From assembly GCA_037783545.1 (NCBI GenBank), contig JBBELK010001534.1:1-64000 (forward strand): a stretch of 64,000 nucleotides of DNA. The letters are read 5' to 3'. Below are positions 1-64,000 of this stretch, piece after piece (the first letter of the stretch is position 1; every line of letters starts with the position of its first letter). The position numbers and the translations under genes are program-made. This DNA comes from Henricia sp. BOLD:AAB3569 (taxonomy: Eukaryota > Echinodermata > Asteroidea > Spinulosida > Echinasteridae). Under the pieces are notes generated by a model. That model did no database searches. It was not told the origin of the DNA and saw only the letters and a program-made list of their open reading frames with translations.

Positions 1-297
1 CAGACTTTCGCCGGGAAATGGCAGAGAAATTTCAAAGTTTAGAAAAAACTGGGTTGAGGCTTCCTGACTGCTCTCACGCAAACCGTGGCTGTCTGTACAC
101 ACCTCTTTGGGGTACTCCTGAGTTGTGCGCATGCTCAGTCATTCGGACTGTCGTTAACGCACCGCAGTTTGGCTCGGCAATTTGGTCAAAGTGTGGTCCA
201 AACGTCGGCAAATTTGGAGGTCGAAAAATGTTCCGACGAACTTCAAATTTTGCATGCCCTAAACTCTCTATATTGCGCACTTGTCATAAAAAATTGA

Positions 298-594
298 CAG
301 ACTTTCGCCGGGAAATGGCAGAGAAATTTCAAAGTTTAGAAAAAACTGGGTTGAGGCTTCCTGACTGCTCTCACGCAAACCGTGGCTGTCTGTACACACC
401 TCTTTGGGGTACTCCTGAGTTGTGCGCATGCTCAGTCATTCGGACTGTCGTTAACGCACCGCAGTTTGGCTCGGCAATTTGGTCAAAGTGTGGTCCAAAC
501 GTCGGCAAATTTGGAGGTCGAAAAATGTTCCGACGAACTTCAAATTTTGCATGCCCTAAACTCTCTATATTGCGCACTTGTCATAAAAAATTGA
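298..594 (+). repeat. Reference monomer of satellite A (297 bp)
   Basis: Anatomy of one unit, phased on CAGACTTTCGCC. First comes an A-tract-rich part (about 298-345 in phase) with A or T runs spaced near 10 bp. Next is a part special to A running to the TACTCCTGAG motif, then TGCGCATGCTCAGT, then TTCGGACTGTCGTTAACG. After that comes the part shared with satellite B, from GTTAACGCACCGCAG through GACGAACTTC and CTCTATAT. The unit ends in the variable linker CATAAAAAATTGACAG. It holds about 16 CpG sites. An imperfect dyad (TTGGAGGTCG against CGAACTTCAA, 8 of 10 pairs, 13-base spacer; 214-246 in the preceding copy) lies near the 3' third. The length is exactly 99 codons and one forward frame lacks stops, which explains the long spurious open frames across the array. 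Confidence 0.95.
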
Positions 595-1360
595 CAGACT
601 TTCGCCGGGAAATGGCAGAGAAATTTCAAAGTTTAGAAAAAACTGGGTTGAGGCTTCCTGACTGCTCTCACGCAAACCGTGGCTGTCTGTACACACCTCT
701 TTGGGGTACTCCTGAGTTGTTCGCATGCTCAGTCATTCGGACTGTCGTTAACGCACCGCAGTTTGGCTCGGCAATTTGGTCAAAGTGTGGTCCAAACGTC
801 GGCAAATTTGGAGGTCGAAAAATGTTCCGACGAACTTCAAATTTTGCATGCCCTAAACTCTCTATATTGCGCACTTGTCATAAAAAATTGACAGACTTTC
901 GCCGGGAAATGGCAGAGAAATTTCAAAGTTTAGAAAAAACTGGGTTGAGGCTTCCTGACTGCTCTCACGCAAACCGTGGCTGTCTGTACACACCTCTTTG
1001 GGGTACTCCTGAGTTGTGCGCATGCTCAGTCATTCGGACTGTCGTTAACGCACCGCAGTTTGGCTCGGCAATTTGGTCAAAGTGTGGTCCAAACGTCGGC
1101 AAATTTGGAGGTCGAAAAATGTTCCGACGAACTTCAAATTTTGCATGCCCTAAACTCTCTATATTGCGCACTTGTCATAAAAAATTGACAGACTTTCGCC
1201 GGGAAATGGCAGAGAAATTTCAAAGTTTAGAAAAAACTGGGTTGAGGCTTCCTGACTGCTCTCACGCAAACCGTGGCTGTCTGTACACACCTCTTTGGGG
1301 TACTCCTGAGTTGTGCGCATGCTCAGTCATTCGGACTGTCGTTAACGCACCGCAGTTTGG

Positions 1361-3320
1361 CTGGGCAATTTGGTCAAAGTGTGGTCCAAACGTCGGCAAA
1401 TTTGGAGGTCGAAAAATGTCCCGACGAACTTCAAATTTTGCATGCCCTAAACTCTCTATATTGCGCACTTGTCATAAAAAATTGACAGACTTTCGCCGGG
1501 AAATGGCAGAGAAATTTCAAAGTTTAGAAAAAACTGGGTTGAGGCTTCCTGACTGCTCTCACGCAAACCGTGGCTGTCTGTACACACCTCTTTGGGGTAC
1601 TCCTGAGTTGTGCGCATGCTCAGTCATTCGGACTGTCGTTAACGCACCGCAGTTTGGCTCGGCAATTTGGTCAAAGTGTGGTCCAAACGTCGGCAAATTT
1701 GGAGGTCGAAAAATGTTCCGACGAACTTCAAATTTTGCATGCCCTAAACTCTCTATATTGCGCACTTGTCATAAAAAATTGAGAGACTTTCGCCGGGAAA
1801 TGGCAGAGAAATTTCAAAGTTTAGAAAAAACTGGGTTGAGGCTTCCTTACTGCTCTCACGCAAACCGTGGCTGTCTGTACACACCTCTTTGGGGTACTCC
1901 TGAGTTGTGCGCATGCTCAGTCATTCGGACTGTCGTTAACGCACCGCAGTTTGGCTCGGCAATTTGGTCAAAGTGTGGTCCAAACGTCGGCAAATTTGGA
2001 GGTCGAAAAATGTTCCGACGAACTTCAAATTTTGCATGCCCTAAACTCTCTATATTGCGCACTTGTCATAAAAAATTGACAGACTTTCGCCGGGAAATGG
2101 CAGAGAAATTTCAAAGTTTAGAAAAAACTGGGTTGAGGCTTCCTGACTGCTCTCACGCAAACCGTGGCTGTCTGTACACACCTCTTTGTGGTACTCCTGA
2201 GTTGTGCGCATGCTCAGTCATTCTGACTGTCGTTAACGCACCGCAGTTTGGCTCGGCAATTTGGTCAAAGTGTGGTCCAAACGTCGGCAAATTTGGAGGT
2301 CGAAAAATGTTCCGACGAACTTCAAATTTTGCATGCCCTAAACTCTCTATATTGCGCACTTGTCATAGAAAAGTGAGAGACTTTCGCCGGGAAATGGCAG
2401 AGAAATTTCAAAGTTTAGAAAAAACTGGGTTGAGGCTTCCTGACTGCTCTCACGCAAACCGTGGCTGTCTGTACACACCTCTTTGGGGTACTCCCGAGTT
2501 GTGCGCATGCTCAGTCATTCGGACTGTCGTTAACGCACCGCAGTTTGGCTCGGCAATTTGGTCAAAGTGTGGTCCAAACGTCGGCAAATTTGGAGGTCGA
2601 AAAATGTTCCGACGAACTTCAAATTTTGCATGCCCTAAACTCTCTATATTGCGCACTTGTCATAAAACAATTGACAGACTTTCGCCGGGAAATGGCAGAG
2701 AAATTTCAAAGTTTAGAAAAAACTGGGTTGAGGCTTCCTGACTGCTCTCACGCAAACCGTTGCTGTCTGTACACACCTCTTTGGGGTACTCCTGAGTTGT
2801 GCGCATGCTCAGTCATTCGGACTGTCGTTAACGCACCGCAGTTTGGCTCGGCAATTTGGTCAAAGTGTGGTCCAAACGTCGGCAAATTTGGAGGTCGAAA
2901 AATGTTCCGACGAACTTCAAATTTTGCATGCCCTAAACTCTCTATATTGCGCACTTGTCATAAAAAATTGACAGACTTTCGCCGGGAAATGGCAGAGAAA
3001 TTTCAAAGTTTAGAAAAAACTGGGTTGAGGCTTCCTGACTGCTCTCACGCAAACCGTGGCTGTCTGTACACACCTCTTTGGGGTACTCCCGAGTTGTGCG
3101 CATGCTCAGTCATTCGGACTGTCGTTAACGCACCGCAGTTTGGCTCGGCAATTTGGTCAAAGTGTGGTCCAAACGTCGGCAAATTTGGAGGTCGAAAAAT
3201 GTTCCGACGAACTTCAAATTTTGCATGCCCTAAACTCTCTATATTGCGCACTTGTCATAAAACAATTGACAGACTTTCGCCGGGAAATGGCAGAGAAATT
3301 TCAAAGTTTAGAAAAAAACT
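1361..3320 (+). repeat. Duplicated multi-monomer block in satellite A, copy 1 (offset about 5.05 kb)
   Basis: A run of private variants in fixed order: GGCTGGGCAA and ATGTCCCGACG, then a GAGAGACTTT linker, CTTCCTTACTGC, CTTTGTGGTACT with CATTCTGACTG, a CATAGAAAAGTGAGAG linker, CTCCCGAG, a CATAAAACAATTG linker, CCGTTGCTG, and a long A tract near 3311. The same order recurs 5051-5052 bp downstream (17 monomers). The left limit lies between 884 and 1361 and the right limit between 3320 and 3629, where the copies stop agreeing. This is a segmental duplication within the array. Confidence 0.93.
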
Positions 3321-6300
3321 GGGTTGAGGCTTCCTGACTGCTCTCACGCAAACCGTGGCTGTCTGTACACACCTCTTTGGGGTACTCCTGAGTTGTGCGC
3401 ATGCTCAGTCATTCGGACTGTCGTTAACGCACCGCAGTTTGGCTCGGCAATTTGGTCAAAGTGTGGTCCAAACGTCGGCAAATTTGGAGGTCGAAAAATG
3501 TTCCGACGAACTTCAAATTTTGCATGCCCTAAACTCTCTATATTGCGCACTTGTCATAAAAAATTGACAGACTTTCGCCGGGAAATGGCAGAGAAATTTC
3601 AAAGTTTAGAAAAAACTGGGTTGAGGCTTACTGACTGCTCTCACGCAAACCGTGGCTGTCTGTACACACCTCTTTGGGGTACTCCTGAGTTGTGCGCATG
3701 CTCAGTCATTCGGACTGTCGTTAACGCACCGCAGTTTGGCTCGGCAATTTGGTCAAAGTGTGGTCCAAACGTCGGCAAATTTGGAGGTCGAAAAATGTTC
3801 CGACGAACTTCAAATTTTGCATGCCCTAAACTCTCTATATTGCGCACTTGTCATAAAAAATTGACAGACTTTCGCCGGGAAATGGCAGAGAAATTTCAAA
3901 GTTTAGAAAAAACTGGGTTGAGGCTTCCTGACTGCTCTCACGCAAACCGTGGCTGTCTGTACACACCTCTTTGGGGTACTCCTGAGTTGTGCGCATGCTC
4001 AGTCATTCGGACTGTCGTTAACGCACCGCAGTTTGGCTCGGCAATTTGGTCAAAGTGTGGTCCAAACGTCGGCAAATTTGGAGGTCGAAAAATGTTCCGA
4101 CGAACTTCAAATTTTGCATGCCCTAAACTCTCTATATTGCGCACTTGTCATAAAAAATGGACAGACTTTCGCCGGGAAATGGCAGAGAAATTTCAAAGTT
4201 TAGAAAAAACTGGGTTGAGGCTTCCTGACTGCTCTCACGCAAACCGTGGCTGTCTGTACACACCTCTTTGGGGTACTCCTGAGTTGTGCGCATGCTCAGT
4301 CATTCGGACTGTCGTTAACGCACCGCAGTTTGGCTCGGCAATTTGGTCAAAGTGTGGTCCAAACGTCGGCAAATTTGGAGGTCGAAAAATGTTCCGACGA
4401 ACTTCAAATTTTGCATGCCCTAAACTCTCTATATTGCGCACTTGTCATAAAAAATTGACAGACTTTCGCCGGGAAATGGCAGAGAAATTTCAAAGTTTAG
4501 AAAAAACTGGGTTGAGGCTTCCTGACTGCTCTCACGCAAACCGTGGCTGTCTGTACACACCTCTTTGGGGTACTCCTGAGTTGTGCGCATGCTCAGTCAT
4601 TCGGACTGTCGTTAACGCACCGCAGTTTGGCTCGGCAATTTGGTCAAAGTGTGGTCCAAACGTCGGCAAATTTGGAGGTCGAAAAATGTTCCGACGAACT
4701 TCAAATTTTGCATGCCCTAAACTCTCTATATTGCGCACTTGTCATAAAAAATTGACAGACTTTCGCCGGGAAATGGCAGAGAAATTTCAAAGTTTAGAAA
4801 AAACTGGGTTGAGGCTTCCTGACTGCTCTCACGCAAACCGTGGCTGTCTGTACACACCTCTTTGGGGTACTCCTGAGTTGTGCGCATGCTCAGTCATTCG
4901 GACTGTCGTTAACGCACCGCAGTTTGGCTCGGCAATTTGGTCAAAGTGTGGTCCAAACGTCGGCAAATTTGGAGGTCGAAAAATGTTCCGACGAACTTCA
5001 AATTTTGCATGCCCTAAACTCTCTATATTGCGCACTTGTCATAAAAATTTGACAGACTTTCGCCGGGAAATGGCAGAGAAATTTCAAAGTTTAGAAAAAA
5101 CTGGGTTGAGGCTTCCTGACTGCTCTCACGCAAACCGTGGCTGTCTGTACACACCTCTTTGGGGTACTCCTGAGTTGTGCGCATGCTCAGTCATTCGGAC
5201 TGTCGTTAACGCACCGAAGTTTGGCTCGGCAATTTGGTCAAAGTGTGGTCCAAACGTCGGCAAATTTGGAGGTCGAAAAATGTTCCGACGAACTTCAAAT
5301 TTTGCATGCCCTAAACTCTCTATATTGCGCACTTGTCATAAAAAATTGACAGACTTTCGCCGGGAAATGGCAGAGAAATTTCAAAGTTTAGAAAAAACTG
5401 GGTTGAGGCTTCCTGACTGCTCTCACGCAAACCGTGGCTGTCTGTACACACCTCTTTGGGGTACTCCTGAGTTGTGCGCATGCTCAGTCATTCGGACTGT
5501 CGTTAACGCACCGCAGTTTGGCTCGGCAATTTGGTCAAAGTGTGGTCCAAACGTCGGCAAATTTGGAGGTCGAAAAATGTTCCGACGAACTTCAAATTTT
5601 GCATGCCCTAAACTCTCTATATTGCGCACTTGTCATAAAAAATTGACAGACTTTCGCCGGGAAATGGCAGAGAAATTTCAAAATTTAGAAAAAACTGGGT
5701 TGAGGCTTCCTGACTGCTCTCACGCAAACCGTGGCTGTCTGTACACACCTCTTTGGGGTACTCCTGAGTTGTGCGCATGCTCAGTCATTCGGACTGTCGT
5801 TAACGCACCGCAGTTTGGCTCGGCAATTTGGTCAAAGTGTGGTCCAAACGTCGGCAAATTTGGAGGTCGAAAAATGTTCCGACGAACTTCAAATTTTGCA
5901 TGCCCTAAACTCTCTATATTGCGCACTTGTCATAACAAATTGACAGACTTTCGCCGGGAAATGGCAGAGAAATTTCAAAGTTTAGAAAAAACTGGGTTGA
6001 GGCTTCCTGACTGCTCTCACGCAAACCGTGGCTGTCTGTACACACCTCTTTGGGGTACTCCTGAGTTGTGCGCATGCTCAGTCATTCGGACTGTCGTTAA
6101 CGCACCGCAGTTTGGCTCGGCAATTTGGTCAAAGTGTGGTCCAAACGTCGGCAAATTTGGAGGTCGAAAAATGTTCCGACGAACTTCAAATTTTGCATGC
6201 CCTAAACTCTCTATATTGCGCACTTGTCATAAAAAATTGACAGACTTTCGCCGGGAAATGGCAGAGAAATTTCAAAGTTTAGAAAAAACTGGGTTGAGGC

Positions 6301-6412
6301 TTCCTGACTGCTCTCACGCAAACCGTGGCTGTCTGTACACACCTCTTTGGGGTACTCCTGAGTTGTGCGCATGCTCAGTCATTCGGACTGTCGTTAACGC
6401 ACCGCAGTTTGG

Positions 6413-8371
6413 CTGGGCAATTTGGTCAAAGTGTGGTCCAAACGTCGGCAAATTTGGAGGTCGAAAAATGTCCCGACGAACTTCAAATTTTGCATGCCCT
6501 AAACTCTCTATATTGCGCACTTGTCATAAAAAATTGACAGACTTTCGCCGGGAAATGGCAGAGAAATTTCAAAGTTTAGAAAAACTGGGTTGAGGCTTCC
6601 TGACTGCTCTCACGCAAACCGTGGCTGTCTGTACACACCTCTTTGGGGTACTCCTGAGTTGTGCGCATGCTCAGTCATTCGGACTGTCGTTAACGCACCG
6701 CAGTTTGGCTCGGCAATTTGGTCAAAGTGTGGTCCAAACGTCGGCAAATTTGGAGGTCGAAAAATGTTCCGACGAACTTCAAATTTTGCATGCCCTAAAC
6801 TCTCTATATTGCGCACTTGTCATAAAAAATTGAGAGACTTTCGCCGGGAAATGGCAGAGAAATTTCAAAGTTTAGAAAAAACTGGGTTGAGGCTTCCTTA
6901 CTGCTCTCACGCAAACCGTGGCTGTCTGTACACACCTCTTTGGGGTACTCCTGAGTTGTGCGCATGCTCAGTCATTCGGACTGTCGTTAACGCACCGCAG
7001 TTTGGCTCGGCAATTTGGTCAAAGTGTGGTCCAAACGTCGGCAAATTTGGAGGTCGAAAAATGTTCCGACGAACTTCAAATTTTGCATGCCCTAAACTCT
7101 CTATATTGCGCACTTGTCATAAAAAATTGACAGACTTTCGCCGGGAAATGGCAGAGAAATTTCAAAGTTTAGAAAAAACTGGGTTGAGGCTTCCTGACTG
7201 CTCTCACGCAAACCGTGGCTGTCTGTACACACCTCTTTGTGGTACTCCTGAGTTGTGCGCATGCTCAGTCATTCTGACTGTCGTTAACGCACCGCAGTTT
7301 GGCTCGGCAATTTGGTCAAAGTGTGGTCCAAACGTCGGCAAATTTGGAGGTCGAAAAATGTTCCGACGAACTTCAAATTTTGCATGCCCTAAACTCTCTA
7401 TATTGCGCACTTGTCATAGAAAAGTGAGAGACTTTCGCCGGGAAATGGCAGAGAAATTTCAAAGTTTAGAAAAAACTGGGTTGAGGCTTCCTGACTGCTC
7501 TCACGCAAACCGTGGCTGTCTGTACACACCTCTTTGGGGTACTCCCGAGTTGTGCGCATGCTCAGTCATTCGGACTGTCGTTAACGCACCGCAGTTTGGC
7601 TCGGCAATTTGGTCAAAGTGTGGTCCAAACGTCGGCAAATTTGGAGGTCGAAAAATGTTCCGACGAACTTCAAATTTTGCATGCCCTAAACTCTCTATAT
7701 TGCGCACTTGTCATAAAACAATTGACAGACTTTCGCCGGGAAATGGCAGAGAAATTTCAAAGTTTAGAAAAAACTGGGTTGAGGCTTCCTGACTGCTCTC
7801 ACGCAAACCGTTGCTGTCTGTACACACCTCTTTGGGGTACTCCTGAGTTGTGCGCATGCTCAGTCATTCGGACTGTCGTTAACGCACCGCAGTTTGGCTC
7901 GGCAATTTGGTCAAAGTGTGGTCCAAACGTCGGCAAATTTGGAGGTCGAAAAATGTTCCGACGAACTTCAAATTTTGCATGCCCTAAACTCTCTATATTG
8001 CGCACTTGTCATAAAAAATTGACAGACTTTCGCCGGGAAATGGCAGAGAAATTTCAAAGTTTAGAAAAAACTGGGTTGAGGCTTCCTGACTGCTCTCACG
8101 CAAACCGTGGCTGTCTGTACACACCTCTTTGGGGTACTCCCGAGTTGTGCGCATGCTCAGTCATTCGGACTGTCGTTAACGCACCGCAGTTTGGCTCGGC
8201 AATTTGGTCAAAGTGTGGTCCAAACGTCGGCAAATTTGGAGGTCGAAAAATGTTCCGACGAACTTCAAATTTTGCATGCCCTAAACTCTCTATATTGCGC
8301 ACTTGTCATAAAACAATTGACAGACTTTCGCCGGGAAATGGCAGAGAAATTTCAAAGTTTAGAAAAAAACT
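6413..8371 (+). repeat. Duplicated multi-monomer block in satellite A, copy 2
   Basis: Second copy of the variant series seen at 1361-3320, in the same order and orientation at an offset of 5052 falling to 5051 bp. The one-base change comes from the A tract near 6580. Near-complete agreement over about 2 kb, against a background where private variants are otherwise scattered, points to a recent duplication. After 8371 the copies part: GTGTGATCCAAACG at about 8812 has no partner in copy 1. Confidence 0.93.
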
Positions 8372-11300
8372 GGGTTGAGGCTTCCTGACTGCTCTCACGC
8401 AAACCGTGGCTGTCTGTACACACCTCTTTGGGGTACTCCTGAGTTGTGCGCATGCTCAGTCATTCGGACTGTCGTTAACGCACCGCAGTTTGGCTCGGCA
8501 ATTTGGTCAAAGTGTGGTCCAAACGTCGGCAAATTTGGAGGTCGAAAAATGTTCCGACGAACTTCAAATTTTGCATGCCCTAAACTCTCTATATTGCGCA
8601 CTTGTCATAAAAAATTGACAGACTTTCGCCGGGAAATGGCAGAGAAATTTCAAAGTTTAGAAAAAACTGGGTTGAGGCTTCCTGACTGCTCTCACGCAAA
8701 CCGTGGCTGTCTGTACACACCTCTTTGGGGTACTCCTGAGTTGTGCGCATGCTCAGTCATTCGGACTGTCGTTAACGCACCGCAGTTTGGCTCGGCAATT
8801 TGGTCAAAGTGTGATCCAAACGTCGGCAAATTTGGAGGTCGAAAAATGTTCCGACGAACTTCAAATTTTGCATGCCCTAAACTCTCTATATTGCGCACTT
8901 GTCATAAAAAATTGACAGACTTTCGCCGGGAAATGGCAGAGAAATTTCAAAGTTTAGAAAAAACTGGGTTGAGGCTTCCTGACTGCTCTCACGCAAACCG
9001 TGGCTGTCTGTACACACCTCTTTGGGGTACTCCTGAGTTGTGCGCATGCTCAGTCATTCGGACTGTCGTTAACGCACCGCAGTTTGGCTCGGCAATTTGG
9101 TCAAAGTGTGGTCCAAACGTCGGCAAATTTGGAGGTCGAAAAATGTTCCGACGAACTTCAAATTTTGCATGCCCTAAACTCTCTATATTGCGCACTTGTA
9201 ATAACAAATTGACAGACTTTCGCCGGGAAATGGCAGAGAAATTTCAAAGTTTAGAAAAAACTGGGTTGAGGCTTCCTGACTGCTCTCACGCAAACCGTGG
9301 CTGTCTGTACACACCTCTTTGGGGTACTCCTGAGTTGTGCGCATGCTCAGTCATTCGGACTGTCGTTAACGCACCGCAGTTTGGCTCGGCAATTTGGTCA
9401 AAGTGTGGTCCAAACGTCGGCAAATTTGGAGGTCGAAAAATGTTCCGACGAACTTCAAATTTTGCATGCCCTAAACTCTCTATATTGCGCACTTGTCATA
9501 AAAAAATTGACAGACTTTCGCCGGGAAATGGCAGAGAAATTTCAAAGTTTAGAAAAAACTGGGTTGAGGCTTCCTGACTGCTCTCACGCAAACCGTGGCT
9601 GTCTGTACACACCTCTTTGGGGTACTCCTGAGTTGTGCGCATGCTCAGTCATTCGGACTGTCGTTAACGCACCGCAGTTTGGCTCGGCAATTTGGTCAAA
9701 GTGTGGTCCAAACGTCTGCAAATTTGGAGGTCGAAAAATGTTCCGACGAACTTCAAATTTTGCATGCCCTAAACTCTCTATATTGCGCACTTGTCATAAA
9801 AAATTGACAGACTTTCGCCGGGAAATGGCAGAGAAATTTCAAAGTTTAGAAAAAACTGGGTTGAGGCTTCCTGACTGCTCTCACGCAAACCGTGGCTGTC
9901 TGTACACACCTCTTTGGGGTACTCCTGAGTTGTGCGCATGCTCAGTCATTCGGACTGTCGTTAACGCACCGCAGTTTGGCTCGGCAATTTGGTCAAAGTG
10001 TGGTCCAAACGTCGGCAAATTTGGAGGTCGAAAAATGTTCCGACGAACTTCAAATTTTGCATGCCCTAAACTCTCTATATTGCGCACTTGTCATAAAAAA
10101 TTGACAGACTTTCGCCGGGAAATGGCAGAGAAATTTCAAAGTTTAGAAAAAACTGGGTTGAGGCTTCCTGACTGCTCTCACGCAAACCGTGGCTGTCTGT
10201 ACACACCTCTTTGGGGTACTCCTGAGTTGTGCGCATGCTCAGTCATTCGGACTGTCGTTAACGCACCGCAGTTTGGCTCGGCAATTTGGTCAAAGTGTGG
10301 TCCAAACGTCGGCAAATTTGGAGGTCGAAAAATGTTCCGACGAACTTCAAATTTTGCATGCCCTAAACTCTCTATATTGCGCACTTGTCATAAAAAATTG
10401 ACAGACTTTCGCCGGGAAATGGCAGAGAAATTTCAAAGTTTAGAAAAAACTGGGTTGAGGCTTCCTGACTGCTCTCACGCATACCGTGGCTGTCTGTACA
10501 CACCTCTTTGGGGTACTCCTGAGTTGTGCGCATGCTCAGTCATTCGGACTGTCGTTAACGCACCGCAGTTTGGCTCGGCAATTTGGTCAAAGTGTGGTCC
10601 AAACGTCGGCAAATTTGAAGGTCGAAAAATGTTCCGACGAACTTCAAATTTTGCATGCCCTAAACTCTCTATATTGCGCACTTGTCATAACAAATTGACA
10701 GACTTTCGCCGGGAAATGGCAGAGAAATTTCAAAGTTTAGAAAAAACTGGGTTGAGGCTTCCTGACTGCTCTCACGCAAACCGTGGCTGTCTGTACACAC
10801 CTCTTTGGGGTACTCCTGAGTTGTGCGCATGCTCAGTCATTCGGACTGTCGTTAACGCACCGCAGTTTGGCTCGGCAATTTGGTGAAAGTGTGGTCCAAA
10901 CGTCGGCAAATTTGGAGGTCGAAAAATGTTCCGACGAACTTCAAATTTTGCATGCCCTAAACTCTCTATATTGCGCACTTGTCATAAAAAATTGACAGAC
11001 TTTCGCCGGGAAATGGCAGAGAAATTTCAAAGTTTAGAAAAAACTGGGTTGAGGCTTCCTGACTGCTCTCACGCAAACCGTGGCTGTCTGTACACACCTC
11101 TTTGGGGTACTCCTGAGTTGTGCGCATGCTCAGTCATTCGGACTGTCGTTAACGCACCGCAGTTTGGCTCGGCAATTTGGTCAAACTGTGGTCCAAACGT
11201 CGGCAAATTTGGAGGTCGAAAAATGTTCCGACGAACTTCAAATTTTGCATGCCCTAAACTCTCTATATTGCGCACTTGTCATAAAAAATTGACAGACTTT

Positions 11301-14300
11301 CGCCGGGAAATGGCAGAGAAATTTCAAAGTTTAGAAAAAACTGGGTTGAGGCTTCCTGACTGCTCTCACGCAAACCGTGGCTGTCTGTACACACCTCTTT
11401 GGGGGTACTCCTGAGTTGTGCGCATGCTCAGTCATTCGGACTGTCGTTAACGCACCGCAGTTTGGCTCGGCAATTTGGTCAAAGTGTGGTCCAAACGTCG
11501 GCAAATTTGGAGGTCGAAAAATGTTCCGACGAACTTCAAATTTTGCATGCCCTAAACTCTCTATATTGCGCACTTGTCATAAAAAATTGACAGACTTTCG
11601 CCGGGAAATGGCAGAGAAATTTCAAAGTTTAGAAAAAACTGGGTTGAGGCTTCCTGACTGCTCTCACGCAAACCGTGGCTGTCTGTACACACCTCTTTGG
11701 GGTACTCCTGAGTTGTGCGCATGCTCAGTCATTCGGACTGTCGTTAACGCACCGCAGTTTGGCTCGGCAATTTGGTCAAAGTGTGGTCCAAACGTCGGCA
11801 AATTTGGAGGTCGAAAAATGTTCCGACGAACTTCAAATTTTGCATGCCCTAAACTCTCTATATTGCGCACTTGTCATTAAAAATTGAGAGACTTTCGCCG
11901 GGAAATGGCAGAGAAATTTCAAAGTTTAGAAAAAACTGGGTTGAGGCTTCCTGACTGCTCTCACGCAAACCGTGGCTGTCTGTACACACCTCTTTGGGGT
12001 ACTCCCGAGTTGTGCGCATGCTCAGTCATTCGGACTGTCGTTAACGCACCGCAGTTTGGCTCGGCAATTTGGTCAAAGTGTGGTCCAAACGTCGGCAAAT
12101 TTGGAGGTCGAAAAATGTTCCGACGAACTTCAAATTTTGCATGCCCTAAACTCTCTATATTGCGCACTTGTCATAAAAAAATTGACAGACTTTCTCCGGG
12201 AAATGGCAGAGAAATTTCAAAGTTTAGAAAAAACTGGGTTGAGGCTTCCTGACTGCTCTCACGCAAACCGTGGCTGTCTGTACACACCTCTTTGGGGTAC
12301 TCCTGAGTTGTGCGCATGCTCAGTCATTCGGACTGTCGTTAACGCACCGCAGTTTGGCTCGGCAATTTGGTCAAAGTGTGGTCCAAACGTCGGCAAATTT
12401 GGAGGTCGAAAAATGTTCCGACGAACTTCAAATTTTGCATGCCCTAAACTCTCTATATTGCGCACTTGTCATAAAAAATTGACAGACTTTCGCCGGGAAA
12501 TGGCAGAGAAATTTCAAAGTTTAGAAAAAACTGGGTTGAGGCTTCCTGACTGCTCTCACGCAAACCGTGGCTGTCTGTACACACCTCTTTGGGGTACTCC
12601 TGAGTTGTGCGCATGCTCAGTCATTCGGACTGTCGTTAACGCACCGCAGTTTGGCTCGGCAATTTGGTCAAAGTGTGGTCCAAACGTCGGCAAATTTGGA
12701 GGTCGAAAAATGTTCCGACGAACTTCAAATTTTGCATGCCCTAAACTCTCTATATTGCGCACTTGTCATAAAAAATTGACAGACTTTCGCCGGGAAATGG
12801 CAGAGAAATTTCAAAGTTTAGAAAAAACTGGGTTGAGGCTTCCTGACTGCTCTCATGCAAACCGTGGCTGTCTGTACACACCTCTTTGGGGTACTCCTGA
12901 GTTGTGCGCATGCTCAGTCATTCGGACTGTCGTTAACGCACCGCAGTTTGGCTCGGCAATTTGGTCAAAGTGTGGTCCAAACGTCGGCAAATTTGGAGGT
13001 CGAAAAATGTTCCGACGAACTTCAAATTTTGCATGCCCTAAACTCTCTATATTGCGCACTTGTCATAAAAAATTGACAGACTTTCGCCGGGAAATGGCAG
13101 AGAAATTTCAAAGTTTAGAAAAAAACTGGGTTGAGGCTTCCTGACTGCTCTCACGCAAACCGTGGCTGTCTGTACACACCTCTTTGGGGTACTCCTGAGT
13201 TGTACGCATGCTCAGTCATTCGGACTGTCGTTAACGCACCGCAGTTTGGCTCGGCAATTTGGTCAAAGTGTGGTCCAAACGTCGGCAAATTTGGAGGTCG
13301 AAAAATGTTCCGACGAACTTCAAATTTTGCATGCCCTAAACTCTCTATATTGCGCACTTGTCATAAACAATTGACAGACTTTCGCCGGGAAATGGCAGAG
13401 AAATTTCAAAGTTTAGACAAAACTGGGTTGAGGCTTCCTGACTGCTCTCATGCAAACCGTGGCTGTCTGTACACACCTCTTTGGGGTACTCCTGAGTTGT
13501 GCGCATGCTCAGTCATTCGGACTGTCGTTAACGCACCGCAGTTTGGCTCGGCAATTTGGTCAAAGTGTGGTCCAAACGTCGGCAAATTTGGAGGTCGAAA
13601 AATGTTCCGACGAACTTCAAATTTTGCATGCCCTAAACTCTCTATATTGCGCACTTGTCATAAAAAATTGACAGACTTTCGCCGGGAAATGGCAGAGAAA
13701 TTTCAAAGTTTAGAAAAAAACTGGGTTGAGGCTTCCTGACTGCTCTCACGCAAACCGTGGCTGTCTGTACACACCTCTTTGGGGTACTCCTGAGTTGTGC
13801 GCATGCTCAGTCATTCGGACTGTCGTTAACGCACCGCAGTTTGGCTCGGCAATTTGGTCAAAGTGTGGTCCAAACGTCGGCAAATTTGGAGGTCGAAAAA
13901 TGTTCCGACGAACTTCAAATTTTGCATGCCCTAAACTCTCTATATTGCGCACTTGTCATAAAAAATTGACAGACTTTCGCCGGGAAATGGCAGAGAATTT
14001 TCAAAGTTTAGAAAAAACTGGGTTGAGGCTTCCTGACTGCCCTCACGCAAACCGTGGCTGTCTGTACACACCTCTTTGGGGTACTCCTGAGTTGTGCGCA
14101 TGCTCAGTCATTCGGACTGTCGTTAACGCACCGCAGTTTGGCTCGGCAATTTGGTCAAAGTGTGGTCCAAACGTCGGCAAATTTGGAGGTCGAAAAATGT
14201 TCCGACGAACTTCAAATTTTGAATGCCCTAAACTCTCTATATTGCGCACTTGTCATAAAAAATGTAAAGACTTTCGCCCGGAAATGGCAGAGAAATTTCA

Positions 14301-14636
14301 AAGTTTAGAAAAAACTGTGTTGAGGCTTCCTGACTGCTCTCACGCAAACCGTGGCTGTCTGTACACACCTCTTTGGGGTACTCCTGAGTTGTGCGCATGC
14401 TAAGTCATTCGGACTGTCGTTAACGCACCGCAGTTTGGCTCGGCAATTTGGTCAAAGTGTGGTCCAAACGTCGGCAAATTTGGAGGTCGAAAAATGTTCC
14501 GACGAACTTCAAATTTTGCATGCCCTAAACTCTCTATATTGCGCACTTGTCATAAAAAATTGACAGACTTTCGCCGGGAAATGGCAGAGAAATTTCAAAG
14601 TTTAGAAAAAACTGGGTTGAGGCTTCCTGACTGCTC

Positions 14637-15824
14637 TCACGCAAACCGTGGCTGTCTGTACACACCTCTGTGGGGTACTCCTGAGTTGTGCGCATGCTCA
14701 GTCATTCGGACTGTCGTTAACGCACCGCAGTTTGGCTCGGCAATTTGGTCAAAGTGTGGTCCAAACGTCAGCAAATTTGGAGGTCGAAAAATGTTCCGAC
14801 GAACTTCAAATTTTGCATGCCCTAAACTCTCTATATTGCGCACTTGTCATAAAAAATTGACAGACTTTCGCCGGGAAATGGCAGAGAAATTTCAAAGTTT
14901 AGAAAAAACTGGGTTGAGGCTTCCTGACTGCTCTCATGCAAACCGTGGCTGTCTGTACACACCTCTTTGGGGTACTCCTGAGTTGTGCGCATGCTCAGTC
15001 ATTCGGACTGTCGTTAACGCACCGCAGTTTGGCTCGGCAATTTGGTCAAAGTGTGGTCCAAACGTCGGCAAATTTGGAGGTCGAAAAATGTTCCGACGAA
15101 CTTCAAATTTTGCATGCCCTAAACTCTCTATATTGCGCACTTGTCATAAAAAATTGACAGACTTTCGCCGGGAAATGGCAGAGAAATTTCAAAGTTTAGA
15201 AAAAACTGGGTTGAGGCTTCCTGACTGCTCTCACGCAAACCGTGGCTGTCTGTACACACCTCTGTGGGGTACTCCTGAGTTGTGCGCATGCTCAGTCATT
15301 CGGACTGTCGTTAACGCACCGCAGTTTGGCTCGGCAATTTGGTCAAAGTGTGGTCCAAACGTCAGCAAATTTGGAGGTCGAAAAATGTTCCGACGAACTT
15401 CAAATTTTGCATGCCCTAAACTCTCTATATTGCGCACTTGTCATAAAAAATTGACAGACTTTCGCCGGGAAATGGCAGAGAAATTTCAAAGTTTAGAAAA
15501 AACTGGGTTGAGGCTTCCTGACTGCTCTCATGCAAACCGTGGCTGTCTGTACACACCTCTTTGGGGTACTCCTGAGTTGTGCGCATGCTCAGTCATTCGG
15601 ACTGTCGTTAACGCACCGCAGTTTGGCTCGGCAATTTGGTCAAAGTGTGGTCCAAACGTCGGCAAATTTGGAGGTCGAAAAATGTTCCGACGAACTTCAA
15701 ATTTTGCATGCCCTAAACTCTCTATATTGCGCACTTGTCATAAAAAATTGACAGACTTTCGCCGGGAAATGGCAGAGAAATTTCAAAGTTTAGAAAAAAA
15801 CTGGGTTGAGGCTTCCTGACTGCT
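14637..15824 (+). repeat. Dimeric higher-order repeat in satellite A (594 bp, two copies)
   Basis: Two kinds of monomer alternate. One carries CCTCTGTGGGG plus GTCAGCAAATTT (14667 and 15261). The other carries CTCTCATGCAAACC (about 14934 and 15528). The pair repeats exactly at 594 bp. The CTCATGC variant also occurs alone near 12852 and 13447, so the dimer was probably built from monomers already present in this zone. Confidence 0.85.
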
Positions 15825-17013
15825 CTCACGCAAACCGTGGCTGTCTGTACACACCTCTTTGGGGTACTCCTGAGTTGTGCGCATGCTCAGTCATTCGGAC
15901 TGTCGTTAACGCACCGCAGTTTGGCTCGGCAATTTGGTCAAAGTGTGGTCCAAACGTCGGCAAATTTGGAGGTCGAAAAATGTTCCGACGAACTTCAAAT
16001 TTTGCATGCCCTAAACTCTCTATATTGCGCACTTGTCATTAGAAATTGACAGACTTTCGCCGGGAAATGGCAGAGAAATTTCAAAGTTTAGAAAAAACTG
16101 GGTTGAGGCTTCCTGACTGCTCTCACGCAAACCGTGGCTGTCTGTACACACCTCTTTGGGGTACTCCTGAGTTGTGCGCATGCTCAATCATTCGGACTGT
16201 CGTTAACGCACCGCAGTTTGGCTCGGCAATTTGGTCAAAGTGTGGTCCAAACGTCGGCAAATTTGGAGGTCGAAAAATGTTCCGACGAACTTCAAATTTT
16301 GCATGCCCTAAACTCTCTATATTGCGCACTTGTCATTAGAAATTGACAGACTTTCGCCGGGAAATGGCAGAGAAATTTCAAAGTTTAGAAAAAACTGGGT
16401 TGAGGCTTCCTGACTGCTCTCACGCAAACCGTGGCTGTCTGTACACACCTCTTTGGGGTACTCCTGAGTTGTGCGCATGCTCAATCATTCGGACTGTCGT
16501 TAACGCACCGCAGTTTGGCTCGGCAATTTGGTCAAAGTGTGGTCCAAACGTCGGCAAATTTGGAGGTCGAAAAATGTTCCGACGAACTTCAAATTTTGCA
16601 TGCCCTAAACTCTCTATATTGCGCACTTGTCTTTAGAAATGGACAGACTTTCGCCGGGAAATGGCAGAGAAATTTCAAAGTTTAGAAAAAACTGGGTTGA
16701 GGCTTCCTGACTGCTCTCACGCAAACCGTGGCTGTCTGTACACACCTCTTTGGGGTACTCCTGAGTTGTGCGCATGCTCAATCATTCGGACTGTCGTTAA
16801 CGCACCGCAGTTTGGCTCGGCAATTTGGTCAAAGTGTGGTCCAAACGTCGGCAAATTTGGAGGTCGAAAAATGTTCCGACGAACTTCAAATTTTGCATGC
16901 CCTAAACTCTCTATATTGCGCACTTGTCATAAAAAATTGACAGACTTTCGCCGGGAAATGGCAGAGAAATTTCAAAGTTTAGAAAAAACTGGGTTGAGGC
17001 TTCCTGACTTCCC

Positions 17014-20000
17014 TCACGCAAACCGTGGCTGTCTGTACACACCTCTTTGGGGTACTCCTGAGTTGTGCGCATGCTCAGTCATTCGGACTGTCGTTAACGC
17101 ACCGCAGTTTGGCTCGGCAATTTGGTCAAAGTGTGGTCCAAACGTCGGCAAATTTGGAGGTCGAAAAATGTTCCGACGAACTTCAAATTTTGCATGCCCT
17201 AAACTCTCTATATTGCGCACTTGTCATTAGAAATTGACAGACTTTCGCCGGGAAATGGCAGAGAAATTTCAAAGTTTAGAAAAAACTGGGTTGAGGCTTC
17301 CTGACTGCTCTCACGCAAACCGTGGCTGTCTGTACACACCTCTTTGGGGTACTCCTGAGTTGTGCGCATGCTCAATCATTCGTACTGTCGTTAACGCACC
17401 GCAGTTTGGCTCGGCAATTTGGTCAAAGTGTGGTCCAAACGTCGGCAAATTTGGAGGTCGAAAAATGTTCCGACGAACTTCAAATTTTGCATGCCCTAAA
17501 CTCTCTATATTGCGCACTTGTCATAAAAAATTGACAGACTTTCGCCGGGAAATGGCAGAGAAATTTCAAAGTTTAGAAAAAACTGGGTTGAGGCTTCCTG
17601 ACTTCCCTCACGCAAACCGTGGCTGTCTGTACACACCTCTTTGGGGTACTCCTGAGTTGTGCGCATGCTCAGTCATTCGGACTGTCGTTAACGCACCGCA
17701 GTTTGGCTCGGCAATTTGGTCAAAGTGTGGTCCAAACGTCGGCAAATTTGGAGGTCGAAAAATGTTCCGACGAACTTCAAATTTTGCATGCCCTAAACTC
17801 TCTATATTGCGCACTTGTCATAAAAAATTGACAGACTTTCGCCGGGAAATGGCAGAGACATTTCAAAGTTTAGAAAAAAACTGGGTTGAGGCTTCCTGAC
17901 TGCTCTCACGCAAACCGTGGCTGTCTGTACACACCTCTTTGGGGTACTCCTGAGTTGTGCGCATGCTCAGTCATTCGGACTGTCGTTAACGCACCGCAGT
18001 TTGGCTCGGCAATTTGGTCAAAGTGTGGTCCAAACGTCGGCAAATTTGGAGGTCGAAAAATGTTCCGACGAACTTCAAATTTTGCATGCCCTAAACTCTC
18101 TATATTGCGCACTTGTCATAAAAAATTGACAGACTTTCGCCGGGAAATGGCAGAGAAATTTCAAAGTTTAGAAAAAACTGGGTTGAGGCTTCCTGACTGC
18201 TCTCACGCAAACCGTGGCTGTCTGTACACACCTCTTTGGGGTACTCATGAGTTGTGCGCATGCTCAGTCATTCGGACTGTCGTTAACGCACCGCAGTTTG
18301 GCTCGGCAATTTGGTCAAAGTGTGGTCCAAACGTCGGCAAATTTGGAGGTCGAAAAATGTTCCGACGAACTTCAAATTTTGCATGCCCTAAACTCTCTAT
18401 ATTGCGCACTTGTCATAAAAAATTGACAGACTTTCGCCGGGAAATGGCAGAGAAATTTCAAAGTTTAGAAAAAAACTGGGTTGAGGCTTCCTGACTGCTC
18501 TCACGCAAACCGTGGCTGTCTGTGCACACCTCTTTGGGGTACTCCTGAGTTGTGCGCATGCTCAGTCATTCGGACTGTCGTTAACGCACCGCAGTTTGGC
18601 TCGGCAATTTGGTCAAAGTGTGGTCCAAACGTCGGCAAATTTGGAGGTCGAAAAATGTTCCGACGAACTTCAAATTTTGCATGCCCTAAACTCTCTATAT
18701 TGCGCACTTGTCATTAGAAATTGACAGACTTTCGCCGGGAAATGGCAGAGAAATTTCAAAGTTTAGAAAAAACTGGGTTGAGGCTTCCTGACTGCTCTCA
18801 CGCAAACCGTGGCTGTCTGTACACACCTCTTTGGGGTACTCCTGAGTTGTGCGCATGCTCAATCATTCGGACTGTCGTTAACGCACCGCAGTTTGGCTCG
18901 GCAATTTGGTCAAAGTGTGGTCCAAACGTCGGCAAATTTGGAGGTCGAAAAATGTTCCGACGAACTTCAAATTTTGCATGCCCTAAACTCTCTATATTGC
19001 GCACTTGTCATTAGAAATTGACAGACTTTCGCCGGGAAATGGCAGAGAAATTTCAAAGTTTAGAAAAAACTGGGTTGAGGCTTCCTGACTTCCCTCACGC
19101 AAACCGTGGCTGTCTGTACACACCTCTTTGGGGTACTCCTGAGTTGTGCGCATGCTCAGTCATTCGGACTGTCGTTAACGCACCGCAGTTTGGCTCGGCA
19201 ATTTGGTCAAAGTGTGGTCCAAACGTCGGCAAATTTGGAGGTCGAAAAATGTTCCGACGAACTTCAAATTTTGCATGCCCTAAACTCTCTATATTGCGCA
19301 CTTGTCATTAGAAATTGACAGACTTTCGCCGGGAAATGGCAGAGAAATTTCAAAGTTTAGAAAAAACTGGGTTGAGGCTTCCTGACTGCTCTCACGCAAA
19401 CCGTGGCTGTCTGTACACACCTCTTTGGGGTACTCCTGAGTTGTGCGCATGCTCAATCATTCGGACTGTCGTTAACGCACCGCAGTTTGGCTCGGCAATT
19501 TGGTCAAAGTGTGGTCCAAACGTCGGCAAATTTGGAGGTCGAAAAATGTTCCGACGAACTTCAAATTTTGCATGCCCTAAACTCTCTATATTGCGCACTT
19601 GTCATAAAAAATTGACAGACTTTCGCCGGGAAATGGCAGAGAAATTTCAAAGTTTAGAAAAAACTGGGTTGAGGCTTCCTGACTTCCCTCACGCAAACCG
19701 TGGCTGTCTGTACACACCTCTTTGGGGTACTCCTGAGTTGTGCGCATGCTCAGTCATTCGGACTGTCGTTAACGCACCGCAGTTTGGCTCGGCAATTTGG
19801 TCAAAGTGTGGTCCAAACGTCGGCAAATTTGGAGGTCGAAAAATGTTCCGACGAACTTCAAATTTTGCATGCCCTAAACTCTCTATATTGCGCACTTGTC
19901 ATAAAAAATTGACAGACTTTCGCCGGGAAATGGCAGAGAAATTTCAAAGTTTAGAAAAAACTGGGTTGAGGCTTCCTGACTGCTCTCACGCAAACCGTGG

Positions 20001-20678
20001 CTGTCTGTACACACCTCTTTGGGGTACTCCTGAGTTGTGCGCATGCTCAGTCATTCGGACTGTCGTTAACGCACCGCAGTTTGGCTCGGCAATTTGGTCA
20101 AAGTGTGGTCCAAACGTCGGCAAATTTGGAGGTCGAAAAATGTTCCGACGAACTTCAAATTTTGCATGCCCTAAACTCTCTATATTGCGCACTTGTCATA
20201 AAAAATTGACAGACTTTCGCCGGGAAATGGCAGAGAAATTTCAAAGTTTAGAAAAAAACTGGGTTGAGGCTTCCTGACTGCTCTCACGCAAACCGTGGCT
20301 GTCTGTACACACCTCTTTGGGGTACTCCTGAGTTGTGCGCATGCTCAGTCATTCGGACTGTCGTTAACGCACCGCAGTTTGGCTCGGCAATTTGGTCAAA
20401 GTGTGGTCCAAACGTCGGCAAATTTGGAGGTCGAAAAATGTTCCGACGAACTTCAAATTTTGCATGCCCTAAACTCTTTATATTGCGCACTTGTCATACA
20501 ACATTGACAGACTTTCGCCGGGAAATGGCAGAGAAATTTCAAAGTTTAGAAAAAACTGGTTGAGGCTTCCTGACTGCTCTCACGCAAACCGTGGCTGTCT
20601 GTACACACCTCTTTGGGGTACTCCTGAGTTGTGCGCATGCTCAGTCATTCGGACTGTCGTTAACGCACCGCAGTTTGG
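17014..20678 (+). repeat. Heptameric higher-order repeat in satellite A (2081 bp), second copy ended by insert 1
   Basis: Monomers with GACTTCCCTC (F) and with CTCAATCATT (I) run F-I-F, then three plain monomers, then I, starting at 17014. The series restarts at 19095, an offset of 2081 bp or seven monomers. The F-I-F trio appears a third time from 21541 beyond insert 1. Many junctions here use a CATTAGAAATTG linker rarely seen elsewhere. The second copy is interrupted where insert 1 begins at 20679. Confidence 0.82.
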
Positions 20679-20987
20679 GGCGGTCGGGTTGGCGTACGGG
20701 TTCTTTCCAAAGGACTACCCTTGCACATAGGTAGTTTGGAGGAGTTTTTCGCGGAATCCCGTGATGTCCTGGAACGTTGCTCAATGATGGAGTGACCAGT
20801 ACGTACGTCACGGGGAACGCCGATACAATTTTGGAACACGATTGGATCCGAGTCTGCGGTCTTGATTCTTCCAGACCTGGACTGGTGACGATTGTGGTTT
20901 TATGAGGATGTACCTGTGGTGCTTCTCGAAGGATATGACCTGATACTCGGACACGATTGGTGATGATTGTGATGGAGAATACTCGCC

Positions 20988-21263
20988 GGATAATGACCTG
21001 GATTGGCAACGACAACGAATGAGGAAATTTGGTGGATAAATGACCTGGACTGGCAACGACAACGAATGAGGAAATTTGGCAATAACGGCGAACAATTGGT
21101 GGATAAATGACCTGGACTGGCAACGACTACGAATGAGGAAATTTGGCAATAACGGCGAACGCTTAGTGGATAAATGACCTGGACTGGCAACGACTACGAA
21201 TGAGGAAATTTGGCAATAACGGCGAACGCTTAGTGGATAAATGACCTGGACTGGCAACGACAA
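20988..21263 (+). repeat. 67-bp minisatellite inside insert copy 1
   Basis: TGGATAAATGACCTGGACTG begins at 21033, 21100, 21167 and 21234, exactly 67 bp apart. A shorter unit precedes 21033 and the last unit fades into CTGAAGCACTGG. Units differ by a few bases, for example GACTAC against GACAAC and ACGCTTAG against ACAATTGG. Because 67 leaves remainder 1 on division by 3, a read through the units passes through all three frames. That accounts for the apparently open reverse-strand frames here. Confidence 0.95.
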
Positions 21264-21310
21264 CGGCTGAAGCACTGGTTCTATCGGTAACAACGTTGGA
21301 CTGGTTAGCG

Positions 21311-21334
21311 TGTTTTATTCGGACGAATAAAACA
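21311..21334 (+). other. AATAAA-bearing hairpin at the 3' end of insert copy 1
   Basis: TGTTTTATTCG and CGAATAAAACA form a perfect 11-bp inverted repeat with a two-base spacer. The right arm holds AATAAA, a eukaryotic polyadenylation signal, on the plus strand, and the left arm holds it on the minus strand. ATTTTAGAAAAA follows, then satellite. It may mark the 3' end of an RNA-derived or element-derived sequence. Confidence 0.7.
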
Positions 21335-21345
21335 TTTTAGAAAAA

Positions 21346-24300
21346 GGCAATTTGGTCAAAGTGTGGTCCAAACGTCGGCAAATTTGGAGGTCGAAAAATG
21401 TTCCGACGAACTTCAAATTTTGCATGCCCTAAACTCTCTATATTGCGCACTTGTCATTAGAAATTGACAGACTTTCGCCGGGAAATGGCAGAGAAATTTC
21501 AAAGTTTAGAAAAAACTGGGTTGAGGCTTCCTGACTTCCCTCACGCAAACCGTGGCTGTCTGTACACACCTCTTTGGGGTACTCCTGAGTTGTGCGCATG
21601 CTCAGTCATTCGGACTGTCGTTAACGCACCGCAGTTTGGCTCGGCAATTTGGTCAAAGTGTGGTTCAAACGTCGGCAAATTTGGAGGTCGAAAAATGTTC
21701 CGACGAACTTCAAATTTTGCATGCCCTAAACTCTCTATATTGCGCACTTGTCATTAGAAATTGACAGACTTTCGCCGGGAAATGGCAGAGAAATTTCAAA
21801 GTTTAGAAAAAACTGGGTTGAGGCTTCCTGACTGCTCTCACGCAAACCGTGGCTGTCTGTACACACCTCTTTGGGGTACTCCTGAGTTGTGCGCATGCTC
21901 AATCATTCGGACTGTCGTTAACGCACCGCAGTTTGGCTCGGCAATTTGGTCAAAGTGTGGTCCAAACGTCGGCAAATTTGGAGGTCGAAAAATGTTCCGA
22001 CGAACTTCAAATTTTGCATGCCCTAAACTCTCTATATTGCGCACTTGTCATAAAAAATTGACAGACTTTCGCCGGGAAATGGCAGAGAAATTTCAAAGTT
22101 TAGAAAAAACTGGGTTGAGGCTTCCTGACTTCCCTCACGCAAACCGTGGCTGTCTGTACACACCTCTTTGGGGTACTCCTGAGTTGTGCGCATGCTCAGT
22201 CATTCGGACTGTCGTTAACGCACCGCAGTTTGGCTCGGCAATTTGGTCAAAGTGTGGTCCAAACGTCGGCAAATTTGGAGGTCGAAAAATGTTCCGACGA
22301 ACTTCAAATTTTGCATGCCCTAAACTCTCTATATTGCGCACTTGTCATAAAAAATTGACAGACTTTCGCCGGGAAATGGCAGAGAAATTTCAAAGTTTAG
22401 AAAAAACTGGGTTGAGGCTTCCTGACTGCTCTCACGCAAACCGTGGCTGTCTGTACACACCTCTTTGGGGTACTCCTGAGTTGTGCGCATGCTCAGTCAT
22501 TCGGACTGTCGTTAACGCACCGCAGTTTGGCTCGGCAATTTGGTCAAAGTGTGGTCCAAACGTCGGCAAATTTGGAGGTCGAAAAATGTTCCGACGAACT
22601 TCAAATTTTGCATGCCCTAAACTCTCTATATTGCGCACTTGTCATAAAAAATTGACAGACTTTCGCCGGGAAATGGCAGAGAAATTTCAAAGTTTAGAAA
22701 AAACTGGGTTGAGGCTTCCTGACTGCTCTCACGCAAACCGTGGCTGTCTGTACACACCTCTTTGGGGTACTCCTGAGTTGTGCGCATGCTCAGTCATTCG
22801 GACTGTCGCTAACGCACCGCAGTTTGGCTCGGCAATTTGGTCAAAGTGTGGTCCAAACGTCGGCAAATTTGGAGGTCGAAAAATGTTCCGACGAACTTCA
22901 AATTTTGCATGCCCTAAACTCTCTATATTGCGCACTTGTCATAAAAAATTGACAGACTTTCGCCGGGAAATGGCAGAGAAATTTCAAAGTTTAGAAAAAA
23001 ACTGGGTTGAGGCTTCCTGACTGCTCTCACGCAAACCGTGGCTGTCTGTACACACCTCTTTGGGGTACTCCTGAGTTGTGCGCATGCTCAGTCATTCGGA
23101 CTGTCGCTAACGCACCGCAGTTTGGCTCGGCAATTTGGTCAAAGTGTGGTCCAAACGTCGGCAAATTTGGAGGTCGAAAAATGTTCCGACGAACTTCAAA
23201 TTTTGCATGCCCTAAACTCTCTATATTGCGCACTTGTCATAAAAAATTGACAGACTTTCGCCGGGAAATGGCAGAGAAATTTCAAAGTTTAGAAAAAAAC
23301 TGGGTTGAGGCTTCCTGACTGCTCTCACGCAAACCGTGGCTGTCTGTACACACCTCTTTGGGGTACTCCTGAGTTGTGCGCATGCTCAGTCAATCGGACT
23401 GTCGTTAACGCACCGCAGTTTGGCTCGGCAATTTGGTCAAAGTGTGGTCCAAACGTCGGCAAATTTGGAGGTCGAAAAATGTTCCGACGAACTTCAAATT
23501 TTGCATGCCCTAAACTCTCTATATTGCGCACTTGTCATACAAAATTGACAGACTTTCGCCGGGAAATGGCAGAGAAATTTCAAAGTTTACAAAAAACTGG
23601 TTGAGGCTTCCTGACTGCTCTCACGCAAACCGTGGCTGTCTGTACACACCTCTTTGGGGTACTCCTGAGTTGTGCGCATGCTCAGTCATTCGGACTGTCG
23701 TTAACGCACCGCAGTTTGGCTCGGCAATTTGGTCAAAGTGTGGTCCAAACGTCGGCAAATTTGGAGGTCGAAAAATGTTCCGACGAACTTCAAATTTTGC
23801 ATGCCCTAAACTCTCTATATTGCGCACTTGTCATAAAAAATTGACAGACTTTCGCCGGGAAATGGCAGAGAAATTTCAAAGTTTAGAAAAAACTGGGTTG
23901 AGGCTTCCTGACTGCTCTCACGCAAACCGTGGCTGTCTGTACACACCTCTTTGGGGTACTCCTGAGTTGTGCGCATGCTCAGTCATTCGGACTGTCGCTA
24001 ACGCACCGCAGTTTGGCTCGGCAATTTGGTCAAAGTGTGGTCCAAACGTCGGCAAATTTGGAGGTCGAAAAATGTTCCGACGAACTTCAAATTTTGCATG
24101 CCCTAAACTCTCTATATTGCGCACTTGTCATAAAAAATTGACAGACTTTCGCCGGGAAATGGCAGAGAAATTTCAAAGTTTAGAAAAAAACTGGGTTGAG
24201 GCTTCCTGACTGCTCTCACGCAAACCGTGGCTGTTTGTACACACCTCTTTGGGGTACTCCTGAGTTGTGCGCATGCTCAGTCATTCGGACTGTCGTTAAC

Positions 24301-26420
24301 GCACCGCAGTTTGGCTCGGCAATTTGGTCAAAGTGTGGTCCAAACGTCGGCAAATTTGGAGGTCGAAAAATGTTCCGACGAACTTCAAATTTTGCATGCC
24401 CCAAACTCTCTATATTGCGCACTTGTCATAAAAAATTGACAGACTTTCGCCGGGAAATGGCAGAGAAATTTCAAAGTTTAGAAAAAAACTGGTTGAGGCT
24501 TCCTGACTGCTCTCACGCAAACCGTGGCTGTCTGTACACACCTCTTTGGGGTACTCCTGAGTTGTGCGCATGCTCAGTCATTCGGACTGTCGTTAACGCA
24601 CGGCAGTTTGGCTCGGCAATTTGGTTAAAGTGTGGTCCAAACGTCGGCAAATTTGGAGGTCGAAAAATGTTCCGACGAACTTTAAATTTTGCATGCCCTA
24701 AACTCTCTATATTGCGCACTTGTCATAAAAAATTGACAGACTTTCGCCGGGAAATGGCAGAAAAATTTCAAAGTTTAGAAAACAACTGGGTTGAGGCTTC
24801 CTGACTGCTCTCACGCAAACCGTGGCTGTCTGTACACACCTCTTTGGGGTACTCCTGAGTTGTGCGCATGCTCAGTCATTCGGACTGTCGTTAACGCACC
24901 GCAGTTTGGCTCGGCAATTTGGTCAAAGTGTGGTCCAAACGTCGGCAAATTTGGAGGTCGAAAAATGTTCCGACGAACTTCAAATTTTGCATGCCCTAAA
25001 CTCTCTATATTGCGCACTTGTCATAAAAAATTGACAGACTTTCGCCGGGAAATGGCAGAGAAATTTCAAAGTTTAGAAAAAAACTGGGTTGAGGCTTCCT
25101 GACTGCTCTCACGCAAACCGTGGCTGTCTGTACACACCTCTTTGGGGTACTCCTGAGTTGTGCGCATGCTCAGTCATTCGGACTGTCGTTAACGCACCGC
25201 AGTTTGGCTCGGCAATTTGGTCAAAGTGTGGTCCAAACGTCGGCAAATTTGGAGGTCGAAAAATGTTCCGACGAACTTCACATTTTGCATGCCCTAAACT
25301 CTCTATATTGCGCACTTGTCATACAAAATTGACAGACTTTCGCCGGGAAATGGCAGAGAAATTTCAAAGTTTAGAAAAAACTGGTTGAGGCTTCCTGACT
25401 GCTCTCACGCAAACCGTGGCTGTCTGTACACACCTCTTTGGGGTACTCCTGAGTTGTGCGCATGCTCAGTCATTCGGACTGTCGTTAACGCACCGCAGTT
25501 TGGCTCGGCAATTTGGTCAAAGTGTGGTCCAAACGTCGGCAAATTTGGAGGTCGAAAAATGTTCCGACGAACTTCAAATTTTGCATGCCCTAAACTCTCT
25601 ATATTGCGCACTTGTCATAAAAAATTGACAGACTTTCGCCGGGAAATGGCAGAGAAATTTCAAAGTTTAGAAAAAACTGGTTGAGGCTTCCTGACTGCTC
25701 TCACGCAAACCGTGGCTGTCTGTACACACCTCTTTGGGGTACTCCTGAGTTGTGCGCATGCTCAGTCATTCGGACTGTCGTTAACGCACCCCAGTTTGGC
25801 TCGGCAATTTGGTCAAAGTGTGGTCCAAACGTCGGCAAATTTGGAGGTCGAAAAATGTTCCGACGAACTTCAAATTTTGCATGCCCTAAACTCTCTATAT
25901 TGCGCACTTGTCATAAAAATTGACAGACTTTCGCCGGGAAATGGCAGAGAAATTTCAAAGTTTAGAAAAAACTGGGTTGAGGCTTCCTGACTGCTCTCAC
26001 GCAAACCGTGGCTGTCTGTACACACCTCTTTGGGGTACTCCTGAGTTGTGCGCATGCTCAGTCATTCGGACTGTCGCTAACGCACCGCAGTTTGGCTCGG
26101 CAATTTGGTCAAAGTGTGGTCCAAACGTCGGCAAATTTGGAGGTCGAAAAATGTTCCGACGAACTTCAAATTTTGCATGCCCTAAACTCTCTATATTGCG
26201 CACTTGTCATAAAAAATTGACAGACTTTCGCCGGGAAATGGCAGAGAAATTTCAAAGTTTAGAAAGAAACTGGGTTGAGGCTTCCTGACTGCTCTCACGC
26301 AAACCGTGGCTGTCTGTACACACCTCTTTGGGGTACTCCTGAGTTGTGCGCATGCTCAGTCATTCGGACTGTCGTTAACGCACCGCAGTTTGGCTCGGTC
26401 GTTAACGCACCGCAGTTTGG
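21346..26420 (+). repeat. Satellite A array, block 2 (about 17 monomers)
   Basis: Continuation of the 297-bp satellite between inserts 1 and 2, opening mid-monomer at GGCAATTTGG. Less the 27-bp tandem duplication at its right end, the block is 5048 bp, almost exactly 17 monomers, so the two inserts are in the same register. Regional variants are CTGTCGCTAACG (about 22809, 23107, 23999, 26080), a CATACAAAATTG linker (about 23540, 25325), AAACTGGTTGAGG lacking one G, and TTCACATTTTGC (25280). The F-I-F trio at 21541-22340 repeats the block 1 pattern. No gene is seen. Confidence 0.97.
26372..26420 (+). repeat. 22-bp tandem duplication of satellite A beside insert 2
   Basis: The satellite stretch from TCGTTAACG to CAGTTTGG (26372-26393) occurs again at 26399-26420, separated by CTCGG, directly before insert 2. 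Neither insert 1 nor insert 3 has this extra piece. It is a local satellite rearrangement at the insert edge and may record slippage or an exchange there. Confidence 0.9.
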
Positions 26421-26765
26421 GGCGGTCGGGTTGGCGTACGGGTTCTTTCCTCGCTGGCCTGTGATGACCGCTTTCCAAAGGACTACCCTTGCACATAGGT
26501 AGTTTGGAGGAGTTTTTCGCGGAATCCCGTGATGTCCTGGAACGTTGCTCAATGATGGAGTGACCAGTACGTACGTCACGGGGAACGCCGATGCAATTTT
26601 GGAACACGATTGGATCCGAGTCTGCGGTCTTGATTCTTCCAGACCTGGACTGGTGACGATTGTGGTTTTATGAGGATGTACCTGTGGTGCTTCTCGAAGG
26701 ATATGACCTGATACTCGGACACGATCGACCAAGATTGGTGATGATTGTGATGGAGAATACTCGCC

Positions 26766-27041
26766 GGATAATGACCTGGATTGGCAACGACAACGAATGA
26801 GGAAATTTGGTGGATAAATGACCTGGACTGGCAACGACAACGAATGAGGAAATTTGGCAATAACGGCGAACAATTGGTGGATAAATGACCTGGACTGGCA
26901 ACGACTACGAATGAGGAAATTTGGCAATAACGGCGAACGCTTAGTGGATAAATGACCTGGACTGGCAACGACTACGAATGAGGAAATTTGGCAATAACGG
27001 CGAACGCTTAGTGGATAAATGACCTGGACTGGCAACGACAA
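26766..27041 (+). repeat. 67-bp minisatellite inside insert copy 2
   Basis: Unit starts at 26811, 26878, 26945 and 27012, exactly 67 bp apart, with a short leading unit and a fading last unit. The number and order of unit variants match copies 1 and 3. The minisatellite therefore existed before the insert was multiplied and has not expanded or shrunk since. Confidence 0.95.
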
Positions 27042-27088
27042 CGGCTGAAGCACTGGTTCTATTGGTAACAACGTTGGACTGGTTAGCG

Positions 27089-27112
27089 TGTTTTATTCGG
27101 ACGAATAAAACA
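27089..27112 (+). other. AATAAA-bearing hairpin at the 3' end of insert copy 2
   Basis: Same 11-bp perfect inverted repeat with a two-base spacer as in the other copies, followed by TTTTAGAAAAA and satellite A. It is unchanged among the three copies. Confidence 0.7.
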
Positions 27113-27123
27113 TTTTAGAAAAA

Positions 27124-28901
27124 GGCAATTTGGTCAAAGTGTGGTCCAAACGTCGGCAAATTTGGAGGTCGAAAAATGTTCCGACGAACTTCAAATTTTG
27201 CATGCCCTAAACTCTCTATATTGCGCACTTGTCATACAAAATTGACAGACTTTCGCCGGGAAATGGCAGAGAAATTTCAAAGTTTAGAAAAAACTGGTTG
27301 AGGCTTCCTGACTGCTCTCACGCAAACCGTGGCTGTCTGTACACACCTCTTTGGGGTACTCCTGAGTTGTGCGCATGCTCAGTTATTCGGACTGTCGTTA
27401 ACGCACCGCAGTTTGGCTCGGAAATTTGGTCAAAGTGTGGTCCAAACGTCGGCAAATTTGGAGGTCGAAAAATGTTCCGACGAACTTCAAATTTTGCATG
27501 CCCTAAACTCTCTATATTGCGCACTTGTCATAAAAAATTGACAGACTTTCGCCGGGAAATGGCAGAGAAATTTCAAAGTTTAGAAAAAACTGGGTTGAGG
27601 CTTCCTGACTGCTCTCACGCAAACCGTGGCTGTCTGTACACACCTCTTTGGGGTACTCCTGAGTTGTGCGCATGCTCAGTCATTCGGACTGTCGTTAACG
27701 CACCGCAGTTTGGCTCGGCAATTTGGTCAAAGTGTGGTCCAAACGTCGGCAAATTTGGAGGTCGAAAAATGTTCCGACGAACTTCACATTTTGCATGCCC
27801 TAAACTCTCTATATTGCGCACTTGTCATACAAAATTGACAGACTTTCGCCGGGAAATGGCAGAGAAATTTCAAAGTTTAGAAAAAACTGGGTTGAGGCTT
27901 CCTGACTGCTCTCACGCAAACCGTGGCTGTCTGTACACACCTCTTTGGGGTACTCCTGAGTTGTGCGCATGCTCAGTCATTCGGACTGTCGCTAACGCAC
28001 CGCAGTTTGGCTCGGCAATTTGGTCAAAGTGTGGTCCAAACGTCGGCAAATTTGGAGGTCGAAAAATGTTCCGACGAACTTCAAATTTTGCATGCCCTAA
28101 ACTCTCTATATTGCGCACTTGTCATAAAAAATTGACAGACTTTCGCCGGGAAATGGCAGAGAAATTTTAAAGTTTAGAAAAAAACTGGGTTGAGGCTTCC
28201 TGACTGCTCTCACGCAAACCGTGGCTGTCTGTACACACCTCTTTGGGGTACTCCTGAGTTGTGCGCATGCTCAGTCATTCGGACTGTCGTTAACGCACCG
28301 CAGTTTGGCTCGGCAATTTGGTCAAAGTGTGGTCCAAACGTCGGCAAATTTGGAGGTCGAAAAATGTTCCGACGAACTTCAAATTTTGCATGCCCTAAAC
28401 TCTCTATATTGCGCACTTGTCATACAAAATTGACAGACTTTCGCCGGGAAATGGCAGAGAAATTTCAAAGTTTAGAAAAAACTGGTTGAGGCTTCCTGAC
28501 TGCTCTCACGCAAACCGTGGCTGTCTGTACACACCTCTTTGGGGTACTCCTGAGTTGTGCGCATGCTCAGTCATTCGGACTGTCGTTAACGCACCGCAGT
28601 TTGGCTCGGCAATTTGGTCAAAGTGTGGTCCAAACGTCGGCAAATTTGGAGGTCGAAAAATGTTCCGACGAACTTCAAATTTTGCATGCCCTAAACTCTC
28701 TATATTGCGCACTTGTCATAAAAAATTGACAGACTTTCGCCGGGAAATGGCAGAGAAATTTCAAAGTTTAGAAAAAACTAAGATGAGGCTTCCTGACTGC
28801 TCTCACGCAAACCGTGGCTGTCTGTACACACCTCTTTGGGGTACTCCTGAGTTGTGCGCATGCTCAGTCATTCGGACTGTCGTTAACGCACCGCAGTTTG
28901 A
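27124..28901 (+). repeat. Satellite A array, block 3 (about 6 monomers)
   Basis: A 297-bp satellite of 1778 bp between inserts 2 and 3, within four bases of six whole monomers. It carries the CATACAAAATTG linker (about 27235, 27830, 28425), TTCACATTTTGC (about 27787) and CTGTCGCTAACG (about 27992), all shared with block 2. The last monomer before insert 3 has an odd ACTAAGATGAGG in place of ACTGGGTTGAGG near 28777. No gene is seen. Confidence 0.97.
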
Positions 28902-29246
28902 GGCGGTCGGGTTGGCGTACGGGTTCTTTCGTCGCTGGCCTGTGATGACCGCTTTCCAAAGGACTACCCTTGCACATAGGTAGTTTGGAGGAGTTTTTCG
29001 CGGAATCCCGTGATGTCCTGGAACGTTGCTCAATGATGGAGTGACCAGTACGTACGTCACGGGGAACGCCGATACAATTTTGGAACACGATTGGATCCGA
29101 GTCTGCGGTCTTGATTCTTCCAGACCTGGACTGGTGACGATTGTGGTTTTATGAGGATGTACCTGTGGTGCTTCTCGAAGGATATGACCTGTTACTCGGA
29201 CACGATCGACCAAGATTGGTGATGATTGTGATGGAGAATACTCGCC

Positions 29247-29522
29247 GGATAATGACCTGGATTGGCAACGACAACGAATGAGGAAATTTGGTGGATAAAT
29301 GACCTGGACTGGCAACGACAACGAATGAGGAAATTTGGCAATAACGGCGAACAATTGGTGGATAAATGACCTGGACTGGCAACGACTACGAATGAGGAAA
29401 TTTGGCAATAACGGCGAACGCTTAGTGGATAAATGACCTGGACTGGCAACGACTACGAATGAGGAAATTTGGCAATAACGGCGAACGCTTAGTGGATAAA
29501 TGACCTGGACTGGCAACGACAA
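29247..29522 (+). repeat. 67-bp minisatellite inside insert copy 3
   Basis: Unit starts at 29292, 29359, 29426 and 29493 with exact 67-bp spacing. Unit order and variants match those in the other two inserts. Confidence 0.95.
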
Positions 29523-29569
29523 CAGCTGAAGCACTGGTTCTATCGGTAACAACGTTGGACTGGTTAGCG

Positions 29570-29593
29570 TGTTTTATTCGGACGAATAAAACA
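29570..29593 (+). other. AATAAA-bearing hairpin at the 3' end of insert copy 3
   Basis: Identical 11-bp inverted repeat with a two-base spacer and AATAAA in the right arm, followed by TTTTAGAAAAA and then GGCAATTTGG of satellite A. Confidence 0.7.
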
Positions 29594-31249
29594 TTTTAGA
29601 AAAAGGCAATTTGGTCAAAGTGTGGTCCAAACGTCGGCAAATTTGGAGGTCGAAAAATGTTCCGACGAACTTCAAATTTTGCATGCCCTAAACTCTCTAT
29701 ATTGCGCACTTGTCATAAAAAATTGACAGACTTTCGCCTGGAAATGGCAGAGAAATTTCAAAGTTTAGAAAAAACTGGGTTGAGGCTTCCTGACTGCTCT
29801 CACGCAAACCGTGGCTGTCTGTACACACCTCTTTGGGGTACTCCTGAGTTGTGCGCATGCTCAGTCATTCGGACTGTCGTTAACGCACCGCAGTTTGGCT
29901 CGGCAATTTGGTCAAAGTGTGGTCCAAACGTCGGCAAATTTGGAGGTCGAAAAATGTTCCGACGAACTTCAAATTTTGCATGCCCTAAACTCTCTATATT
30001 GCGCACTTGTCATAAAAAATTGACAGATTTTCGCCTGGAAATGGCAGAGAAATTTCAAAGTTTAGAAAAAACTGGGTTGAGGCTTCCTGACTGCTCTCAC
30101 GCAAACCGTGGCTGTCTGTACACACCTCTTTGGGGTACTCCTGAGTTGTGCGCATGCTCAGTCATTCGGACTGTCGTTAACGCACCGCAGTTTGGCTCGG
30201 CAATTTGGTCAAAGTGTGGTCCAAACGTCGGCAGATTTGGAGGTCGAAAAATGTTCCGACGAACTTCAAATTTTGCATGCCCTAAACTCTCTATATTGCG
30301 CACTTGTCATAAAAAATTGACAGACTTTCGCCGGGAAATGGCAGAGAAATTTCAAAGTTTAGAAAAAACTGGGTTGAGGCTTCCTGACTGCTCTCACGCA
30401 AACCGTGGCTGTCTGTACACACCTCTTTGGGGTACTCCTGAGTTGTGCGCATGCTCAGTCATTCGGACTGTCGTTAACGCACCGCAGTTTGGCTCGGCAA
30501 TTTGGTCAAAGTGTGGTCCAAACGTCGGCAAATTTGGAGGTCGAAAAATGTTCCGACGAACTTCAAATTTTGCATGCCCTAAACTCTCTATATTGCGCAC
30601 TTGTCATACAAAATTGACAGACTTTCGCCGGGAAATGGCAGAGAAATTTCAAAGTTTAGAAAAAACTGGGTTGAGGCTTCCTGACTGCTCTCACGCAAAC
30701 CGTGGCTGTCTGTACACACCTCTTTGGGGTACTCCTGAGTTGTGCGCATGCTCAGTCATTCGGACTGTCGTTAACGCACCGCAGTTTGGCTCGGCAATTT
30801 GGTCAAAGTGTGGTCCAAACGTCGGCAAATTTGGAGGTCGAAAAATGTTCCGACGAACTTCAAATTTGGCATGCCCTAAACTCTCTATATTGCGCACTTG
30901 TCATAAAAAATTGACAGACTTTCGCCGGGAAATGGCAGAGAAATTTCAAAGTTTAGAAAAAAGTGGGTTGAGGCTTCCTGACTGCTCTCACGCAAACCGT
31001 GGCTGTCTGTACACACCTCTTTGGGGTACTCCTGAGTTGTGCGCATGCTCAGTCATTCGGACTGTCGTTAACGCACCGCAGTTTGGCTCGGCAATTTGGT
31101 CAAAGTGTGGTCCAAACGTCGGCAAATTTGGAGGTCGAAAAATGTTCCGACGAACTTCAAATTTTGCATGCCCTAAACTCTCTATATTGCGCACTTGTCA
31201 TAAAAAATTGACAGACTTTCGCCGGGAAATGGCAGAGAAATTTCAAGGT

Positions 31250-32690
31250 TTAGAAAAAACTGGGTTGAGGCTTCCTGACTGCTCTCACGCAAACCGTGGC
31301 TGTCTGTACACACCTCTTTGGGGTACTCCTGAGTTGTGCGCATGCTCAGTCATTCGGACTGTCGTTAACGCACCGCAGTTTGGCTCGGCAATTTGGTCAA
31401 AGTGTGGTCCAAACGTCGGCAAATTTTGAGGTCGAAAAATGTTCCGACGAACTTCAAATTTTGCATGCCCTAAACTCTCTATATTGCGCACTTGTCATAA
31501 AAAAATGGACAGACTTTCGCCGGGAAATGGCAGAGAAATTTCAAAGTTTAGAAAAAACTGGGTTGAGGCTTCCTGACTGCTCTCACGCAAATCGTGGCTG
31601 TCTGTACACACCTCTTTGGGGTACTCCTGAGTTGTGCGCATGCTCAGTCATTCGGACTGTCGTTAACGCACCGCAGTTTGGCTCGGCAATTTGGTCAAAG
31701 TGTGGTCCAAACGTCGGCAAATTTGGAGGTCGAAAAATGTTCCGACGAACTTCAAATTTTGCATGCCCTAAACTCTCTATATTGCGCACTTGTCATAAAA
31801 AATTGACAGACTTTCGCCGGGAAATGGCAGAGAAATTTCAAAGTTTAGAAAAAACTGGGTTGAGGCTTCCTGACTGCTCTCACGCAAACCGTGGCTGTCT
31901 GTACACACCTCTTTGGGGTACTCCTGAGTTGTGCGCATGCTCAGTCATTCGGACTGTCGTTAACGCACCGCAGTTTGGCTCGGCAATTTGGTCAAAGTGT
32001 GGTCCAAACGTCGGCAAATTTGGAGGTCGAAAAATGTTCCGACGAACTTCAAATTTTGCATGCCCTAAACTCTCTATATTGCGCACTTGTCATAAAAAAT
32101 TGACAGACTTTCGCCGGGAAATGGCAGAGAAATTTCAAAGTTTAGAAAAAACTGGGTTGAGGCTTCCTGACTGCTCTCACGCAAACCGTGGCTGTCTGTA
32201 CACACCTCTTTGGGGTACTCCTGAGTTGTGCGCATGCTCAGTCATTCGGACTGTCGTTAACGCACCGCAGTTTGGCTCGGCAATTTGGTCAAAGTGTGGT
32301 CCAAACGTCGGAAAATTTGGAGGTCGAAAAATGTTCCGACGAACTTCAAATTTTGCATGCCCTAAACTCTCTATATTGCGCACTTGTCATAAAAAATTGA
32401 CAGACTTTCGCCGGGAAATGGCAGAGAAATTTCAAAGTTTAGAAAAAACTGGGTTGAGGCTTCCTGACTCCTCTCACGCAAACCGTGGCTGTCTGTACAC
32501 ACCTCTTTGGGGTACTCCTGAGTTGTGCGCATGCTCAGTCATTCGGACTGTCGTTAACGCACCGCAGTTTGGCTCGGCAATTTGGTCAAAGTGTGGTCCA
32601 AACGTCGGCAAATTTGGAGGTCGAAAAATGTTCCGACGAACTTCAAATTTTGCATGCCCTAAACTCTCTATATTGCGCACTTGTCATAAA
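31250..32690 (+). repeat. Satellite A HOR block, copy 1 (partner at offset 4444 bp)
   Basis: Ordered markers AAATTTTGAGG (about 31426), ATGGACAG linker (about 31505), CAAATCGTGG (about 31590), GTCGGAAAATTT (about 32309) and GACTCCTCTC (32466) all recur 4444 bp downstream. The match begins after the private TTTCAAGGTTTAG near 31246. It ends where the linkers differ near 32691. Confidence 0.88.
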
Positions 32691-32780
32691 AAAATGGACA
32701 GACTTTCGCCGGGAAATGGCAAAGAAATTTCAAAGTTTAGAAAAAACTGGGTTGAGGCTTCCTGACTGCTCTCACGCAAA

Positions 32781-35470
32781 TCGTGGCTGTCTGTACACAC
32801 CTCTTTGGGGTACTCCTGAGTTGTGCGCATGCTCAGTCATTCGGACTGTCGTTAACGCACCGCAGTTTGGCTCGGCAATTTGGTCAAAGTGTGGTCCAAA
32901 CGTCGGCAAATTTGGAGGTCGAAAAATGTTCCGACGAACTTCAAATTTTGCATGCCCTAAACTCTCTATATTGCGCACTTGTCATAAACAAATGGACAGA
33001 CTTTCGCCGGGAAATGGCAGAGAAATTTCAAAGTTTAGAAAAAACTGGGTTGAGGCTTCCTGACTGCTCTCACGCAAATCGTGGCTGTCTGTACACACCT
33101 CTTTGGGGTACTCCTGAGCTGTGCGCTTGCTCAGTCATTCGGACTGTCGTTAACGCACCGCAGTTTGGGTCGGCAAAGTGTGGTCCAAACGTCGGCAAAT
33201 TTGGAGGTCGAAAAATGTTCCGACGAACTTCAAATTTTGCATGCCCTAAACTCTCTATATTGCGCACTTGTCATAAAAAATTGACAGACTTTCGCCGGGA
33301 AATGGCAGAGAAATTTCAAAGTTTAGAAAAAACTGGGTTGAGGCTTCCTGACTCCTCTCACGCAAACCGTGGCTGTCTGTACACACCTCTTTGGGGTACT
33401 CCTGAGTTGTGCGCATGCTCAGTCATTCGGACTGTCGTTAACGCACCGCAGTTTGGCTCGGCAATTTGGTCAAAGTGTGGTCCAAACGTCGGCAAATTTG
33501 GAGGTCGAAAAATGTTCCGACGAACTTCAAATTTTGCATGCCCTAAACTCTCTATATTGCGCACTTGTCATAAAAAAATTGACAGACTTTCGCCGGGAAA
33601 TGGCAGAGAAATTTCAAAGTTTAGAAAAAACTGGGTTGAGGCTTCCTGACTGCTCTCACGCAAATCGTGGCTGTCTGTACACACCTCTTTGGGGTACTCC
33701 TGAGTTGTGCGCATGCTCAGTCATTCGGACTGTCGTTAACGCACCGCAGTTTGGCTCGGCAATTTGGTCAAAGTGTGGTCCAAACGTCGGCAAATTTGGA
33801 GGTCGAAAAATGTTCCGACGAACTTCAAATTTTGCATGCCCTAAACTCTCTATATTGCGCACTTGTCATAAACAATTGACAGACTTTCGCCGGGAAATGG
33901 CAGAGAAATTTCAAAGTTTAAAAAAAACTGGGTTGAGGCTTCCTGACTGCTCTCACGCAAACCGTGGCTGTCTGTACACACCTCTTTGGGGTACTCCTGA
34001 GTTGTGCGCATGCTCAGTCATTCGGACTGTCGTTAACGCACCGCAGTTTGGCTCGGCAATTTGGTCAAAGTGTGGTCCAAACGTCGGCAAATTTGGAGGT
34101 CGAAAAATGTTCCGACGAACTTCAAATTTTGCATGCCCTAAACTCTCTATATTGCGCACTTGTCATAAACAAATGGACAGACTTTCGCCGGGAAATGGCA
34201 GAGAAATTTCAAAGTTTAGAAAAAACTGGGTTGAGGCTTCCTGACTGCTCTCACGCAAATCGTGGCTGTCTGTACACACCTCTTTGGGGTACTCCTGAGC
34301 TGTGCGCTTGCTCAGTCATTCGGACTGTCGTTAACGCACCGCAGTTTGGGTCGGCAAAGTGTGGTCCAAACGTCGGCAAATTTGGAGGTCGAAAAATGTT
34401 CCGACGAACTTCAAATTTTGCATGCCCTAAACTCTCTATATTGCGCACTTGTCATAAAAAATTGACAGACTTTCGCCGGGAAATGGCAGAGAAATTTCAA
34501 AGTTTAGAAAAAACTGGGTTGAGGCTTCCTGACTCCTCTCACGCAAACCGTGGCTGTCTGTACACACCTCTTTGGGGTACTCCTGAGTTGTGCGCATGCT
34601 CAGTCATTCGGACTGTCGTTAACGCACCGCAGTTTGGCTCGGCAATTTGGTCAAAGTGTGGTCCAAACGTCGGCAAATTTGGAGGTCGAAAAATGTTCCG
34701 ACGAACTTCAAATTTTGCATGCCCTAAACTCTCTATATTGCGCACTTGTCATAAAAAAATTGACAGACTTTCGCCGGGAAATGGCAGAGAAATTTCAAAG
34801 TTTAGAAAAAACTGGGTTGAGGCTTCCTGACTGCTCTCACGCAAATCGTGGCTGTCTGTACACACCTCTTTGGGGTACTCCTGAGTTGTGCGCATGCTCA
34901 GTCATTCGGACTGTCGTTAACGCACCGCAGTTTGGCTCGGCAATTTGGTCAAAGTGTGGTCCAAACGTCGGCAAATTTGGAGGTCGAAAAATGTTCCGAC
35001 GAACTTCAAATTTTGCATGCCCTAAACTCTCTATATTGCGCACTTGTCATAAACAATTGACAGACTTTCGCCGGGAAATGGCAGAGAAATTTCAAAGTTT
35101 AAAAAAAACTGGGTTGAGGCTTCCTGACTGCTCTCACGCAAACCGTGGCTGTCTGTACACACCTCTTTGGGGTACTCCTGAGTTGTGCGCATGCTCAGTC
35201 ATTCGGACTGTCGTTAACGCACCGCAGTTTGGCTCGGCAATTTGGTCAAAGTGTGGTCCAAACGTCGGCAAATTTGGAGGTCGAAAAATGTTCCGACGAA
35301 CTTCAAATTTTGCATGCCCTAAACTCTCTATATTGCGCACTTGTCATAAACAAATGGACAGACTTTCGCCGGGAAATGGCAGAGAAATTTCAAAGTTTAG
35401 AAAAAACTGGGTTGAGGCTTCCTGACTGCTCTCACGCAAATCGTGGCTGTCTGTACACACCTCTTTGGGG
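32781..35470 (+). repeat. Tetrameric higher-order repeat in satellite A (1181 bp, two copies plus part of a third)
   Basis: A four-monomer unit repeats at exactly 1181 bp. It consists of a monomer with a CATAAACAAATGGACAG linker, one with CAAATCGTGG, GAGCTGTGCGCTTGC and a 9-bp deletion beside GGGTCGGCAAAGTG, one with GACTCCTCTC, and one with CAAATCGTGG, a CATAAACAATTG linker and TTTAAAAAAAACTGGG. Copies run about 32781-33961 and 33962-35142. A third start fades by about 35477, where GAGTTGTG replaces GAGCTGTG. Confidence 0.92.
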
Positions 35471-35693
35471 TACTCCTGAGTTGTGCGCATGCTCAGTCAT
35501 TCGGACTGTCGTTAACGCACCGCAGTTTGGCTCGGCAATTTGGTCAAAGTGTGGTCCAAACGTCGGCAAATTTGGAGGTCGAAAAATGTTTCGACGAACT
35601 TCAAATTTTGCATGCCCTAAACTCTCTATATTGCGCACTTGTCATAAAAAATTGACAGACTTTCGCCGGGAAATGGCAGAGAAATTTCAAAGT

Positions 35694-37134
35694 TTAGAAA
35701 AAACTGGGTTGAGGCTTCCTGACTGCTCTCACGCAAACCGTGGCTGTCTGTACACACCTCTTTGGGGTACTCCTGAGTTGTGCGCATGCTCAGTCATTCG
35801 GACTGTCGTTAACGCACCGCAGTTTGGCTCGGCAATTTGGTCAAAGTGTGGTCCAAACGTCGGCAAATTTTGAGGTCGAAAAATGTTCCGACGAACTTCA
35901 AATTTTGCATGCCCTAAACTCTCTATATTGCGCACTTGTCATAAAAAAATGGACAGACTTTCGCCGGGAAATGGCAGAGAAATTTCAAAGTTTAGAAAAA
36001 ACTGGGTTGAGGCTTCCTGACTGCTCTCACGCAAATCGTGGCTGTCTGTACACACCTCTTTGGGGTACTCCTGAGTTGTGCGCATGCTCAGTCATTCGGA
36101 CTGTCGTTAACGCACCGCAGTTTGGCTCGGCAATTTGGTCAAAGTGTGGTCCAAACGTCGGCAAATTTGGAGGTCGAAAAATGTTCCGACGAACTTCAAA
36201 TTTTGCATGCCCTAAACTCTCTATATTGCGCACTTGTCATAAAAAATTGACAGACTTTCGCCGGGAAATGGCAGAGAAATTTCAAAGTTTAGAAAAAACT
36301 GGGTTGAGGCTTCCTGACTGCTCTCACGCAAACCGTGGCTGTCTGTACACACCTCTTTGGGGTACTCCTGAGTTGTGCGCATGCTCAGTCATTCGGACTG
36401 TCGTTAACGCACCGCAGTTTGGCTCGGCAATTTGGTCAAAGTGTGGTCCAAACGTCGGCAAATTTGGAGGTCGAAAAATGTTCCGACGAACTTCAAATTT
36501 TGCATGCCCTAAACTCTCTATATTGCGCACTTGTCATAAAAAATTGACAGACTTTCGCCGGGAAATGGCAGAGAAATTTCAAAGTTTAGAAAAAACTGGG
36601 TTGAGGCTTCCTGACTGCTCTCACGCAAACCGTGGCTGTCTGTACACACCTCTTTGGGGTACTCCTGAGTTGTGCGCATGCTCAGTCATTCGGACTGTCG
36701 TTAACGCACCGCAGTTTGGCTCGGCAATTTGGTCAAAGTGTGGTCCAAACGTCGGAAAATTTGGAGGTCGAAAAATGTTCCGACGAACTTCAAATTTTGC
36801 ATGCCCTAAACTCTCTATATTGCGCACTTGTCATAAAAAATTGACAGACTTTCGCCGGGAAATGGCAGAGAAATTTCAAAGTTTAGAAAAAACTGGGTTG
36901 AGGCTTCCTGACTCCTCTCACGCAAACCGTGGCTGTCTGTACACACCTCTTTGGGGTACTCCTGAGTTGTGCGCATGCTCAGTCATTCGGACTGTCGTTA
37001 ACGCACCGCAGTTTGGCTCGGCAATTTGGTCAAAGTGTGGTCCAAACGTCGGCAAATTTGGAGGTCGAAAAATGTTCCGACGAACTTCAAATTTTGGATG
37101 CCCTAAACTCTCTATATTGCGCACTTGTCATAAA
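35694..37134 (+). repeat. Satellite A HOR block, copy 2 (partner of 31250-32690)
   Basis: Repeats the 31250-32690 marker order at +4444 bp: AAATTTTGAGG near 35870, ATGGACAG linker near 35949, CAAATCGTGG near 36034, GTCGGAAAATTT near 36753 and GACTCCTCTC at 36910. One private change, TTTTGGATGCCC near 37094, sets it apart. Confidence 0.88.
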
Positions 37135-38269
37135 AAATTGACAGACTTTCGCCGGGAAATGGCAGAGAAATTTCAAAGTTTAGAAAAAACTGGGTTGAGG
37201 CTTCCTGACTGCTCTCACGCAAACCGTGGCTGTCTGTACACACCTCTTTGGGGTACTCCTGAGTTGTGCGCATGCTCAGTCATTCGGACTGTCGTTAACG
37301 CACCGCAGTTTGGCTCGGCAATTTGGTCAAAGTGTGGTCCAAACGTCGGCAAATTTGGAGGTCGAAAAATGTTCCGACGAACTTCAAATTTTGCATGCCC
37401 TAAACTCTCTATATTGCGCACTTGTCATAAAAAATTGACAGACTTTCGCCGGGAAATGGCAGAGAAATTTCAAAGTTTAGAAAAAACTGGGTTGAGGCTT
37501 CCTGACTCCTCTCACGCAAACCGTGGCTGTCTGTACACACCTCTTTGGGGTACTCCTGAGTTGTGCGCATGCTCAGTCATTCGGACTGTCGTTAACGCAC
37601 CGCAGTTTGGCTCGGCAATTTGGTCAAAGTGTGGTCCAAACGTCGGCAAATTTGGAGGTCGAAAAATGTTCCGACGAACTTCAAATTTTGCATGCCCTAA
37701 ACTCTCTATATTGCGCACTTGTCATAAAAAATTGACAGACTTTCGCCGGGAAATGGCAGAGAAATTTCAAAGTTTAGAAAAAACTGGGTTGAGGCTTCCT
37801 GACTGCTCTCACGCAAACCGTGGCTGTCTGTACACACCTCTTTGGGGTACTCCTGAGTTGTGCGCATGCTCAGTCATTCGGACTGTCGTTAACGCACCGC
37901 AGTTTGGCTCGGCAATTTGGTCAAAGTGTGGTCCAAACGTCGGCAAATTTGGAGGTCGAAAAATGTTCCGACGAACTTCAAATTTTGCATGCCCTAAACT
38001 CTCTATATTGCGCACTTGTCATAAAAAAATGGACAGACTTTCGCCGGGAAATGGCAAAGAAATTTCAAAGTTTAGAAAAAACTGGGTTGAGGCTTCCTGA
38101 CTGCTCTCACGCAAATCGTGGCTGTCTGTACACACCTCTTTGGGGTACTCCTGAGTTGTGCGCATGCTCAGTCATTCGGACTGTCGTTAACGCACCGCAG
38201 TTTGGCTCGGCAATTTGGTCAAAGTGTGGTCCAAACGTCGGCAAATTTGGAGGTCGAAAAATGTTCTGA

Positions 38270-39880
38270 CGAACTTCAAATTTTGCATGCCCTAAACTCT
38301 CTATATTGCGCACTTGTCATAAAAAATTGACAGACTTTCGCCGGGAAATGGCAGAGAAATTTCAAAGTTTAGAAAAAACTGGGTTGAGGCTTCCTGACTG
38401 CTCTCACGCAAACCGTGGCTGTCTGTACACACCTCTTTGGGGTACTCCTGAGTTGTGCGCATGCTCAGTCATTCGGACTGTCGTTAACGCACCGCAGTTT
38501 GGCTCGGCAATTTGGTCAAAGTGTGGTCCAAACGTCGGCAAATTTGGAGGTCGAAAAATGTTCCGACGAACTTCAAATTTTGCATGCCCTAAACTCTCTA
38601 TATTGCGCACTTGTCATAAAAAATTGACAGACTTTCGCCGGGAAATGGCAGAGAAATTTCAAAGTTTAGAAAAAACTGGGTTGAGGCTTCCTGACTGCTC
38701 TCACGCAAACCGTGGCTGTCTGTACACACCTCTTTGGGGTACTCCTGAGTTGTGCGCATGCTCAGTCATTCGGACTGTCGTTAACGCACCGCAGTTTGGC
38801 TCGGCAATTTGGTCAAAGTGTGGTCCAAACGTCGGCAAATTTGGAGGTCGAAAAATGTTCCGACGAACTTCAAATTTTGCATGCCCTAAACTCTCTATAT
38901 TGCGCACTTGTCATAAACAAATGGACAGACTTTCGCCGGGAAATGGCAGAGAAATTTCAAAGTTTAGAAAAAACTGGGTTGAGGCTTCCTGACTGCTCTC
39001 ACGCAAATCGTGGCTGTCTGTACACACCTCTTTGGGGTACTCCTGAGTTGTGCGCATGCTCAGTCATTCGGACTGTCGTTAACGCACCGCAGTTTGGCTC
39101 GGCAATTTGGTCAAAGTGTGGTCCAAACGTCGGCAAATTTGGAGGTCGAAAAATGTTCCGACGAACTTCAAATTTTGCATGCCCTAAACTCTCTATATTG
39201 CGCACTTGTCATAAAAAATTGACAGACTTTCGCCGGGAAATGGCAGAGAAATTTCAAAGTTTAGAAAAAACTGGGTTGAGGCTTCCTGACTTCTCTCACG
39301 CAAACCGTGGCTGTCTGTACACACCTCTTTGGGGTACTCCTGAGTTGTGCGCATGCTCAGTCATTCGGACTGTCGTTAACGCACCGCAGTTTGGCTCGGC
39401 AATTTGGTCAAAGTGTGGTCCAAACGTCGGCAAATTTGGAGGTCGAAAAATGTTCCGACGAACTTCAAATTTTGCATGCCCTAAACTCTCTATATTGCGC
39501 ACTTGTCATAAAAAATTGACAGACTTTCGCCGGGAAATGGCAGAGAAATTTCAAAGTTTAGAAAAAACTGGGTTGAGGCTTCCTGACTGCTCTCACGCAA
39601 ACCGTGGCTGTCTGTACACACCTCTTTGGGGTACTCCTGAGTTGTGCGCATGCTCAGTCATTCGGACTGTCGTTAACGCACCGCAGTTTGGCTCGGCAAT
39701 TTGGTCAAAGTGTGGTCCAAACGTCGGCAAATTTGGAGGTCGAAAAATGTTCCGACGAACTTCAAATTTTGCATGCCCTAAACTCTCTATATTGCGCACT
39801 TGTCATAAAAAATTGACAGACTTTCGCCGGGAAATGGCAGAGAAATTTCAAAGTTTAGAAAAAACTGGGTTGAGGCTTCC
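38270..39880 (+). repeat. Satellite A HOR block, copy 1 (partner at offset 4160 bp)
   Basis: The CATAAACAAATGGACAG linker (about 38914), CAAATCGTGG (about 39005) and GACTTCTCTC (about 39289) recur in order 4160 bp downstream, 14 monomers plus two bases. The AAAGAAATTTC marker at 38056 also has its partner at +4160. Agreement ends near 39885, where GACAGCTCTC is private. Confidence 0.85.
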
Positions 39881-42429
39881 TGACAGCTCTCACGCAAACC
39901 GTGGCTGTCTGTACACACCTCTTTGGGGTACTCCTGAGTTGTGCGCATGCTCAGTCATTCGGACTGTCGTTAACGCACCGCAGTTTGGCTCGGCAATTTG
40001 GTCAAAGTGTGGTCCAAACGTCGGCAAATTTGGAGGTCGAAAAATGTTCCGACGAACTTCAAATTTTGCATGCCCTAAACTCTCTATATTGCGCACTTGT
40101 CATAAACAAATGACAGACTTTCGCCGGGAAATGGCAGAGAAATTTCAAAGTTTAGAAAAAACTGGGTTGAGGCTTCCTGACTGCTCTCACGCAAATCGTG
40201 GCTGTCTGTACACACCTCTTTGGGGTACTCCTGAGTTGTGCGCATGCTCAGTCATTCGGACTGTCGTTAACGCACCGCAGTTTGGCTCGGCAATTTGGTC
40301 AAAGTGTGGTCCAAACGTCGGCAAATTTGGAGGTCGAAAAATGTTCCGACGAACTTCAAATTTTGCATGCCCTAAACTCTCTATATTGCGCACTTGTCAT
40401 AACAAATTGACAGACTTTCGCCGGGAAATGGCAGAGAAATTTCAAAGTTTAGAAAAAACTGGGTTGAGGCTTCCTGACTTCTCTCACGCAAACCGTGGCT
40501 GTCTGTACACACCTCTTTGGGGTACTCCTGAGTTGTGCGCATGCTCAGTCATTCGGACTGTCGTTAACGCACCGCAGTTTGGCTCGGCAATTTGGTCAAA
40601 GTGTGGTCCAAACGTCGGCAAATTTGGAGGTCGAAAAATGTTCCGACGAACTTCAAATTTTGCATGCCCTAAACTCTCTATATTGCGCACTTGTCATAAA
40701 AAATTGACAGACTTTCGCCGGGAAATGGCAGAGAAATTTCAAAGTTTAGAAAAAACTGGGTTGAGGCTTCCTGACTGCTCTCACGCAAACCGTGGCTGTC
40801 TGTACACACCTCTTTGGGGTACTCCTGAGTTGTGCGCATGCTCAGTCATTCGGACTGTCGTTAACGCACCGCAGTTTGGCTCGGCAATTTGGTCAAAGTG
40901 TGGTCCAAACGTCGGCAAATTTGGAGGTCGAAAAATGTTCCGACGAACTTCAAATTTTGCATGCCCTAAACTCTCTATATTGCGCACTTGTCATAAAAAA
41001 TTGACAGACTTTCGCCGGGAAATGGCAGAGAAATTTCAAAGTTTAGAAAAAACTGGGTTGAGGCTTCCTGACTGCTCTCACGCAAACCGTGGCTGTCTGT
41101 ACACACCTCTTTGGGGTACTCCTGAGTTGTGCGCATGCTCAGTCATTCGGACTGTCGTTAACGCACCGCAGTTTGGCTCGGCAATTTGGTCAAAGTGTGG
41201 TCCAAACGTCGGCAAATTTGGAGGTCGAAAAATGTTCCGACGAACTTCAAATTTTGCATGCCCTAAACTCTCTATATTGCGCACTTGTCATAAAAAATTG
41301 ACAGACTTTCGCCGGGAAATGGCAGAGAAATTTCAAAGTTTAGAAAAAACTGGGTTGAGGCTTCCTGACTGCTCTCACGCAAACCGTGGCTGTCTGTACA
41401 CACCTCTTTGGGGTACTCCTGAGTTGTGCGCATGCTCAGTCATTCGGACTGTCGTTAACGCACCGCAGTTTGGCTCGGCAATTTGGTCAAAGTGTGGTCC
41501 AAACGTCGGCAAATTTGGAGGTCGAAAAATGTTCCGACGAACTTCAAATTTTGCATGCCCTAAACTCTCTATATTGCGCACTTGTCATAAAAAATTGACA
41601 GACTTTCGCCGGGAAATGGCAGAGAAATTTCAAAGTTTAGAAAAAACTGGGTTGAGGCTTCCTGACTGCTCTCACGCAAACCGTGGCTGTCTGTACACAC
41701 CTCTTTGGGGTACTCCTGAGTTGTGCGCATGCTCAGTCATTCGGACTGTCGTTAACGCACCGCAGTTTGGCTCGGCAATTTGGTCAAAGTGTGGTCCAAA
41801 CGTCGGAAAATTTGGAGGTCGAAAAATGTTCCGACGAACTTCAAATTTTGCATGCCCTAAACTCTCTATATTGCGCACTTGTCATAAAAAATTGACAGAC
41901 TTTCGCCGGGAAATGGCAGAGAAATTTCAAAGTTTAGAAAAAACTGGGTTGAGGCTTCCTGACTCCTCTCACGCAAACCGTGGCTGTCTGTACACACCTC
42001 TTTGGGGTACTCCTGAGTTGTGCGCATGCTCAGTCATTCGGACTGTCGTTAACGCACCGCAGTTTGGCTCGGCAATTTGGTCAAAGTGTGGTCCAAACGT
42101 CGGCAAATTTGGAGGTCGAAAAATGTTCCGACGAACTTCAAATTTTGCATGCCCTAAACTCTCTATATTGCGCACTTGTCATAAAAAAATGGACAGACTT
42201 TCGCCGGGAAATGGCAAAGAAATTTCAAAGTTTAGAAAAAACTGGGTTGAGGCTTCCTGACTGCTCTCACGCAAATCGTGGCTGTCTGTACACACCTCTT
42301 TGGGGTACTCCTGAGTTGTGCGCATGCTCAGTCATTCGGACTGTCGTTAACGCACCGCAGTTTGGCTCGGCAATTTGGTCAAAGTGTGGTCCAAACGTCG
42401 GCAAATTTGGAGGTCGAAAAATGTTCCGA

Positions 42430-44040
42430 CGAACTTCAAATTTTGCATGCCCTAAACTCTCTATATTGCGCACTTGTCATAAAAAATTGACAGACTTTCG
42501 CCGGGAAATGGCAGAGAAATTTCAAAGTTTAGAAAAAACTGGGTTGAGGCTTCCTGACTGCTCTCACGCAAACCGTGGCTGTCTGTACACACCTCTTTGG
42601 GGTACTCCTGAGTTGTGCGCATGCTCAGTCATTCGGACTGTCGTTAACGCACCGCAGTTTGGCTCGGCAATTTGGTCAAAGTGTGGTCCAAACGTCGGCA
42701 AATTTGGAGGTCGAAAAATGTTCCGACGAACTTCAAATTTTGCATGCCCTAAACTCTCTATATTGCGCACTTGTCATAAAAAATTGACAGACTTTCGCCG
42801 GGAAATGGCAGAGAAATTTCAAAGTTTAGAAAAAACTGGGTTGAGGCTTCCTGACTGCTCTCACGCAAACCGTGGCTGTCTGTACACACCTCTTTGGGGT
42901 ACTCCTGAGTTGTGCGCATGCTCAGTCATTCGGACTGTCGTTAACGCACCGCAGTTTGGCTCGGCAATTTGGTCAAAGTGTGGTCCAAACGTCGGCAAAT
43001 TTGGAGGTCAAAAAATGTTCCGACGAACTTCAAATTTTGCATGCCCTAAACTCTCTATATTGCGCACTTGTCATAAACAAATGGACAGACTTTCGCCGGG
43101 AAATGGCAGAGAAATTTCAAAGTTTAGAAAAAACTGGGTTGAGGCTTCCTGACTGCTCTCACGCAAATCGTGGCTGTCTGTACACACCTCTTTGGGGTAC
43201 TCCTGAGTTGTGCGCATGCTCAGTCATTCGGACTGTCGTTAACGCACCGCAGTTTGGCTCGGCAATTTGGTCAAAGTGTGGTCCAAACGTCGGCAAATTT
43301 GGAGGTCGAAAAATGTTCCGACGAACTTCAAATTTTGCATGCCCTAAACTCTCTATATTGCGCACTTGTCATAAAAAATTGACAGACTTTCGCCGGGAAA
43401 TGGCAGAGAAATTTCAAAGTTTAGAAAAAACTGGGTTGAGGCTTCCTGACTTCTCTCACGCAAACCGTGGCTGTCTGTACACACCTCTTTGGGGTACTCC
43501 TGAGTTGTGCGCATGCTCAGTCATTCGGACTGTCGTTAACGCACCGCAGTTTGGCTCGGCAATTTGGTCAAAGTGTGGTCCAAACGTCGGCAAATTTGGA
43601 GGTCGAAAAATGTTCCGACGAACTTCAAATTTTGCATGCCCTAAACTCTCTATATTGCGCACTTGTCATAAAAAATTGACAGACTTTCGCCGGGAAATGG
43701 CAGAGAAATTTCAAAGTTTAGAAAAAACTGGGTTGAGGCTTCCTGACTGCTCTCACGCAAACCGTGGCTGTCTGTACACACCTCTTTGGGGTACTCCTGA
43801 GTTGTGCGCATGCTCAGTCATTCGGACTGTCGTTAACGCACCGCAGTTTGGCTCGGCAATTTGGTCAAAGTGTGGTCCAAACGTCGGCAAATTTGGAGGT
43901 CGAAAAATGTTCCGACGAACTTCAAATTTTGCATGCCCTAAACTCTCTATATTGCGCACTTGTCATAAAAAATTGACAGACTTTCGCCGGGAAATGGCAG
44001 AGAAATTTCAAAGTTTAGAAAAAAATGGGTTGAGGCTTCC
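42430..44040 (+). repeat. Satellite A HOR block, copy 2 (partner of 38270-39880)
   Basis: Same marker order as 38270-39880 at +4160 bp, with private changes GGTCAAAAAATG near 43008 and GAAAAAAATGGG near 44023. The 9-bp-deleted monomer near 44455 lies just beyond it. Confidence 0.85.
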
Positions 44041-47000
44041 TGACTGCTCTCACGCAAACCGTGGCTGTCTGTACACACCTCTTTGGGGTACTCCTGAGTT
44101 GTGCGCATGCTCAGTCATTCGGACTGTCGTTAACGCACCGCAGTTTGGCTCGGCAATTTGGTCAAAGTGTGGTCCAAACGTCGGCAAATTTGGAGGTCGA
44201 AAAATGTTCCGACGAACTTCAAATTTTGCATGCCCTAAACTCTCTATATTGCGCACTTGTCATAAACAAATGGACAGACTTTCGCCGGGAAATGGCAGAG
44301 AAATTTCAAAGTTTAGAAAAAACTGGGTTGAGGCTTCCTGACTGCTCTCACGCAAATCGTGGCTGTCTGTACACACCTCTTTGGGGTACTCCTGAGTTGT
44401 GCGCATGCTCAGTCATTCGGACTGTCGTTAACGCACCGCAGTTTGGGTCGGCAAAGTGTGGTCCAAACGTCGGCAAATTTGGAGGTCGAAAAATGTTCCG
44501 ACGAACTTCAAATTTTGCATGCCCTAAACTCTCTATATTGCGCACTTGTCATAAAAAATTGACAGACTTTCGCCGGGAAATGGCAGAGAAATTTCAAAGT
44601 TTAGAAAAAACTGGGTTGAGGCTTCCTGACTCCTCTCACGCAAACCGTGGCTGTCTGTACACACCTCTTTGGGGTACTCCTGAGTTGTGCGCATGCTCAG
44701 TCATTCGGACTGTCGTTAACGCACCGCAGTTTGGCTCGGCAATTTAGTCAAAGTGTGGTCCAAACGTCGGCAAATTTGGAGGTCGAAAAATGTTCCGACG
44801 AACTTCAAATTTTGCATGCCCTAAACTCTCTATATTGCGCACTTGTCATAAAAAAATGGACAGACTTTCGCCGGGAAATGGCAGAGAAATTTCAAAGTTT
44901 AGAAAAAACTGGGTTGAGGCTTCCTGACTGCTCTCACGCAAATCGTGGCTGTCTGTACACACCTCTTTGGGGTACTCCTGAGTTGTGCGCATGCTCAGTC
45001 ATTCGGACTGTCGTTAACGCAGCGCAGTTTGGCTCGGCAATTTGGTCAAAGTGTGGTCCAAACGTCGGCAAATTTGGAGGTCGAAAAATGTTCCGACGAA
45101 CTTCAAATTTTGCATGCCCTAAACTCTCTATATTGCGCACTTGTCATAAAAAAATGGACAGACTTTCGCCGGGAAATGGCAGAGAAATTTCAAAGTTTAG
45201 AAAAAACTGGGTTGAGGCTTCCTGACTGCTCTCACGCAAATCGTGGCTGTCTGTACACACCTCTTTGGGGTACTCCTGAGTTGTGCGCATGCTCAGTCAT
45301 TCGGACTGTCGTTAACGCACCGCAGTTTGGCTCGGCAATTTGGTCAAAGTGTGGTCCAAACGTCGGCAAATTTGGAGGTCGAAAAATGTTCCGACGAACT
45401 TCAAATTTTGCATGCCCTAAACTCTCTATATTGCGCACTTGTCATAAAAAATTGACAGACTTTCGCCGGGAAATGGCAGAGAAATTTCAAAGTTTAGAAA
45501 AAACTGGGTTGAGGCTTCCTGACTCCTCTCACGCAAACCGTGGCTGTCTGTACACACCTCTTTGGGGTACTCCTGAGTTGTGCGCATACTCAGTCATTCG
45601 GACTGTCGTTAACGCACCGCAGTTTGGCTCGGCAATTTGGTCAAAGTGTGGTCCAAACGTCGGCAAATTTGGAGGTCGAAAAATGTTCCGACGAACTTCA
45701 AATTTTGCATGCCCTAAACTCTCTATATTGCGCACTTGTCATAAAAAAATGGACAGACTTTCGCCGGGAAATGGCAGAGAAATTTCAAAGTTTAGAAAAA
45801 ACTGGGTTGAGGCTTCCTGACTGCTCTCACGCAAATCGTGGCTGTCTGTACACACCTCTTTGGGGTACTCCTGAGTTGTGCGCATGCTCAGTCATTCGGA
45901 CTGTCGTTAACGCACCGCAGTTTGGCTCGGCAATTTGGTCAAAGTGTGGTCCAAACGTCGGCAAATTTGGAGGTCGAAAAATGTTCCGACGAACTTCAAA
46001 TTTTGCATGCCCTAAACTCTCTATATTGCGCACTTGTCATAAAAAATTGACAGACTTTCGCCGGGAAATGGCAGAGAAATTTCAAAGTTTAGAAAAAACT
46101 GGGTTGAGGCTTCCTGACTGCTCTCACGCAAACCGTGGCTGTCTGTACACACCTCTTTGGGGTACTCCTGAGTTGTGCGCATGCTCAGTCATTCGGACTG
46201 TCGTTAACGCACCGCAGTTTGGCTCGGCAATTTGGTCAAAGTGTGGTCCAAACGTCGGCAAATTTGGAGGTCGAAAAATTTTCCGACGAACTTCAAATTT
46301 TGCATGCCCTAAACTCTCTATATTGCGCACTTGTCATAAAAAATTGACAGACTTTCGCCGGGAAATGGCAGAGAAATTTCAAAGTTTAGAAAAAACTGGG
46401 TTGAGGCTTCCTGACTGCTCTCACGCAAACCGTGGCTGTCTGTACACACCTCTTTGGGGTACTCCTGAGTTGTGCGCATGCTCAGTCATTCGGACTGTCG
46501 TTAACGCACCGCAGTTTGGCTCGGCAATTTGGTCAAAGTGTGGTCCAAACGTCGGCAAATTTGGAGGTCGAAAAATGTTCCGACGAACTTCAAATTTTGC
46601 ATGCCCTAAACTCTCTATATTGCGCACTTGTCATAAAAAATTGACAGACTTTCGCCTGGAAATGGCAGAGAAATTTCAAAGTTTAGAAAAAACTGGGTTG
46701 AGGCTTCCTGACTGCTCTCACGCAAACCGTGGCTGTCTGTACACACCTCTTTGGGGTACTCCTGAGTTGTGCGCATGCTCAGTCATTCGGACTGTCGTTA
46801 ACGCACCGCAGTTTGGCTCGGCAATTTGGTCAAAGTGTGGTCCAAACGTCGGAAAATTTGGAGGTCGAAAAATGTTCCGACGAACTTCAAATTTTGCATG
46901 CCCTAAACTCTCTATATTGCGCACTTGTCATAAAAAATTGACAGACTTTCGCCGGGAAATGGCAGAGAAATTTCAAAGTTTTGAAAAAACTGGGTTGAGG

Positions 47001-48464
47001 CTTCCTGACTCCTCTCACGCAAACCGTGGCTGTCTGTACACACCTCTTTGGGGTACTCCTGAGTTGTGCGCATGCTCAGTCATTCGGACTGTCGTTAACG
47101 CACCGCAGTTTGGCTCGGCAATTTGGTCAAAGTGTGGTCCAAACGTCGGCAAATTTGGAGGTCGAAAAATGTTCCGACGAACTTCATATTTTGCATGCCC
47201 TAAACTCTCTATATTGCGCACTTGTCATAAAAAATTGACAGACTTTCACCGGGAAATGGCAGAGAAATTTCAAAGTTTAGAAAAAACTGGGTTGAGGCTT
47301 CCTGACTGCTCTCACGCAAACCGTGGCTGTCTGTACACACCTCTTTGGGGTACTCCTGAGTTGTGCGCATGCTCAGTCATTCGGACTGTCGTTAACGCAC
47401 CGCAGTTTGGCTCGGCAATTTGGTCAAAGTGTGGTCCAAACGTCGGCAAATTTGGAGGTCGAAAAATGTTCCGACGAACTTCAAATTTTGCATGCCCTAA
47501 ACTCTCTATATTGCGCACTTGTCATAAAAAATTGACAGACTTTCACCGGGAAATGGCAGAGAAATTTCAAAGTTTAGAAAAAACTGGGTTGAGGCTTCCT
47601 GACTGCTCTCACGCAAACCGTGGCTGTCTGTACACACCTCTTTGGGGTACTCCTGAGTTGTGCGCATGCTCAGTCATTCGGACTGTCGTTAACGCACCGC
47701 AGTTTGGCTCGGCAATTTGGTCAAAGTGTGGTCCAAACGTCGGCAAATTTGGAGGTCGAAAAATGTTCCGACGAACTTCAAATTTTGCATGCCCTAAACT
47801 CTCTATATTGCGCACTTGTCATAAAAAAATTGACAGACTTTCGCCGGGAAATGGCAGAGAAATTTCAAAGTTTAGAAAAAACTGGGTTGAGGCTTCCTGA
47901 CTGCTCTCACGCAAACCGTGGCTGTCTTTACACACCTCTTTGGGGTACTCCTGAGTTGTGCGCATGCTCAGTCATTCGGACTGTCGTTAACGCACCGCAG
48001 TTTGGCTCGGCAATTTGGTCAAAGTGTGGTCCAAACGTCGGCAAATTTGGAGGTCGAAAAATGTTCCGACGAACTTCAAATTTTGCATGCCCTAAACTCT
48101 CTATATTGCGCACTTGTCATAAAAAATTGACAGACTTTCGCCGGGAAATGGCAGAGAAATTTCAAAGTTTAGAAAAAACTGGGTTGAGGCTTCCTGACTC
48201 CTCTCACGCAAACCATGGCTGTCTGTACACACCTCTTTGGGGTACTCCTGAGTTGTGCGCATGCTCAGTCATTCGGACTGTCGTTAACGCACCGCAGTTC
48301 GGCTCGGCAATTTGGTCAAAGTGTGGTCCAAACGTCGGCAAATTTGGAGGTCGAAAAATGTTCCGACGAACTTCAAATTTTGCATGCCCTAAACTCTCTA
48401 TATTGCGCACTTGTCATAAAAAATTGACAGACTTTCGCCGGGAAATGGCAGAGAAATTTCAAAG

Positions 48465-48500
48465 TTTAGAAAAAACTGGGTTATCGTCGAATCTAGCAAA
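48465..48500 (+). other. Junction of satellite A with satellite B
   Basis: The last A monomer reads TTTAGAAAAAACTGGGTT, and satellite B begins at GTTATCGTCGAATC with no spacer. GTT at 48480-48482 fits both families. In B the bases before GTTATCG are TTTAAACCGACAGA, comparable with TTTAGAAAAAACTGG of A. The switch therefore falls at matching points of the two monomers, as expected from exchange between related repeats or from one family arising out of the other. The first B monomer is the short form and carries GAACTGAACGAATT and TTTCAACAATTT, mildly unusual for B. Confidence 0.93.
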
Positions 48501-48709
48501 AACTCCTTTTCGCACGAGCAGACGCCGCTTTCGTGAAACCTTGCGTCTGAAACGGTCGCTATTTTGGAACTGAACGAATTGGCAGACAAACTTCCAATTT
48601 TGCCTGCTAAAACAACTCTATATCCCAAACGTGTTGTGCACATTTCAACAATTTCCCGTTTAAACCGACAGAGTTATCGTCGAATCTAGCAAAAACTCCC
48701 TGCCGCACA

Positions 48710-48862
48710 GTTTTCGCACGAGCAGACGCCGCTTTCGTGAAACCTTGCGTCTGAAACGGTCGCTATTTTGGAACTGAAGGAATTGGCAGACAAACTTCCA
48801 ATTTTGCCTGCTAAAACAACTCTATATCCCAAACGTGTTGTGCAAATTTCAGCAATTTCCCG
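48710..48862 (+). repeat. Part of a satellite B monomer that aligns with satellite A 153-309
   Basis: Landmarks occur in the same order and orientation in both families: GTTTTCGCACGAGCAG (A: GTTAACGCACCGCAG), GAAACGGTCGCTATTTTGGA (A: CAAACGTCGGCAAATTTGGA), GACAAACTTCCAATTTTGC (A: GACGAACTTCAAATTTTGC), CTCTATAT (identical), TTGTGCAAATTT (A: TTGTCATAAAAAATT) and CAGCAATTTCCCG (A: CAGACTTTCGCC). A 39-bp part, 235-273 in A and 48585-48623 in the first B monomer, aligns without gaps at 30 of 39. The alignment was done by eye. Confidence 0.8.
48723..48753. other. Dyad symmetry in the satellite B monomer (reference copy)
   Basis: CAGACGC and GCGTCTG form a 7-bp perfect inverted repeat around a 17-base spacer. 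Its middle, TTTCGTGAAA, is itself a 4-bp dyad around GT, so the element is nearly symmetric about one centre. It occurs in nearly every B monomer. Some units (about 57660, 58676, 61316, 62329) lack one base in the right arm and keep six pairs. Confidence 0.85.
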
Positions 48863-48886
48863 TTTAAACCGACAGAGTTATCGTCG

Positions 48887-49510
48887 AATCTAGCAAAAAC
48901 TCCCTGCCGGCACAGTTTTCGCACGAGCAGACGCCGCTTTCGTTAAACCTTGCGTCTGAAACGGTCGCTATTTTGGAACTGAAGGAATTGGCGGACAAAC
49001 TTCCAATTTTGCCTGCTATAAAACAACTCTATATCCCAAACGTGTTGTGCACATTTCAGCAATTTCCCGTTTAAACCGACAGAGTTATCGTCGAATCTAG
49101 CAAAAACTCCCTGCCGGCACAGTTTTCGCACGAGCAGACGCCGCTTTCGTGAAACCTTGCGTCTGAAACGGTCGCTATTTTGGAACTGAAGGAATTGGCA
49201 CACAAACTTTCAATTCTGCCTGCTAAAACAACTCTATATCCCAAACGTGTTGTGCAAATTTCAGCAATTTCCCGTTTAAACCGACAGAGTTATCGTCGAA
49301 TCTAGCAAAAACTCCCTGCCGGCGCAGTTTTCGCACAAGCAGACGCCGCTTTCGTGAAACCTTGCGTCTGAAACGGTCGCTATTTTGGAACTGAAGGAAT
49401 TGGCAGACAAACTTCCAATTTTGCCTGCTAAAACAACTCTATATCCCAAACGTGTTGTGCAAATTTCAGCAATTTCCCGTTTAAACCGACAGAGTTATCG
49501 TCGAATCTAG
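48887..49510 (+). repeat. Satellite B duplicated block, copy 1 (offset about 1657 bp)
   Basis: Three monomers, including GCCTGCTATAAAAC near 49012, GGCACACAAACTTTC near 49196 and GGCGCAGTTTTCGCACAAGC near 49321, recur about 1657 bp downstream. The match ends where the next unit is short here but long in the second copy. Confidence 0.8.
49289..49493 (+). repeat. Reference long monomer of satellite B (205 bp)
   Basis: Order of parts: GTTATCGTCGAATCTAGC, AAAAACTCCCTGCC, the GGCGCAG box (GGCACAG in most units), TTTTCGCAC, the dyad CAGACGC..GCGTCTG, GAAACGGTCGCTATTTTGG, GACAAACTTCCAATTTTGCC, CTCTATATCCCAAACG, TTGTGCAAATTTCAGC, then TTTCCCGTTTAAACCGACAGA. It holds about 14 CpG sites. Confidence 0.93.
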
Positions 49511-49686
49511 CAAAAACTCCTTTTCGCACGAGCAGACGCCGCTTTCGTAAAACCTTGCGTCTGAAACGGTCGCTATTTTGGAACTGAAGGAATTGGCAGA
49601 CAAACTTCCAATTTTGCCTGCTAAAACAACACTATATCCCAAACGTGTTGTGCAAATTTCAGCAATTTCCCGTTTAAACCGACAGA
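49494..49686 (+). repeat. Reference short monomer of satellite B (193 bp)
   Basis: Same as the long unit except that AAAACTCC runs directly into TTTTCGCACGAG, 12 bp shorter. Short units recur roughly every two to seven long units and act as markers of the higher-order structure. The same deletion endpoints in every short unit indicate a single origin. Confidence 0.92.
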
Positions 49687-50493
49687 GTTATCGTCGAATC
49701 TAGCAAAAACTCCCTGCCGGCACAGTTTTTGCACGAGCAGACGCCGCTTTCGTGAAACCTTGCGTCTGAAACGGTCGCTATTTTGGAACTGAAGGAATTG
49801 GCAGACAAACTTCCAATTTTGCCTGCTAAAAAAACTCTATATCCCAAACGTGTTGTGCAAATTTCAGCAATTTCCCGTTTAAACCGACAGAGTTATCGTC
49901 GAATCTAGCAAAAACTCCTTTTCGCACGAGCAGACGCCGCTTTCGTGAAACCTTGCGTCTGAAACGGTCGCTATTTTGGAACTGAAGGAATTGGCACACA
50001 AACTTTCAATTCTGCCTGCTAAAACAACTCTATATCCCAAACGTGTTGTGCAAATTTCAGCAATTTCCCGTTTAAACCGACAGAGTTATCGTCGAATCTA
50101 GCAAAAACTTCCTGCCGGCGCAGTTTTCGCACAAGCAGACGCCGCTTTCGTGAAACCTTGCGTCTGAAACGGTCGCTATTTTGGAACTGAAGGAATTTGC
50201 AGACAAACTTCCAATTTCGCCTGCTAAAACAACTCTATATCCCAAACGTGTTGTGCACATTTCAGCAATTTCCCGTTTAAACCGACAGAGTTATCGTCGA
50301 ATCTAGCAAAAACTCCCTGCCAGCACATTTTTCGCACGAGCAGACGCCGCTTTCATGAAACCTTGCGTCTGAAACGGTCGCTATTTTGGAACTGAAGGAA
50401 TTGGCAGACAAACTTCCAATTTTGCCTGCTAAAACAACTCTATATCCCAAACGTGTTGTGCAAATTTCAGCAATTTCCCGTTTAAACCGACAG

Positions 50494-50543
50494 AGTTATC
50501 GTCGAATCTAGCAAAAACTCCTTTTCGCACGAGCAGACGCAAA
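50494..50543 (+). repeat. Truncated satellite B monomer (about 50 bp) at an internal breakpoint
   Basis: A short-form unit starts normally but stops after GAGCAGACGC and jumps to AAAAATCTAGCAAAAACTCC, the start region of another unit. About 150 bp of the monomer is missing. The breakpoint coincides with the left edge of the second copy of the block from 48887-49510, so it looks like the scar of the exchange that made that duplication. Confidence 0.88.
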
Positions 50544-51167
50544 AATCTAGCAAAAACTCCCTGCCGGCACAGTTTTCGCACGAGCAGACGCCGCTTTCGT
50601 GAAACCTTGCGTCTGAAACGGTCGCTATTTTGGAACTGAAGGAATTGGCGGACAAACTTCCAATTTTGCCTGCTATAAAACAACTCTATATCCCAAACGT
50701 GTTGTGCACATTTCAGCAATTTCCCGTTTAAACCGACAGAGTTATCGTCGAATCTAGCAAAAACTCCCTGCCGGCACAGTTTTCGCACGAGCAGACGCCG
50801 CTTTCGTGAAACCTTGCGTCTGAAACGGTCGCTATTTTGGAACTGAAGGAATTGGCACACAAACTTTCAATTCTGCCTGCTAAAACAACTCTATATCCCA
50901 AACGTGTTGTGCAAATTTCAGCAATTTCCCGTTTAAACCGACAGAGTTATCGTCGAATCTAGCAAAAACTCCCTGCCGGCGCAGTTTTCGCACAAGCAGA
51001 CGCCGCTTTCGTGAAACCTTGCGTCTGAAACGGTCGCTATTTTGGAACTGAAGGAATTGGCAGACAAACTTCCAATTTTGCCTGCTAAAACAACTCTATA
51101 TCCCAAACGTGTTGTGCAAATTTCAGCAATTTCCCGTTTAAACCGACAGAGTTATCGTCGAATCTAG
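50544..51167 (+). repeat. Satellite B duplicated block, copy 2 (partner of 48887-49510)
   Basis: Repeats GCCTGCTATAAAAC (about 50669), GGCACACAAACTTTC (about 50853) and GGCGCAGTTTTCGCACAAGC (about 50978) at about +1657 bp. It begins at the truncated-monomer breakpoint near 50543. Confidence 0.8.
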
Positions 51168-54100
51168 CAAAAACTCCCTGCCGGCGCAGTTTTCGCACAA
51201 GCAGACGCCGCTTTCGTGAAACCTTGCGTCTGAAACGGTCGCTATTTTGGAACTGAAGGAATTGGCAGACAAACTTCCAATTTTGCCTGCTAAAACAACT
51301 CTATATCCCAAACGTGTTGTGCAAATTTCAGCAATTTCCCGTTTAAACCGACAGAGTTATCGTCGAATCTAGCAAAAACTCCTTTTCGCACGAGCAGACG
51401 CCGCTTTCGTGAAACCTTGCGTCTGAAACGGTCGCTATTTTGGAACTGAAGGAATTGGCAGACAAACTTCCAATTTTGCCTGCTAAAACAACTCTATATC
51501 CCAAACGTGTTGTGCAAATTTCAGCAATTTCCCGTTTAAACCGACTGAGTTATCGTCGAATCTAGCAAAAACTCCCTGCCGGCACAGTTTTTGCACGAGC
51601 AGACGCCGCTTTCGTGAAACCTTGCGTCTGAAACGGTCGCTATTTTGGAACTGAAGGAATTGGCAGACAAACTTCCAATTTTTCCTGCTAAAAAAACTCT
51701 ATATCCCAAACGTGTTGTGCAAATTTCAGCAATTTCCCGTTTAAACCGACAGAGTTATCGTCGAATCTAGCAAAAACTCCCTGCCGGCACAGTTTTCGCA
51801 CGAGCAGACGCCGCTTTCGTGAAACCTTGCGTCTGAAACGGTCGCTATTTTGGAACTGAAGGAATTGGCAGACAAACTTCCAATTTTGCCTGCTAAAAAA
51901 ACTCTATATCCCAAACGTGTTGTGCAAATTTCAGCAATTTCCCGTTTAAACCGACAGAGTTATCGTCGAATCTAGCAAAAACTCCTTTTCGCACGAGCAG
52001 ACGCCGCTTTCGTGAAACCTTGCGTCTGAAACGGTCGCTATTTTGGAACTGAAGGAATTGGCACACAAACTTTCAATTCTGCCTGCTAAAACAACTCTAT
52101 ATCCCAAACGTGTTGTGCAAATTTTAGCAATTTCCCGTTTAAACCGACAGAGTTATCGTCGAATCTAGCAAAAACTCCCTGCCGGCGCAGTTTTCGCACA
52201 AGCAGACGCCGCTTTCGTGAAACCTTGCGTCTGAAACGGTCGCTATTTAGGAACTGAAGGAATTTGCAGACAAACTTCCAATTTCGCCTGCTAAAACAAC
52301 TCTATATCCCAAACGTGTTGTGCAAATTTCAGCAATTTCCCGTTTAAACCGACAGAGTTATCGTCGAATCTAGCAAAAACTCCTTTTCGCACGAGCAGAC
52401 GCCGCTTTCGTGAAACCTTGCGTCTGAAACGGTCGCTATTTTGGAAATGAAGGAATTGGCAGACAAACTTCCAATTTTGCCTGCTAAAACAACTCTATAT
52501 CCCAAACGTGTTGTGCAAATTTCAGCAATTTCCCGTTTAAACCGACAGAGTTATCGTCGAATCTAGCAAAAACTCCCTGCCGGCACAGTTTTTTGCACGA
52601 GCAGACGCCGCTTTCGTGAAACCTTGCGTCTGAAACGGTCGCTATTTTGGAACTGAAGGAATTGGCAGACAAACTTCCAATTTTGCCTGCTAAAAAAACT
52701 CTATATCCCAAACGTGTTGTGCAAATTTCAGCAATTTCCCGTTTAAACCGACAGAGTTATCGTCGAATCTAGCAAAAACTCCTTTTCGCACGAGCAGACG
52801 CCGCGTTCGTGAAACCTTGCGTCTGAAACGGTCGCTATTTTGGAACTGAAGGAATTGGCACACAAACTTTCAATTCTGCCTGCTAAAACAACTCTATATC
52901 CCAAACGTGTTGTGCAAATTTCAGCAATTTCCCGTTTAAACCGACAGAGTTATCGTCGAATCTAGCAAAAACTCCCTGCCGGCGCAGTTTTCGCACAAGC
53001 AGACGCCGCTTTCGTGAAACCTTGCGTCTGAAACGGTCGCTATTTTGGAACTGAAGGAATTTGCAGACAAACTTCCAATTTCGCCTGCTAAAACAACTCT
53101 ATATCCCAAACGTGTTGTGCACATTTCAGCAATTTCCCGTTTAAACCGACAGAGTTATCGTCGAATCTAGCAAAAACTCCCTGCCAGCACATTTTTCGCA
53201 CGAGCAGACGCCGCTTTCGTGAAACCTTGCGTCTGAAACGGTCGCTATTTTGGAACTGAAGGAATTGGCAGACAAACTTCCAATTTTGCCTGCTAAAACA
53301 ACTCTATATCCCAAACGTGTTGTGCAAATTTCAGCAATTTCCCGTTTAAACCGACAGAGTTATCGTCGAATCTAGCAAAAACTCCTTTTCGCACGAGCAG
53401 ACGCCGCTTTCGTGAAACCTTGCGTCTGAAACGGTCGCTATTTTGGAACTGAAGGAATTGGCAGACAAACTTCCAATTTTGCCTGCTAAAACAACTCTAT
53501 ATCCCAAACGTGTTGTGCAAATTTCAGCAATTTCCCGTTTAAACCGACTGAGTTATCGTCGAATCTAGCAAAAACTCCCTGCCGGCACAGTTTTTGCACG
53601 AGCAGACGCCGCTTTCGTGAAACCTTGCGTCTGAAACGGTCGCTATTTTGGAACTGAAGGAATTGGCAGACAAACTTCCAATTTTGCCTGCTAAAACAAC
53701 TCTATATCCCAAACGTGTTGTGCAAATTTCAGCAATTTCCCGTTTAAACCGACAGAGTTATCGTCGAATCTAGCAAAAACTCCCTGCCGGCACAGTTTCC
53801 GCACGAGCAGACGCCGCTTTCGTGAAACCTTGCGTCTGAAACGGTCGCTATTTTGGAACTGAAGTAATTGGCAGACAAACTTCCAATTTTGCCTGCTAAA
53901 ACAACTCTATATCCCAAACGTGTTGTGCAAATTTCAGCAATTTCCCGTTTAAACCGACAGAGTTATCGTCGAATCTAACAAAAACTCCTTTTCGCACGAG
54001 CAGACGCCGCTTTCGTGAAACCTTGCGTCTGAAACGGTCGCTATTTTGGAACTGAAGGAATTGGCAGACAAACTTCCAATTTTGCCTGCTAAAACAACTC

Positions 54101-56190
54101 TATATCCCAAACGTGTTGTGCAAATTTCAGCAATTTCCCGTTTAAACCGACTGAGTTATCGTCGAATCTAGCAAAAACTCCCTGCCGGCACAGTTTTTGC
54201 ACGAGCAGACGCCGCTTTCGTGAAACCTTGCGTCTGAAACGGTCGCTATTTTGGAACTGAAGGAATTGGCAGACAAACTTCCAATTTTTCCTGCTAAAAA
54301 AACTCTATATCCCAAACGTGTTGTGCAAATTTCAGCAATTTCCCGTTTAAACCGACAGAGTTATCGTCGAATCTAGCAAAAACTCCTTTTCGCACGAGCA
54401 GACGCCGCTTTCGTGAAACCTTGCGTCTGAAACGGTCGCTATTTTGGAACTGAAGGAATTGGCAGACAAACTTCCAATTTTGCCTGCTAAAACAACTCTA
54501 TATCCCAAACGTGTTGTGCAAATTTCAGCAATTTCCCGTTTAAACCGACAGAGTTATCGTCGAATCTAGCAAAAACTCCCTGCCGGCACAGTTTTCGCAC
54601 GAGCAGACGCCGCTTTCGTGAAACCTTGCGTCTGAAACGGTCGCTATTTTGGAACTGAAGGAATTGGCAGACAAACTTCCAATTTTGCCTGCTAAAACAA
54701 CTCTATATCCCAAACGTGTTGTGCAAATTTTAGCAATTTCCCGTTTAAACCGACAGAGTTATCGTCGAATCTAGCAAAAACTCCTTGCCGGCACAGTTTT
54801 CGCACGAGCAGACGCCGCTTTCGTGAAACCTTGCGTCTGAAACGGTCGCTATTTTGGAACTGACGGAATTGGCAGACAAACTTCCAATTTTGCCTGCTAA
54901 AACAACTCTATATCCCAAACGTGTTGTGAAAATTTCAGCAATTTCCCGTTTAAACCGACAGAGTTATCGTCGAATCTAGCAAAAACTCCCTGCAGGCACA
55001 GTTTTCGCACGAGCAGACGCCGCTTTCGTTAAACCTTGCGTCTGAAACGGTCGCTATTTTGGAACTGAAGGAATTGGCAGACAAACTTCCAATTTTGCCT
55101 GCTAAAACAACTCTATATCCCAAACGTGTTGTGAAAATTTCAGCAATTTCCCGTTTAAACCGACAGAGTTATCGTCGAATCTAGCAAAAACTACCTGCCG
55201 CACAGTTTTCGCACGAGCAGACGCCGCTTTCGTGAAACCTTGCGTCTGTAACGGTCGCTATTTTGGAACTGAAGGAATTGGCAGACAAACTTCCAATTTT
55301 GCCTGCTAAAACAACTCTATATCCCAAACGTGTTGTGCAAATTTCAGCAATTTCCTGTTTAAACTGACAGAGTTATCGTCGAATCTAGCAAAAACTCCCT
55401 GCTGGCACAGTTTTCGCACGAGCAGACGCCGCTTTCGTAAAACCTTGCGTCTGAAACGGTCGCTATTTTGGAACTGAGAGAATTTACAGACAAACTTCCA
55501 ATTTTGCCTGCTAAAACAACTCTATATCCCAAACGTGTTGTGCACATTTCAGCAATTTCCCGTTTAAACCGACAGAGTTATCGTCGAATCTAGCAAAAAC
55601 TCCTTTTCGCACGAGCAGACGCCGCTTTCGTGAAACCTTGCGTCTGAAACGGTCGCTATTTTGGAACTGAAGGAATTGGCAGACAAACTTCCAATTTTGC
55701 CTGCTAAAACAACTCTATATCCCAAACGTGTTGTGCAAATTTCAGCAATTTCCCGTTTAAACCGACTGAGTTATCGTCGAATCTAGCAAAAACTCCCTGC
55801 CGGCACAGTTTTTGCACGAGCAGACGCCGCTTTCGTGAAACCTTGCGTCTGAAACGGTCGCTATTTTGGAACTGAAGGAATTGGCAGACAAACTTCCAAT
55901 TTTTCCTGCTAAAAAAACTCTATATCCCAAACGTGTTGTGCAAATTTCAGCAATTTCCCGTTTAAACCGACAGAGTTATCGTCGAATCTAGCAAAAACTC
56001 CTTTTCGCACGAGCAGACGCCGCTTTCGTGAAACCTTGCGTCTGAAACGGTCGCTATTTTGGAACTGAAGGAATTGGCAGACAAACTTCCAATTTTGCCT
56101 GCTAAAACAACTCTATATCCCAAACGTGTTGTGCAAATTTCAGCAATTTCCCGTTTAAACCGACAGAGTTATCGTCGAATCTAGCAAAAA

Positions 56191-59100
56191 CTCCATGCCG
56201 GCACAGTTTTCGCACGAGCAGACGCCGCTTTCGTGAAACCTTGCGTCTGAAACGGTCGCTATTTTGGAACTGACGGAATTGGCAGACAAACTTCCAATGT
56301 TGCCTGCTAAAACAACTCTATATCCCAAACGTGTTGTGCAAATTTCAGCAATTTCCCGTTTAAACCGACAGAGTTATCGTCGAATCTAGCAAAAACTCCC
56401 TGCAGGCACAGTTTTCGCACGAGCAGACGCCGCTTTCGTGAAACCTTGCGTCTGAAACGGTCGCTATTTTGGAACTGAAGGAATTGGCAGACAAACTTCC
56501 AATTTTGCCTGCTAAAACAACTCTATATCCCAAACGTGTTGTGAAAATTTCAGCAATTTCCCGTTTAAACCGACAGAGTTATCGTCGAATCTAGCAAAAA
56601 CTCCCTGCCGGCACAGTTTTCGCACGAGCAGACGCCGCTTTCGTGAAACCTTGCGTCTGAAACGGTCGCTATTTTGGAACTGAAGGAATTGGCAGACAAA
56701 CTTCAAATTTTGCCTGCTAAAACAACTCTATATCCCAAACGTGTTGTGCAAATTTCAGCAATTTCCCGTTTAAACCGACTGAGTTATCGTCGAATCTAGC
56801 AAAAACTCCCTGCCGGCACAGTTTTTGCACGAGCAGACGCCGCTTTCGTGAAACCTTGCGTCTGAAACGGTCGCTATTTTGGAACTGAAGGAATTGGCAG
56901 ACAAACTTCCAATTTTTCCTGCTACAAAAACTCTATATCCCAAACGTGTTGTGCAAATTTCAGCAATTTCCCGTTTAAACCGACAGAGTTATCGTCGAAT
57001 CTAGCAAAAACTCCTTTTCGCACGAGCAGACGCCGCTTTCGTGAAACCTTGCGTCTGAAACGGTCGCTATTTTGGAACTGAAGGAATTGGCAGGCAAACT
57101 TCCAATTTTGCCTGCTAAAACAACTCTATATCCCAAACGTGTTGTGCAAATTTCAGCAATTTCCCGTTTAAACCGACAGAGTTATCGTCGAATCTAGCAA
57201 AAACTCCATGCCGGCACAGTTTTCGCACGAGCAGACGCCGCTTTCGTGAAACCTTGCGTCTGAAACGGTCGCTATTTTGGAACTGACGGAATTGGCAGAC
57301 AAACTTCCAATGTTGCCTGCTAAAACAACTCTATATCCCAAACGTGTTGTGCAAATTTCAGCAATTTCCCGTTTAAACCGACAGAGTTATCGTCGAATCT
57401 AGCAAAAACTCCCTGCAGGCACAGTTTTCGCACGAGCAGACGCCGCTTTCGTGAAACCTTGCGTCTGAAACGGTCGCTATTTTGGAACTGAAGGAATTGG
57501 CAGACAAACTTCCAATTTTGCCTGCTAAAACAACTCTATATCCCAAACGTGTTGTGAAAATTTCAGCAATTTCCCGTTTAAACCGACAGAGTTATCGTCG
57601 AATCTAGCAAAAACTACCTGCCGCACAGTTTTCGCACGAGCAGACGCCGCTTTCGCGAAACCTTCGTCTGAAACGGTCGCTATTTTGGAACTGAAGGAAT
57701 TGGCAGACAAACTTCCAATTTTGCCTGCTAAAACAACTCTATATCCCAAACGTGTTGTGCAAATTTCAGCAATTTCCCGTTTAAACCGACAGAGTTATCG
57801 TCGAATCTAGCAAAAACTCCCTGCCGGGCACAGTTTTCGCACGAGCAGACGCCGCTTTCGTGAAACCTTGCGTCTGAAACGGTCGCTATTTTGGAACTGA
57901 AGGAATTGGCAGACAAACTTCCAATTTTGCCTGCTAAAACAATTCTATATCCCAAACGTGTTGTGCAAATTTCAGCAATTTCCCGTTTAAACCGACAGAG
58001 TTATCGTCGAATCTAGCAAAAAACTCCTTTTCGCACGAGCAGACGCCGCTTTCGTGAAACCTTGCGTCTGAAACGGTCGCTATTTTGGAACTGAAGGAAT
58101 TGGCAGACAAACTTCCAATTTTGCCTGCTAAAACAACTCTATATCCCAAACGTGTTGTGCAAATTTCAGCAATTTCCCGTTTAAACCGACAGAGTTATCG
58201 TCGAATCTAGCAAAAACTCCATGCCGGCACAGTTTTCGCACGAGCAGACGCCGCTTTCGTGAAACCTTGCGTCTGAAACGGTCGCTATTTTGGAACTGAC
58301 GGAATTGGCAGACAAACTTCCAATGTTGCCTGCTAAAACAACTCTATATCCCAAACGTGTTGTGCAAATTTCAGCAATTTCCCGTTTAAACCGACAGAGT
58401 TATCGTCGAATCTAGCAAAAACTCCCTGCAGGCACAGTTTTCGCACGAGCAGACGCCGCTTTCGTGAAACCTTGCGTCTGAAACGGTCGCTATTTTGGAA
58501 CTGAAGGAATTGGCAGACAAACTTCCAATTTTGCCTGCTAAAACAACTCTATATCCCAAACGTGTTGTGAAAATTTCAGCAATTTCCCGTTTAAACCGAC
58601 AGAGTTATCGTCGAATCTAGCAAAAACTACCTGCCGCACAGTTTTCGCACGAGCAGACGCCGCTTTCGTGAAACCTTCGTCTGAAACGGTCGCTATTTTG
58701 GAACTGAAGGAATTGGCAGACAAACTTCCAATTTTGCCTGCTAAAACAACTCTATATCCCAAACGTGTTGTGCAAATTTCAGCAATTTCCCGTTTAAACC
58801 GACAGAGTTATCGTCGAATCTAGCAAAAACTCCCTGCCGGCACAGTTTTCGCACGAGCAGACGCCGCTTTCGTGAAACCTTGCGTCTGAAACGGTCGCTA
58901 TTTTGGAACTGAAGGAATTGGCAGACAAACTTCCAATTTTGCCTGCTAAAACAACTCTATATCCCAAACGTGTTGTGCAAATTTCAGCAATTTCCCGTTT
59001 AAACCGACAGAGTTATCGTCGAATCTAGCAAAAACTCCCTGCCGGCACAGTTTTCGCACGAGCAGACGCCGCTTTCGTGAAACCTTGCGTCTGAAACGGT

Positions 59101-59843
59101 CGCTATTTTGGAACTGACGGAATTGGCAGACAAACTTCCAATTTTGCCTGCTAAAACAACTCTATATCCCAAACGTGTTGTGAAAATTTCAGCAATTTCC
59201 CGTTTAAACCGACAGAGTTATCGTCGAATCTAGCAAAAACTACCTGCCGCACAGTTTTCGCACGAGCAGACGCCGCTTTCGTGAAACCTTGCGTCTGTAA
59301 CGGTCGCTATTTTGGAACTGAAGGAATTGGCAGACAAACTTCCAATTTTGCCTGCTAAAACAACTCTATATCCCAAACGTGTTGTGCAAATTTCAGCAAT
59401 TTCCTGTTTAAACTGACAGAGTTATCGTCGAATCTAGCAAAAAACTCCCTGCTGGCACAGTTTTCGCACGAGCAGACGCCGCTTTCGTAAAACCTTGCGT
59501 CTGAAACGGTCGCTATTTTGGAACTGAGAGAATTTACAGACAAACTTCCAATTTTGCCTGCTAAAACAACTCTATATCCCAAACGTGTTGTGCACATTTC
59601 AGCAATTTCCCGTTTAAACCGACAGAGTTATCGTCGAATCTAGCAAAAACTCCTTTTCGCACGAGCAGACGCCGCTTTCGTGAAACCTTGCGTCTGAAAC
59701 GGTCGCTATTTTGGAACTGAAGGAATTGGCGGACAAACTTCCAATTTTGCCTGCTAAAACAACTCTATATCCCAAACGTGTTGTGCAAATTTCAGCAATT
59801 TCCCGTTTAAAACCGACAGAGTTATCGTCGAATCTAGCAAAAA
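56191..59843 (+). repeat. Satellite B 18-monomer higher-order repeat, copy 1 (about 3.65 kb)
   Basis: Marker CTCCATGCCGGC starts at 56191, 57204 and 58217, exactly 1013 bp apart (four long units plus one short), and next at 59844 after 1627 bp (seven long plus one short). The three segments hold different ordered variants: ACCGACTGAG with GCACGAG after TTTTT in the first, TACCTGCCGCAC with CCTTCGTCTG and CCGGGCAC in the second, CTGTAACGG and GAGAGAATTTACAG in the third. The whole 5+5+8 series then repeats 3652-3653 bp downstream. Confidence 0.9.
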
Positions 59844-62800
59844 CTCCATGCCGGCACAGTTTTCGCACGAGCAGACGCCGCTTTCGTGAAACCTTGCGTC
59901 TGAAACGGTCGCTATTTTGGAACTGACGGAATTGGCAGACAAACTTCCAATGTTGCCTGCTAAAACAACTCTATATCCCAAACGTGTTGTGCAAATTTCA
60001 GCAATTTCCCGTTTAAACCGACAGAGTTATCGTCGAATCTAGCAAAAACTCCCTGCAGGCACAGTTTTCGCACGAGCAGACGCCGCTTTCGTGAAACCTT
60101 GCGTCTGAAACGGTCGCTATTTTGGAACTGAAGGAATTGGCAGACAAACTTCCAATTTTGCCTGCTAAAACAACTCTATATCCCAAACGTGTTGTGAAAA
60201 TTTCAGCAATTTCCCGTTTAAACCGACAGAGTTATCGTCGAATCTAGCAAAAACTCCCTGCCGGCACAGTTTTCGCACGAGCAGACGCCGCTTTCGTGAA
60301 ACCTTGCGTCTGAAACGGTCGCTATTTTGGAACTGAAGGAATTGGCAGACAAACTTCCAATTTTGCCTGCTAAAACAACTCTATATCCCAAACGTGTTGT
60401 GCAAATTTCAGCAATTTCCCGTTTAAACCGACTGAGTTATCGTCGAATCTAGCAAAAACTCCCTGCCGGCACAGTTTTTGCACGAGCAGACGCCGCTTTC
60501 GTGAAACCTTGCGTCTGAAACGGTCGCTATTTTGGAACTGAAGGAATTGGCAGACAAACTTCCAATTTTTCCTGCTACAAAAACTCTATATCCCAAACGT
60601 GTTGTGCAAATTTCAGCAATTTCCCGTTTAAACCGACAGAGTTATCGTCGAATCTAGCAAAAACTCCTTTTCGCACGAGCAGACGCCGCTTTCGTGAAAC
60701 CTTGCGTCTGAAACGGTCGCTATTTTGGAACTGAAGGAATTGGCAGGCAAACTTCCAATTTTGCCTGCTAAAACAACTCTATATCCCAAACGTGTTGTGC
60801 AAATTTCAGCAATTTCCCGTTTAAACCGACAGAGTTATCGTCGAATCTAGCAAAAACTCCATGCCGGCACAGTTTTCGCACGAGCAGGACGCCGCTTTCG
60901 TGAAACCTTGCGTCTGAAACGGTCGCTATTTTGGAACTGACGGAATTGGCAGACAAACTTCCAATGTTGCCTGCTAAAACAACTCTATATCCCAAACGTG
61001 TTGTGCAAATTTCAGCAATTTCCCGTTTTAAACCGACAGAGTTATCGTCGAATCTAGCAAAAACTCCCTGCAGGCACAGTTTTCGCACGAGCAGACGCCG
61101 CTTTCGTGAAACCTTGCGTCTGAAACGGTCGCTATTTTGGAACTGAAGGAATTGGCAGACAAACTTCCAATTTTGCCTGCTAAAACAACTCTATATCCCA
61201 AACGTGTTGTGAAAATTTCAGCAATTTCCCGTTTGAACCGACAGAGTTATCGTCGAATCTAGCAAAAACTACCTGCCGCACAGTTTTCGCACGAGCAGAC
61301 GCCGCTTTCGCGAAACCTTCGTCTGAAACGGTCGCTATTTGGAACTGAAGGAATTGGCAGACAAACTTCCAATTTTGCCTGCTAAAACAACTCTATATCC
61401 CAAACGTGTTGTGCAAATTTCAGCAATTTCCCGTTTAAACCGACAGAGTTATCGTCGAATCTAGCAAAAACTCCCTGCCGGCACAGTTTTCGCACGAGCA
61501 GACGCCGCTTTCGTGAAACCTTGCGTCTGAAACGGTCGCTATTTTGGAACTGAAGGAATTGGCAGACAAACTTCCAATTTTGCCTGCTAAACAATTCTAT
61601 ATCCCAAACGTGTTGTGCAAATTTCAGCAATTTCCCGTTTAAACCGACAGAGTTATCGTCGAATCTAGCAAAAAACTCCTTTTCGCACGAGCAGACGCCG
61701 CTTTCGTGAAACCTTGCGTCTGAAACGGTCGCTATTTTGGAACTGAAGGAATTGGCAGACAAACTTCCAATTTTGCCTGCTAAAACAACTCTATATCCCA
61801 AACGTGTTGTGCAAATTTCAGCAATTTCCCGTTTAAACCGACAGAGTTATCGTCGAATCTAGCAAAAACTCCATGCCGGCACAGTTTTCGCACGAGCAGA
61901 CGCCGCTTTCGTGAAACCTTGCGTCTGAAACGGTCGCTATTTTGGAACTGACGGAATTGGCAGACAAACTTCCAATGTTGCCTGCTAAAACAACTCTATA
62001 TCCCAAACGTGTTGTGCAAATTTCAGCAATTTCCCGTTTAAACCGACAGAGTTATCGTCGAATCTAGCAAAAACTCCCTGCAGGCACAGTTTTCGCACGA
62101 GCAGACGCCGCTTTCGTGAAACCTTGCGTCTGAAACGGTCGCTATTTTGGAACTGAAGGAATTGGCAGACAAACTTCCAATTTTGCCTGCTAAAACAACT
62201 CTATATCCCAAACGTGTTGTGAAAATTTCAGCAATTTCCGTTTAAACCGACAGAGTTATCGTCGAATCTAGCAAAAACTACCTGCCGCACAGTTTTCGCA
62301 CGAGCAGACGCCGCTTTCGTGAAACCTTCGTCTGAAACGGTCGCTATTTTGGAACTGAAGGAATTGGCAGACAAACTTCCAATTTTGCCTGCTAAAACAA
62401 CTCTATATCCCAAACGTGTTGTGCAAATTTCAGCAATTTCCCGTTTAAACCGACAGAGTTATCGTCGAATCTAGCAAAAACTCCCTGCCGGCACAGTTTT
62501 CGGCACGAGCAGACGCCGCTTTCGTGAAACCTTGCGTCTGAAACGGTCCGCTATTTTGGAACTGAAGGAATTGGCAGACAAACTTCCAATTTTGCCTGCT
62601 AAAACAACTCTATATCCCAAACGTGTTGTGCAAATTTCAGCAATTTCCCGTTTAAACCGACAGAGTTATCGTCGAATCTAGCAAAAACTCCCTGCCGGCA
62701 CAGTTTTCGCACGAGCAGACGCCGCTTTCGTGAAACCTTGCGTCTGAAACGGTCGCTATTTGGAACTGACGGAATTGGCAGACAAACTTCCATTTTGCCT

Positions 62801-63495
62801 GCTAAAACAACTCTATATCCCAAACGTGTTGTGAAAATTTCAGCAATTTCCCGTTTAAACCGACAGAGTTATCGTCGAATCTAGCAAAAACTACCTGCCG
62901 CACAGTTTTCGCACGAGCAGACGCCGCTTTCGTGAAACCTTGCGTCTGTAACGGTCGCTATTTTGGAACTGAAGGAATTGGCAGACAAACTTCCAATTTT
63001 GCCTGCTAAAACAACTCTATATCCCAAACGTGTTGTGCAAATTTCAGCAATTTCCTGTTTAAACTGACAGAGTTATCGTCGAATCTAGCAAAAACTCCCT
63101 GCTGGCACAGTTTTCGCACGAGCAGACGCCGCTTTCGTAAAACCTTGCGTCTGAAACGGTCGCTATTTTGGAACTGAGAGAATTTACAGACAAACTTCCA
63201 ATTTTGCCTGCTAAAACAACTCTATATCCCAAACGTGTTGTGCACATTTCAGCAATTTCCCGTTTAAACCGACAGAGTTATCGTCGAATCTAGCAAAAAC
63301 TCCTTTTCGCACGAGCAGACGCCGCTTTCGTGAAACCTTGCGTCTGAAACGGTCGCTATTTTGGAACTGAAGGAATTGGCAGACAAACTTCCAATTTTGC
63401 CTGCTAAAACAACTCTATATCCCAAACGTGTTGTGCAAATTTCAGCAATTTCCCGTTTAAACCGACTGAGTTATCGTCGAATCTAGCAAAAACTC
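59844..63495 (+). repeat. Satellite B 18-monomer higher-order repeat, copy 2
   Basis: CTCCATGCCGGC at 59844, 60857 and 61869 and GAGAGAATTTACAG near 63171 repeat the order of copy 1 at +3650 to +3653 bp. A partial earlier copy of the third segment ends with GAGAGAATTTACAG near 55471. This copy holds many more single-base insertions and deletions than copy 1. After about 63470 the next unit resembles the one following 55.6 kb (offset about 7700) instead of starting a third CATGCCGGC segment. Confidence 0.88.
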
Positions 63496-64000
63496 CCTGC
63501 CGGCACAGTTTTTGCACGAGCAGACGCCGCTTTCGTGAAACCTTGCGTCTGAAACGGTCGCTATTTTGGAACTGAAGGAATTGGCAGACAAACTTCCAAT
63601 TTTTCCTGCTAAAAAAACTCTATATCCCAAACGTGTTGTGCAAATTTCAGCAATTTTCCCGTTTAAACCGACAGAGTTATCGTCGAATCTAGCAAAAACT
63701 CCCTGCCGGCACAGTTTTCGCACGAGCAGACCGCCGCTTTCGTGAAACCTTGCGTCTGAAACGGTCGCTATTTTGGAACTGAAGGAATTGGCAGACAAAC
63801 TTCCAATTTTGCCTGCTAAAACAACTCTATATCCCAAAACGTGTTGTGCAAATTTCAGCAATTTCCCGTTTAAACCGACAGAGTTATCGTCGAATCTAGC
63901 AAAAACTCCTTTTCGCACGAGCAGACGCCGCGTTCGTGAAACCTTGCGTCTGAAACGGTCGCTATTTTGGAACTGAAGGAATTGGCACACAAACTTTCAA

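Follow-up and report, generated by a model that had tools for sequence, protein, structure and literature searches.

Two tandem repeats of different period lie side by side in this contig, which raises the question of whether they descend from one ancestor and whether their abutment records how a satellite monomer changes length and displaces its parent, as an earlier note on this DNA had proposed. The window, i.e., the whole stretch of 64,000 bp that was analysed, corresponds to C1534:1-64000 of a 740.7 Mb genome assembly comprising 2104 contigs. Features of the window lie on the plus strand unless stated otherwise.

Two satellite arrays and their abundance

Satellite A, delimited by TRF and unit splitting, occupies positions 1..48479 with monomers of 297 bp. 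It is followed at 48483..64000 by satellite B (delimited by unit splitting), which is composed of 205-bp monomers and a 193-bp variant without the 12 bp CTGCCGGCACAG of the longer form, and which extends past the window to the contig end at position 76396, for a total of 27.9 kb. Within the window, the mean identity over 1500 random pairs was 98.5% for A (153 clean units), 97.2% for the long B units (n = 57), and 98.6% for the short B units (n = 17). Both repeats are satellite DNA, forming long head-to-tail series of near-identical monomers (48 kb for A and 27.9 kb, up to the contig end, for B), and A was also present as short arrays within Mb-size contigs. In the window, nothing matched Rfam at the gathering score, and a tRNA search was negative. 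Satellite A used as a DNA query returned no match, which is not proof of absence, and a literature search found no paper naming these two satellites, in itself weak evidence.

Other sequences were observed within these arrays. Three foreign inserts of about 670-700 bp each, made of 67-bp repeats, interrupt A at 20679..21346, 26421..27124, and 28902..29605 (TRF, unit splitting), and they were probably amplified together with their A array. The insert starts with GGCGGTCGGGTTGGCGTACGGG, a sequence that in reverse orientation also stands at one end of a dispersed, tRNA-like repeat of the C30 stretch. An element of about 134 bp, bounded by perfect 17-bp inverted repeats GGGCTGCTTTCGAGCGC and containing 10-bp repeats (L032:5562-5695 and L028:8830-8957), was located within A arrays or next to them at C3 and C2, and visual inspection placed it likewise at C403 and C1338; the occurrences at C2, C403, and C1338 are copies of one arrangement, and one end of the element matched at least 31 further places at E below 1e-22. 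Regarding satellite B, a B array at C718 includes a 2.2-kb run of inverted B units (L025:5174-7421).

When considering the whole assembly, a degenerate 19-bp core pattern that does not separate A from B had 536,642 matches when as many as 2 mismatches were allowed, compared to 41 for the reversed control; with 205 to 297 bp per match, these make up 15 to 21% of the assembly. The exact A core accounted for 390,922 copies (control 0), about 13.6 to 15.7% of the assembly at 258 to 297 bp each, a lower bound in which altered cores are uncounted. For B, a 35-bp pattern searched with as many as 3 mismatches, which may miss more distant B types, yielded 41,003 matches (control 0), about 1.1% of the assembly. 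The 145,720 degenerate-core matches besides the exact A cores comprise the B types reached together with altered A cores, so that A exceeds B by at least 2.7 to 1 on these counts. A comparably abundant invertebrate satellite is PcH-sat of the limpet Patella caerulea, whose 179-bp monomer makes up about 10% of the genome and was traced to Nin-SINE, according to the available part of the report (PMC11121367); the likeness is one of abundance.

Similarity of the two monomers and the relics that bridge them

The core alignment on which the proposed kinship had been based, A 235..273 against B 48585..48623 without gaps at 30/39, was reproduced exactly, and the best 39-mer among 1000 dinucleotide-shuffled monomer pairs reached 26/39. 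Placing the consensus monomers from the core starts (239 in A, 48589 in B), the gap-free alignment covers 185 columns with 101 identical, from 164..348 in A and from 48514..48698 in the first B monomer. The earlier note had also paired the rest of B with A. The homology it saw there stands over these 185 columns, but its pairing of GTTTAAACCGACAGAGTT with GTTTAGAAAAAACTGGGTT is 27 bp out of register, and in the best alignment GACAGAG of B lies opposite GGCAGAG of A, and AGCAAAAACTC of B opposite AGAAAAAACTG of A. Doubled consensus A against B scored 35 in a first scoring scheme (null 18.1 +/- 2.3, maximum 31; z 7.3) and 313 in a second (null 128 +/- 24, maximum 216; z 7.6); neither score was reached by any of 1000 dinucleotide shuffles, and the reverse-strand scores of 21 and 152 fell within the shuffle null. 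Likewise, six A types compared to B205 gave z values of 6.8 to 11.8 (0/500 shuffles each), and the truncated A218, a seventh A type, gave a z of 11.2.

Monomers of intermediate length were sought throughout the genome, as had been suggested, and were found. Core pairs spaced 210-270 bp numbered 19,555 genome-wide (control 0), and the examples examined came from the first 100 of them. In the same genome, A variants range from 294 bp through 273 bp (at C14) down to 258 bp (at C71), and truncated units of 241 and 218 bp occur among full-length ones (C53, C16). A294, A273, and A258 resembled B at z values of 11.2-11.8, above the window A (z 7.1). On the B side, C221, C123, and C776 harbour relatives of about 205 bp whose core carries an A-like base, and an array at C167 has 209-bp units. 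Some of these subfamily consensuses derive from few units (A258, n = 3; A296_C2, n = 5; A294, n = 7), and the sets A273_C14 and A296_C16 include overlapping loci.

Since A and B are only 52-57% identical, their kinship shows best through decayed relics. A variant-core search led to C30:1452300-1453200, a decayed array with a step of A length (297 bp) and, after it on the same strand, one of B length (192 bp). Beyond these steps the pattern is not clean: 293 bp separate the next pair of cores that can still be recognised, and another, badly decayed core lies inside that interval. The A-length unit of C30 matched A294 at 227/320 aligned bases, extra segment included, and the two units after it were 64% identical to doubled B in an alignment of 414 columns (E 2e-33). 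When the genome was searched with the C30 relic, 40 of 1803 candidates were scored, and the matches listed included C917 (97%, a near copy), the A-length C450 (75%), a set formed by C339, C288, C160, and C779 (77-78% of one stretch), another formed by C416, C177, and C14 (73-74%), and B-type arrays (about 67%). The decayed C339 monomer, with 189 bp to the next core, was 62-65% identical to 6 A types and 62-66% identical to 7 B types, and its z values of 17.1 against B205, 16.6 against the window A, and 14.7 against A294 compare with 6.9 for the window A and 10.5 for A294 when these were set directly against B205. Among the A-length relics examined, C119 was closest to A294 (225/284), and C450 matched it at 237/319, in both cases with the extra stretch included. 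Additionally, a B-like fragment (z 12.6 against B205) was found at 9 places, 7 of which share the same join to an A tail and are therefore copies of one event. These relics are few and hand-picked from search matches, and several have long branches. The C30 relic matches C948 and C1321 at intervals of ~2246 bp, which suggests a B-type higher-order repeat of ~11 units.

A and B thus share common ancestry and can be placed in one superfamily, with homology beyond chance and beyond the core and with monomers intermediate in both sequence and length. The idea that they are diverged members of one family has held up, and neither of the two outcomes named beforehand as fatal to it was observed, as the shuffled monomers fall short of the observed score and the similarity extends beyond the 39-bp core. 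It is very improbable that A and B are otherwise unrelated satellites with nothing but this core in common, whether as a conserved box for protein binding or as a converted patch. Although the best 20-column window of the A/B diagonal falls in the core (17-18/20), and Meloidogyne satellites sharing only short boxes are described in the accessible portion of PMC3694981, the A297/B205 diagonal without the core retains 72/146 identical positions compared to a best of 61 on 120 other diagonals, and the core-less diagonal beats those 120 for each of 6 A types. The upstream and downstream flanks of the core, taken separately, were equalled by 0-8/1000 shuffles over 7 A types, and the similarity of the relics to A and B runs well past the core. 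Identity was only marginally concentrated in the core (three A types, p 0.04-0.14); no special functional box need therefore be invoked, and the core as a selected box was set aside. An independent origin of A and B from one dispersed element, such as a transposon with an internal repeat, in place of a tandem ancestor is also improbable, if less so. The relic units of C30 are head-to-tail neighbours, as are those of C339, which speaks for a tandem ancestor even though other C30 units are scattered with different sequence between them and the small inverted-repeat element lies in or beside A arrays at four contigs. Matches among five flanks of three A arrays do not begin at the array edge, and the searches made revealed no complete element of defined ends that carried a single monomer and recurred at many sites.

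Junction, extra segment, and direction of length change

The two arrays meet at 48480..48482 in a GTT common to both, outside the shared core. The register jumps by 27 bp at this point (A offset 114, B offset 87); a junction in register, which followed from the earlier pairing, was discarded because the gap-free alignment places it 27 bp off. The identity of the nearest full unit to its own consensus is 0.99 on the A side and 0.985 on the B side. The 23-mer spanning the junction had 43 matches in the whole assembly, namely 1 exact (the window itself), 0 at 1 mismatch, 1 at 2 mismatches (L055, a site without satellite core), and 41 at 3 mismatches, 5 of which were examined and proved internal to B arrays; this uniqueness holds for the 23-mer sequence alone. 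With a unique 23-mer and homogeneous flanks, the abutment represents one event or one assembly error, and it holds no monomer in transition. The expectation that it would offer a view of a satellite replacing its parent is therefore not borne out, as the join is abrupt, nor are A and B parent and child, since the tree described below shows them as cousins. The evidence for length change is in the relics elsewhere in the genome, not at the junction. Apparent further A/B junctions at C13 and C718 proved to be B throughout.

The A monomer exceeds B by 92 bp. In the first unit, the segment without a counterpart in B spans 56..138, from GAGGCTTCC to about CTCAG, and its 83 bp are close to the 80-90 bp previously claimed. 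A partial duplication of the monomer as the source of this segment was tried and rejected: the segment aligned with the rest of A no better than 297/500 shuffles (reversed, 259), and with B no better than 379/500 (reversed, 53). Its self-palindrome is weak (17/500 shuffles as good). A genome search with the segment gave 6 places, the query itself included and all 6 candidates scored; A was absent from these matches, probably because its words are too common. The matches at C450, C30, C119, and C269 were read as A-length relics, and C917 was also among the 6. Five of the 6 places were inspected, and no clean donor was found. At C1746:84900-85250 (L067), an A-type extra segment has little recognisable monomer on either side and may be a donor or a truncated relic.

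The monomer tree was built from 203 columns and 22 of 25 rows (C339_x2, C30_m6, and C30_m8 were dropped as too short or decayed), with the extra segment unscored in 4 of the 22 (Cfrag_C2, C450_p2, C30_m5, and C30_m7). A and B each formed a compact group (100/99 and 91/93, respectively), with 9 relics between them. The short C339 was placed on the A side, while C30 m2 and m3 and all 7 B types were on the other; as short monomers occur on both sides and long ones only toward A, a short ancestor is favoured. Support is lacking (43/0) for the branch on which the position of the short C339 with respect to the long relics depends. The extra segment has to change 2 times on the best tree, and a single extra-bearing clade was not rejected by the AU test (p 0.117). 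The short monomer was thus probably ancestral, a polarity that is favoured, not proven.

The reverse direction, with an ancestor of ~295 bp from which B and the short C339 monomer each lost ~90 bp, appears less plausible, yet deserves serious weight. Shortened A forms (273, 258, 241, and 218 bp) are common and the 19,555 core pairs at reduced spacing accord with a family that readily loses sequence; the authors on the Drosophila 1.688 satellites, in the available text of PMC7642928, favour long-to-short for their case. Repeated losses would be needed, however, with short monomers on both sides of the tree, where support is weak. A separate matter, compatible with common ancestry, is whether the abutment is an assembly chimera, which we regard as unlikely: the junction 23-mer has its single exact match here and both sides are highly repetitive, but the join is clean, on the same strand and with a 3-bp overlap, and nothing specific suggests an error. 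The family relationship of A and B is independent of the junction in any case.

Proposed history, known systems, and a CENP-B-like box

Satellite monomers change by insertions and deletions, unequal exchange spreads some of the variants, and old units decay in place. We give a probability of roughly two-thirds to a history in which one old family with a short ancestor split into A and B, the extra segment was gained by the A branch, and the arrays were joined at GTT. The ancestral tandem monomer would have measured about 190-205 bp, close to the C339 relic. One branch would have retained that length and become B, while the other, by an insertion of ~90 bp, would have given a proto-A of ~295-300 bp (represented by the C450, C30, and C119 relics) and then A. 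Turnover through unequal exchange and local amplification would have homogenised both branches and enlarged them, A to a greater extent than B, with single units meanwhile decaying in place in contigs with other sequence. In the window, a homogeneous A array would have become joined to a homogeneous B array on the same strand by one illegitimate or microhomology-mediated event at GTT. This anatomy appears to fit ordinary satellite turnover, and no function is indicated by these data. There is an even chance that a monomer of ~200 bp gained its ~90-bp segment just once and that the longer form went on to take at least ~14-16% of the assembly, the unextended branch remaining minor. If so, decayed arrays keep both the short and the newly lengthened forms, and the order of growth, divergence, and takeover could be read from one genome.

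Satellite turnover is so rapid that connections between dissimilar satellites rarely survive; here, two satellites of 52-57% identity are linked through relics of either length within one genome. The coexistence of long and short monomers is already known from the 1.688 family, and the in-genome relic record is what A and B add. As described in the part of PMC7642928 at hand, 1.688 monomers of ~360 and ~190 bp differ by one central block of ~170 bp, the long and short forms share well-conserved motifs and one deletion separates them, copies lie near genes, and the ancestral length is considered impossible to know. A and B resemble that system in having a long and a short monomer in one family, a likeness in the mode of length variation only, and differ from it in their lower identity and in relics that lean toward a short-first order. 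In Meloidogyne chitwoodi and M. fallax, several satellites with 32-64% identity carry conserved boxes and form composite arrays (PMC3694981, in the sections available). Diverged satellites of one genome are likewise joined here; in contrast, the Meloidogyne junctions fall in conserved boxes, the A/B junction lies at a GTT outside the core, and the authors, in those sections, suppose two unrelated groups, whereas A and B are related. With relics of both lengths in one genome, one or two related genomes would suffice to test in which direction the monomer changed length.

Finally, B carries a CENP-B-like sequence, TGTCGGTTTAAACGGGA, on the minus strand at 48655-48669 and at about one site per B monomer. 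It agrees with 8/9 essential and 13/17 total bases of the 17-bp CENP-B box; neither B nor A bears all nine of its essential bases. In the window, TGTCGGTTTAAACGGGA was exact in 62 copies per 75 monomer cores and had 79 sites at up to 1 mismatch compared to 13.1 expected. Among 2000 shuffled B monomers, 98 reached 8/9 essential bases and 11 reached both values, so the box in B is only a lead. Thirteen A consensuses carried 6-7 of the 9 essential bases. In the 273-bp A form at L043 (C71), a consensus of 2 units contains TTTCGTTGGGAAATGGC, which agrees with the CENP-B box at 13/17 total and 6/9 essential bases and lies on the strand opposite to the box of B.
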